Origin: Tetracentron sinense
Lineage: Eukaryota > Streptophyta > Magnoliopsida > Trochodendrales > Trochodendraceae
Length of the DNA stretch: 64,000 nt
Direction: 5' to 3'
NCBI GenBank assembly: GCA_015143295.1
Contig: JABCRI010001139.1
Coordinates: forward strand, 1 to 64,000
Shown here one piece after another: positions 1 to 64,000 of this stretch. Position 1 is the stretch's first letter; each line of letters opens with the position of its first letter. The position numbers were made by a program, and so were the translations under genes. The notes beneath the pieces were generated by a model, which did not search any database, had not been told where the DNA came from, and saw only the letters and a list, made by a program, of their open reading frames with translations.

Positions 1-134
1 TGAATACTCTGATTACTTGATGTGAAATATTAGTGTTATACACTAATACAGATGAATTATTATGAACGACATTGAACTAAACTGTGTTGTTTCAGTGAGA
101 CTCATGTGGTGCTATTGTTTCCAGGACATTAGTC

Positions 135-1394
135 ATGAGGCGGGGGCACACGGGGTCGTGGACCACACACACAGCTTTCATCTTCTTCTAGAGATGAGGA
201 TGAGCAGCCGGACCTCTCTCAGGTCTTAGGCTCTATTGCTGAGACACTCGCCATCCTGGCGGCTCGGCAAACTATACCGGCATCAGCGGCACCTACTCCA
301 CGCCCGCAGCTCCAGTACATCGTACAGCTGGAGTTGAGGCATTCAGGAGATTGAGGCCTCCATCCTTCCATGGGAGTGTGGACCCTCTCGCAGCAGAGGC
401 GTGGATCCTCCAGATGGAGAAGATTTTTACGGTCCTCTCGCCTACAGAGGAGGATAGGGTAGCATGGGCAGTTTTCATGCTAGAGGGTGAAGCCCACCAT
501 TGGTGGTTGTCCGCATTGAGGACACGAGACTTGACCATGCAGGGTCAACCTTGGACTTGGGAGGAGTTTAAGGACACGTTCTATAAGAAGTATTTCCCGG
601 TTGGAGCTCGGGAAAAGAAAGAGAGAGAATTCATCAACCTTGAGCAAGGTTCGATGTCTGTGGCTGCTTATGAGGCCAAGTTCTCGGAGCTATCACGCTT
701 CGCGACACATATGATTGCCACCGAGGCAATGAAGGCGAGGAGGTTTGAGCAAGGGCTCAAGGATGTCATCATGGAGAAAGTGTCAGTTTTCAGGCACGCC
801 ACTTACGCCGAAGTAGTGGATAAGGCCTTATTGGTTGAGGCTAATTCTGAAGCAGTGTCTAAGAAGAGAGAGTTGGCGAGAGGCCAAGCCAGTAGTTCAG
901 CACCTCCAGAGAGGCGGAATCGTACCGGACCTTATCAGTATACATGGCCAGCACCACCGATGAGGCCGACTTATGCGGCCCCAGCACCACGGCAGTACGT
1001 GCCACAGGCACCTCGACCTCAGGCTCTCCCGGCCCCATGGCCAGTTGTGCCTCAGGTGGCGAGATATGCTCCACCTCAGGCCCCTCCTACCCGCACGCAC
1101 GAGCCCTGCCCTTCATGCGGCCGAAGGCACCCAGCTGGGGATTGCCTAAGAGCATCGGGTGGATGTTTTCACTGTGGTCGCCAGGGTCACGTGATCAGGG
1201 ATTGCCCTACCCGGCATTTACCAGGCCAGTCTCAGGGGATTAGGCCACCAGCACGCCCAGCAGGATCATATCAGGCGTCATCTCAGACTACCCGGTCTAC
1301 ACCTCAGTCTCGCCAGGCGAACCAGGGGCGAGTTTTTGCCTTGACAGAGGGTGATGCACTTGCATCTGACGATGTGGTGCAAGGTACGCGTTAG
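135..1394 (+). pseudogene. gag of E1, frameshifted near the start
   Basis: Copy of the Gag gene that is intact in E2. The ATG at 135 is followed by a run of five G where E2 has four, then a rearranged CA-rich stretch, so this frame meets a stop near base 189. A missing C near 301 is a second lesion. From about 351 the frame is open and matches E2 Gag: the retrotransposon Gag domain, a proline-rich stretch, and two zinc knuckles (CPSCGRRHPAGDC and CFHCGRQGHVIRDC). Unspliced translation stops at 1392-1394. The lesions are all in the first 305 bases of the window and may be sequence errors. Confidence 0.85.
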
Positions 1395-1527
1395 GAGTTA
1401 TTTTCCTTATTCGTGATTGTTGTGTTATGTTTTATTCCTTGTGTACGTAGTTGGTATGCTATATATATATTTACCTACGTGTATACACTGTTGAGGCTTG
1501 AATTGACGTAACTAGCTAAAATTTCAG
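1384..1527 (+). other. Predicted 144-nt spliceosomal intron between gag and pol (E1)
   Basis: Donor CAAG|GTACGC and acceptor ATTTCAG|GA flank a T-rich 144-nt stretch. Removing it fuses the gag frame to the pol frame without a stop; retaining it ends Gag four codons later. Same position and length as in E2, E3 and E4. Confidence 0.75.
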
Positions 1528-4500
1528 GAACCCTACTAGTCAATGAGTATTTGGCTCGAGTGTTGATTGATACCGGGTCTACTCATTCGTTTGTCTCGCC
1601 GAGTTTTTCAGAAGGCTTTTCTGGGGAGCCAAGTCAGCTAGAACCGGAGTTAGCCATTTCGACTCCTCTTGGCAAAACAGTATTGGCAGATAAAGTGTAT
1701 AGAAATGGTGTGGTCCAAGTTGGAAGCCACGAGTTGGCGGTTGATCTCATCGTCCTTGGATTCCAAGACTTTGATGTTATATTGGGAATGGATTGGTTAG
1801 CAGCACATCATGGGCATGTAGCTTGCTTTGAGAAAATGGTACTCTTCAAGCCAGTAGAAGGAAAACCATTCCACTTTCGCGGGTTGAAAAGCAGATCGAT
1901 TGCTCGTTTTGCGGCGTTGGGCGTAGCTAACCCCGAGGCAAAGGACTCATCAACTATGCCGGTTGTGAGTGAGTTCCTGGATGTATTTCCAGAGGAGTTG
2001 CCAGGATTGCCTCCAGACAGGGAGATTGAGTTTATGATCGAGCTTGCACCAGGCACAGCTCCTGTTTGCAGGGCTCCGTATAGAATGGCCCCTATTGAAC
2101 TCAAAGAGTTAAAGGCTCAGTTGGAAGAATTACAAAGCCTTGGCTTCATTCGACCAAGTGTCTCACCGTGGGGTGCCCCAGTGTTGTTTGTTAAGAAGAA
2201 AGACGGCTCGATGCGGATGTGTGTCGATTATCGGCAATTGAACAAAGTCACTATAAAGAATAGGTATCCATTGCCTAGGATTGACGACTTGTTCGATCAG
2301 TTGAAGGGAGCAAGATTTTTCTCAAAGATAGATCTTCGATCGGGTTATCACCAGTTGAAGATTAAGGTGGAAGATGTTCCCAAAACTGCTTTCAGGACTC
2401 GATATGGGCACTATGAGTTCTTGGTGATGCCTTTTGGTCTCACGAACGCGCCGGCAGCCTTTATGGATTTGATGAACCGGGTGTTCCGACCATACCTAGA
2501 TCGGTGCGTGATTGTATTTGTTGATGACATTTTGGTCTATTCCCAGACACGGGAAGATCACATACGCGACCTTCGCCTCGCATTGGAAATGTTAAGAGAG
2601 CACAAGCTATACGCCAAAATTAGCAAGTGTGAGTTTTGGTTGGAAGAGGTGGCATTCCTAGGCCACGTTGTTTCCGCGGAAGGCATCTCCGTTGATCCGA
2701 AGAAGATAGAAGCTGTTATGAGTTGGGCGAGGCCCAAGAGTGTTACTGAAATACGCAGCTTTCTTGGGCTGGCAGGCTACTACAGGAGATTCGTAGAGGG
2801 TTTCTCTAGCCTTGCAGCACCGCTTACTTACCTGACACGGAAGAATGCGCAGTTTGTTTGGAGCGACAAGTGTGAGATCAGTTTCACGGAACTGAAGAAG
2901 AGGCTTACTACAGCTCCTGTCCTTACAGTGCCATCCGGACCTCTTGGGTATGAGGTGTACAGTGATGCCTCACACGTTGGACTTGGATGTGTGCTTATGC
3001 AACACAAGAAGGTCATTGCCTATGCATCAAGGCAATTGAAGGAGCATGAGAAGAATTACCCCACGCACGACTTAGAGCTTGCCGCAGTCGTGTTTGCACT
3101 CAAGATCTGGCGACATTACTTATACGGGGTGGAATTCTATGTGTATACGGACCACAAGAGCCTCAAGTACCTCTTTTCCCAAAAGGAATTGAATCTAAGG
3201 CAACGGCGTTGGATGGAATTTCTGAAGGATTATGATTGTACCATTCAATACCATCCGGGTAAGGCAAATGTAGTGGCTGATGCTCTGAGTAGAAGACCTC
3301 AGGGGTTGTTAGCACACATGTTGGTTCAAGAATGGAAGCTACTAGAAGATTTGGCAAATCTGGACATCAGTGTGAATAACTCTGTCCGTGGTCCTACCTT
3401 GGCAAATGTTACGGTTCGGCCGTACATTATAGATTTGATCCAAGAATATCAAGCCATGGATGCGGAATTGTTGGCTTTCCGGGACAAGGAAGTTGCCAAG
3501 GGCAGTGAAGACTTTTCTCTCACTAGTCGGGGTGCTATCACATTCAAGGGAAGACTGTGCGTCCCAGCCAATGCAGATCTTCGAAGAGAGATTTTGGACG
3601 AAGCACACCGTTCGAAGTACACAGTGCATCCAGGGGGTACGAAGATGTACCGGAACCTCAAGAGTCACTTTTGGTGGCGGAATATGAAGAGGGAGGTTGC
3701 GGAATATGTAGCACGGTGCTTGGTGTGTCAACAGGTGAAAGCAGAACACATGCGGCCCGCAGGTCTATTACAGTCCCTTCCGATTCCCGAGTGGAAATGG
3801 GAGAACATATCCATGGATTTCATAGTTGGCTTGCCAAAGACGGCAAGGGGTTCAGATGCGATATGGGTAGTAGTGGATCGTTTGACGAAGTCCGCTCACT
3901 TCTTGCCTTACCGAACTACTTTCAACTCTAGTCAGTTAGCTGCTTTGTACATCAAGGAAGTGGTGAGGTTGCACGGAGTGCCTGTCAGTATTGTGTCGGA
4001 TCGGGATCCAAGATTCACTTCACGATTCTGGAAAAGCTTTCAGGAAGCTATGGGTTCCCGACTCGATTTCAGCACCGCTTTTCATCCACAGACAGATGGA
4101 CAAACCGAGAGAGTGAACCAAGTCATTGAAGACATGCTTCGGGCTTGTATGATGGATTTCAGAGGCAGTTGGGAAGAGCATTTGCCTTTGGTTGAATTCG
4201 CCTACAATAACAGCTATCAGGCAAGTATCCAAATGGCACCATTTGAGGCCTTGTATGGGCGAAGTTGTAGGTCTCCTCTCTATTGGGATGAGGTAGGAGA
4301 AAGAAAAGTACTTGGTCCGGAGTTGATTGAGCAAACTGCTAGTATAGTCAAGATCATCCGGGATCGGTTGAAAGCCGCTCAAGATCGCCAAAAGAGCTAT
4401 GCAGACATGCGCCGCAGGGACTTGGAATTTCAAGTAGGGGATCGAGTCTTTGTGAAAGTATCTCCTAGCAAAGGGATTATGAGATTCGGCAAAAGAGGCA

Positions 4501-4853
4501 AGCTTAGTCCTCGCTATGTTGGACCGTTTGAGATTATCACGCGGGTTGGTGAAGTTGCTTATCGAGTAGCTCTCCCACCTCACATGGCCGCGGTTCACAA
4601 CGTTTTCCACGTGTCTATGCTTCGAAAGTACATTGCGGACCCTTCGCATATACTAGAATTGGAACCGTTGGAAATTCGAGAAGATCTCACGTTGGTTGAG
4701 AAGCCGATTCACATATTGGATCGGAGAGATCAAGTGCTTCGCAACAAGACAATCCCTTTGGTTCTTGTGCAATGGAAACACCATGCTCGGGAAGAAGCTA
4801 CATGGGAGCGTGAAGCCGAAGTCAAAGCGAAGTACCCGGAATTGTTTGAATGA
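1528..4853 (+). CDS. Pol polyprotein of E1 (protease, RT, RNase H, integrase, chromodomain)
   Basis: Open from the predicted 3' splice site to the stop at 4851-4853. There is no ATG at the protease start, which fits translation as a Gag-Pol fusion from spliced RNA. Counting from the TTG codon at 1551: aspartic protease motif DTGS at residues 7-10; RT catalytic FVDD at about 323-326; RNase H with YSDAS near 470; integrase HHCC zinc finger at about 685-726 (ends CLVC); integrase core with MDF near 756, SDRDPRF near 816 and TDGQTERVN near 850; chromodomain in the last 50 residues (VQWKHH...EEATWE). The protein equals that of E2 and shows no damage. It would make cDNA in virus-like particles and insert it; the chromodomain usually directs insertion to heterochromatin. 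Confidence 0.93.
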
Positions 4854-5165
4854 ATTTTGTATAGGTTTTGTATATGTAGCTTGTAATATTGTTTGATTCT
4901 GTAATGCATGTCTCATCCAAATTTCGAGGACGAAATTTTTGTAAGGGGGGAAGGATGTAGAGCCCCGGACCTTTTCACATTTATGCATGACCCTTCGTAG
5001 CCATTTTTCCTTTAAAGTAATGCAATTAATAAATAAGGAAGAAATTGGAAATTCCGAAACGTCAGAAATGTTCGTTTTCGAAGTACGAACCCAACGCAAG
5101 TTGAATCGTCAAAATCGGACGAACGAGTCAAAAGTTATGGCCAAAACAGTTTGGACCTGCAGACC

Positions 5166-5418
5166 ACCGATCGCTCGGTCCATGGAGCGATCGATCGGTC
5201 CAAAACCGATCGCTCGGAGGCTATCGACTGGTCAAGATTTTTGTATGGAGAAATTTTCCAGAGAGTGAAATTTTAACCGATCGCTCGGTTATGAAACCGA
5301 TCGATCGGTAGGCAACCGATCGATCGGTCATTAACACCGATCGCTCGGTCCTCGCGTTTTACAGAATTTTCACTAAGGGCATTTTCGGCATTCGGGTGTT
5401 ATACCCTTTCTTATATAG
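5166..5418 (+). promoter_or_regulatory. U3 palindrome cassette and TATA box of the E1/E2 LTR
   Basis: Seven 14-bp sites matching ACCGATCGMTCGGT start at 5166, 5186, 5205, 5276, 5296, 5315 and 5336: three, then a spacer containing TTTGTATGGAGAAATTTTCC, then four. The consensus with M = A is a perfect palindrome. A TATA box (CTTATATAGG) follows about 60 nt after the last site, so the array sits where upstream promoter elements belong. The same 3 + spacer + 4 arrangement occurs in the copia LTRs at 39313 and 49241. A protein-binding role is inferred. Confidence 0.75.
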
Positions 5419-6289
5419 GATTGCCCGAGCCTTTAGGGCTCATTCTCAACCCTTAGGAGATTTGGGAGATTAGAAGAGAGGAGAAAGGGTTCCTAAATCT
5501 AGGGTTTCTATTTTGAAGAGGAATCAAAGGGGTTTGAGACCCTAGATCATCCTCAAGCACGTTTTCCTTCAAGATCTCGGCTCAAGCTCGTGTGGGGCTC
5601 GTGTTCCAAGCTAGGGCAGCAACTCACGGTCGTTTTGGAAAGGGGGAATTCTCCCCACTTGATCAAGGTCGGTACTTCTTACTACCCTCCTAGTTATAGC
5701 TTCTCTTTCCCTTTATTTCTTCTTGTTTTCTTTCACCTATATATGTGTTATGAGATTGGTGGTATGAATGGTGAATGGAGATGGATGTTGGCGAATGGAT
5801 GCCGTGTGGATGATGTGATGAACGAATGGGAAAGGGCATGGTACTAATAATGAACATACAAGTGTGATGTGAGCATAACCCACATAGAAAAGCATGATTT
5901 AGGTTTAAGTGAATAATGAACACACCACATGTTTGATGAAATGCCAAGGTGAATAAAATAAATGATAAATTAAGGGAACCCATGTTTAATTGCTCTTGAA
6001 ATTTGTTAGGGTTCATGATAGTGTGTTTCTTGCATTTCTTAAAATGTGTAGATTATTAATTACTTAAATTGTTATATGCTATGCCTTGTGAATCACTCCA
6101 AATTGTCATATTTAATTCCAAATGCAAGTATGCACACGATCTCACGAGCACGCATGAAATGACGTGATTTACCGATGTTTTGAGTATGGGACGTAGAGGT
6201 GGGGCATATCCTAAGATATGTTTCACTTCGCTTTTGACAAGGGCAAGACAATCATGCATTGCATAGGGAAAGGTCTCCCATCCCCTCGC

Positions 6290-6565
6290 ATGACATGCAT
6301 AGCATCGCATGACACGCATAGCATAGCATGGCATGACACGCATAACATAGCATCACACATTCTGCATGGATGCTAGTTGCGACGGGCTATGAACGGCAAC
6401 TAGGCATTCACATTCTGCATGGATGCTAGTTGCGACGGGCTATGAACGGCAACTAGGCATTCACATTCTGCATGGATGCTAGTTGCGACGGGCTATGAAC
6501 GGCAACTAGGCATACCCATCTGCATATAGGGTACTAGTTGTGACGGACTATGAACGGCAATTAGG
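6290..6565 (+). repeat. Array of 53-bp hairpin units in the LTR leader
   Basis: Three units of 53 bp and a fourth, diverged one. Each contains CTAGTTGC and its exact complement GCAACTAG separated by 15 nt (arms at 6373/6396, 6426/6449, 6479/6502), so each would fold into a stem-loop in the transcript. The fourth unit (6533-6564) has arm changes that keep pairing through G-U. A CATGACACGCATAGCAT-rich stretch precedes the array. Confidence 0.8.
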
Positions 6566-6909
6566 CATGTGAACATGTTTAAATTATGAACAAGCAAGCA
6601 TGATACTCGCATGACACGCATGACATGACATGACACGCATGATATGACAAGATAAGACAACATAACAAGTTTCAAGCACGGAAATGGTATTTTCAAGTCA
6701 AGTTAAGTGCACGATGTTTTCAAGAGGTTTCATCGGCTTTCTACGAAATACAAGCATGATTATAAATTGTTTTGTTTCCTTGTATGATATAAATTGTTCA
6801 TGTTCTATATGTGCAACTTGCTTCCTCCTTTATGTATGCTATCTGTATGCTATGACTGTTGGTTAGTGCTTAGTACCCGCTGAGTATTCCATGCTCAGCC
6901 GTACTTCTG

Positions 6910-7029
6910 ATGTCGGCAGGTGACGGCGGAGCAGCTGCCCCATTTGATATCTGTGCTCCGAGTCCATGGGTGGAGGAGGAGTACGTCGAGGAGCCTTTTG
7001 AGGAACCTCCAGTTGAGGGTTACCCTTAG
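6910..7029 (+). CDS. Conserved 39-codon acidic micro-ORF in the LTR
   Basis: ATG to TAG, 39 codons, with the central motif PFDICAPSPWVEEEY followed by a run rich in Glu and Pro. The same reading frame, start and 120-nt length are kept in five of the six Tekay LTRs in this window, across two subfamilies; many differences are silent or conservative. It lies in R/U5, so it would be in the genomic RNA leader, 10 nt after a GCTGAG/CTCAGC hairpin. TGTCGGCAG|G at its start also resembles a 3' splice site, so conservation could reflect RNA rather than protein. No homologue recognised. Confidence 0.4.
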   Translation: MSAGDGGAAAPFDICAPSPWVEEEYVEEPFEEPPVEGYP

Positions 7030-7332
7030 GTGGTTGTAGATTCTGAGAGGATTAGCTGTGGGTGAGATGAGAGATTTTATCCATGTATTTTGGCGGGTCT
7101 GTCCGCACTTTCTTTTGGTTACTTTTTGTATAAACTTGGACCATATGTATATACTTAGAGGTTTGTTAGACTTCCGCTGTGTTTTATAGTTATGTTTCCG
7201 CTATAATGTCCTCTATTGTATATGCTCTGTGGGGTTTTGCAGGTTGGTTTGTCAAGCAAGTCATGTAAGTCATGATTGAGTCGTCCAAGATTCACTCTAA
7301 CTCCTAGGGTGGGTTTTGGGTCGCGACAGAAG

Positions 7333-7344
7333 TGGTATCAGAGC
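7333..7344 (+). other. Primer binding site of E2, with leader to gag
   Basis: TGGTATCAGAGC, complementary to the 3' end of plant initiator-Met tRNA, four nt after the LTR. The 345 nt from here to the gag ATG at 7690 show no coding signal. With the TATA box at 5411, the leader ahead of gag would be about 2.2 kb with many upstream ATGs, so splicing of the leader or unusual initiation is likely. Confidence 0.93.
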
Positions 7345-7689
7345 TTAGGCTTTAGGTCTCTAGGGTCACATAGAATCTTATACCACGGCTTGACAAGAGC
7401 ATATGTTAGGAAACAAGTTAGGAAGGAAGTAAGTCGGGAGCGAGTCTGGTTCCAAGTGTAAGACTAAACTTTAGTCCTAGTCTAAAATGGTTGCTTTAAC
7501 CAAGTACGGGTCCTAGGTACGCTAGAACACTAAAGTATAAGTATAATGTGATGAATACTCTGATTACTTGATGTGATGTATATTAGTATTATACAACTAA
7601 TACAGATCGAATTATTGTGAAACAACATTGAAATAAACTGTGTTTTCAAGTGAGACTCATGTGGTGCTATTGTTCTCAGGACTTTAGTC

Positions 7690-8949
7690 ATGAGGCGGGG
7701 CACACGGGGTCGTGGACCACACACCAGAGCTTCATCTTCTTCTAGAGATGAGGATGAGCAGCCGGACCTCTCTCAGGTCTTAGGCTCTATTGCTGAGACA
7801 CTCGCCATCCTGGCGGCTCGGCAAACTATACCGGCATCAGCGGCACCTACTCCACCGCCCGCAGCTCCAGTACATCGTACAGCTGGAGTTGAGGCATTCA
7901 GGAGATTGAGGCCTCCATCCTTCCATGGGAGTGTGGACCCTCTCGCAGCAGAGGCGTGGATCCTCCAGATGGAGAAGATTTTTGCGGTCCTCTCGCCTAC
8001 AGAGGAGGATAGGGTAGCATGGGCAGTTTTCATGCTAGAGGGTGAAGCCCACCATTGGTGGTTGTCCGCATTGAGGACACGAGACTTGACCATGCAGGGT
8101 CAACCTTGGACTTGGGAGGAGTTTAAGGACACGTTCTATAAGAAGTATTTCCCGGTTGGAGCTCGGGAAAAGAAAGAGAGAGAATTCATCAACCTTGAGC
8201 AAGGTTCGATGTCTGTGGCTGCTTATGAGGCCAAGTTCTCGGAGCTATCACGCTTCGCGACACATATGATTGCCACCGAGGCAATGAAGGCGAGGAGGTT
8301 TGAGCAAGGGCTCAAGGATGTCATCATGGAGAAAGTGTCAGTTTTCAGGCACGCCACTTACGCCGAAGTAGTGGATAAGGCCTTATTGGTTGAGGCCAAT
8401 TCTGAAGCGGTGTCTAAGAAGAGAGAGTTGGCGAGAGGCCAAGCCAGTAGTTCAGCACCTCCAGAGAGGCGGAATCGTACCGGACCTTATCAGTATACAT
8501 GGCCAGCACCACCGATGAGGCCGACTTATGCGGCCCCAGCACCACGGCAGTACGTGCCACAGGCACCTCGACCTCAGGCTCTCCCGGCCCCATGGCCAGT
8601 TGTGCCTCAGGTGGCGAGATATGCTCCACCTCAGGCCCCTCCTACCCGCACGCACGAGCCCTGCCCTTCATGCGGCCGAAGGCACCCAGCTGGGGATTGC
8701 CTAAGAGCATCGGGTGGATGTTTTCACTGTGGTCGCCAGGGTCACGTGATCAGGGATTGCCCTACCCGGCATTTACCAGGCCAGTCTCAGGGGATTAGGC
8801 CACCAGCACGCCCAGCAGGATCATATCAGGCGTCATCTCAGACTACCCGGTCTACACCTCAGTCTCGCCAGGCGAACCAGGGGCGAGTTTTTGCCTTGAC
8901 AGAGGGTGATGCACTTGCATCTGACGATGTGGTGCAAGGTACGCGTTAG
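7690..8949 (+). CDS. Gag of E2, intact (419 aa)
   Basis: Structural protein of the virus-like particle. A Retrotrans_gag domain lies at about residues 95-190 (motifs AWILQMEKIF, HHWWLS, FKDTFYKKYFP). A proline-rich linker with repeated QAPRPQALPAP-like text follows, then two zinc knuckles near the C-terminus: CPSCGRRHPAGDC at about 324-336 and the canonical CX2CX4HX4C CFHCGRQGHVIRDC at about 345-358, expected to bind genomic RNA. The start is the ATG at 7690, the first in frame with E3 and E4. The last four codons come from the 5' end of the predicted intron; spliced RNA instead continues into pol. Copies in E1, E3 and E4 are broken, so this is the only full-length gag here. Confidence 0.93.
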   Translation: MRRGTRGRGPHTRASSSSRDEDEQPDLSQVLGSIAETLAILAARQTIPASAAPTPPPAAPVHRTAGVEAFRRLRPPSFHGSVDPLAAEAWILQMEKIFAVLSPTEEDRVAWAVFMLEGEAHHWWLSALRTRDLTMQGQPWTWEEFKDTFYKKYFPVGAREKKEREFINLEQGSMSVAAYEAKFSELSRFATHMIATEAMKARRFEQGLKDVIMEKVSVFRHATYAEVVDKALLVEANSEAVSKKRELARGQASSSAPPERRNRTGPYQYTWPAPPMRPTYAAPAPRQYVPQAPRPQALPAPWPVVPQVARYAPPQAPPTRTHEPCPSCGRRHPAGDCLRASGGCFHCGRQGHVIRDCPTRHLPGQSQGIRPPARPAGSYQASSQTTRSTPQSRQANQGRVFALTEGDALASDDVVQGTR

Positions 8950-9082
8950 GAGTTATTTTCCTTATTCGTGATTGTTGTGTTATGTTTTATTCCTTGTGTA
9001 CGTAGTTGGTATGCTATATATATATTTACCTACGTGTATACACTGTTGAGGCTTGAATTGACGTAACTAGCTAAAATTTCAG
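8939..9082 (+). other. Predicted 144-nt spliceosomal intron between gag and pol (E2)
   Basis: Donor GTACGC at 8939, acceptor TTTCAG ending 9082, T-rich interior, branch-like GTAACTAG about 20 nt before the acceptor. The exon ends in CAAG with one base of a split codon; the next exon begins GA, giving a Gly codon in frame with pol. The spliced junction reads VVQGT-LLV followed by ARVLIDTGS, the form usual at the Gag/protease border of this clade. Retention gives a stop at 8947-8949. Confidence 0.8.
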
Positions 9083-12000
9083 GAACCCTACTAGTCAATG
9101 AGTATTTGGCTCGAGTGTTGATTGATACCGGGTCTACTCATTCGTTTGTCTCGCCGAGTTTTTCAGAAGGCTTTTCTGGGGAGCCAAGTCAGCTAGAACC
9201 GGAGTTAGCCATTTCGACTCCTCTTGGCAAAACAGTATTGGCAGATAAAGTGTATAGAAATGGTGTGGTCCAAGTTGGAAGCCACGAGTTGGCGGTTGAT
9301 CTCATCGTCCTTGGATTCCAAGACTTTGATGTTATATTGGGAATGGATTGGTTAGCAGCACATCATGGGCATGTAGCTTGCTTTGAGAAAATGGTACTCT
9401 TCAAGCCAGTAGAAGGAAAACCATTCCACTTTCGCGGGTTGAAAAGCAGATCTATTGCTCGTTTTGCGGCGTTGGGCGTAGCTAACCCCGAGGCAAAGGA
9501 CTCATCAACTATGCCGGTTGTGAGTGAGTTCCTGGATGTATTTCCAGAGGAGTTGCCAGGATTGCCTCCAGACAGGGAGATTGAGTTTATGATCGAGCTT
9601 GCACCAGGCACAGCTCCTGTTTGCAGGGCTCCGTATAGAATGGCCCCTATTGAACTCAAAGAGTTAAAGGCTCAGTTGGAAGAATTACAAAGCCTTGGCT
9701 TCATTCGACCAAGTGTCTCACCGTGGGGTGCCCCAGTGTTGTTTGTTAAGAAGAAAGACGGCTCGATGCGGATGTGTGTCGATTATCGGCAATTGAACAA
9801 AGTCACTATAAAGAATAGGTATCCATTGCCTAGGATTGACGACTTGTTCGATCAGTTGAAGGGAGCAAGATTTTTCTCAAAGATAGATCTTCGATCGGGT
9901 TATCACCAGTTGAAGATTAAGGTGGAAGATGTTCCCAAAACTGCTTTCAGGACTCGATATGGGCACTATGAGTTCTTGGTGATGCCTTTTGGTCTCACGA
10001 ACGCGCCGGCAGCCTTTATGGATTTGATGAACCGGGTGTTCCGACCATACCTAGATCGGTGCGTGATTGTATTTGTTGATGACATTTTGGTCTATTCCCA
10101 GACACGGGAAGATCACATACGCGACCTTCGCCTCGCATTGGAAATGTTAAGAGAGCACAAGCTATACGCCAAAATTAGCAAGTGTGAGTTTTGGTTGGAA
10201 GAGGTGGCATTCCTAGGCCACGTTGTTTCCGCGGAAGGCATCTCCGTTGATCCGAAGAAGATAGAAGCTGTTATGAGTTGGGCGAGGCCCAAGAGTGTTA
10301 CTGAGATACGCAGCTTTCTTGGGCTGGCAGGCTACTACAGGAGATTCGTAGAGGGTTTCTCTAGCCTTGCAGCACCGCTTACTTACCTGACACGGAAGAA
10401 TGCGCAGTTTGTTTGGAGCGACAAGTGTGAGATCAGTTTCACGGAACTGAAGAAGAGGCTTACTACAGCTCCTGTCCTTACAGTGCCATCCGGACCTCTT
10501 GGGTATGAGGTGTACAGTGATGCCTCACACGTTGGACTTGGATGTGTGCTTATGCAACACAAGAAGGTCATTGCCTATGCATCAAGGCAATTGAAGGAGC
10601 ATGAGAAGAATTACCCCACGCACGACTTAGAGCTTGCCGCAGTCGTGTTTGCACTCAAGATCTGGCGACATTACTTATACGGGGTGGAATTCTATGTGTA
10701 TACGGACCACAAGAGCCTCAAGTACCTCTTTTCCCAAAAGGAATTGAATCTAAGGCAACGGCGTTGGATGGAATTTCTGAAGGATTATGATTGTACCATT
10801 CAATACCATCCGGGTAAGGCAAATGTAGTGGCTGATGCTCTGAGTAGAAGACCTCAGGGGTTGTTAGCACACATGTTGGTTCAAGAATGGAAGCTACTAG
10901 AAGATTTGGCAAATCTGGACATCAGTGTGAATAACTCTGTCCGTGGTCCTACCTTGGCAAATGTTACGGTTCGGCCGTACATTATAGATTTGATCCAAGA
11001 ATATCAAGCCATGGATGCGGAATTGTTGGCTTTCCGGGACAAGGAAGTTGCCAAGGGCAGTGAAGACTTTTCTCTCACTAGTCGGGGTGCTATCACATTC
11101 AAGGGAAGACTGTGCGTCCCAGCCAATGCAGATCTTCGAAGAGAGATTTTGGACGAAGCACACCGTTCGAAGTACACAGTGCATCCAGGGGGTACGAAGA
11201 TGTACCGGAACCTCAAGAGTCACTTTTGGTGGCGGAATATGAAGAGGGAGGTTGCGGAATATGTAGCACGGTGCTTGGTGTGTCAACAGGTGAAAGCAGA
11301 ACACATGCGGCCCGCAGGTCTATTACAGTCCCTTCCGATTCCCGAGTGGAAATGGGAGAACATATCCATGGATTTCATAGTTGGCTTGCCAAAGACGGCA
11401 AGGGGTTCAGATGCGATATGGGTAGTAGTGGATCGTTTGACGAAGTCCGCTCACTTCTTGCCTTACCGAACTACTTTCAACTCTAGTCAGTTAGCTGCTT
11501 TGTACATCAAGGAAGTGGTGAGGTTGCACGGAGTGCCTGTCAGTATTGTGTCGGATCGGGATCCAAGATTCACTTCACGATTCTGGAAAAGCTTTCAGGA
11601 AGCTATGGGTTCCCGACTCGATTTCAGCACCGCTTTTCATCCACAGACAGATGGACAAACCGAGAGAGTGAACCAAGTCATTGAAGACATGCTTCGGGCT
11701 TGTATGATGGATTTCAGAGGCAGTTGGGAAGAGCATTTGCCTTTGGTTGAATTCGCCTACAATAACAGCTATCAGGCAAGTATCCAAATGGCACCATTTG
11801 AGGCCTTGTATGGGCGAAGTTGTAGGTCTCCTCTCTATTGGGATGAGGTAGGAGAAAGAAAAGTACTTGGTCCGGAGTTGATTGAGCAAACTGCTAGTAT
11901 AGTCAAGATCATCCGGGATCGGTTGAAAGCCGCTCAAGATCGCCAAAAGAGCTATGCAGACATGCGCCGCAGGGACTTGGAATTTCAAGTAGGGGATCGA

Positions 12001-12408
12001 GTCTTTGTGAAAGTATCTCCTAGCAAAGGGATTATGAGATTCGGCAAAAGAGGCAAGCTTAGTCCTCGCTATGTTGGACCGTTTGAGATTATCACGCGGG
12101 TTGGTGAAGTTGCTTATCGAGTAGCTCTCCCACCTCACATGGCCGCGGTTCACAACGTTTTCCACGTGTCTATGCTTCGAAAGTACATTGCGGACCCTTC
12201 GCATATACTAGAATTGGAACCGTTGGAAATTCGAGAAGATCTCACGTTGGTTGAGAAGCCGATTCACATATTGGATCGGAGAGATCAAGTGCTTCGCAAC
12301 AAGACAATCCCTTTGGTTCTTGTGCAATGGAAACACCATGCTCGGGAAGAAGCTACATGGGAGCGTGAAGCCGAAGTCAAAGCGAAGTACCCGGAATTGT
12401 TTGAATGA
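9083..12408 (+). CDS. Pol polyprotein of E2, intact
   Basis: Same protein as in E1 (1,100 residues from the TTG at 9106, plus the seven codons from the splice acceptor). Protease DTGS, RT FVDD, RNase H, integrase HHCC and DDE residues and the C-terminal chromodomain are all present. An in-frame TAA at 9064, inside the intron, shows the frame cannot simply extend into gag without splicing. Together with the intact gag and matching LTRs this makes E2 the best candidate for a functional copy in the window. Insertion is expected in heterochromatin because chromodomains of this clade bind modified histone H3; that is family knowledge, not visible here. Confidence 0.95.
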
Positions 12409-12498
12409 ATTTTGTATAGGTTTTGTATATGTAGCTTGTAATATTGTTTGATTCTGTAATGCATGTCTCATCCAAATTTCGAGGACGAAATTTTTGTA

Positions 12499-12510
12499 AG
12501 GGGGGAAGGA
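12499..12510 (+). other. Polypurine tract of E2
   Basis: AGGGGGGAAGGA directly before the 3' LTR, the plus-strand DNA primer. The same tract ends E1 at 4955 and, with small changes, E3 at 26627. Confidence 0.9.
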
Positions 12511-12720
12511 TGTAGAGCCCCGGACCTTTTCACATTTATGCATGACCCTTCGTAGCCATTTTTCCTTTAAAGTAATGCAATTAATAAATAAGGAAGAAAT
12601 TGGAAATTCTGAAACGTCAGAAATGTTCGTTTTCGAAGTACGAACCCAACGCAAGTTGAATCGTCAAAATCGGACGAACGAGTCAAAAGATATGGTCAAA
12701 ACAGTCCAGACATACAGAGA

Positions 12721-12973
12721 ACCGATCGCTCGGTCCAGTCAGCGATCGATCGGTCCATAACCGATCGATCGGTAGCTATCGCGCGGTCAGAAAGTTTGTA
12801 TGGGGAAATTTTCCAGAGAGTGAGTTTTTGACCGGTCGATCGGTCATAAACACCGATCGCTCGGTAGGCAACCGATCGATCGGTCATAACCACCGATCGC
12901 TCGGTCCGCGCGTTTTAGAGAATTTTCACTAAGGGCATTTTCGGCATTCGGGTGTTATACCCTTTCTTATATA
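12721..12973 (+). promoter_or_regulatory. Diverged U3 palindrome cassette and TATA box, E2 3' LTR
   Basis: Seven palindromic sites in the same 3 + 4 arrangement as at 5166-5349, but with many substitutions, changed half-sites (for example ACCGGTCGATCGGT) and a changed spacer. The site architecture is kept although the sequence is not. TATATAGG lies near 12968-12975. Confidence 0.7.
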
Positions 12974-14464
12974 GGATTGCCCGAGCCTTTAGGGCTCATT
13001 CTCAACCCTTAGAAGATTTGGGAGATTAGAAGAGAGGAGAAAGGGTTCCTAAATCTAGGGTTTCTATTTTGAAGAGGAATCAAAGGGGTTTGAGACCCTA
13101 GATCATCCTCAAGCACGTTTTCCTTCAAGATCTCGGCTCAAGCTCGTGTGGGGCTCGTGTTCCAAGCTAGGGCAGCAACTCACGGTCGTTTTGGAAAGGG
13201 GGATTTCTCCCCACTTGATCAAGGTCGGTACTTCTTACTACCCTCCTAGTTATAGCTTCTCTTTTCCTTTATTTCTTCTTGTTTTCTTTCCCATATATAT
13301 GTGTTATGAGATTGGTGGTATGAATGGTGAATGGAGATGGATGTTGGCGAATGGATGCCGTGTGGATGATGTAATGAACGAATGGGAAAGGGCATTGTAC
13401 TAATAATGAACATACAAGTGTGATGTGAGCATAACCCACATAGAAAAGCATGATCTAGGTTTAAGTGAATAATGAACACACCCCATGTTTGATGAAATGC
13501 CAAGGTGAACAAAATAAATGATAAATTAAGGGAACCATGTTTAATTGCCCTTGAAATTTGTTAGGGTTCATGATAGTGTGTTTCTTACATTTCTTAAAAT
13601 GTGTAGATTATTAATTACTTGAATTGTTATATGCTATGCCTTGTGAATCACTCCAAATTGTCATATTTAATTCCAAATGCAAGTATGCACACGATCTCAC
13701 GAGCACGCATGAAAGGACGTGATTTACCGATGTTTTGAGTATGGGACGTAGAGGTGGGGCATATCCTAAGATATGTTTCACTTCGCTTTTGACAAGGGCA
13801 AGACAATCATGCATTGTATAGGGAAAGGTCTCCCATCCCCTCGCATGACATGCATAGCATCGCATGACACGCATAGCATAGCATGGCATGACACGCATAA
13901 CATAGCATCACACATTCTGCATGGATGCTAGTTGTGACGGGCTATGAACGGCAACTAGGCATTCACATTCCGCATGGATGCTAGTTGCGACGGGCTATGA
14001 ACGGCAACTAGGCATTCACATTCTGCATGGATGCTAGTTGCGACGGGCTATGAACGGCAACTAGGCATACCCATCTGCATATAGGGTACTAGTTGTGACG
14101 GACTATGAACGGCAACTAGGCATGTGAACATGTTTAAATTATGAACAAGCAAGCATGATACTCGCATGACACGCATGACATGACATGACACGCATGATAT
14201 GACAAGATAAGACAACATAACAAGTTTCAAGCACGGAAATGGTATTTTCAAGTCAAGTCAAGTGCACGATGTTTTCAAGAGGTTTCATCGGCTTTCTACG
14301 AAATACAAGCATGATTATAAATTGTTTTGCTTCCTTGTATGATATAAATTGTTCATGTTCTATATATGCAACTTGCTTCCTCCTTTATGTATGCTATCTG
14401 TATGCTATGACTATTGGTTAGTGCTTAGTACCCGCTGAGTATTCCATGCTCAGCCGTACTTCTT

Positions 14465-14584
14465 ATGTCGGCAGGTGACGGCGGAGCAGCTGCTCCATTT
14501 GATATCTGTGCTCCGAGTCCATGGGTGGAGGAGGAGTACGTCGAGGAGCCTTTTGAGGAACCTCCAGTAGAGGGTTACCATTAG
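14465..14584 (+). CDS. LTR micro-ORF, E2 3' LTR copy
   Basis: 39 codons, identical to the copy at 6910-7029 except the last residue (His for Pro). GCC to GCT and GTT to GTA are silent changes. Same reservations: it could be an RNA-level signal. Confidence 0.4.
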   Translation: MSAGDGGAAAPFDICAPSPWVEEEYVEEPFEEPPVEGYH

Positions 14585-14913
14585 GTGGTTGTAGATTCTG
14601 AGTGGATTAGCTGTGGGTGAGATGAGAGATTATATCCATGTATTTTGGCGGGTCTGTCCGCACTTTCCTCTGGTTACTTTTTGTATAAACTTGGACCATA
14701 TGTATATACTTAGAGGTTTGTTAGACTTCCGCTGTGTTTTATAGTTATGTTTCCGCTATAATGTCCTCTATTGTATATGCTCTGTGGGTTTTTGCAGGTT
14801 GGTTTGTCAAGCAAGTCATGTAAGTCATGATTGAGTCGTCCAAGATTCACTCTAACTCCTAGGGTGGGTCTTGGGTCGCGACATTACTAAACTTGAAAAT
14901 CCACATTGGTGGT

Positions 14914-15030
14914 TCGAACGCCTAATGGGTGGTTCGAACCACCCCATAACCAAAGTACCTAGATTTTTCCACTTACATTTTTGGCTAGGGGGTTCGAATG
15001 CTCAATCTGTGGTTTGAACCATCAACATGG
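14914..15030. repeat. TTCGAA palindrome cluster in the copia LTR remnant
   Basis: Four related sites within about 115 bp: GGTGGTTCGAACGCC, the perfect 18-bp palindrome GGGTGGTTCGAACCACCC (14927-14944), GGGGGTTCGAATGCTC and GTGGTTTGAACCATC. Organisation recalls the ACCGATCGATCGGT arrays of the intact elements, with a different core. Confidence 0.7.
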
Positions 15031-15501
15031 ATTTTACCTAAAAAATATTTTTTTAACTACCTTGGGTTGTTTCTAACTAGCTAAGGTATATCGGACATTT
15101 TCGAGGTCAATTCCTCTTAGAGTAGATGTCATCTAAGTCACTTACCATTCCGAGACACGTTTGCAGCACATGATCAACAACTTTCCTTCGTCTTCACATG
15201 ATTTTTAGCGCTTGGAGTTTCTTAGACCAAGACACCCTTAATAATGGTTTGTTTTACTAAAATAGCCAATCTAAAACTAGAAAATCTCTCCATTTAGCAA
15301 TTCCATGACAAAACAACATTGACAAACATGACAAAGACCATACTCTCCTAAACTGAACAACAAAATAGAGACTGACTTTTACATGACTCAGGCGAAGAAA
15401 CAGCCTACAAAAATAGAACTCGAATCTTACATGACTTTTGAAAATTTTACAATTTGAATAGACATTGATTCTTGTCATGAAGATAAGGATTTTGCACTGT
15501 T

Positions 15502-15579
15502 TGCATCCTGAAAATTTGCACATGTTGAAACAACAACACCTGCATCCTGAAAATCTGCACATGTTGAAACAACAACACT
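15502..15579. repeat. 39-bp tandem duplication
   Basis: Two copies of a 39-bp unit starting TGCATCCTGAAAAT, one mismatch apart. Confidence 0.9.
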
Positions 15580-16084
15580 GGTGAAGAATGGAGAACATAC
15601 ACATCCATAAGCCAAACAATAAGCGCACGATGCATAGATCATTATCACAATAAAGCAAGTGAAGTGGGAGCACTAGTCACTGCCAAAGTGAAGTGTGAGT
15701 AATGAGATAAAGATGATGAAGCTAAAGGTTAATTGCTCCCTCCTACTTGAATTACCCATACATGTGAGATTCTCTACCCCTTTTTTGGCACAAATAGCCA
15801 AGGACAATCTGAGAAATAAACAAGTAGAGCAGAAATAAAAATTCAATTATCAACAATCCATAGTAGGTAGATGAGAATGAGGTGAGCAGAGAATAGATGA
15901 CCAATCAATTATCAACAAAAAAAATGTATCATATATCCCTAACATCCACAAAGTGTAATAACCCATCCACCACAAATCAGTTAGCATCAAAGATAAAATG
16001 ATCTTGAAAATAAACACATATCATAATGATGCGATAACAGGATATAAAAGAGGACTATCACATAAAGATAAAATAGTTGTTCAA

Positions 16085-16500
16085 CCAAGTTTTTTTCCCA
16101 TAATAACCTTCCCTATTAATTTGCTTACCCATAATACCTTTTCTTACAAGTTTTCCCATAATATCCTTATTAAAATTGTTTTATCCAAAATGTCCCTATT
16201 AATTTATTTGCCCGTAATACCCTTTCTTACAATTTTCCCATATTATTAGATTTGCTTTAATCCAAAATGCCCTTATTAATTTATTTGCCCATAATACCCT
16301 TTCTACAACTTTTTATTTCCTATAATACCCCTATTGATTTGTTCCTAAAATACCCCTATGATCTATATATCTTGCAATCAATTCTCATAATACCTTTATT
16401 AGATTTATTTTTTCCAAAATATCCTATTAATTTACTTTCTATAATACCATTTCTTACAAATTTTTATTTCTTAAAATACTTTATTCACTTGATTTTAGTA
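16085..16500. repeat. Degenerate AT-rich repeat (CCCATAATACC motif)
   Basis: About a dozen imperfect copies of a motif like CCCATAATACCYTTTCTTAC, often followed by ATTAATTT, spaced irregularly by 25-60 bp. Long frames on the + strand here follow from this composition and are not genes. Confidence 0.7.
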
Positions 16501-16848
16501 TTAAATTTGCACGTGCACCCAACTAGTATTAGTATAGACTAGAGGGTGGCACATGCGATGCACGTCAGAGAGAGGGGAAGGGGAGAAAAAGTGGGAAGAG
16601 GGATCCTAGTGAGGACATTTGAAAAAAAATTAAGGAATTTTTGGGTAGAGAAACTTGAGGGACTTTTTGGATATCCCCTGTTAAAAAAATTATGAGGGGG
16701 ACGTTGGTTATAGAAATATGTAAGTAGGGACATTTTAGGACTCAAAAAGCTTTAGGGGCATTTTGGGTATTAGTAAAGAAAGGGGGTAGGCGAGACCTTG
16801 GCGAGACGTTCTTCTTTCAGAGCGTTTTTCCAAGAGAGCGGGGAGTAC
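16500..16848. mobile_element. Possible Helitron-type termini and short interior
   Basis: GCACGTGCACCCAACTAGT|AT (about 16508-16528) on + and, on -, GATGCACGTGCCACCCTCTAGT-like text around 16538-16565 both end in CTAGT after a GC-rich hairpin-capable stretch, as Helitron 3' ends do. The rest is AT-rich with GGGCATTTTGGGTATT-like motifs. No helicase gene. Low confidence without other copies. Confidence 0.3.
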
Positions 16849-17400
16849 GGTTACACCACTAAGGTCACCATGTGTCCCTTCAACACTCCTTAACTGTGAT
16901 TAAGATTCACCTACCCCTAAAGTTCACTCACTTATCGTTGATTTTTAGGAAAAAAATATGAATTTTTTTTAACACTAGGAGTTATTAAATTTTAATCAGG
17001 GTTTAAAAAAATTAATTTTTTTCTTCTTCTAAAAACCAAGGATAAATGGGTGAACTTTAAGGGTTGGTGAATCTTAACCACAATTGGAGTCCGGTTACAC
17101 CCTTGAGGTTGTCACGTGTCTCTTTTGACACCCCTTAACAATGGTTAAGATTCACCCAACCCTAGGGTTCACCCACCTATCCTTGGTTTAAAAAAAAATT
17201 AGAAAAAAAATTCAGCTACCCCTAGAGTTCACCCACCCCTAGGGTTCACCCACTTATCATTGGATTTTAAGAAAAAAATATTAATTTTTTAAACCCTGGT
17301 TAACATTTACTTACTTTTAGGGTGAATTTATTTTTCCAAAAACCAAGGATAAGTGGGTGAACCCTAGGGGTGGGTAAATTTTAACCATAGTTAAGAGTAT
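16849..17400. mobile_element. Two fold-back MITEs in tandem
   Basis: Two copies (about 16849-17086 and 17087-17400) of a short element whose ends are inverted repeats of about 50-60 bp: left CTTAACNNTGRTTAAGATTC then CACCCA...TTCACCCAC; right its complement GATAARTGGGTGAAC...CTTAACCAYA. The interior is A/T runs. A third, shorter relative lies at about 62455-62605. No coding capacity. Confidence 0.65.
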
Positions 17401-18149
17401 ATAATAGTAGAGAATTTCAAGTCTACTATAGATGACTAAAGGGTAGTATGAGAATTAAGCAAACATTCAATGAAATTTTAGTCTTATATACATGATTATG
17501 ATAAGGGTATTTTGGGAATTTAGAAAAAAATAATCTAAGTTTTTAGATAGATAGAAATTAAAGGGCAATTTTGGAATTAACACAAATATCAATCAATGTT
17601 TTTAACAGAGGAATCCTCTAAATATTATTAGACTCTTTATATTAGTAGAGATAAGGAATCCAAAAAAAAAGTAAACAAAGAAATCCATTATCCATTATTG
17701 CAACCCTAGGTTGGTTGTCCTGCCTACAATGAGGCTCAAAAAGCTATCCTAAGTCTCCGTATGTCCTCGCATGGGATTGTGTTTTATGAATTTCCCGATT
17801 ATCCATGGTAAATAGAATTACGTAATTAAACCTTCACACTAGCGAATGACTTGAGTAATGACGACATTAGTAAAAATGAGTGTGTGAAGCAAGTTGGAGG
17901 CTCTATCTTTGTTGTGAAGATCTTTTCTGGGTTTTGCTCTATCCCCTCTATCTGTGTGACCTGTGATACCACAGTTTTCTAGTTTTGGCTTATCTTCCAT
18001 TCGTTTCGGTTCATCATTTATTTTTGGTTTTTATCATATCTTCCTTCAGTGTTGTCTATCTATCGTTCTCTCATCATCCTAGGTTATTGGTTTGTACCAG
18101 CTGCAAAGGTTTTTCTTACCGGTGGCTGCTCTTACATTACTTTGGCTCC
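17401..18149. other. Non-coding flank of the LINE and of element Z
   Basis: No gene seen. 17401-17660 is AT-rich and ends in TTTATATTAGTAGAG, similar to text near 16525, perhaps the far edge of the Helitron-like unit. From about 17700 the sequence is more mixed and pyrimidine-rich and may be the 5' UTR or upstream flank of the LINE, because element Z inserted here (duplication GCTCC at 18145-18149) and the LINE continues on Z's other side. Confidence 0.5.
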
Positions 18150-19095
18150 TGTAACGGATAAAATTCGTAAAAAGGAGTAAAAAGGAGGGGTAAAATAGGG
18201 ATTTCTCATGCTCACAAATTCTAACAATTTAGCCGACATAAGCCCACTTGGGCTATGTGCTGGCTCACTTGAGTGTTGTCTGACAGGTGACCTTATCACG
18301 ACTGCACAAGTCATGATGACTCAAAATGCCTATAAATAAGCAAGAATCACCAGAGAGAAGGGATGGATGGTGCGAAAGGCAAGAGAGAAGAGAAAAGGCA
18401 GAAGAAGAAGAGGAAGACGAAGAGGAAGAGGGAGATCTGAGAAGCTTGAGTCATTCACACCCCTACCCCGAAGTGCTATGCAGGCGGTCACTCACCTGAT
18501 TCTCTCAACTTCCTTTGGTGTTATCCGGCTACGTGATGCTCTTTATGGTCTCATAATCGATTATGGCCGTCAGATTCTCTCAAATAGGCCATGTCTGCCT
18601 GATGCTCTCCATGAATGGTCACACTGCCACTTGCACGGCCTTGCAATAGATCATCTAGTGAGTGCAATCATACTTGAACTTGTGCCTGACGCTGTGAACA
18701 GTGCCGAATTCGTTGTAGTGTTGTCTGCTGTGAATAGTGCCGAATACGTTGTGCTGTGAATGGTTCCGAATCCGTTGTCACGTTGTGTTGTGCATAGTGC
18801 CGAACTCGTTGTCCGTTGTCTGATGTACAACGTATCCGTCGTGAGCTGTACAACGTACACGTTGTTTGCTATACAACGTACACGTTGTCTGCTGTACAAC
18901 GTATCCGTTGTCTGATGCACAATGGATGCACAACATATACGTTGCCAGTGCCTTATCAGAGCTACGTTATCCGAGCTATGTTGCCAGTGCCTTATCCGAG
19001 CTACGTTGTCAGAGCTATGTTATCCGAGCTAGAGCTACGTTGTCAGTGCCTTCTGAGCTACGTTGTCAGTGCCTTCTAAGCTACGTTGTCAGTGC
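18150..19095 (+). mobile_element. 5' LTR of element Z, first part (cut by E3)
   Basis: Starts TGTAACGGATAA after GCTCC and matches the complete Z 3' LTR (34456 down to 32981 on -). It stops at AGTGC where E3 begins; the remaining 590 bp of this LTR lies at 36090-35501 on the - strand, after another AGTGC. It contains a TATA box (TATAAATA at 18331), a GA-rich stretch, then from about 18690 a dense array of GTGAATAGTGCC, CGTTGT and TACAACGT motifs. An Arg-rich 130-codon frame (18367-18759) recurs in the other Z LTR. Confidence 0.88.
18328..18338 (+). promoter_or_regulatory. TATA box of the Z LTR
   Basis: CCTATAAATAAG, the best TATA match in this LTR; the same text occurs at 34267-34278 on - in the other LTR. 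Unlike in the Tekay and copia LTRs, the motif array lies downstream of it. Confidence 0.7.
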
Positions 19096-21445
19096 TGTAG
19101 AGTCCCAGACTTTTTCATGCTTAATACATGACACTTTCGTTGTCATCTTGCCTTTTTAAGAGGTATGATTAATAAATGAGGAAGAATTTGGAAATTTCGA
19201 AATGTCAGAATTGTTCATCTTCGAAGTACGAACACAACGCAAGTTGAATCGTCAAAATCGGACGAACGAGTCAAAAGATATGGCCAAAACAGTCTGTACC
19301 TGTAGGAAATCGTAGCACAGACAACGTACTCTGATAACGTATACTGTGTGCATCCGTTGTACAACTCACCACGGGTACGTTGTACAACTCACCACGGGCA
19401 CGTTGTACATGAGACAACGGACTACGGGCTCAGCACTATGCACGACACAATGTGACAACGGGTTCGTCACCCTTGACACAGCACCACGAGTTGACACTAT
19501 TCACGGCACCACGAGTTGGCACTATTCACAACACCACGAGTTGGCACTATTCACGGCACCAAGTGTTGGCACTATTCACGGCACCACGAGTTGGCACAAT
19601 TCACGGCACAATGTGTTCAGCACTATTCACGGTCCTCGCGTCATTACAGAAATTTAGTAAGGGTATTATGGTCTTTTGTCAGTTCACTCTTACCTTAAGA
19701 GTTTAACCCGAGCCTTTAGGGCATCATTCAACACTTAGAGAGTTTGAGAAAATAGAAGAAAGAGGAGAAGGCGATTCCAATCTAGGGTTCCCATTTTGGA
19801 GAGAAATCAAAGGGTTTTGAGACCCTAGATCAACCTCAAGCCCGTTTTCTTCAAGATTTCGGTGCAAGCATTCGTGGAGCTCACGAATCAAGCTAGGGCA
19901 GCAACTCACAGCCATTTGGAAAGAGGGTTTCTTCCTCATTTCTTCAAGGTCGGTACTTTTTACTACCCTCCTAATTATAGATCCTCTTTTCCCCTCATTT
20001 CTCTTTATTTTCTTTCACTTACACATGTGCTGTGAGATGGATGAATGGTGAATGGTGAATGGTGAATGGAGATGTAAGGGGCGATTGGATGCCAGTGGTT
20101 GTGTGGGGATGATTAAAACGGGGAAGGGCATTGTTCCAATAATAAACATACATGTATGATTGAGTAAAACCATCTAGAAAAGCATGTTGTAGGGTAAATC
20201 CATAATGAACACACCATGTTTGATGAAATGCCAAGGTGAATACAGTGAGCTGTAAATTAGGAAATACATGCCTTATAAATTCTGAATATTGCTAGGGCCT
20301 ATGATAGTGTGTTTCTTGTTTTTCCTAAATGCTATGAATATTGAATTGCTTAATCTTTGACGCTATATGTCTTGTGAAATTACCCAATGGTCATGTTTAA
20401 ATTTAAATGCAAGTATGTACACGGTTCCCACGAGCACGGCATGCATGGCATGATTTATCGAGGTTTAGAAGAACATGGTTAGAGGTGGGACATATCCTAC
20501 GATATGTTTTACCTCGCTTTTCACAAGAAGACAAGAACCAACATTCCACGAGGGGTCTCCCCTCACTCATAAGTACATATCATGAAGAAGGGTCTCCCTT
20601 CCCTCGCAAGTACATACATATCATAAAGAAGGGTCTCCCTTCCCTCGCAAGTGCATTGCATAAAGAAGGGTCTCCCTTCCCTCTCAAAGCATCTCACAAG
20701 TGCATCTCACAAGTGCATATCACAAGTTACATGATCACAAGCAAGCATGCATGACATGACATGACATACAAGAATCAAGCAAGATAGACAAGACAAGCTT
20801 TCACATACGAAAAGATATTTCAAGTCAAGTCAAGTGCACGATGTTTTCAAGAGGATTTATCGGTTTTCTACGGGTTTCAAGCATGATTATAAACTGCTTT
20901 ACTTCCTTGTATGATATAATTGTTTCCGTTTGACAAATATGAATTGCTCCTGATTATGTATTGCCATGTTTTATGCTATAATCGTTGGTTAGTATTCAGT
21001 ACCCGCTGAGTATTCCATGCTCAGCCGTACTTCTTATGTCGGCAGGTTCTGAGGGAGCTGCTACTCCATTTGATGTTTGTGCTCCTAGTCCATGGGTGGA
21101 AGAGGAGTACGTCGAGGAGCCTTTGGAAGAACCTCCAGTAGAGGGTTACCAATAGGTGGTTGTAGATTCTGAGTGGTTTAGCTGTAGGTGAGACGAGAGT
21201 CAGATTTATGTATTTTGGCGGGCATGTCCGCACTTTCTTTTGGATTCTTTTTGTATAAACTTGGATTGATTATGTATATACATAGAGGTTTGGTAGACTT
21301 CCGCTATACCATGTTAGAGCATGTTTCCGTTGTTTTGTCCTCTATCGTATATGCTCTGTGGGTTTTGCAGGTTTGTTGTCAAGCAAGTCATGATTAGTCG
21401 TCCAAAGTTCACTCTAACTCCTAGGGTGGGTTTCGGGTCGCGACA
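19096..21445 (+). repeat. 5' LTR of E3, subtype A (2,350 bp)
   Basis: TGTAGAGTCC to GGTCGCGACA. Its U3 array (about 19310-19635) starts with ACAACG/CACGGGNACGTTGTACA repeats, includes a stretch with CATGAGACAACGGACTAC and GGGTTCGTCACCC, then six GGCACTATTCAC-type units. That middle stretch is shared only with the LTR at 36091-38668, which marks these two as a pair. The TATA box of the E1/E2 LTR is replaced by CTTACCTTAAGAGTTTAACC. A hairpin array of AAGGGTCTCCCTT units is at 20550-20690. Confidence 0.93.
21036..21155 (+). CDS. LTR micro-ORF, E3 5' LTR copy
   Basis: 39 codons; central PFDVCAPSPWVEEEY as in the E1/E2 LTRs. Residues 5-10 vary (SEGAAT against DGGAAA), while the acidic part differs mainly at silent sites (CCG/CCT, GAG/GAA). 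Confidence 0.4.
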   Translation: MSAGSEGAATPFDVCAPSPWVEEEYVEEPLEEPPVEGYQ

Positions 21446-21807
21446 GAAGTGGTATCAGAGCTTAGGCTTTAGGTCTCTAGGGTCACTTAGAATCTTATAC
21501 CACAGCTTGACAAGAGCATATGTTGGGAAACAAGTTAGGAAAAAAGTAAGTCGGAAGAGAGTCTTGATCCAAGTGTAAGACTAAAACCTTAGTCTTAGTC
21601 GAAAATGGTTGCTTTAACCAAGTACGGGTCTTAAGTACGCTAGAACACTAAAGTATAAGTATAATGTGATGAATACTCTGATGACTTGATGTGATGTGTA
21701 TTAGTATTATATAACTAATACAAATTGAATTATTGTGAAATGGCATTGAAATAAACTGTGGTTTCAAGTTAGACTCATGTGGTGCTATTGTTCTCAGGAC
21801 TTTAGTC

Positions 21808-23067
21808 ATGAGACGGAACACACGGGGTCGTGGACCACATACCAGAGCTTCCTCTTCTTCACGGGATGAGGATGAGCAGCCGGACCTCTCTCAGGTCTTA
21901 GGCTCTATTGCTGAGACACTCACCATACTGGCGGCTCGGCAAGCTATACCATCATCGGCGGCACCTACTCCACCGCCCGCAGCTCCAGTACATCGTACCG
22001 CTGGAGTTGAGGCATTCAGGAGATTGAGGCCTCCACCCTTCCATGGGAGTGTGGAACCTCTTGCTGCGGAGGCATGGATCCTCCAGATGGAGAAGATCTT
22101 TACGGTCCTCTCACCTACAGAGGAGGAGAGAGTAGCATGGGCAGCTTTCATGCTAGAGGGTGAAGCCCACCATTGGTGGTTGTCCGCATTGAGGACGAGA
22201 GACTCGACCATGCAGGGTCTACCTTGGACTTGGGAGGAGTTCAAAGATACTTTTTACAAGAAGTATTTTCCGATTGGAGCACGGGAAAGGAAAGAGAGGG
22301 AATTCATCAACCTTGAGCAAGGTTCGATGTCTGTGGCCGCTTATGAGGCCAAGTTCTCGGAGCTATCACGCTTCGCGACTCACATGGTTGCCACCGAGGC
22401 AATGAAGGCAAGAAGGTTTTAGCAAGGGCTCAAGGATGTTATCATGGAGAAGGTATCAATCTTCAGACATGCTACCTACTCTGAGGTAGTAGAAAAGGCC
22501 TTATTGGTCGAGGCCAATTCAGAGACAGTGTCCAAGAAGAGGGAGTTGGCGAGAGGCCAAGCTAGTAGTTCAGCACCTCTAGAGAGGCGGACTCGTACCG
22601 GTCCTTATCAGTATGCGTGGCCAGCACCACCGATGAGGCCATCTTATGCGCCTCCAGCTCCCCGGCAGTATGTGCCTCAGGCGCCGAGACCTCAGGCTCT
22701 TCCAGCCCCACGGCCTGTTGCACCTCAGACGATGAGGTATGCTCCGCTTCCGGCCCCTCCGACTTATACACACGAGGTCTGCACTTCATGCGGCAAAAGG
22801 CATCCGGCAGGAGATTGTCGAAGAGCATCTGGTGGATGTTATCATTGCGGTCGCCAGGGCCACATGATCAGGGATTGCCCTAGCCGGCATTTACCAGGCC
22901 AGTCTCAGGGTAGTAGGCCCCCAGCACGCCCAGCAGGATCATACCAGGCGTCATCTCAGACTACCCGGTCTACACCACAGTCTCGCCAGGTGAACCAGGG
23001 GCGAGTTTTTGCCTTGACAGAGGGTGATGCACTTGCATCTGACGATGTGGTGCAAGGTACGCGTTAG
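21808..23067 (+). pseudogene. gag of E3, one nonsense mutation
   Basis: Full-length Gag frame from ATG 21808 with a TAG at 22420-22422 where the other copies have GAG (Glu). The rest is open: Gag domain before the stop, proline-rich linker and zinc knuckles after it (CTSCGKRHPAGDC and CYHCGRQGHMIRDC). The frame ends at the predicted intron as in E2. Confidence 0.92.
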
Positions 23068-23200
23068 GAGTTATTTTCTTTATTCGTGATGGTTATGTTA
23101 TCTTTTATTCCATGTGTACGTACTTGGTATGCTATATATGTATATACCTATGTGTATACACTGTTGATGCTTGAATTGACCTAACTAGCTAAAATTTTAG
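23057..23200 (+). other. Predicted gag/pol intron (E3), 144 nt
   Basis: GTACGC donor, TTTTAG acceptor, same length as in the other three copies. Here the region before the acceptor reads TTGACCTAACTAGC, a good match to the plant branch-point form CTAAC. Confidence 0.75.
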
Positions 23201-26200
23201 GAGCCCTACTAGTCAATGAGTGTTTGGCTCGAGTGTTGATTGATACCGGGTCTACTCATTCATTTGTCTCGCTGAATTTTTCAGAAGGTTTTTCTGTAGA
23301 GCCAAGTCAGCTAGAACTGGAGTTAGCCATTTCGACTCCTCTCGGCAAAACAGTATTAGCAGATAAAGTGTATGGAGATAGTGTGGTCCAAGTTGGGAGC
23401 CACGAGTTGGCAGTTGATCTCATCGTCCTTGGATTCCAAGACTTTGATGTCATATTGGGAATGGATTGGCTAGCAGCACATCATGGGCATGTAGCTTGCT
23501 TTGAGAAAATGGTACTCTTCAAGCCGGTAGAAGGAAAACCATTTCACTTTCGAGGGTTGAGAAGTAGAGACATTGCCCGCTTTGCGGCGTTGAGCTTAGC
23601 TAACCCTGAAGCAAAGGACTCATCGACTATTCCGGTTGTGAGTGAATTCCTGGATGTATTTCCAGAAGAGTTGCCAGGATTGCCTCCAGATAGGGAGATT
23701 GAGTTTGCGATCGAGCTTGCACCAGGCACAACTCCTGTTTTCAGAGCTCCATATAGAATGGCCCCTATTGAACTCAAGGAGTTAAAGACTCAGTTGGAGG
23801 AATTACAAGGCCTTGGTTTCATTCGACCAAGTGTCTCACCGTGGGGTGCCCCGGTGTTGTTTGTTAAGAAGAAAGATGGCTCGATGCGGATGTGTGTCGA
23901 TTACAGGCAATTAAACAAAGTCACTATAAAGAATAAGTATCCCTTGCCTAGGATTGACGACTTGTTCGATCAGTTGAAGGGAGCGAGATTTTTCTCAAAG
24001 ATAGACCTTCGATCGGGTTATCACCAGTTGAAGATTCAGACGGAAGATGTTCCCAAAACTGCATTCAGGACTCGGTATGGACACTACGAGTTCTTGGTAA
24101 TGCCTTTTGGACTCACGAACGCACCGGCAGCCTTTATGGATTTGATGAACCGGGTGTTCCGGCCACACCTTGATAGGTGCGTGATTGTATTTGTGGATGA
24201 CATCTTGGTCTATTCCCAGACACGGGAAGATCACACACGCGACCTATGCCTTACTTTGGAAATGCTAAGAGAACACAAGCTATACGCCAAACTTAGCAAG
24301 TGTGAGTTTTGGTTGGAAGAGGTGGCATTCCTAGGCCACGTGGTTTCTGCAGAAGGTATCTCGGTGGATCCGAAGAAGATCGAAGCAGTTATGAGTTGGG
24401 CGAGGCCCAAGAGTGTTACTGAGATACGTAGTTTTCTTGGATTGGCAGGCTACTACAGGAGATTCGTAGAGGGTTTCTCTAGCCTTGCAGCACCACTCAC
24501 TTACCTGACAAGGAAGAACGCCAAGTTTGTATGGAGTGATAAGTGCGAGATCAGTTTCACGGAACTGAAGAAGACGCTTACTACAGCCCCTGTCCTTACT
24601 GTGCCATCTGGACCTTATGGGTATGAGGTGTATAGTGATGCCTCACACGTTGGACTTGGGTGTGTACTCATGCAGCATAAGAAAGTCATTGCCTATGCAT
24701 CAAGGCAATTGAAGGTGCATGAGAAGAATTATCCCACGCACGACTTGGAGCTTGCGGCGGTCGTGTTTGCACTTAAGATTTGGCGTCATTACCTTTATGG
24801 GGTGGAGTTCTATGTGTTCACTGATCACAAGAGTCTCAAGTATCTCTTTTCCCAAAAGGAGCTAAATCTAAGGCAACGGCGTTGGATGGAATTTCTGAAG
24901 GACTATGATTGTACCATTCAATACCACCCGGGCAAAGCAAATGTAGTGGCTGATGCTTTGAGTAGAAAACCTCAAGGGTTGTTAGCACACATGTTAGTTC
25001 AAGAATGGAAGCTACTGGAAAATTTGGCAAATCTGGACATTAGTGTGAATAACTCTGTCTGTGGTCCTATCTTGGCAAATGTTACGGTTCGGCCGTACAT
25101 TATAGATTTGATCCAAGAATATCAAGCCATGGATGCGGAATTGTTGGCTTATCGGGACAAGGAAGTTGCTAAGGGTAGTGAGGACTTCTCTCTCACTAGT
25201 TGAGGTTCTATCACATTCAAAGGAAGGTTGTGTGTTCCGGCCAACGCAGATCTTCGACGAGAGATCATGGATGAGGCACATCGTTCGAAGTACACAGTGC
25301 ATCCAGGGGGCACAAAGATGTACCGGAACATCAAGAGTCACTTTTGGTGGCGAAATATGAAGAGGGAGGTTGCGGAATATGTAGCACGATGCTTGGTGTG
25401 TCAACAGGTAAAAGCAGAACACATGCGGCCCGCAGGTTTATTACAGTCCCTTCCGATTCTCGAGTGGAAATGGGAGAACATATCCATGGATTTCATAGTT
25501 GGCTTGTCAAAGACGGCAAGGGGCTCAGATGCGATATGGGTAGTAGTGGATCGTTTGACAAAGTCCGCTCATTTCTTACCCTACCGTACTACCTTCAACT
25601 CTAGTCAGTTGGCTGCACTATACATCAAGGAAGTAGTTAGACTACATGGGGTGTCAGTCAGTATTGTATCAGATCGGGATCCAAGATTCACGTCAAGATT
25701 TTGGAAAAGTTTCCAAGAGGCTATGGGTTCCCAACTTGATTTCAGCACCGCCTTTCATCCACAAACGGATGGACAAACCGAGAGAGTGAACCAAGTCATT
25801 GAAGACATGCTTCGAGCTTGTATGTTGGATTTCAGAGGCAGTTGGGAAGAGCACTTGCCTTTGGCTGAATTTGCCTACAATAACAGCTATCAGGCAAGTA
25901 TCCAAATGGCACCATTTGAGGCCTCGTATGGGCGAAGTTGTAGGTCTCCTCTCTATTGGGATGAGGTAGGAGAAAGGAAAATACTTGGTCCGGAGTTGAT
26001 TGAGCAAACTGCAAACACAGTTAAGATCATCCGGGATCGATTGAAAGCAGCTCAAGATCGCCAGAAAAGTTATGCGGACACACGCCGTAGGGACTTAGAA
26101 TTTCAAGTAGGGGATCAAGTTTTTGTGAAAGTATCTCCTAGCAAAGGGATCATGAGATTTGGGAAGCGAGGCAAGCTCAGTCCTCAGTATGTTGGGCCTT

Positions 26201-26526
26201 TTGAGATTATCACACGGGTTGGTGAAGTTGCTTATCGAGTAGCTCTTCTACCTCACATGGCTGCAGTTCATAACGTCTTCCATGTGTCCATGCTTCGGAA
26301 GTATCTTGCGGATCCTTCGCATGTCATAGACTTGGAACAGTTGGAGATTCGAGAGGACCTCACCTTGATTGAAAAGCCAGTCCGGATTTTAGATCGAAGG
26401 AATCAGGTGCTTCGCAACAAGACAATCCCTTTGGTTCTTGTGCAATGGCAACACCATGCTCGGGAAGAAGCTACATGGGAGCGTGAAGCCGTAGTCAAAG
26501 CAAAGTACCCAGAATTACTTGAATGA
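23201..26526 (+). pseudogene. pol of E3, one nonsense mutation
   Basis: Protease (DTGS), RT (FVDD) and RNase H are intact up to a TGA at 25201-25203, which replaces the CGG (Arg) of E1/E2 just before the integrase zinc finger; two transitions are needed. After it the frame is open through the integrase and chromodomain to 26526. Without suppression the element could make protease-RT-RNase H but no integrase. Protein otherwise close to E1/E2. Confidence 0.93.
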
Positions 26527-26627
26527 GTTTCTGTGTGAAGTCTGTATATGACTTGTAATGTTCTTTTTGATTTGTAATGCAAGTAGTGTCAGAATTTCGA
26601 GGACGAAATTTTGTAAGGGGGGGAGGA

Positions 26628-29222
26628 TGTAGAGTCCCAGACCTTTTTAGGCTTAATACATGACACTTTCGTTGTCATCTTGCCTTTTTAAGAGGTATGA
26701 TTAATAAATGAGGAAGAATTTGGAAATTTCAAAATGTCAGAATTGTTCATCTTCGAAGTACGAACACAACGCAAGTTGAATCGTCAAAATCGGACGAACG
26801 AGTCAAAAGATATGGCCAAAACAGTCTGTACCTGTAGGAAATCGTGGCACAGACAACGTACTCTGATAACGTATACTGTTTGCATCCGTTGTACAACTCA
26901 CCACGGGCACGTTGTACAACTCACCACGGGCACGTTGTGCAGCTCACCACGGGTACGTTGTACAAGCACCACGAGTGGCACTATTCACAAGCACCACGAG
27001 TTTGCACTATTCACAAGCACCACGAGTGGCACTATTCACAAGCACCACGAGTGGCACTATTCACGGACCACGAGTGGCACTATTCACAAGCACCACGAGT
27101 TTGCACTATTCACAAGCACCACGAGTTGGCACTATTCACAAGCACCACGAGTTGGCACTATTCACAAGCACCACGAGTGGCACTATTCACAAGCACCACG
27201 AGTGGCACTATTCACGGACCACGAGTGGCACTATTCACAAGCACCACGAGTTTGCACTATTCACAAGCACCACGAGTGGCACTATTCACAAGCACCACGA
27301 GTGGCACTATTCACCGACCACGAGTTGACACTATTCACAGCACCACGAGTTGGCACTATTCACAGCACCACGAGTTGGCACTATTCACAGAAATCCCAGT
27401 AAGGGTATTTCGGTCTTTTGGTCAGTTCACTCTTACCTTAAGAGTTTAACCTGAGCCTTTAGGGCATCATTCGACACTTAGAGAGTTTGAGATAATAGAA
27501 GAAAGAGGAGAAGGCGATTCCAACCTAGGGTTTCCATTTGGGAGAGAAATCAAAGGGTTTGAAACCCTAGATCAACCTCAAACCCGTTTTCTTCAAAATT
27601 TCGGTTCAGGCATTGTGGAGCTCGCAATTTAAGCTAGGGCAGCAACTCACAGTCAGTTGGAAAGAGGGTTTCTTCCTCATTTCTTCAAGGTCGGTGCTTC
27701 TTACTACCCTCCTAGTTATAGTTCCTCTTTCCCCTTCTTTTCTTTTCATTTCTTTCATTTACACATGTGCTATGAGATGGATGAATGGTAAATGGTAAAT
27801 GGTGAATGGTGAATGGTGAAGGGTAAATGGTGAATGGTGATTGGAGATGGAAAGGGGCGATTGGATGCCAATGGTTGTGTGTGATGAACAAATGGGGAAG
27901 GGCATTGTTCCAATAATGAACGTACATGTATGATTTGAGTAAAACCCATCTAGAAAAGCATGTTGTAGGGCAAATCCATAATGAACACACCATGTTTGAT
28001 GAAATGCCAAGGTGAACACAGTGAGCTGAAAATCTGGAAATGCATGCCTAATAAATTATGAATATTGCTAGGGACTATGATAGTGTGTTTCCTGCTTTTC
28101 CATAATGCTATGAATATTACATTACTCAATCTTTGATGCTATATGTGTTGTGAAATTACCCAAATGTCATCTTTAAATTTGAATGCAAGTATGTACACGG
28201 TTCCCACGAGCACGGCATGCATGGCATGATTTATCGAGGTTTTCAAGAATATGGTTAGAGGTGGGACATATCCTACGATATGTTTTACCTCGCTTTTCAC
28301 AAGAAGACAAGAACCAACATTCCACGAGGGGTCCCCCCTCACTCACAAGTGCATATCATGAAGAAGGGTCTCCCTTCCCTCGCAAGTACATACATATCAT
28401 AAAGAAGGGTCTCCCTTCCCTCGCAAGTGCATTGCATAAAGAAGGGTCTCCCTTCCCTCTCAAGGCATCTCACAAGGACATCTCATAAGGATATCTCACA
28501 AGTTACATGATCACAAGCAAGCACGCATGACATGACACGACATACAAGAATCAAGCAAGATAGACATGACAAGCTTTCAAGTACAAAAAGATATTTCAAG
28601 TCAAGTCAAGTGCACGATGTTTCAAGAGGATTTATCAGTTTTCTACGAATTACAAGCATGATTATAAACTGCTTTACTTCCTTGTATAATGTGAATTGTT
28701 TCCATTTGACATATATGAATTGCTCCTGATTATGTATTGCTATTTCTATGCTATAATTGTTGGTTAGTATTTAGTACCCGTTGAGTATTTCATGCTCAGT
28801 CGTACTTCTTATGTCGGCAGGTTCTGAGGGAGCTGCTGCTCCATTTGATGTTTGTGCTCCTGGTCCATGGGTGGAAGAGGAGTACGCCGAGGATCCTTTG
28901 GAGGAACCTCCTATAGAGTATATCAGTAGGTGGTGATTAGATTCTGAGTGGATTAGCTGTGGGTGAAATGAGAGTTAGATTCATGTATTTTGGCGGGCAT
29001 GTTCGCACTTTCTTTTGGAGACTTTTTGTATGAACTTGGATTTGCGTATGTATATACATAGAGGTTTGGTAGTCTTCCGCTGTGCTATGTTAGAGTATGT
29101 TTCCGCTGTTTATATCCTCTATTGTATATGCTCTGAGGGTTTTGCAGGTTAGTTGTCAAGCAAGTCATGATTAGTCGTCCAAAGTTCACTCTAACTCCTA
29201 GGGTGGGTTTCGGGTCGCTACA
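26628..29222 (+). repeat. 3' LTR of E3, subtype B (2,595 bp)
   Basis: TGTAGAGTCC to GGTCGCTACA, followed by CCAAC. It lacks the subtype A stretch and instead carries a long run of about 25-bp units. It pairs with the LTR at 54999-57495, which also ends CGCTACA. The micro-ORF copy starting at 28811 has an indel near its end (PIEYIS in place of PVEGY). Confidence 0.93.
26960..27392 (+). repeat. About 18 tandem units of a 23-26-bp U3 repeat
   Basis: Units such as CACCACGAGTGGCACTATTC followed by ACAAG, with variants GAGTTGGCAC, GAGTTTGCAC and GGACCACGAG. Unit lengths vary between 23 and 26, so all three forward frames stay open and give repetitive peptide frames of 138-222 codons, which are not genes. 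Copy number differs between paired LTRs. Confidence 0.9.
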
Positions 29223-31165
29223 CCAACCCTCCTTCCTCTTTTGGTCGACATAGTTTTGCCCAAGACACCTAATGAGTTTTCCGATCTCTTGATTGGCTCC
29301 ACCAAAACCTAGTCGTGGCTGTAATCATCTCCTTCAGCATACGGCAAGGGAGTTGAAAACAACTCATAACATAAGTCGAGATAGCCTGAATCACTGCCTG
29401 AATTAGCACACCACGACCCGCTTGAGTCAAGAGAGAACTCCTCCATCCTTGTAGCTTTTTAAATAGTCGCTCCTTTATAAAATTGAAAACTTGAGTTTTT
29501 GAGCACCCAAAAGAAGCTGGCAGACCCAAATATTTGTCATTTGAGAAATCAGTCTTTATGTGGAGAAATTGTCGTATCATATGTTAGAAATGACGGGGGG
29601 GTATTTGCACTGAATATGATACCCGACTTGTCAAAATTAAAATGTAAACCCGAAGCCCTTCCAAAACTTTCCTATATTGTCTTGAGGGTTGAGGTCTCTT
29701 CGAAGTCTGCTTTTAAAAAAACCAAACAATCGTGAGCGAAAAACAAGTGAGAAAGCACCAGAGCCTGCCTAGCCATTCGGATCCCACTCAAGCCTTCATT
29801 CGAATGAATATCTCTTGACAACACCTTCCCATAAAGTAAAAACAAATAAGGGGATAATGGGTTCCCTTGCCTCAGCCCCTAGTAGGTTTAAAAATCCCAT
29901 GAGGTTGTCCTTTGACGATGATGGAATAGGACACATATTGAACACATTGTTTTATCCAATTGATCCATTAGAGGCGAAAACCAAAATTTCCAAGGTTGTG
30001 AATAAGAATGGCCACTCACTGTCGTAGACACGAGTTAGATCCAATTTTAAGGCCATTCGCCTATCTGCCCCCGTTTCTTCCTTTTGAGATAGTGACTAAC
30101 CTCATGGGCTAAAAGAACATTCTCAATTATTTGCCTATCAGGAACAAAGGCCGATTGAGCTGGGTCTATTAAAAGGGGGAGAATGTTCCGAAGCCTAGTT
30201 GCAAGAAGTTTTGCTACCATTACATAGGCTGATTGGTCGGCAATGACCCAAGCTTTCATGATTTTAGATTTTTGGTATTAAAACAATATGAGTGTGGTTT
30301 ACCTATTGGAGCAAGTGGCCTGAAGAGAAAAAACTTTGGATGGACTTATAGAAGTCTCGACCAAGAGTGTTCCAATGAGTTTGAAAAAAAGTGGCAGCCA
30401 TACCATCGGGATTGGGAGCTTTCATTGGGCCCATACTGAAGAGGGTATTCTTGATTTAATCATTTGAGAAGTCCCTACACAGATCCTCATTCATCCCTGA
30501 AAAAATCGTAGTGAGGTTCTTCACAAGCGCGCCCAGATTGGACTGGAGCCACTCCTGGTTAACAAAAATTATGTCCAATCTTGCCCAAATAGTGTGAGGG
30601 GCTGCTCTCCTATTTGTCCAGGTAAACATAGGTCCTTGGCATCCCATGTCAATTAGATTAGAAAGAGAAACCATACTCCGGAACGCAGCTAATTGGTGGG
30701 AAGTCTTTGGAATCCCTCCTCTCTACTTATCCACTGATAGCAAATCATTAAAGTCTCCCAGACATAACCACGGTTCTAAAATTCGAGCTCCAGCCAGCCC
30801 AATGGTATGCCACAATGTTGCCCAATCCCTCTCTCCATTCAGACCATATATACAAGTTAATCTCCAACGCTGAGGAGCACAACTTTCAGATATATGACCC
30901 TCAATCCTATGAGAGTCAGCTTGTATAATCTGGATTTTCAAAGAGTCCTTCCACGTCAAAGTTAAACCCCCCGACAAACCTAATGGTCCAACTGTATACA
31001 AATTGTCCATATGAAGCTTCTGAGATAGCTCAAGAAGTTTTTCCCGTTTATTTTTGTCTCCATTAAAAACAGTAAAGAATGCCTATATTTAAGGACCAGG
31101 TCCTTTAGGTAATGAACTGTTTGAGGGTAGTCAATCCCCTGACAGTTCCAAGCTAAGACATTCAT
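29223..31165 (-). pseudogene. LINE ORF2, endonuclease and RT part, broken
   Basis: ATG at 31165 opens MNVLAWNCQG, the start of the APE-type endonuclease, followed by FLMETK, then CLGDFND and SNLIDMGCQGPMFTWTN in other frames. RT pieces: ANRLRNILP-like RLRNILPLLIDPAQSAFVP (about 30190-30130), GLRQGNPLSPY-like text near 29880, the catalytic box read as FAHD instead of FADD near 29735, and KYLGLPASFG...KLQGWRSSLLTQAGR (29530-29400). The changed catalytic Asp and the frameshifts make it inactive. The remainder is at 57497-59023. Confidence 0.85.
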
Positions 31166-31169
31166 TGCT

Positions 31170-32808
31170 ATCGGGGGCTGATCTGAGTCAGCTGCCTCGA
31201 TGTAAAAGTCACTTTCTGGAATTTCAAAAATCCCTAGGTCCCTATTGTCTGGGAGAGAGAGGTTTTCAGTAGCGGGAATAAAGAAGGATCCTCTATTGAC
31301 GAGCTGACTATTAGAAGATCTGAAACTATAAATGAGAGATCCTGAAAGGTAGGCCATTGAGGCTGACTCGAAAGACAAGTCTTTAGGGACAGGTCCTTGG
31401 TTCGAAGATCCAGTTCTTTGGCTTTTGATGGGCTATGGAAAAGGTTTGGGGGCAGACTTGGTGTTGGGCTGATCTTTGGCTTGGCCTGTCTTGTAAGTGA
31501 GGTTGGTTGGGCTTTTTGTTTTGAAGGGGGACCGGGCTTTCGAAAAGTTGGGCTTTTGGTTTAGATGAATGAACCCAATTCACTAGGGTACCCGAGGTTG
31601 ATAACTGGAGCTTAAGATTAACCCATATGGGTTTCCCAAAATCCGAGGAGAATCTCTTGGGATTTGGAGGGGGGGGAGTCCGTTTTCCTTCAGGTGTCGA
31701 TCAAATTCTTGAAAATGAGGAAATCATTTCCTCTAGATAAAGTCCAGGACTTGACCGTTGAGGTTCGACAGAACCTGTGATAAGCTCTGAGAGGTGTGCT
31801 TCAGCCATTGGTTCCTCCCTAATCCGTAGTGCATCATGCTGGCTGCCTGCGTCAGAGAATGTTTCCCCCGTTTCTGAAAAAATAGGACGTGAGGAGACCG
31901 AATCCTGGACACGTGTTCAATGTCCCTTCTTCGTCTCCATTGTTTCGACCTCCATGAACGCCAGATTAGAACCAGTATTCCGAGCACACTCCCCAGTCGT
32001 TTTCTCCAATAGGTTTTTCAAAGGCCATGATTCCATGTGAAACATTTTCGGCCCGGACCCATGGTCCAAATAGATTGACTCCTGCAAAACTTGATACTTC
32101 GTCTTGGTGGCTATCACAGTGCTTGATATCGTGCCCCAACTTCTCGCATTTATAACATACAGTAGGTAATTTTTCGAAAGCTAGAGGAAAAATCTTGGTT
32201 ACCTTTGATAATAGTTGGAGTGTAACATATGGCTGAAGTGGGGTGTGAATATTCAGAACACGAACTCTCATGAATTTGCCTTGAGCGTGTAGTTTATCAG
32301 GAAAATTGAGATTAGTCAACTTGCCCAAACGGTCTACATGACCGAGTTATGCAGTTTGACATTTAGGGGGCAGCCCATGGATCTGTGCCCAGACAGGTAG
32401 CTCCGTTAGCTGGAGTTCTGAAACCAGAATGTTTGGTCGTCATTTCATGAGTAGAAGAGGGTGACCATTAATACACCATGGCTGGGTCTTGAGAACTCTA
32501 CTCATATATGCACTCGATGTGAACTTGAAATGACGAAACCCGTAAGCTAGAGTTCTAACACTCACCGGAGAGCGTGTGTTCCATGCTCTTAAATTCGTTT
32601 GCTGGGCGATAACAAAGTTAATGGGCCGGTCCGATAGGAATTTACCGATGATACTATTTGTGCATTCCTGAATTCTGGCTTCAAGGGTTTGGTGTTGGAT
32701 CTGAATTGGTTCGTTGAGATAATTCAAAGATAACTTTTGATTGACATCCTCTGCCAAGTTTACGACTGGAGGTGGTTGAGTGTCGTCGATGACAGAGTGA
32801 TCTTCCAT
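31170..32808 (-). pseudogene. LINE ORF1 (DUF4283-like RNA-binding protein), broken
   Basis: ATG at 32808 opens MEDHSVIDD. Then comes a region typical of plant LINE ORF1: SIIGKFLSDRPINF and later FRHFKFTS and INGHPLLL, the DUF4283 pattern. A frame change follows near 32440. The next piece (32328-31966) has the zinc knuckle CYKCEKLGHDIKHC. A Pro/Gln-rich tail follows (31583-31383). The product of intact relatives binds LINE RNA. It is inactive here. Confidence 0.8.
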
Positions 32809-32980
32809 TAGAAATAGCAAGAGAGAGATGACACTGATAATGGAGATGAAGATAACAAGAAAAGAAAGACCCGAATCGAGCGAAAAGTTACCGACCAAGA
32901 AAACAGGAGGAAAGGAGAAAAATGATAGAGAAAAGGATACTGGGAAAAAGGAGGAGAAGAAACAGGAAGAGAAAGGGAGC

Positions 32981-34456
32981 TGAAAGGGAAAAATCCCGTA
33001 CATGCCACGCGTCTATAGCTGCTTAGCTGGTAGAGGAATGATAGCAAAAAGCCACCAGTGAATGAGCCTGAGGGGGCGGGTGTGCACCCTGAAATAAGCT
33101 CCGATGATAAAGTCAGTATAAGGCACAAACACAGTGTAAGGCACAAGCACAGTATAAGGCACAAGGCACAAGCACATTGGTATAAGGCACATAATAGTAT
33201 AGAGATACTTATCGTGAGAGCACTGGGCATATGCACTTGAGGACGAGCTCTGGTGTTATGCTCTGGAGATTGTAGCTCAGGAGGCACAAAGAATATGGCT
33301 CAGACAAGGTAGCTCTGACAAGGCACAGACAACGTAGCTCTGACAACGTAGCTCTGACAACGTGCTCTGATAACGTGCTCTGAAAACGTGCTCTGATAAG
33401 GCACAGACAACGCAGTTTAGACAAGGCATAGACAACGTGCTCTGATAACGTAGCTCTAGCTCGAATAAGGCACAGACAACGCAGCTCGGATAAGGCACTG
33501 GCAACGTAGCTCGGAAGGCACTGACAACGTAGCTCAGAAGGCACTGACAACGTAGCTCGAGAAGGCACTGACAACGTAGCTTAGAAGGCACTGACAACGT
33601 AGCTCTAGCTCGGATAACATAGCTCTGACAACGTAGCTCGGATAACGTAGCTCTGATAAGGCACTGGCAACGTATACGTTGTGCATCCGTTGTGCAGCAG
33701 ACAACGGATACGTTGTACAGCAGACAACGTGTACGTTGTATAGCAAACAACGTGTACGTTGTACAGCTCACGATGGGTACGTTGTACATCAGACAACGGA
33801 CAACGAGCTCGGCACTATACACAACACAACGTGACAACGGATTCGGCACCATTCACAGCACAACGTATTCGGCACTATTCACAGCAGACAACACTACAAC
33901 GAATTCGGCACTGTTCACAGCGTCAGGCACAAGTTCAAGTATGATTGCACTCACCAGATGATCAATTGCAAGGCCGTGCAAGTGGCAGTGTGACCATTCA
34001 TGGAGAGCATCAGGCAGACATGGCCTATTTGAGAGAATCTGACGGCCATAATCGATTATGAGACCATAAAGAGCATCAAGTAGCCGGATAACACCAAAGG
34101 AAGTTGAGAGAATCAGGTGAGTGACCGCCTGCATAGCACTTCGGGGTAGGGGTGTGAATGACTCAAGCTTCTCAGATCTCCCTCTTCCTCTTCCTCTTCT
34201 TCTTCTGCCCTTTCTCTTCTCTCTTGCCTTTCGCACCATCCATCCCTTCTCTCTGGTGATTCTTGCTTATTTATAGGCATTTTGAGTCATCATGACTTGT
34301 GCAGTCGTGATAAGGTCACCTGTCAGACAACATTCAAGTGAGCCAGCACATAGCCCAAGTGGGCTTATGTCGGCTAAATTGTTAGAATTTGTGAACATGA
34401 GAAATCCCTATTTTACCCATCCTTTTTACTCTTTTTTACGAATTTTATCCGTTACA
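32981..34456 (-). repeat. Complete 3' LTR of Z (1,476 bp)
   Basis: TGTAACGG to CCCTTTCA on -, with TATA box near 34270 and the motif array at about 33945-33280. Reference copy for the split 5' LTR. Confidence 0.88.
33280..33945 (-). repeat. Compound motif array in the Z LTR
   Basis: Reading the - strand, first GTGAATAGTGCCGAATNCGT units, then near-palindromes of the form ACAACGTACACGTTGT, then many CGAGCTACGTTGTCAGTGCC-like units. The first two parts align with the reverse complement of the subtype A Tekay array (38280-38430 as printed on +), by eye at about 80 percent over roughly 200 bp. Confidence 0.75.
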
Positions 34457-35500
34457 TTTAGCCCCTTCTCGGTGCCTTGAACTCAGTTCGAGGTGCCGAG
34501 AATACTTCATGGGTAAAATTCCCGAAAATGATACCTGGTCCGCAGACACTGATTGTGCTCCGTTCTCCGCTCTCTTCCGTTGTAGATGCTCCGTTGTCAC
34601 TGATACGTTGTGCTTTCGCCAGCGAAGACGAGCTTGTATCAGCCCCTAGTCAGGTCAGAGCAATTGCTTTTCGTGCTCTCGTGCATAGTGCCTCAGAGCA
34701 TGTGTTAGAGAGCACGGGAATGTACATGTATCACAAAAAATAAAGTCATTAGGTACTTCGAGCATGAGAATGTGCATGAACACGTGAAGATGCATGAGCA
34801 CAGAAATTCACTTGATAAGCACAGAGATTCACTTGATAAACACACGGATGAGTTTGCAGTAAAAACCATCATAAATATAGACAAATGCTATCTCATGCGA
34901 ATGACTCGTAATGGGGCATCATGACACTATGCTCAGATAGCATTGCATGAGGATAAGCCAATTGGTCGCTTAGCGGACAATGCATCTGACTGAGTCACAG
35001 AGGTCCCGCAGTGAGCATCATGCTTAGATATGTGTTGAACCGTGTGGTAAGACACCTTGCTCGGATGACATGTCATCAAGAAGCTACAAGTGTACCATCA
35101 CCGTATTCAGACATATCAGATAAGACATCATTTGACATTGCATTCACGATGTTTTCTACTTGATATGGCACTGGTCGCTTCTCTTGATCTTTCACTTGAT
35201 AAGTCACTTGATAGGCTGATAATTCACTCGATAATTCACTTGATATCGAAATTTCACTAGAGCATGCACTGGACAGTTCACTTGATAAATCACTTGAGGA
35301 TGAAAATGCACTCGATAATTACCTCTTGATTGTTGTCATGCAGTGAAAGCCCCATTCAGACGTAGAAGATGCTCGTCATTTGTAATTGTCTAAGCCCCTT
35401 TGCCTGATTCTCAATTGTTCCCACAGTGGATTTGATTCCCACAGACAACGTGGCTCATTCCCACAGACAACGTAGCTCATTCCCACAGACGGTGCCAATT
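34457..35500 (-). other. Non-coding internal region of Z with CACTTGATA repeats
   Basis: Primer region at 35500-35478, polypurine tract at 34470-34457. Printed on +, TCACTTGATA or close variants occur about ten times in two clusters (about 34808-34845 and 35200-35320). No credible coding region. Confidence 0.7.
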
Positions 35501-36090
35501 TGGAAGGGAAAAATCCAATACATGCCACGCGTCTATAGCTGCTTAGCTGGTAGAGGAATGATAGCAAAAAGCCACCTGTGAATGAGCCTGAGGGGGCGGG
35601 TGTGCACCCTGAAATAAGCTCCGATGATAAAGTCAGTATAAGGCACAAACACAGTGTAAGGCACAAGCACAGCATAAGGCACAAGGCACAAGCACATTGG
35701 TATAAGGCACATAATAGTATAGAGATACTTATCGTGAGAGCACTGGGCATATGCACTTGAGGACGAGCTCTGGTGTTATGCTCTGGAGATTGTAGCTCAG
35801 GAGGCACAAAGAATATGGCTCAGACAACGTAGCTCTGACAAGGCACAGACAACGTAGCTCAGATAAGGCACAGACAACGTAGCTCTGACAACGTAGCTCT
35901 GACAACGTGCTCTGATAACGTGCTCTGACAACGTGCTCTGATAAGGCACAGACAACGCAGTTTAGACAAGGCATAGACAACGTGCTCTGATAACGAAGCT
36001 CTAGCTCGGATAAGGCACAGACAACGCAGCTCGGATAAGGCACTGGCAACATAGCTCGGAAGGCACTGACAACGTAGCTCAGAAGGCACT

Positions 36091-38668
36091 TGTCGAGACC
36101 CGAAACCCACCCTAGGAGTTAGAGTGAACTTTGGACGACTAATCATGACTTGCTTGACAACAAACCTGCAAAACCCACAGAGCATATACGATAGAGGACA
36201 AAACAGCGGAAACATGCTCTAACATGGTATAGCGGAAGTCTACCAAACCTCTATGTATATACATAATCAATCCAATTTTATACAAAAAGAATCCAAAAGA
36301 AAGTGAGGACATGCCCGCCAAAATACATAAATCTGACTCTCGTCTCACCCACAGCTAAACCACTCAGAATCTACAACCACCTATTGGTAACCCTCTACTG
36401 GAGGTTCCTCCAAAGGCTCCTCGACGTACTCCTCTTCCACCCATGGACCAGGAGCACAAACATCAAATGGAGTAGTAGCTCCCTCAGAACCTGCCGACAT
36501 AAGAAGTACGGTTGAGCATGGAATACTCAGCGGGTACTGAATACTAACCAACGATTATAGCATAAAACATGGCAATACATAATCAGGAGCAATTCATATT
36601 TGTCAAACGGAAACAATTATATCATACAAGGAAGTAAAGCAGTTTATAATCATGCTTGAAACCCGTAGAAAACCGATAAATCCTCTTGAAAACATCGTGC
36701 ACTTGACTTGACTTGAAATATCTTTTCGTACGTGAAAGCTTGTCTTGTCTATCTTGCTTGATTCTTGTATGTCATGTCATGTCATGCATGCTTGCTTGTG
36801 ATCATGTAACTTGTGAGATGCACTTGTGAGATGCACTTGTGAGATGCCTTGAGAGGGAAGGGAGACCCTTCTTTATGCAATGCACTTGCGAGGGAAGGGA
36901 GACCCTTCTTTATGATATGTATGTACTTGCGAGGGAAGGGAGACCCTTCTTCATGATATGTACTTGTGAGTGAGGGGAGACCCCTCGTGGAATGTTGGTT
37001 CTTGTCTTCTTGTGAAAAGCGAGGTAAAACATATCGTAGGATATGTCCCACCTCTAACCATGTTCTTGTAAACCTCGATAAATCATGTCATGCATGCCGT
37101 GCTCGTGGGAACCGTGTACATACTTCCATTTAAATTTAAACATGACCATTGGGTAATTTCACAAGACATATAGCGTCAAAGATTAAGCAATTCAATATTC
37201 ATAGCATTTAGGGAAAACAGGAAACACACTATCATAGGCCCTAGCAATATTCAGAATTTATTAGGCATGTATTTCCTAATTTACAGCTCACTGTATTCAC
37301 CTTGGCATTTCATCAAACATGGTGTGTTCATTATGGATTTACCCTACAACATGCTTTTCTAGATGGTTTTACTCAATCATACATGTATGTTTATTATTGG
37401 AACAATGCCCTTCCCCGTTTTAATCATTACCACACAACCACTGGCATCCAATCGCCCCTTACATCTCCATTCACCATTCACCATTCACCATTTACCATTC
37501 ATCCATCTCACAGCACATGTGTAAGTGAAAGAAAATAAAGAGAAATGAGGGGAAAAGAGGATCTATAACTAGGAGGGTAGTAAAAAGTACCGACCTTGAA
37601 GAAATGAGGAAGAAACCCTCTTTCCAAATGGCTGTGAGTTGCTGCCCTAGCTTGATTCGTGAGCTCCACGAATGCTTGCACCGAAATCTTGAAGAAAACG
37701 GGCTTGAGGTTGATCTAGGGTCTCGAAACCCTTTGATTTCTCTCCAAAATGGGAACCCTAGATTGGAATCGCCTTCTCCTCTTTCTTCTATTCTCTCAAA
37801 CTCTCTAAGTGTTGAATGATGCCCTAAAGGCTCGGGTTAAACTCTTAAGGTAAGAGTGAACTGACAAAAGACCATAATACCCTTACTAAATTTCTGTAAT
37901 GACGCGAGGACCGTGAATAGTGCTGAACACATTGTGCTGTGAATAGTGCCAACTCGTGGTGCCGTGAATAGTGCCAACTCGTGGTGCCGTGAATAGTGTC
38001 AACTCGTGGTCCGTGAATAGTGCCAACTCGTGGTGCTATGAATAGTGCCAACTCGTGGTGCCGTGAATACTGCCAACTCGTGGTGCCGTGAATAGTGTCA
38101 ACTCGTGGTCCGTGGATAGTGCCAACTCGTGGTGCTGTGAATAGTGCCAACTCGTGGTGCCGTGAATAGTGCCAACTCGTGGTGCCGTGAATAGTGCCAA
38201 CTCGTGGTGTTGTGAATAGTGCCAACTCGTGGTGCCGTGAATAGTGTCAACTCGTGGTGCTGTGTCAAGGGTGACGAACCCGTTGTCACATTGTGTCGTG
38301 CATAGTGCTGAGCCCGTAGTCCGTTGTCTCATGTACAGCGTGCCCGTGGTGAGTTGTACAACGTACCCGTGGTGAGTTGTACAACGTACCCGTGGTGAGT
38401 TGTACAACGGATGCACACAGTATACGTTATCAGAGTACGTTGTCTGTGCTACGATTTCCTACAGGTACAGACTGTTTTGGCCATATCTTTTGACTCGTTC
38501 GTCCGATTTTGACGATTCAACTTGCGTTGTGTTCGTACTTCGAAGATGAACAATTCTGACATTTCCAAATTTCCAAATTCTTCCTCATTTATTAATCATA
38601 CATCTTAAAAAGGCAAGATGACAACGAAAGTGTCATGTATTAAGCATGAAAAAGTCTGGGACTCTACA
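36091..38668 (-). repeat. 3' LTR of E4, subtype A (2,578 bp)
   Basis: On -: TGTAGAGTCC to CTCGACA followed by AGTGC. The array (38470-37905) has the subtype A stretch (CATGAGACAACGGACTAC, GGGTTCGTCACCC) also seen in the LTR at 19096, then about 15 GGCACTATTCAC units against six there. The size difference between the two is mostly array copy number. Confidence 0.93.
36381..36500 (-). CDS. LTR micro-ORF, E4 3' LTR copy
   Basis: 39 codons, ATG complement at 36498-36500, TAG complement at 36381-36383, same protein pattern (PFDVCAPGPWVEEEY) as the other copies. Confidence 0.4.
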   Translation of the reverse strand: MSAGSEGATTPFDVCAPGPWVEEEYVEEPLEEPPVEGYQ

Positions 38669-38770
38669 TCCTCCCCCCCTTACAAAAATTTCGTCCTCGA
38701 AATTCAGACACTACTTGCATTACAAATCAAAAAGAACATTACAAGTCATATACAGACTTCACACAGAAAC

Positions 38771-39312
38771 TCATTCAAGTAATTCTGGGTACTTTGCTTT
38801 GACTTCGGCTTCACGCTCCCATGTAGCTTCTTCCCGAGCATGGTGTTGCCATTGCACAAGAACCAAAGGGATTGTCTTGTTGCGAAGCACCTGATTCCTT
38901 CGATCTAAAATCCGGACTGGCTTTTCAATCAAGGTGAGGTCCTCTTGAATCTCCAACTGTTCCAAGTCTATGACATACGAAGGATCCGCAAGATATTCCG
39001 AAGCATGGACACATGGAAGACGTTATGAACTGCAGCCATGTGAGGTGGAAGAGCTACTCGATAAGCAACTTCACCAACCCGTGTGATAATCTCAAAAGGC
39101 CCAACATACCGAGGACTGAGCTTGCCTCGCTTCCCAAATCTCATGATCCCTTTGCTAGGAGATACTTTCACAAAAACTTGATCCCCTACTTGAAATTCTA
39201 AGTCCCTACGGTGTGTGTCCGCATAACTTTTCTGGCGATCTTGAGCGGCTTTCAATCGATCCCGGATGATCTTAACTGTGTTTGCAGTTTGCTCAATCAA
39301 CTCCGGACCAAG
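38771..39312 (-). pseudogene. pol of E4, C-terminal fragment with frameshift
   Basis: Continues the integrase after the copia insertion; CCAAG (39308-39312) is one copy of the insertion duplication. It ends in the chromodomain ([14 protein letters not shown]). One G is missing near 38992 relative to E3, shifting the frame before the chromodomain. Confidence 0.9.
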
Positions 39313-40541
39313 TGAAATTTATCCAGATCAATGATCTCTAAGACCTAGAGGGGGGGTGAATAGGTCTATCTAATAATTTCTAACCAATTTTAATTTTTCA
39401 ATTAATATGTTTAGAAATCAATGATTAATTCAATCAGACAATCCACACAAATCAAACACAGAAGATTTTTACGTGGAAAACCCTAACGGGAAAAAAACCA
39501 CGGGACCTTGTCCAGCAATAAACTTCACTATGAAAAGATATCAAGTACAAGACAAGACCTTACCAAAACAGAAACGACGTTCCTAGGTATAGACTCTTAC
39601 TCTTGATTTCCACGAACCAGCAGGTTCGATCTCCGCCTTAGCAGCTTCGGTTCCACACCGACCAAATCTTTTCAAGCAACTTCAAATCCACGATCACACA
39701 CGATCGATCTCCTTCCACGAAGGCTCCGGATCAAACACCGGACACACACACAAGGTGTAGGGTTGTGAATCAATTTAGTAAATTTCAAACCCTAGAGGGA
39801 TCTCATACAGATCTGAGATCACACAATGCAAGATCAAAGGTTTAGATCTCTACTTGCATTCTCTAGGATCTAAGAAAGAGGAGGGATCAACAAAGATCTA
39901 ATAAAAGCAATAAGAAAAACCCTAGAAGAGTTTCTTAGACCTCTACTCTTTCAAAAATATCAAAGACACGAATTAGGTCTCTCAAAAGTTGTTTATATAG
40001 GGTTAAAAAAAGAATCCAGAAAAAGAAAAATTATTTTTACGGGGACCGATCGATCGGTGCTCACTACCGATCGCTCGGTTCACAACGGATCGATCGGTTC
40101 TAATGACCGATCGCTCGGTTCTAAATCACCTCTTTGGAAAATTTCCCCATACAAATATTTGGTCCAGTCGATAGCCACCGATCGCTCGGTAGGCCACCGA
40201 TCGATCGGTCTCAATACCGAGCGATCGGTTGAGACAGAATTTTTGCCAAAATCATTTTCATTTTATTTTTATTTGATTCAACTAAGATCAAATAGCTTTG
40301 GTAGGCTTAAAACTATCCTCCTAGGTATTTTTAGGGTTATCCAAGTCAAATCCAACCTAGGTAGGGTCTCTAAGTCCATTACCTGTCTAGATCCGGAGTA
40401 GAAGCTTTGTCCTTCACTTTCTTCAATCTTCTTTAAGCTTTAGCTCTTCTCTTCTGACAAGTTAAACATGACTCGACGACTCGACTCAACTGACCTATCT
40501 AATGATCACGGAATTTGCCAACACCTATTTAGGGATTTACA
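39313..40541 (-). repeat. 3' LTR of the copia element
   Basis: TGTAAATCCC to AAATTTCA on -. Contains the palindrome cassette (40229-40045) and TATA box (CTATATAAAC, 40000-39991), and CTAACGGG/AAAACCCTA motifs in the R/U5 part. Confidence 0.95.
39991..40229 (-). promoter_or_regulatory. U3 palindrome cassette and TATA box, copia 3' LTR
   Basis: Seven 14-bp sites at 40216, 40196, 40177 (then a spacer), 40106, 40085, 40066 and 40045 (left ends on +). Read on -, the order is three sites, a spacer with GGCTATCGACTGG and TTTGTATGGGGAAATTTTCC, four sites, then TATA about 45 nt on. This is the arrangement and much of the text of the Tekay cassette at 5166-5349. Confidence 0.75.
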
Positions 40542-41121
40542 ATCTCCCCCTTTGGCAATTCCGGGACAAAACAAGACTAATTCATGTACTAGGTTCGAAT
40601 TTTCCCAATTGATTCAAAAATGGAAAATTGACCTTTGACCTTTACATGACTCAAAAATAATTACATGACTTTTGACATGTTAACTTGTCATGATTTACCA
40701 AACTTAGAACCTGTTTGCCTGCACATGCTAAATCATAAACCTGTGAAGCATGGGAAATAAAATATAGGATAAGAATGAAAATATGTATAACCAGTCAAAA
40801 CCATTCACAATTCCACAATTCACAATCCATAACAGGTTAGTATTCCAAAATCTCATCCATCATCCATAACGTCTATAATACAATTCCACACATTCTCCCC
40901 CTTTTTGACTCGAAATGTCAAAGGTGGATTAGTAAAGGAAAGCATAAACCATTGAAAGGAGATGAGATAGAAAATAATGAGCATAAACCATTCAAATGTA
41001 TACATCCATATCAAGTCAATAATATCCAAGTAGGTTTGTACTAAGTACAACCAAGACAAAATACATCAAAATGTCAAATAAAAACTGGCACTTGACTAAG
41101 ATAAACTCCTATCACGAACTA
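40542..41121 (-). other. Copia 3' untranslated region
   Basis: No coding signal. Holds the polypurine tract next to the LTR and a second CT-rich tract (CATTCTCCCCCTTTTTGAC near 40889). Similar text at 15282-15800. Confidence 0.7.
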
Positions 41122-42411
41122 TCACTCCTGGTCATCATCAGAAGTGAGCTGTGACTCATAGTAAGCCCGAAAATCTCGAACATCTCTCTGTACTCCTAGC
41201 ACGGCTGCATCGAGAGATCCAAGTCTACCACGAACCTCTGTAGTAAACTCCTCGTATGAAGAAATATGAGTCCGGAGATCCATCTGCATCTCTCTCATCA
41301 TCCTCCCAAGATCATCCATAGTGGTCGGTGGAGGACGAGATGACCCAACACCAACTTCTGCTCCCTCCTCTGTATCTCGAACTGAGGCATGTGAGAAACT
41401 CTGAGATAGGGTCTTTTTAGTGATTGGACCCTTAGGTACTCGAGTAGGAGCACCAGGAGGGGCAAATACCCCTTGTAAACCAAGAAGTTTAGTGATAAGA
41501 GATCCAAAAGGAAGGGCACCAACTACAGAGTCAGATCGATGAGCTTGGATCATCAAATCGATAAAATGTGCTGCAAGATCAATATCATGCCCACGAAGAA
41601 GACTGAATAGAAAACGAGCTCTTTCTTCCCTAAGGTCTGCAGTATGAACCTTTGGGTGGATATTGGCACTCATGACTAGGTTTACAAGTCTTGCATCCCT
41701 AGTGAGTTTAGACACTTCAATGAGAGAACCAACCCAAAATGAAGGAGTGCCACTTAGAAAGGTAACAACTTGTTCCATGGTTTCTTTATCCTCATCAGTC
41801 TTATATCTATAAGGATAATAAGCATTTGGAACTCGAGGACAACCAAGAATAGCAGCAATTAAATCAGGATTTATTACCACAGATTTTTCTAAAGTTTTAG
41901 TTTTGAAAGACCAAGTTTTCAAGTTGATATCAGAAAAATTGGAATAAAATTCCTGAACCAACTGAATAGGAGCTGGACATGATAGATGGAGAATACCTTC
42001 CCATTTACGATCGGTAATGAGTTTAGGAAGATAATAATCAGCAAAGTCCGAAATTTGAATTCCACGCTCAACCATGATAGCCTTCTTGCTAAAATATTCA
42101 CGGTAAAGTTGAGCAGCCGAAGGATTAATGAAAGAAGATGATAGACTGGCATGGGAAGATGAGGCTTTACCCTTGTTTTTACCAGTTTTATCAGCCAAAG
42201 CCTTTTGGCGATTCTCAGCAGTAGAATCAATGATTCTACGAATTGGTCTGTCCCCAATGGAAATACCATGCCCTATTGGAGTGAAAGTAGATGGCTCTAG
42301 GTTTTCCTCATCTTGAGGAGGATCCTCTTGGTTGTTGAGGACCAACCTCCGACGTTTGGGAACGCCAGACATGAGATAGGCAAGAAGGATTAACGACAGA
42401 ACGAAAGCCAT
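41122..42411 (-). CDS. Extra ORF of the copia element, putative plant transposon protein domain
   Basis: 429 codons from ATG 42411; a second ATG 15 codons later begins MSGVPKRRR. It sits between pol and the 3' LTR on the coding strand, the place of the extra (sometimes env-like) ORF in SIRE/Maximus elements. The middle (about residues 105-300: ERGIQISDFADYYLPKLI, LVQEFYSNFSD, DLIAAILGCPR) resembles the putative plant transposon protein family found in many plant retroelements; function unknown. The C-terminus is acidic with a possible short coiled coil. The first 14 residues (AFVLSLILLAYL) are hydrophobic and could be a signal or membrane segment, but only if the first ATG is used. No envelope-type fusion or cleavage motif is visible. 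Preceded by its own promoter-like module. Confidence 0.75.
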   Translation of the reverse strand: MAFVLSLILLAYLMSGVPKRRRLVLNNQEDPPQDEENLEPSTFTPIGHGISIGDRPIRRIIDSTAENRQKALADKTGKNKGKASSSHASLSSSFINPSAAQLYREYFSKKAIMVERGIQISDFADYYLPKLITDRKWEGILHLSCPAPIQLVQEFYSNFSDINLKTWSFKTKTLEKSVVINPDLIAAILGCPRVPNAYYPYRYKTDEDKETMEQVVTFLSGTPSFWVGSLIEVSKLTRDARLVNLVMSANIHPKVHTADLREERARFLFSLLRGHDIDLAAHFIDLMIQAHRSDSVVGALPFGSLITKLLGLQGVFAPPGAPTRVPKGPITKKTLSQSFSHASVRDTEEGAEVGVGSSRPPPTTMDDLGRMMREMQMDLRTHISSYEEFTTEVRGRLGSLDAAVLGVQRDVRDFRAYYESQLTSDDDQE

Positions 42412-42611
42412 GGAAGAAAATGCAAGAAAACAATGCCCTAGACGAGAAAATCAATCTAAATCGAAGAAAATCCACAAATCTTACCTTTTAGATGCTTGGG
42501 AAACCTTGAGAATAGAAAGGAATGACCGTTTGAAGGATTTGTAGGAGAAGGAACCGAGGGATCGCTCTGGAGGTCGGAGAACAAGTGAACAAAAAAAAAT
42601 AGAAATGAGGG

Positions 42612-42669
42612 TTTTATAACACTGTTCACGAAAGACCGATCGATCGGTCTTTAGCACCGAGCGATCGGT
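42612..42669 (-). promoter_or_regulatory. Internal promoter-like module before the copia extra ORF
   Basis: Two 14-bp sites (ACCGATCGCTCGGT at 42669-42656 and ACCGATCGATCGGT at 42648-42635 on -) followed 16 nt later by GTTATAAAAC (42620-42611), a TATA box. About 200 nt of T-rich leader with a possible splice donor AAAAGGTAAGA near 42484 leads to the ORF start. The same sites occur in the LTRs of this element. Confidence 0.65.
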
Positions 42670-42735
42670 GGTCTGAAAAATTTTAAAAAAAATTTTACAA
42701 TTAAAACCTTTTCTCCCCCTCAACCAATGGAACAT

Positions 42736-43857
42736 TGAAAATTCATTTTCACCTCAAAATGACCAACTGACCAAAAAAAATATGCAACATGTGATTTCAT
42801 AAAAATCATAAATAATAATCACCCAAGAATTGATATATCAAGTATAGACATAAACAAGGATTATGTAAACATTAATTGATTTTCACCGGTGATTAAATAT
42901 GGTATTTGCATCAAATTCACAATCAGAGTCAAGATACAATTAGAAGTAATGTGAATATGAAATAAAAATTCATTACTTGACTCTTTGAATTGGTTTCCTT
43001 CCTTGATCTAGATTTTGACATTATATTTCAAATGGGACTCTAAAATTTTTCAAAAACTAGTTTTTAAAACCAATAATCATCCATATTTATCTGATGAGCA
43101 ATTTTTACCCCATATTTGACTAATAAATTTATTTCATATCTTTTTCAGTCAAATTGTACTCATTATGAAAATTCTTTTTGGAGTACACATATATAGACAC
43201 TAGCACACTGGTGACTTTCACTCAAGTGAGAAGGTAGCTCTTTCTAATGACAGTAGGGGCTTTCACACTAGCAATCCATATAGATATCTACTGTTTGTCT
43301 AGGTAGCCATTACTCACTGTTTTCATTCACTAGTAGCTATCACACAAACTCACAGGTAGTCCTCTCCATGTCAATAATTTTTATATCTAGGGGGCTCACC
43401 TTATGGAATTTTTTATGACATTGGTTATTCTAGATTTGATTAATCTAGGGAACCATATGGTATAATATCAGAACCTTTAAATAGGAACTAAAACCATCCA
43501 AAGAATCAGTCAGAGTGCATGTGCAAATTAGAACATCATTGTATGCTCAACTCTAACTGAGGTTAATTAGCATGACCAAATTCAATCACAAGATCGAACC
43601 AACAATTGAACTATCCTATTTTATTCAATCCTATGAAATATTTATTCTTGGATTATATGGTTAAATATGATTTCAAGGAAATAACATTAAGCAAAAAGAT
43701 AGGACAAATGAGGTCATACAAACACATTATTTTTTGAATATTTTTCAATTTTTGAATGTTTTTGGATTTTGTATTACTTAAAGAAAATAACAAAAAAAAT
43801 AGCTCTATGACATAAATAAAATATGAAGAACACATAGGCTATGTAACATGTACACCA
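42736..43857 (-). other. Non-coding spacer between copia pol and the extra ORF
   Basis: About 1.1 kb, AT-rich. No frame worth calling on either strand; no array or terminal repeats noticed. Confidence 0.6.
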
Positions 43858-46800
43858 TTACTCAACTCCGCACAAACCGATGGATTTCCTAAGGAGTTCA
43901 AACCTAAGGGAATCTAAAGGTTTTGTGAGAATGTCCGCATATTGATTCTCTGTTTGGACATACTCAATAGACACAACTTTTTGCTCAACAAGATCACGGA
44001 TGAAGTGATGCCTAATGTCTATATGCTTTGTGCGAAAGTGTTGCACAGGATTTTTGGAGATATTGATTGCACTTGTGTTATCACAATACACAATCATAGT
44101 GCTTTGATCAATCCCATAATCCTTCAACATCTGTTTCATCCACAGAAGTTGGGTGCAACAACTACCAGCTGCTATATACTCAGCCTCGGCTGTAGACAGG
44201 GAAATTGAATTCTGCTTTTTGCTAAGCCAAGCAACCAAGCAGTTTCCAATATAGAAACACCCGCTGGAGGTGCTCTTCCTATCATCAGTATTTCCAGCCC
44301 AATCAGCATCGGAATACCCCACAACAATGACATTTGTATCGAAAGAATACCAGAGGCCTAAGGACATAGTTCCACTCACATAGCGAATGATACGCTTGAC
44401 AGCAACTAAGTGAGACTCTTTGGGATTTGCTTGATAACGGGCACATGCTCCAACACTAAAGGCTATGTCGGGTCTAGTAGCAGTTAGGTAGAGCAAACTA
44501 CCAATCATGCTTCTATAATTAGTCTGATCGACATCCTTCCCTGAAGTATCTTTACTAAGCTTTATAGTAGTACTCATAGGAGTCCTAGCATGCTTAGCAG
44601 AACTCATTCCAAAATTCTTCACTAGATTTTTTGCATATTTGATTTGAGATACTGAGATCCCAGAATCCAATTGCTTGATCTGAAGACCAAGGAAGAAACT
44701 TAGCTCACCAACCATGCTCATTTCAAATTCATTTTTCATTTGTTCAGCAAATGAATGAGCATGTAAGTCTAATGTGGAACCAAATACTATGTCATCAACA
44801 TATATCTGGGTGATGACAATATCACCTTTCACATTCTTTATGAAAAGGGTTCTGTCTACTCCCCCTCTCGAAAATCCGTTTTCCAAGAGATAAGTAGTCA
44901 GCCTCTCATACCAAGCTCTTGGAGCTTGCTTTAAACCATAGAGGGCCCTTTTTAGTCGATAAACTTGATCAAGGTGATGTGGATCTTCAAACCCTTTTGG
45001 TTGTTCCACATAGACTTCCTCATGTAGAATGCCATTCAGAAAGGCACTCTTAACATCCATTTGAAAAAGTTTGAATTTCATATGGCAAGCCACAGCTAGA
45101 AGAATTCTTATTGATTCTAGCCTGGCTACAGGAGCAAAAGTTTCATCGAAGTCAATACCTTCAATTTGGGTGTATCCTTGTGCAACTAACCTAGCCTTAT
45201 TTCTTATGATAGTACCTTTTTCATCAGATTTGTTCTTGAAAATCCATTTGGTACCTATCACATTTGTATTGTTAGGCCTAGGTACTAAATACCAAACATC
45301 ATTCCTAGTAAACTGAAGTAACTCTTCTTGCATTGCATTTATCCAATTATCATCTGCAAGAGCTTCAGCTACATTCTTGGGTTCAAAAGATGAAGTATAG
45401 CAAATGTAGCTAACTTCATTTTCAATTTGTTTTCTCATTCTCACTCCACTTTCAACATCACCAATTATATCAGTGGGGGTGTGAGGACTCATGACCCTAG
45501 GATGTGTAGGTTTTGATGGAGATGTTTGCTTATCAATAGGTGGTGTTGAAATAATTTCAACATTTACATTTTCAGCACTTTCATCATCCTCACGTTGCAC
45601 ATTTTCAACACCGGAGTCATCCACAACTACATTTATGGACTCCAAAATTGTAGAGGTTCTCAAGTTATACACTCGATAAGCTCTACTGTTGGTGGAATAC
45701 CCAAGAAATATCCCTTCATCACTCCGGGATTCAAATTTGCCCAGTTGCTCTCTATCCTTAAGGATATAGCATTTACTTCCGAATTCTCGAAAGTACTTGA
45801 CACTAGGTTTCTTGTTATTCCACAACTCATATGGGGTTTTCCTTGTTCCAGGTCTTACAAAAACTCTATTAACTATATAGCAAGCAGTGTGAACTGCCTC
45901 AGCCCAGAAATGAGAAGCTAGATTGTTGCTATGAAGCATAACTCTAGCCATCTCTTGGAGAACCCTGTTCTTCCTCTCTACTACACCATTCTGCTGAGGT
46001 GTAATAGGTGCAGAAAATTCATGTTTGATACCCGACTCATCACAAAAGTCGTTGTACTTAGAGTTTTCAAACTCCTTTCCATGATCACTTCGAATTCGAG
46101 TGATTGGGCATCTTTTCTCATTTTGAATTTTCAGGCAAATACTTTTGAAATTGTCAAAAGCATCGGATTTCTCTCTTATAAATGCCACCCATGACATTCT
46201 AGAGAAATCATCAACCATGACTAGGATGTATCGCTTTCCACCTAGACTTTCAGTTCTTGTAGGACCCATAAGGTCCATATGAATTAATTCCAGTGGATAT
46301 GAAGTAGCAATACTTGAAGTCTTCTTATGTGGGGTCCTAATTTGTTTACCAATTTGGCATGGCCCACACACAGCAGTAGAAGGCTTTCCTAGTTTGGGAA
46401 CACCTCTCACAAGCTCTTGCTTAGAGATTTTACATAGGTCTTTGAAGTTCATGTGACCTAGTCTTCGGTGCCACAAATCAACCTCCTCAATTCTAGTCTT
46501 ATAACAGACATTTGAGGGAATAGGACTGGGAGTTAAGCCGTAGCAATTGTCAGTGGTTCTCAATCCTTCTAGAACACACTTACCTTTACCATTAATGACT
46601 AAGCATTTATTTTGGGTAAAGTGCACAGCATGATTATCATCACAAAGTTGACTTATGCTAATTAAATTAGCTTTCAGTCCTTCAACTAACAAGGCATCTT
46701 TCAATTTAGGTATGCCTGGTGAATCGATGATACCCTTTCCTTTGACTAAAGACTTGCTTCCGTCACCAAAAGTAATAGTCCCATCAGGACAGTCCTCAAA

Positions 46801-49179
46801 TTGAATAAATAAGGACTTGTTACCTGTCATATGCCGAGAACACCCACTGTCGAAGTACCACATTTCTGTGTTTTGGGCTTTCAAGGCAGTATGAATGACA
46901 AAGCACTTAAGGTCTTCCTTTCTTACATACACAGTCTTTAAACTTTGTTTAGATCTTGGATCATTAATCTGTGTAGTAGAGACCTTTTTCCTTTTTGTCC
47001 TCCTTGACCTTTTTCTGTTTTGTTCAGTTCTAGTTTTTTTATAAATCAAATTATTTCCTCTTGAATAATCATTTGGAATAAATTGACCAGTTCTTGTTCT
47101 AGAGATTTGAGCAATTCTATTAACATCATCACTCAACATTCTAGATTTTTCAGCTAGAACCTGAATCTGCCTTTGAAGAGTCCCTTGACATTGATTTTGG
47201 TTCCATGAACCATTTCGGGGAGCTCTCCTAAATGCATTACAATTTGGTCGAATGTGACCTCTCACACCACAAAAATGACATGTGGGTATGAATCTTGGTA
47301 GAGGAGGAAGATTTCTTCTAACTGGAATTTGATTCCTTAAAGCATTCACTCTAGGAGCTGTATTTCTAGGCGTTACAAAATTTGTATAAGCCTTAGTACT
47401 TGATGTAGAAGGTAAATTTTCTTTAGGTTCAGAATGTATTGACTCAAACACTGCACTAGCCATTGTTCCAACAGCTAAAGGACCAGTTGGTGTGTCAACA
47501 TGTCCTATCCCAGATCTACTAGAATTTGATCCATATTTTCTAACTAATTCATCTAGGCAGCTAGTGTTACCAAACATTCTTACTTCTTTTTCAAGAGTAT
47601 AGACCTTCTGAATCAAGTCAGTCTTGTCTTTAAGGGTAATTTGATGTTCTTTTTCAAGAAATTTCACCTTATCAACAAGAGAAACTTTAAAAGTTTCCAG
47701 CTCCATTTGCAGAGTTCTTAACTCTTCAATTTCTTTCATGGAAGTGTCTCTTTCAACTTCTAATTTTCTGACCACATTAGTCAATGAGACATTCTCTTCC
47801 AAAAGACATTGAACTTTTATAACAAATGCTTCTTTTTCATTTTCCAACTGACTAACTAGTGCACTCTTCTCTTCTGCTACTAGTTTACAGATATCTCTTT
47901 CATTTTGAATGAGTTTGAGTTTTTTGCTCAAAGAGATTTTTGTTTTAGTCAGTTTCAAACTTTCAGCATACAACTTATCATAAGTTGTTTTCAAATCTTC
48001 ATCACTTTCAGAGTCAGTTTGACTCTTCTGTAAGTCATCACTAGACTCAGTATGAATACTCTCATCACTTCTATCCTTGTCATCAACCGCAGAGGTAGTC
48101 TCAAGAATCCCAGTAAGGGAAACAGTGAAAGCCGTATGATTTCCAGTATCTTCACTTGAAGAGGAACTGTCCGATTCTTCATTCTCGGAATCACTGTCAT
48201 CCCAACAGGCATTCATCACCTTGCCCTTACTCTTCTTCTTGTTAGGACAGTTAGGTGAAATATGACCGAAGCCATGGCATTCATAACATTGAACACCTTG
48301 GGATTTCTTGTCGCCACTTTTGGAATTTTTCTTGTTTTCCCAGGGCTTAGACTTTGACTTCTCAAAAGTTTTTCCTCCCTGTTTGGGATTAAATCTCTTT
48401 TTCGTTCTAAAAAATTTTTGAAATTTTTTAACGAAAAGAGCCATTTCTTCCTCATTCATATCTCCATCACTGTCATCCTCATCCAAAGTTTCCTTGATGG
48501 TTTTCAAGGCTAAAGATTTATTCTTCTTGGATGGACGTAGATTGAGTTCATAGGTTTGGAGTGATCCAACCAATTCCTCAATCTTCAGAGAGTCAACATT
48601 TTTACTCTCTTCGATTGCAGTGACTTTGGGTTGAAATCTCTCTGGGAGAGATCTAAGGACTTTTCTAACTATTTTGGACTCAGATATTTTCTCACCTAAA
48701 TTGAAACTAGCGTTGACAATGTCACTAAGTTTTGCATAGAATTCATCAAAAGTGTCATTGTCTTCCATGTTTAAATGTTCAAATTTGGTGGTTAACATTT
48801 GGAGTTTTGAGATTTTAACATTGGTAGTACCCTCATGGGTAATTTCAAGAATGTCCCAAGCCTCCTTTGCTGTTTCACATGAAGAAATTCGTCTGAATTC
48901 CTCAGCAGTGACTGCAGTAAAGATAGCATTGAGACCTTTAGTGTTCCATCCACTTGAATCAAGCTCTTCTCTGGTCCATTCATCAGAATATTTGACGACA
49001 GTCAAATCACCTACAGTTTTTATGGGCGTAATCCACCCATTCTGTATAGACATCCAAATTCTCTCGTCTATAGATTTGAGAAAGGCTCTCATTCTAGCTT
49101 TCCAGTATGCATAATTATTTCCATCAAAAAGTGGTGGACGAGAGACGGATCCTCCTTCTCTTAGAGTACTCATGATCAC
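43858..49179 (-). CDS. Copia Gag-Pol polyprotein, intact (1,773 aa)
   Basis: Gag part: copia-type N-terminus ([14 protein letters not shown] near residue 25, UBN2-like region to about 190), zinc knuckle [14 protein letters not shown] near 297, a long coiled coil at about 395-545, a second knuckle [14 protein letters not shown] near 632. Pol part: protease [13 protein letters not shown] near 775; integrase [10 protein letters not shown] zinc finger near 905 (with CGPCQIGKQ) and core; RT with the YVDD catalytic box near 1460 and [15 protein letters not shown] before it; RNase H with [14 protein letters not shown] and STAEAEYIA near 1670; ends GLCGVE. The very long Gag with a coiled coil and two knuckles is typical of SIRE/Maximus. 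The start could be the first or the third codon (MIM). No stops or frameshifts; likely functional. Confidence 0.95.
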
Positions 49180-49226
49180 GGATAATACAGGATCACACTT
49201 AAGGGATTAGCCTTATCAGTGAACAA

Positions 49227-49238
49227 GCTCTGATACCA
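49227..49238 (-). other. Primer binding site of the copia element
   Basis: TGGTATCAGAGC on -, two nt after the 5' LTR; complementary to initiator-Met tRNA. Confidence 0.93.
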
Positions 49239-49240
49239 AT

Positions 49241-50455
49241 TGAAATTTATCCAGATCAATGATCTCTAAGACCTAGAGGGGGGGTGAATAGGTCTATCTA
49301 ATAATTTCTAACCAATTTTAATTTTTCAATTAATATGTTTAGAAATCAATAATTAATTCAATCAGACAATCCACACAAATCAAACACAGAAGATTTTTAC
49401 GTGGAAAACCCTAACGGGAAAAAAAACCACGGGACCTTGTCCAGCAATAAACTTCACTATGAAAAGATATCAAGTACAAGACAAGACCTTACCAAAACAG
49501 AAACGACGTTCCTAGGTATGGACTCTTACTCTTGATTTCCACGAACCAGCAGGTTCGATCTCCGCCTTAGCAGCTTCGGTTCCACACCGACCAAATCTTT
49601 TCAAGCAACTTCAAATCCACGATCACACACGATCGATCTCCGGATCAAACACCGGACACACACACAAGGTGTAGGGTTGTGAATCAATTTAGTAAATTTC
49701 AAACCCTAGAGGGATCTCATACAGATCTGAGATCACACAATGCAAGATCAAAGGTTTAGATCTCTACTTGCATTCTCTAGGATCTAAGAAAGAGGAGGGA
49801 TCAACAAAGATCTAATAAAAGCAATAAGAAAAACCCTAGAAGAGTTTCTTAGACCTCCACTCTTTCAAAAATATCAAAGACACGAATTAGGTCTCTCAAA
49901 AGTTGTTTATATAGGGTTAAAAAAAGAATCCAGAAAAAGAAAAATTCTTTTTACGGGGACCGATCGATCGGTGCTCACTACCGATCGCTCGGTTCACAAC
50001 GGATCGATCGGTTCTAATGACCGATCGCTCGGTTCTAAATCACCTCTCTGGAAAATTTCCCCATACAAATATTTGGTCCAGTCGATAGCCACCGATCGCT
50101 CGGTAGGCCACCGATCGATCGGTCTCAATACCGAGCGATCGGTTGAGACAGAATTTTTGCCAAAATCATTTTCATTTTATTTTTATTTGATTCAACTAAG
50201 ATCAAATAACTTTGGTAGGCTTAAAACTATCCTCCTAGGTATTTTTAGGGTTATCTAAGTCAAATCCAACCTAGGTAGGGTCTCTAAGTCCATTACCTGT
50301 CTAGATCCGGAGTAGAAGCTTTGTCCTTCACTTTCTTCAATCTTCTTTAAGCTTTAGCTCTTCTCTTCTGACAAGTTAAACATGACTCGACGACTCGACT
50401 CAACTGACCTATCTAATGATCACGGAATTTGCCAACACCTATTTAGGGATTTACA
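49241..50455 (-). repeat. 5' LTR of the copia element (1,215 bp)
   Basis: As the 3' LTR but 14 bp shorter: a stretch present near 39715 is missing at 49640. Confidence 0.95.
49906..50143 (-). promoter_or_regulatory. U3 palindrome cassette and TATA box, copia 5' LTR
   Basis: Same seven sites and TATA box as at 40229-39991, with essentially no divergence between the two LTRs, in contrast to the E1/E2 pair. This copy would drive the element. Confidence 0.75.
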
Positions 50456-53243
50456 CCAAGTATTTTCCTTTCTCCTACCTCATCCCAATAGAGAGGAGAC
50501 CTACAACTTCGCCCATACAAGGCCTCAAATGGTGCCATTTGGATACTTGCCTGATAGCTGTTATTGTAGGCAAATTCAACCAAAGGCAAGTGCTCTTCCC
50601 AACTGCCTCTGAAATCCAACATACAAGCTCGAAGCATGTCTTCAATGACTTGGTTCACTCTCTCGGTTTGTCCATCCGTTTGTGGGTGAAAGGTGGTGCT
50701 GAAATCAAGTTGGGAACCCATAGCCTCTTGGAAACTTTTCCAAAATCTTGACGTGAATCTTGGATCCCGATCTGATACAATACTGACTGGCACCCCATGT
50801 AGTCTAACTACTTCCTTGATGTATAGTGCAGCCAACTGACTAGAGTTGAAGGTAGTACGGTAGGGTAAGAAATGAGCAGACTTTGTCAAACGATCCACTA
50901 CTACCCATATCGCATCTGAGCCCCTTGCCGTCTTTGGCAAGCCAACTATGAAATCCATGGATATGTTCTCCCATTTCCACTCGGGAATAGGAAGAGAATG
51001 CAATAGACCGGCGGGCCGCATGTGTTCTGCTTTTACCTGTTGACACACCAAGCATCGTGCTACATATTCCGCAACCTCCCTCTTCATATTCCGCCACCAA
51101 AAGTGACTCTTGAGGTTCCGGTACATCTTTGTGCCCCCTGGATGCACTGTGTACTTCGAACGATGTGCCTTATCCATGATCTCTCGTCGAAGATCTGCGT
51201 TGGCCGGAACACACAACCTTCCTTTGAATGTGATAGCACCCCGACTAGTGAGAGAGAAGTCCTCACTACCCTTAGCAACTTCCTTGTCCCGATAAGCCAA
51301 CTATTCCGCATCCATGGCTTGATATTCTTGGATCAAATCTATAATGTACGGCCGAACCGTAACATTTGCCAAGATAGGACCACGGACAGAGTTATTCACA
51401 CTGATGTCTAGATTTGCCAAATCTTCTAGTAGCTTCCATTCTTGAACTAACATGTGTGCTAACAACCCTTGAGGTTTTCTACTCAAAGCATCAGCCACTA
51501 CATTTGCTTTGCCCGGGTGGTATTGAATGGTACAATCATAGTCCTTCAGAAATTCCATCCAACGCCGTTGCCTTAGATTCAGGTCCTTTTGGGAAAAGAG
51601 ATACTTGAGACTCTTGTGATCAGTGAACACATAGAACTCCACCCCATAAAGGTAATGACGCCAAATCTTAAGTGCAAACACGACCGCCGCAAGCTCCAAG
51701 TCGTGCGTGGGATAATTCTTCTCATGCTCCTTCAATTGCCTTGATGCATAGGCAATGACTTTCTTATGCTGCATGAGTACACACCCAAGTCCAACGTGTG
51801 AGGCATCACTATACACCTCATACCCATAAGGTCCAGATGGCACAGTAAGAACATGGGCTGTAGTAAGCCTCTTCTTCAGTTCCGTGAAACTGATCTCGCA
51901 CTTATCACTCCATACAAACTTGGCGTTCTTCCTTGTCAGGTAAGTGAGTGGTGCTGCAAGGCTAGAGAAACCCTCTACGAATCTCCTGTAGTAGCATGCC
52001 AATCCAAGAAAACTACGTATCTCAGTAACACTCTTGGGCCTCGCCCAACTCATAACTGCTTCGATCTTCTTCGGATCCACCGAGATACCTTCTGCAGAAA
52101 CCACGTGGCCTAGGAATGCCACCTCTTCCAACCAAAACTCACACTTGCTAAGTTTGGCGTATAGCTTGTGTTCTCTTAGCATTTCCAAAGCAAGGCATAG
52201 GTCGCGTGTGTGATCTTCCTGTGTCTGAGAATAGACCAAGATGTCATCCACAAATACAATCACGCACCTATCAAGGTGTGGCCGAAACACCCGGTTCATC
52301 AAATCCATAAAGGTTGCCGGCGCGTTCGTGAGTCCAAAAGGCATTACCAAGAACTCGTAGTGTCCATACCGAGTCCTGAATGCAGTTTTGGGAACATCTT
52401 CCGCCTTAATCTTCAACTGGTGATAACCCGATCGAAGGTCTATCTTTGAGAAAAATCTCGCTCCCTTCAACTGATCGAACAAGTCGTCAATCCTAGGCAA
52501 GGGATACCTATTCTTTATAGTGACTTTGTTCAATTGCCTGTAATCGACACACATCCGCATCGAGCCATCTTTCTTCTTAACAAACAACACCGGGGCACCC
52601 CACGGTGAGACACTTGGTCGAATGAAACTAAGGCCTTGTAATTCCTCCAACTGAGTCTTTAACTCCTTGAGTTCAATAGGGGCCATTCTATATGGAGCTC
52701 TGAAAACAGGAGCTGTGCCTGGTGCAAGCTCGATCGCAAACTCAATCTCCCTATCTGGAGGCTATCCTGGCAACTCTTCTGGAAATACCTCCAGGAATTT
52801 ACTCACAACCGGAATAGTCGATGAGTCCTTTGCTTCAGGGTTAGCTAAGCTCAACGCCGCAAAGCGGGCAATGTCTCTACTTCTCAACCCTCGAAAGTGA
52901 AATGGTTTTCCTTCTACCGGCTTGAAGAGTACCATTTTCTCAAAGCAAGCTACATGCCCATGATGTGCTGCTAACCAATCCATTCCCAATATAACATCAA
53001 AGTCTTGGAATCCAAGGACGATGAGATCAACCGCCAACTCGTGGCTCCCAACTTGGACCACACTATCTCCATACACTTTATCTGCCATTACTGTTTTGTC
53101 GAGAGGAGTCGAAATGGCTAACTCCAGTTCTAGCTGACTTGGCTCTACAGAAAAGCCTTCTGAAAAACTCGGCGAGACAAATGAATGAGTAGACCCGGTA
53201 TCAATCAACACTCGAGCCAAACACTCATTGACTAGTAGGGCTC
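50456..53243 (-). pseudogene. pol of E4, main part, several stops
   Basis: Protease, RT, RNase H and most of integrase. TAG replaces TTG near 52762 (before the RT domain) and TAG replaces TTG at 51301-51303 (before the integrase zinc finger). RT FVDD is present near 52245. The frame is cut at 50460 by the copia insertion inside the integrase C-terminal region and resumes at 39312. Confidence 0.92.
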
Positions 53244-53387
53244 CTGAAATTTTAGCTAGTTACGTCAATTCAAGCATCAACAGTGTATACACATAGGTAT
53301 ATACATATATAGCATACCAAGTACGTACACATGGAATAAAACATAACATAACCATCACGAATAAAGAAAATAGCTCCAAACGCGTAC
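53244..53387 (-). other. Predicted gag/pol intron (E4), 144 nt
   Basis: On -: donor GTACGC at 53387, acceptor TTTCAG ending 53244. The early in-frame TAG of the other copies is changed (CGTTTGGAG), but a later in-frame TAA remains near the acceptor. Confidence 0.72.
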
Positions 53388-54636
53388 CTTGCACCACATC
53401 GTCAGATGCAAGTGCATCACCCTCTGTCAAGGCAAAAACTCACCCCTGGTTCGCCTGGCGAGACTGTGGTGTAGACCGGGTAGTCTGAGATGACGCCTGG
53501 TATGATCCTGCTGGGCGTGCTGGGGGCCTACTACCCTGAGACTGGCCTGGTAAATGCCGGCTAGGGCAATCCCTGATCATGTGGCCCTGGCGACCGCAAT
53601 GATAACATCCACCAGATGCTCTTCGACAATCTCCTGCCGGATGCCTTTTGCCGCATGATGTGCAGACCTCGTGTGTATAAGTCGGAGGGGCCGGAAGCGG
53701 AGCATACCTCATCGTCTGAGGTGCAACAGGCCGTGGGGCTGGAAGAGCCTGAGGTCTCGGCGCCTGAGGCACATACTGCCGGGGAGCTGGAGGCGCATAA
53801 GATGGCCTCATCGGTGGTGCTGGCCACGCATACTGATAAGGACCGGTACGAGTCCGCCTCTCTAGAGGTGCTGAACTACTAGCTTGGCCTCTCGCCAACT
53901 CCCTCTTCTTGGACACTGTCTCTGAATTGGCCTCGACCAATAAGGCCTTGTCTACTACCTCAGAGTAGGTAGCATGTCTGAAGACTGAAACCTTCTCCAT
54001 GATAACATCCTTGAGCCCTTGCTCAAACCTTCTTGCCTTCATTGCCTCGGTGGCAACCATGTGAGTCGCGAAGCGTGATAGCTCCGAGAACTTGGTCTCA
54101 TAAGCGGCCACAGACATCGAACCTTGCTCAAGGTTGATGAATTCCCTCTCTTTCCTTTCCCGTGCTCCAATCGGAAAATACTTCTTGTAAAAAGTATCTT
54201 TGAACTCCTCCCAAGTCCAAGGTAGACCCTGCATGGTCGAGTCTCTCATCCTCAATGCGGACAACCACCAATGGTGGGCTTCACCCTCTAGCATGAAAGC
54301 TGCCCATGCTACTCTCTCCTCCTCTGTAGGTGAGAGGACCGTAAAGATCTTCTCCATCTGGAGGATCCATGCCTCCGCAGTAAGAGGGTCCACACTCCCA
54401 TGGAAGGGTGGAGGCCTTAATCTCCTGAATGCCTCAACTCCAGCGGTACGATGTACTGGAGCTGCGGGCGGTGGAGTAGGTGCCGCCGATGATGGTATAG
54501 CTTGCCGAGCCGCCAGTATGGCGAGTGTCTCAGCAATAGAGCCTAAGACCTGAGAGAGGTCCGGCTGCTCATCCTCATCCCGTGAAGAAGAGGAAGCTCT
54601 GGTATGTGGTCCACGACCCCGTGTGTTCCATCTCAT
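53388..54636 (-). pseudogene. gag of E4, late nonsense mutation
   Basis: ATG 54636, Gag domain and both zinc knuckles intact. TGA at 53440-53442 replaces a CGA (Arg) about 18 codons before the splice donor, so Gag is nearly full length (398 residues) but spliced RNA could not give Gag-Pol. Confidence 0.92.
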
Positions 54637-54998
54637 GACGAAAGTCCTGAGAACAATAGCACCACATGAGTCTAACTTGAAACCACAGTTTATTTCAATG
54701 CCATTTCACAATAATTCAATTTGTATTAGTTATATAATACTAATACACATCACATCAAGTCATCAGAGTATTCATCACATTATACTTATACTTTAGTGTT
54801 CTAGCGTACTTAAGACCCGTACTTGGTTAAAGCAACCATTTTCGACTAAGACTAAGGTTTTAGTCTTACACTTGGATCAAGACTCTCTTCCGACTTACTT
54901 TCTTCCTAACTTGTTTCCCAACATATGCTCTTGTCAAGCCGTGGTATAAGATTCTAAGTGACCCTAGAGACCTAAAGCCTAAGCTCTGATACCACTTC

Positions 54999-57495
54999 TG
55001 TAGCGACCCGAAACCCACCCTAGGAGTTAGAGTGAACTTTGGACGACTAATCATGACTTGCTTGACAACTAACCTGCAAAACCCTCAGAGCATATACAAT
55101 AGAGGATATAAACAGCGGAAACATACTCTAACATAGCACAGCGGAAGACTACCAAACCTCTATGTATATACATACGCAAATCCAAGTTTATACAAAAAGT
55201 CTCCAAAAGAAAGTGCGAACATGCCCGCCAAAATACATGAATCTAACTCTCATCTCACCCACAGCTAATCCACTCAGAATCTAATCACCACCTACTGATA
55301 ACCCTCTACAGGAGGTTCCTCCAAAGGCTCCTCGGCGTACTCCTCTTCCACCCATGGACCAGGAGCACAAACATCAAATGGAGCAGCAGCTCCCTCAGAA
55401 CCTGCCGACATAAGAAGTACGACTGAGCATGGAATACTCAGCGGGTACTAAATACTAACCAACAATTATAGCATAGAAATAGCAATACATAATCAGGAGC
55501 AATTCATATATGTCAAATGGAAACAATTCACATTATACAAGGAAGTAAAGCAGTTTATAATCATGCTTGTAATTCGTAGAAAACCGATAAATCCTCTTGA
55601 AACATCGTGCACTTGACTTGACTTGAAATATCTTTTTGTACTTGAAAGCTTGTCATGTCTATCTTGCTTGATTCTTGTATGTCGTGTCATGTCATGCGTG
55701 CTTGCTTGTGATCATGTAACTTGTGAGATATCCTTATGAGATGTCCTTGTGAGATGCCTTGAGAGGGAAGGGAGACCCTTCTTTATGCAATGCACTTGCG
55801 AGGGAAGGGAGACCCTTCTTTATGATATGTATGTACTTGCGAGGGAAGGGAGACCCTTCTTCATGATATGCACTTGTGAGTGAGGGGGGACCCCTCGTGG
55901 AATGTTGGTTCTTGTCTTCTTGTGAAAAGCGAGGTAAAACATATCGTAGGATATGTCCCACCTCTAACCATATTCTTGAAAACCTCGATAAATCATGCCA
56001 TGCATGCCGTGCTCGTGGGAACCGTGTACATACTTGCATTCAAATTTAAAGATGACATTTGGGTAATTTCACAACACATATAGCATCAAAGATTGAGTAA
56101 TGTAATATTCATAGCATTATGGAAAAGCAGGAAACACACTATCATAGTCCCTAGCAATATTCATAATTTATTAGGCATGCATTTCCAGATTTTCAGCTCA
56201 CTGTGTTCACCTTGGCATTTCATCAAACATGGTGTGTTCATTATGGATTTGCCCTACAACATGCTTTTCTAGATGGGTTTTACTCAAATCATACATGTAC
56301 GTTCATTATTGGAACAATGCCCTTCCCCATTTGTTCATCACACACAACCATTGGCATCCAATCGCCCCTTTCCATCTCCAATCACCATTCACCATTTACC
56401 CTTCACCATTCACCATTCACCATTTACCATTTACCATTCATCCATCTCATAGCACATGTGTAAATGAAAGAAATGAAAAGAAAAGAAGGGGAAAGAGGAA
56501 CTATAACTAGGAGGGTAGTAAGAAGCACCGACCTTGAAGAAATGAGGAAGAAACCCTCTTTCCAACTGACTGTGAGTTGCTGCCCTAGCTTAAATTGCGA
56601 GCTCCACAATGCCTGAACCGAAATTTTGAAGAAAACGGGTTTGAGGTTGATCTAGGGTTTCAAACCCTTTGATTTCTCTCCCAAATGGAAACCCTAGGTT
56701 GGAATCGCCTTCTCCTCTTTCTTCTATTATCTCAAACTCTCTAAGTGTCGAATGATGCCCTAAAGGCTCAGGTTAAACTCTTAAGGTAAGAGTGAACTGA
56801 CCAAAAGACCGAAATACCCTTACTGGGATTTCTGTGAATAGTGCCAACTCGTGGTGCTGTGAATAGTGCCAACTCGTGGTGCTGTGAATAGTGTCAACTA
56901 GTGGTCGGTGAATAGTGCCACTCGTGGTGCTTGTGAATAGTGCCACTCGTGGTGTTTGTGAATAGTGCAAACTCGTGGTGCTTGTGAATAGTGCCACTCG
57001 TGGTGCTTGTGAATAGTGCCAACTCGTGGTGCTTGTGAATAGTGCAAACTCGTGGTGCTTGTGAATAGTGCCACTCGTGGTCCGTGAATAGTGCCACTCG
57101 TGGTGCTTGTGAATAGTGCAAACTCGTGGTGCTTGTGAATAGTGCCACTCGTGGTGCTTGTACAACGTACCCGTGGTGAGCTGCACAACGTGCCCGTGGT
57201 GAGTTGTACAACGTGCCCGTGGTGAGTTGTACAACGGATGCAAACAGTATACGTTATCAGAGTACGTTGTCTGTGCCACGATTTCCTACAGGTACAGACT
57301 GTTTTGGCCATATCTTTTGACTCGTTCGTCCGATTTTGACGATTCAACTTGCGTTGTGTTCGTACTTCGAAGATGAACAATTCTGACATTTCGAATTTTC
57401 CAAATTCTTCCTCATTTATTAATCATACCTCTTAAAAAGGCAAGATGACAACGAAAGTGTCATGTATTAAGCATGAAAAGGTCTGGGACTCTACA
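54999..57495 (-). repeat. 5' LTR of E4, subtype B (2,497 bp)
   Basis: On -: TGTAGAGTCC after CCAAC, ends CGCTACA before GAAG and the primer site at 54994-54983. Array at 57230-56835 lacks the subtype A stretch and matches the LTR at 26628-29222. GAATGGTAAATGGT-type 7-bp repeats lie near 56390-56440. Confidence 0.93.
55292..55411 (-). CDS. LTR micro-ORF, E4 5' LTR copy
   Basis: 39 codons, PFDVCAPGPWVEEEYAEEP pattern, intact; its partner at 28811 is damaged near the end. Confidence 0.4.
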   Translation of the reverse strand: MSAGSEGAAAPFDVCAPGPWVEEEYAEEPLEEPPVEGYQ

Positions 57496-59080
57496 GTTGG
57501 GTTTGAGGAATATGACAGCCTTATTAGCCAAACAGGGATGGAGAATATTGATGCGACCTTCTTCTCTTTGGGCGAGGACTGAAGGCCTTATATTTCCCAA
57601 ATTCAGACTTCCAAACAGCGCAAATGGGCGATTGTCCTTCATGGGGGTGGCGAAGCCTTCTTGCGGAAGGGAGATCCTATTAAAAGGCCTGAGATGGCAG
57701 ATAGTGTCAGGAGAGGGGGTGAGGATTTGGCTTGACCCCTGGATTCCAAACATTCCCACATTCAGGCCTCTTCCCAAGCCGAGAGTTCAAATTTTGACAT
57801 GTGTGTTGTTGAATGTTTCGAATTAGGGAGACCAGAATGGAATTTAACCATCCTTGATAGCCTCTTCACGACAGACATTGTTGCTGAGATTCAAAAAGAT
57901 GGGAGTGAGCCATCTTGGCACCCAGGATTGCGTAGTGTGGAATTTTACAAAGGACGAAATATTCACCGTCAAGTCAGCTACCCATTTAGCCCATCAAATT
58001 TTGCTTCAGAATAGCCCTTCCTCCAACTCGAACCAATTGATAATCAGTCCCCCTGCTTTAAACAGATTTGGAACATTCCCATCTCGCCCAAGATTCAGGT
58101 GTTTGTGTGGAGGCTTTGTCACGACATAGTGACGGTAGCAGACAATCTGAGGAAGCGTCATATTGTAGTTGACGAGTTATGTCCTCTATGTAAACATGCG
58201 AGTGAAACAACGATGCACTTGTTTTTTATGTGCCCATGTTCGAGGTTGATTTGGTTTGGCTCTACCTTGTCCATCCGATTGCCGGTGGAAACTCCTTCAT
58301 CTTTTCTATCTTGGTGGAGAGGGTGGTCTCTGCTAGAAGTCTTCGAGGCCGAGAAGAGAGAAATCGGGATCCATATTTGCTCGGTTCTGTGGAGTATATG
58401 GATGCATCAAAAAGAGGTCTTATTTAGGGGTGAGTATCCAAATCCAATTAAAGCAGTGGAGTTTGCGAAATTAATGGCTGGTGAATGGTTGTTCGGGGGC
58501 CAACTTACGGGGGCTGTGTCTGATCCCAAGTTTGTGAACAGAGAAGTAGGCCGGAGTAAGCCTATTTATCCTTGGATCAAACTGAATGTTGATGGCGCCG
58601 CAATCTCTTCAGGCCTAGTTGTAGGTGTTGGTCTGGTAGCAAAAAACCATAGTCTTTATGTCTGTTAAAAGAAGGTATTCCCTTGACGGGGGGATTGGCG
58701 ATGTTGGCGGAAGCCTCAGCTATTCGGTTGGGCTTGTGGTCGACAATAGCAAAGAAATGGTCTCATGTGATCATAGAATCAGATTCTTGGGTTCTTGTGG
58801 ATATATTATCCCAACCTTTGACGACTCCCAGACGGCCATTTTTGCAGTGGTGGCAGATATTAGAAGGAAGCATGAGAGGATTCCTAACCTGCTTGTCCAG
58901 TTCATCCCTAGAGAGGCCAACGAGGCAGCTCACATCCAACCGCAGAGGGCGTTAAATCTAAGTCTTAATTCTCCTTCATATGAGATGGTGGGATTAGCTT
59001 GCCCCACGTTGTGGATCATGTAATGAATTGTTCTCGGTAATGAATTACAGGTAGTTATGCAACAAAAAAGAAGAAAAAAG
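57496..59080 (+). mobile_element. 3' part of the LINE split at 29223
   Basis: Starts with GTTGG, the complement of the CCAAC next to E3. It holds the C-terminal third of ORF2 and a 3' UTR ending in an A-rich stretch (AACAAAAAAGAAGAAAAAAG, about 59061-59080). Same strand as LARP1, ending about 600 bp before its ATG. Confidence 0.87.
57497..59023 (+). pseudogene. LINE ORF2, zinc-binding and RNase H part, broken
   Basis: RNMTALLAKQGWRI and WQIVSGEGVRIWLDPWI at the start are the usual text after the RT GGLG motif. Then the zf-RVT region (VFVWRLCHDIV... ELCPLCKHASETTMHLFFMC, about 58090-58230), and a plant-type RNase H with WIKLNVDGA, AEASAIRLGL and IIESDS, which keeps the catalytic D/E/D pattern but is broken by a stop near 58668 and frame changes. 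Confidence 0.85.
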
Positions 59081-59678
59081 AAGCTATATAGGTTAATTTC
59101 ACGCGCATTAAATATAAAACGACGCTCGTATTCCTCGTAGATAGATACTGTTGCTAAAACAATTAAGCGCGTGACAAGTCAAGAGGCAATGATCGGTCAC
59201 ACGAATATAAATCCGCGTGCATTACACATCCCGTGTCATTGGTCTCACAAATAAAAGTACACCTAGCATTTCCACGCGTCATGCAACAACATGGAGTGTA
59301 TACAACGCGTAATAACCGCTCGTGATTCTAGCACTCTCGGCCATTGAAATGCAAGGGCTGCTATATTTGGGCACAATCAGAAAGAAAACTCCTTCTCTAT
59401 CTCAGCCGCGTCTGTGTTTTCATCTGCGACTGCAACTGTGACTCTGTTCTCAAAACCCTAATTCGTCATTTATTTGAAACCAAAACCCTAACCCTAACCT
59501 TAGACCACCCAAGAATCTGTCCTGAACATTTGTATCGGAGATGATTATGATGGAAGAGGTAAGCATAATCTCTGTTCTTGGCTGAAGATAATCTGAGAAA
59601 ATCGAAAGGGAATCAAAGCGATAGATGCGAAAGATTGATTCGATTAGGTCGTTTTCAGGCTCAGTTACGCCTCCGGCG
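59081..59678 (+). promoter_or_regulatory. LARP1 promoter and 5' leader
   Basis: Unique sequence between the LINE tail and the LARP1 ATG. Two telo-boxes, AAAACCCTA (59452-59460) and AACCCTAACCCTAACC (59484-59499), of the kind seen at genes for translation in plants, and a CT-rich stretch CTCCTTCTCTATCTC (about 59390). A possible 100-nt leader intron: donor GAG|GTAAGC at 59559, acceptor TTTTCAG ending 59658. Upstream ATGs at 59540-59551 are out of frame with the main start. Confidence 0.6.
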
Positions 59679-60065
59679 ATGGAGGATTCCTCCATTGCTG
59701 TGGGCATTGATGGAGTCTCTATCTCCTCGACCCTTCAAAACACAGTGATTGGAGATACGAGAGAGTTTTCTTGCGGAGAGACTGCGATTTTGAGTAACGG
59801 CGATTTGGGGAGTGGTGAGATCAGAGCTATGGCGGATGAGGGAGGGAGTTTAAGCGGCGACGATCTGAAAGAGCTGAATGGACTGAAGTCGCCGTGGAAG
59901 AAACCGGCCGACGCGAAAGGACCTGAAGCTCCGGTAATGGGAGCGGAAACTTCTTGGCCGGCGCTTGCCGAAGCATGGCCAAAGAATCCAGATACTGCTG
60001 CTAAGCCACCTGCTTTGGTGCCCGCTCAGACTCCTGACTTGGTTCCTCCACCACCACCTGTGCAG
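59679..60065 (+). CDS. LARP1: La-related protein 1 (LARP1) homologue, exon 1
   Basis: 129 codons from ATG 59679 (context GGCGATGG) to a donor CAG|GTCAGT. The motif SPWKKPADAKGPEAPVMGAE followed by SWPALAEA is the conserved N-terminal block of plant LARP1 proteins; a Pro-rich tail (VPPPPPVQ) follows. The La RNA-binding and DM15 domains would be encoded by later exons outside the window. LARP1 binds mRNA 5' ends and, downstream of TOR, controls translation and stability of TOP-type mRNAs; in plants it also acts in heat-induced mRNA decay. An in-frame ATG at 59625 would add 18 residues unlike the family. It is the only host gene in the window and looks undamaged. Assignment rests on one motif block, so a paralogue (1A/1B/1C) cannot be chosen. 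Confidence 0.75.
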
Positions 60066-60180
60066 GTCAGTCGAGATTTTCCTCTTATTTCTGTGTTTTT
60101 TATGTTTCTGCATTCGGGTTTTTAGATGGGAACTGCTCATACAAATTATAACACAGAAAATATATATCTGCACTCATATA

Positions 60181-60958
60181 CAAGGTTGTTAAATCCTAAT
60201 CGAATCGTAAAATCGTTTTAGGACCGATTCGATTCAAATCGTAAATCATAAGATTCAATTCATTTTAAAAGAAATTGATTAAAAAATGCAAAAAATTATT
60301 AAATAAATAAGAAAAATAGAATAATTTATTATTCAAAAGATTTCATTCATATCTATTGATAAAAGAGAGTAATGAACATTTCATTGCATACACTATAAAA
60401 AACACGATTGAACTCCATAAAATGAAAAAAAAAAACCAATATGATTAAAAAAAATTTAACAAAAGTAAACTCATATAATCATGTTGTATGAGATCAAGTA
60501 TCAAAATACTTGTACAAATAAAAAAACTAATAAAATAAATTATCAAGGGAAACTATCAAGTTTTCCCAAAATCCAACTCCATCATCTTTTTTCCTCCTTT
60601 TTTTTTTCCTTTTTTTTTTTTTCGTTTCACAGCATGTCAGCAACAAAGAGAAGGGGTTTTGGCACGTCTGTAACTGAGAGTTTTCTTGTTTCTTCTCTCT
60701 TCTTAAAAAACATAAAGTACCTTTAGAAAATAAAAGAATAAAAAATATTTTTAAGTATTGGTCCATAAAAGGGGTTTCGTGCTCGAATCGCCTGAATCGC
60801 ACGAATCATAGGATTGAATCGCAAATCGTAATTAGAATCCCAAATCAAATGAGATTTTACTCAATTAAGATTTTCACATCCGATTTGAATCGTTTTGCTT
60901 GAGATTTGAATCGAATCGTAAGATTTGAATCGCAAATCGTAAGGATTTAACAACCATG
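60181..60958. mobile_element. hAT-type MITE, 778 bp, with exact 8-bp duplication
   Basis: Termini CAAGGTTGTTAAATCC and, inverted, CATGGTTGTTAAATCC (one mismatch in 16). Flanked by CTCATATA at 60173-60180 and 60959-60966, the 8-bp duplication of hAT elements. Subterminal regions are rich in GAATCGAATCG and AAATCGTAA. No transposase; interior poly-A and poly-T tracts. Confidence 0.88.
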
Positions 60959-61574
60959 CTCATATATGCAAGCTAATTTTGTTTATATGTTTTTTTCATT
61001 TCATTTTATTATTATTGTAATGTAAAAGTGAGGATTTTGCACAAAAAAAACATAATATTGAAATTGCATTTCGTTCCCTCTGCTTTATTGATGATTGCAT
61101 TATGCGAATAGAAACACAGGATACTCATCTCTATCTATTTTTCAATAGGCAAGCAAAATTCAAAGAGAAGTGCTTTATACAGTTTTTTGACATATGGGGG
61201 TATATATTTGCCACAGAAGAGACAGTTGAAAAGTAATGCTGGATTATCTTAATATCTTTGTGCCCATCTGAATTTCCCAAGCTATCTTGGTTGTGTTCCC
61301 ACTGGACAAGATTTGTAGGAAAATTCTCACCTTTGATTTATGGCTTCAGCCTTAGATAACAATCGGGCATCCAATTTTTAGGTTAATCAAGAATTCACCT
61401 GATTTTATCAAAGATGCCGGTCTCCAAAGTTGAATGTCATTGTGCATTGATACCACGAGTTGGGTTCAAAACACATCTTCACCCACTAATCAGCATGCCC
61501 CTTACCCGTTGGCCTACCAATGAAGTTCCTCTACAATCTTCAACATGGTGCTCTTCTCAATCCTCACTTAGTGA

Positions 61575-61870
61575 CAAAGTCGGGGTTCGGGAATAATTCG
61601 GTAAGGATCAAGTTTGGAAAATTCGAGAAAAAAATAAAAAGTAAATTAATAATTATAAAGATATACGGAATAATTTGATTAAAATATATACAAAATAAAG
61701 TAATTTTTTTGAATAATTCGAGAAATTTGGGATTTATTCGAGAATAATTCGTAAAAAATGCGAATAATTCGTAAAAATGACTTTTTTTAAAGAGCAATTT
61801 AAACGCCGAATACTTTGGCAACCCAAAAATACACGAATAAAACGCGAATTTTTGAAAAAAACGACATTTT
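61575..61870. repeat. GAATAATTCG-rich repeat
   Basis: At least six copies of GAATAATTCG or TAATTCGNRAA in about 200 bp, separated by A/T runs. Possibly the end of a degraded transposon; no termini found. Confidence 0.5.
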
Positions 61871-62069
61871 TTGTTACTTGGAATCCTGAAAGTGTTCATG
61901 GTGTAAAAAATTGACCAAATTCAGTCAACTTCGGTTGAATTGAGTCGACTTTCATGGCGTCTAAAGCGAAATGCGCTTACATTTTAAAAATACTAGACTT
62001 CGTGGTGAACTTTGGTAAACTTTGACCGAAACAGAAAAAAAAGTGTTGAAAAAAAATAGAACTTCAGTG

Positions 62070-62930
62070 GAAGTTAAGGCGTCCAGGCAATGCCTAGACA
62101 ATTAAGTCTGGTTAGGCGAGGCGATGCCTGGGCGATAAAAATAATTAAATTATATATATATATTAAATATATGTATATGTAAAACTAATATATACACATA
62201 TTACATAAATAATAGATATTTAATTATTTTGTAGTTTGCTAACATTTTTAAAGGTGATTTTGAGTCTTGACTTTGGATGTTGTTTTTAAATTTAAATGCA
62301 CCACCTATATCCTAAGATGGTGCTTTTAGACTTTAAAAGAGGGTTTAAAATAGGGTTTAAGAGTTTAAATGAAGGTTTTAAAATGAGAAAGGTTTAACTT
62401 ACCGCCGCATTCCGCCATGTAATGGGATGTGGTGTTCTCATTGGTCCATGTCCCCCTGTTTTTAACACCCATCAATTGTGGTTAAAATTCACTCACCCCT
62501 AGGATAAGCAATCTAACCTTAGTTTTTTTAAAAAAATATTAACCTTAATTTTCTTAAGCTTAACCATAGATAAAGGGGTATTAAAAGGGACACGTGGACA
62601 AGACATATGACCGCATAGTCAAATGTGTGGTGGGCTAATCACTGTCCTTTTAAAATAGGGTTTAAGAGAGGATTTTAAATGAGATTTTTAAAATAGAGTT
62701 TTAAATGAGATTTTTAAAACAGTGTTTTAAAGGAGGGTTTAAAGAGGGTTTTAAAATAGGTTTTTAGAAGAGGTTTTGTATGGATCGCCTAGGAGATCGC
62801 CCAACGCCTAGCGCCTAGATGCCTAGGTGTTGCCTAAGCGGTCGCTCAGTGACTTTCGCTCGCCTAGAGGGGCGCTTAGGCAGTTGAGGCCCAAAAACCG
62901 CCTAGGCGTCCCCTTGACTACAATGAAATT
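62070..62930. mobile_element. Degraded element with GCCTAGGCG-rich ends
   Basis: Left end near 62085 (AAGGCGTCCAGGCAATGCC) and right end near 62920 (complement AAGGGGACGCCTAGGCGG) are imperfect inverted repeats, each followed inward by clusters of CTAGGCG motifs. Between them are TTTAAAATAGGGTTTAA-like repeats and a nested MITE. Probably hAT- or Mutator-derived; no duplication recognised. Confidence 0.45.
62455..62605. mobile_element. Fold-back MITE related to 16849-17400
   Basis: TCAATTGTGGTTAAAATTCA then CTCACCCCTAGG at the left and GCTTAACCATAGATAAAGGG with GGGACACGTGG at the right are inverted repeats, matching the MITE pair near 17 kb. Confidence 0.55.
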
Positions 62931-64000
62931 AACCGAAGTATACAGAAAAAGTCTGTAAATTGAAAGACTTTTAAGTTTTAACTTAAAAGTGTAATGTTAG
63001 TTTTACTCGTTTTAAACTTACTTTCTTCATAAGGAAAAACATGTGTCCATGTCATTAACCTTATTATAAATATAATTATATTTAAAAGAGAGTGTTGCTA
63101 GCATTAACCTTATTATAATTTATTATTATAGTGTGGTTAGCATTAACTTTATTATAAATTATAATTTTATAATTAGTATATTATGCTCATGAGTGTTTTT
63201 TAGTAATATTAAAAATTAAATAATTTCCTAATTATTTTTCATAAATTAAAAATTGTTTAACTACTCGTCTCCTTCTCTTCACATATTGATTCAGTCCATT
63301 AAAAACATTGAGCTCATCTCAGAAACTAAATTGAATTTCAATTATTTATCAACTTTTATATGCGTTCATAAGTTTTTTAGGTTTCTAAAACAATTAGTAT
63401 GGATAATCATTGAAAAATAAAGAGAATAAAATAGCGTTACATATCCCTTTCACTTGACAAAAAAGATAAAATATAGTTATTTTTTTTGAATATATAAAGA
63501 AACATCAAGAAGAAATTACAGTCCAGACAAGCAGACAACGCATATTACTTAACTTGATTCTTACATTTGAGTACTACATGCTTGCATCAATAATATAATG
63601 AATTCTGGATGTGTATTTATGCTTAAATACTGAATATCTAAAGTTTCATCTTAGATGTCCAATATTTCCTTAAAGTTTCCTAAACTTTTTAAATTTTTAC
63701 ATAACTTTCTTGGACTTCTTTAAACTTCCTCAAAACGTATCAACTTCCTTAGTGACCGAAGTTTAAACTGAAACCGAAGTTTAATACCTTGAGTGTTATA
63801 CTTCCCTTATTACTGCACTTTGATACCACTTGCCAGTTGTCAGCATAGTAACAAAGTTCTTTGATTTGTTCAAATGTCCTAAATAATACACTACTTTTTC
63901 GTCGATCAATTAATTCCTGAAATATTCATGACTTTTTGAAAAAATCAGGATTGTTTCAAAAAGTTGCGATTTTCACGAATTATTTATGACTTTTTGAAAA
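62931..64000. other. AT-rich intron sequence
   Basis: No gene or clear element. CATTAACCTTATTATAA occurs three times at about 63053-63160, and CATGACTTTTTGAAAAAATC-like text repeats at the window end (63927 and 63985). Confidence 0.5.

Follow-up and report, generated by a model that had tools for sequence, protein, structure and literature searches.

A seven-palindrome LTR array common to a Sirevirus-type copia element and chromoviruses in Tetracentron sinense

An array of 185 bases, which consists of seven palindromes of about 14 bp and lies just upstream of a putative promoter, is found in the LTRs of two kinds of retrotransposon within the 64,000-nucleotide stretch of Tetracentron sinense DNA analysed here (the window), namely in those of Ty3/gypsy chromoviruses and in those of a Ty1/copia element of Sirevirus type. 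We consider it probable that this cassette is a proximal-promoter array of the Sirevirus repeated-motif kind that was recombined into the U3 region of a chromovirus ancestor of three LTR families, here called A, D and E. As a rule, the promoter array of an LTR retrotransposon is traced within a single family. If our reading is true, a single exchange can be enough to subject unrelated elements to common control by the host, and the phylogeny of an LTR body has to be kept apart from that of its promoter array.

The array in the window and the elements that carry it

The window contains the array in four full copies and one short copy (Table 1). With up to two mismatches allowed, the site gives 61 strand-matches in the window, compared to 0.18 expected. 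In copy A1, five of the seven sites are exactly ACCGATCGMTCGGT and two carry one mismatch; ACCGATCGATCGGT is a perfect palindrome, and the remaining site copies differ by one or two changes. The steps from site to site are 20/19/71/20/19/21 in A1 and 20/19/71/21/19/21 in A2 and both copia LTRs, and the match positions together with the step of 71 confirm the layout of three sites, a spacer and four sites that a preliminary description of this DNA had reported. The same description had claimed that the spacer matches between the two LTR types, a claim that would lose its ground if the spacers aligned no better than shuffled sequence. The central spacer of 57 bp is, however, identical at 46/57 positions between A1 and the copia copies, as against a maximum of 29/57 in 2000 dinucleotide shuffles, and its local score is 70, as against 30 or less in as many dinucleotide shuffles.

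The similarity between A1 and the copia copies ends at the first palindrome on one side and a few bases past the last one on the other, and over 200 bp of flank on each side homology is not above shuffles (150/300 and 55/300 as good). In eight comparisons per side, homology past the left edge of the cassette is not supported, with 46 to 237 of 300 shuffles equal to it, and past the right edge it is weak at best (16 to 283 of 300 shuffles). That the LTRs have no other sequence in common, as had been supposed, is hence borne out, homology being confined to the cassette. The orientation is likewise the same in both, and TATA boxes, expected about 60 and 45 nt downstream, were located by position at 62 and 45 nt. 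Over the cassette the observed-to-expected ratio of CpG is 1.6-1.9 in both LTR types, at a GC content of just 0.41-0.49.

These figures bear on convergence, in which each lineage would have built the array on its own for one common host factor. Motifs from distant Sireviruses can look alike, according to passages of PMC2829016, and a further gypsy family, F, has related palindromes elsewhere in its LTR. With a central spacer so far above the shuffle maximum and a layout equal to the base, convergence is nevertheless very improbable.

Table 1. Coordinates of the features in the window
Feature	Position	Strand	Remark
Cassette A1, seven palindromes	5166..5349	+	middle LTR of tandem type A chromovirus
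Cassette A2, seven palindromes	12721..12905	+	second type A chromovirus LTR
Cassette, Sirevirus 5' LTR, seven palindromes	49959..50143	-	
Cassette, Sirevirus 3' LTR, seven palindromes	40045..40229	-	
TATA box (by position), A1	5412..5417	+	62 nt after cassette
TATA box (by position), Sirevirus 3' LTR	39994..39999	-	45 nt after cassette
Type A chromovirus LTR (TGTAG...GACA) with A1	4956..7328	+	
Type A chromovirus LTR with A2	12511..14883	+	
Type A gag and pol ORFs	7690..8949 and 9106..12408	+	RVT_1, RNase H, Integrase_H2C2, Chromo
Type B LTR repeats in cassette slot	19096-19760; 26628-27520; 37968-38668 (-); 56595-57495 (-)		
Sirevirus-type Ty1/copia element	39307..50455	-	nested in type B chromovirus; LTRs 49235-50455 and 39307-40541
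Terminal PPT octamer AGGGGGAG, then AT/TG	40544..40551	-	
Mini-cassette, two palindromes	42635..42669	-	
Third, more degenerate palindrome near mini-cassette	42553..42566	-	
TATAAAA after mini-cassette	42612..42618	-	
Extra ORF, 429 aa	41122..42411	-	PF20167 (putative plant transposon protein)

The coding matches place the carriers in different superfamilies, as had been stated at the outset, with RVT_2 and Retrotran_gag_2 in the copia element and gag, RVP_2, RVT_1, RNase H, Integrase_H2C2 and Chromo in type A. Type A has a gypsy pol with a chromodomain and was scored as a chromovirus (Ty3/gypsy), its Chromo match (E 1.4e-4, 22.2 bits) lying under Pfam's cut-off of 25.1 bits. The type B chromovirus is about 90% identical to type A internally and lacks the cassette; the corresponding slot in its LTRs is occupied by a 25-bp tandem array, which varies in length, and by GTTGTACAAC palindromes, two or three in number and at a distance of 23 bp. 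The primer-site core TATCAGAGC is present in both type A and the copia element. Positions 1-14883 comprise two tandem type A units (1-7328 and 7552-14883) that are 98.7% identical and have the middle LTR in common, and the type A LTR contains a four-copy 53-bp tandem array at 6356-6568 and 13911-14123.

The copia element, which is 11.1 kb long and has the gag and reverse transcriptase of copia, qualifies as Sirevirus-type by the published non-coding criteria, which include the definition of the PPT octamer (in passages of Bousios et al., 2010; PMC2829016). In addition to the terminal AGGGGGAG octamer with its AT/TG at the 3' LTR, there are two in the linker, with starts at 40902 and 42720, and one in the coding part, with its start at 44866; the 5' LTR junction reads CA/ATTGG/TATCAGAGC, and a polyC integrase signal near the LTR end, judged on the C run alone, is present as seven C in both LTRs. 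The copia cassettes were correctly assigned to LTRs, but the two belong to a single element, one to its 5' LTR and the other to its 3' LTR, and do not count as independent.

The short copy of the array, the mini-cassette, lies upstream of the 429-aa ORF of the same element, where two palindromes are followed by CTTTCGTGA and TATAAAA, an arrangement that looks like a putative internal promoter. In a second copy, at locus L019, the spacer end AAATTTTCCAGA recurs in the bases before the palindrome of the mini-cassette (equalled by 2 and 0 of 300 shuffles), and in the window the resemblance of the left flank to the spacer is weaker (53 and 5 of 300 shuffles as good). The 9-nt right flank is that of chromovirus family D in two of eight comparisons (equalled by 0 and 1 of 300 shuffles), with no match to the remaining gypsy flanks in the other six. 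Judged from these flanks, the mini-cassette seems to be a cassette that has been shortened, its source being uncertain.

Occurrence in the genome and conservation of the sites

Throughout the host assembly (1.16 Gb), the pattern ACCGATCGNTCGGT is matched 52,818 times on the plus and 52,799 times on the minus strand, with A-centred sites counted on both strands, and the reversed pattern 9 and 6 times. Among the matches listed, which cover the first 9.5 Mb of contig C1, there are about 21 clusters, 20 of which were examined, one beside locus L013 being left out. All 20 lie within LTR retrotransposons (6 in family A, 10 in family D, 2 in Sirevirus LTRs, 1 in a Sirevirus mini-cassette and 1 in family F), which rules out a satellite or a simple repeat unrelated to LTRs, the second ground on which the initial interpretation might have failed. 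The cassette is not confined to Sireviruses, as it is also found in the chromovirus LTR families A, D and E. No host-gene promoter that could have been its source was found among the 20 clusters, and no host copy of the cassette among these clusters and the regions picked for unusual spacing. An independent capture of one host sequence by each lineage is hardly credible in view of clusters that all reside in LTR retrotransposons.

Family D is related to A and is called gypsy from this LTR similarity, internal matches of 68-74% being found in loci L010 and L011 only. Family E represents a further LTR context with the cassette (L026, L034), which was seen among nine regions chosen for unusual spacing and is tied to the chromoviruses by sequence beside L034 that matches the internal domain of type A at 75%. 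Family F is gypsy, with gag, protease, integrase and SH3 matches in L038. Its CGATCGATCG palindromes, four in number and degenerate, lie about 500 bp downstream of a TATA-like box and are not accompanied by the central spacer (L038:8347-8422; also L024, L036 and L037), and this different LTR position is left unexplained by a promoter role of the array. The first-spacer signature of the Sirevirus type is present in 678 and 696 copies genome-wide, often about 9.9 kb apart.

From the 33 arrays with at least three sites, 28 were aligned (11 A, 10 D, 5 copia and 2 E), five short or spacer-less ones being dropped; the damaged copy L029 was excluded from the site counts and from the second tree. Between the gypsy families and copia, identity amounts to 88-90% in the palindromes, 71-77% in the central spacer and 25-32% in the short spacers. 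The spacing is nearly constant in the 17 arrays with seven sites: steps 2, 5 and 6 are 19, 19 and 21, each in 16/17, step 1 is 20 or 21 in 16/17, step 3 is 71 in 14/17 and step 4 is 20 or 21 in 14/17. Genome-wide, site pairs are separated by a gap of 5-7 in 13,906 and 13,765 cases and by one of 8-22 in 35 and 39, counts to which both constraint and common descent contribute. A rough indel model was set aside because the central spacer is not saturated. Palindromes that are kept and short spacers that are randomised at near-fixed length would fit phased sites for a putative host factor.

Exchange within the chromoviruses and between superfamilies

Chromovirus cassettes have been replaced independently of the LTR body. 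The two adjacent type A units differ at 35/218 positions in the block 5135-5352 as against 55/7107 elsewhere. The cassette of locus L025 is 97.8% identical to that of A2, with 81.5% identity in the LTR upstream and 70% downstream, and the corresponding values for L031 and A1 are 97.6%, 89.9% and 76.6%. Locus L013 is close to A1 all along, which means that the mismatch between cassette and body is not found at every locus. A second, small cluster of 16 mismatches between the tandem type A units lies at positions 1-300 versus 7552-7851.

Between the superfamilies, transfer or recombination, as proposed in the preliminary description, is the best reading, given the superfamily difference and the homology limited to the cassette. 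In an unrooted tree the copia cassettes form one clade (bootstrap 100), and FastTree places them beside the A1 group with a support of 0.85. A hybrid of copia left flank and gypsy-type first spacer has one genome match, a Sirevirus cassette with a changed base, and a hybrid of gypsy left flank and copia-type first spacer has none, the exact patterns reaching part of the copies in either case. Since there is a single copia clade and no hybrid cassette among the copies that these patterns reach, the exchange looks old, which favours an old event and leaves ongoing exchange unsupported. The notion of a mobile module is therefore observed directly among the chromoviruses, but between the superfamilies it comes down to an old event with no sign of continuing exchange.

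With regard to the direction, other Sirevirus-like LTRs are informative. The Sirevirus junction signature, with the present copia family excluded, is found at 384 and 379 places genome-wide (13 and 18 for the control), and 20 plus-strand LTR starts among 100 listed matches were taken as a sample. The cassette site, with up to two mismatches, is present in none of these 20 LTR starts. Ten of them form two LTR clusters with other palindromes, some of them degenerate (CTCGTCGACGAG, TTCGTCGACGAA, AGACGTCGACGTCT), which are followed by TATAWA in nine of the ten; the central spacer was above shuffles in 0/10 of the other Sirevirus-like LTRs. In nine of the 20 no array is clearly recognisable, and these are perhaps not Sireviruses; the Sirevirus-like LTR of L054 has AGGGTCGACCCT twice. 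Different palindromic arrays before a TATA box are seen in the Sirevirus-like LTRs of L039, L042, L044, L049, L052, L055 and L057. A spacing of 21/71/21 in L039 was considered as cassette-like and dropped, as other copies show 21/49, 31/51 and 30/53.

Several Sirevirus-like families thus appear to have arrays with family-specific palindromes, and the chromoviruses would share the version of one family. Together with a chromovirus B that lacks the cassette, these family-specific arrays favour a transfer from Sirevirus to chromovirus, a direction that is supported, although not proven. Against it stand the greater diversity of the cassette in gypsy than in copia and the lack of a root in the tree. 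One could accordingly ask whether the cassette arose in chromoviruses and was captured by a Sirevirus, for it is found in three gypsy LTR families (A, D and E) as against the one copia family seen, and the mini-cassette has the right flank of family D in the comparisons mentioned above. However, arrays both before the TATA box and before the extra gene are a Sirevirus feature in the passages of PMC2829016, other Sirevirus-like LTRs here have arrays of their own, and type B is devoid of the cassette, so that from our point of view the opposite direction is unlikely, though far from negligible.

For the favoured transfer into a chromovirus ancestor, the simplest routes would be template switching, in the form of two switches during reverse transcription, and gene conversion among copies that are nested. 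By one of these, most likely, the array would have come into the U3 of a 3' LTR, from which reverse transcription would then copy it into both LTRs. Both progeny LTRs take their U3 from the same end of the RNA, and one swap would accordingly be passed on to the two of them. One could also imagine that the array is an autonomous promoter module, with self-complementary 14-nt sites at the 3' end of the genomic RNA that pair two RNAs or stall reverse transcription and in this way promote template switching. The cassette would then move among co-expressed elements, rarely across superfamilies, and the recipient would gain the donor's host-factor response in DNA; we give this idea little credence.

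Relation to known arrays and putative function

Sirevirus repeated motifs (RM boxes) are described in passages of PMC2829016 as palindromic and located before the TATA box in the LTR, with more of them before the envelope-like gene where present. The cassette resembles them in being palindromic, multi-copy and upstream of a TATA box. The published RM boxes are CpG-rich, and further copies of them precede an additional gene located ahead of the 3' LTR (same passages); the copia element has palindromes in both places, with the LTR cassette and with those before the extra ORF that matches PF20167. The 3' LTR and linker hold seven plus two copies, with a degenerate third in the linker, where at least eight are asked for in these passages; the core is CCG...CGG instead of CGG-CCG, which is also absent from the published Tnd-1.

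Unlike RM boxes, the same array also resides in Ty3/gypsy LTRs. The motif was called Sirevirus-specific after other Ty1/copia elements had been compared; in the passages concerned, no test of gypsy elements appears (PMC2829016). On the copia side the cassette is a described kind of feature, the Sirevirus repeated motif of these passages, and the preliminary interpretation is modified to that extent. An LTR module common to superfamilies, or Sirevirus motifs in gypsy elements, could not be found in the literature by title and start of abstract among the best-ranked matches, mostly outside subscription journals, and the motif strings led only to works titled on a bacterial TetR regulator and on human RNA. 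The copia-side array is, as such, a known kind of feature, and for the same array in three chromovirus LTR families no report was found.

Related processes have been described within families. For ONSEN, exchange between copies during replication that gives rise to recombinant LTRs is reported by Sanchez et al. (2017; PMC5668417); this takes place within one copia family, whereas the cassette spans superfamilies. In HERVH LTR7, recombination among subfamilies shuffles binding-site modules, one site of which was reporter-tested, according to Carter et al. (2022; PMC8912925). This resembles the shuffling inside the chromoviruses, but LTR7 belongs to one family of a human endogenous retrovirus, and the cassette is known from sequence alone.

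In either LTR type the array precedes a TATA box, and in shortened form it precedes the extra ORF. It may hence provide phased putative sites at which a host factor, sequence-specific and probably a dimer, acts on the TATA promoter nearby; through the mini-cassette, the same factor could also act on the extra Sirevirus ORF, by way of its putative promoter. That a dimeric plant factor binds here, as the preliminary description had suggested, is plausible. Within 180 sites, 181 pair changes are one-sided and 5 compensated; 93 of the one-sided changes fall on the central pair 6/9 and 30 on the pair 2/13, mostly as inherited variants, so that the events are not independent. Such a preponderance of one-sided changes would fit sequence-specific DNA sites better than selection for pairing.

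It has also to be considered that the palindromes might act mainly as RNA or hairpin structure, be it as source or target of small RNAs or in RNA dimerisation, and not as protein sites. As would be expected of any set of palindromes, the RNA of the cassette far exceeds shuffles in folding (z -5.4 and -6.3). Palindrome clusters in maize Sirevirus LTRs, which like the cassette lie in the LTR cis-region, although the maize families have other palindromes, are reported to show an excess of small RNAs and are cited as their targets (Bousios et al., 2016, as given in passages of a 2023 paper, PMC10760457). The pair changes, non-independent as they are, speak against a role as RNA, and fixed spacing and position before TATA boxes suit DNA sites better, which makes a mainly structural role unlikely. 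If the sites are bound as DNA, the 52,818 plus-strand copies, with their spacers randomised and their spacing kept, constitute a natural experiment from which the binding rule of the putative plant factor could be read.
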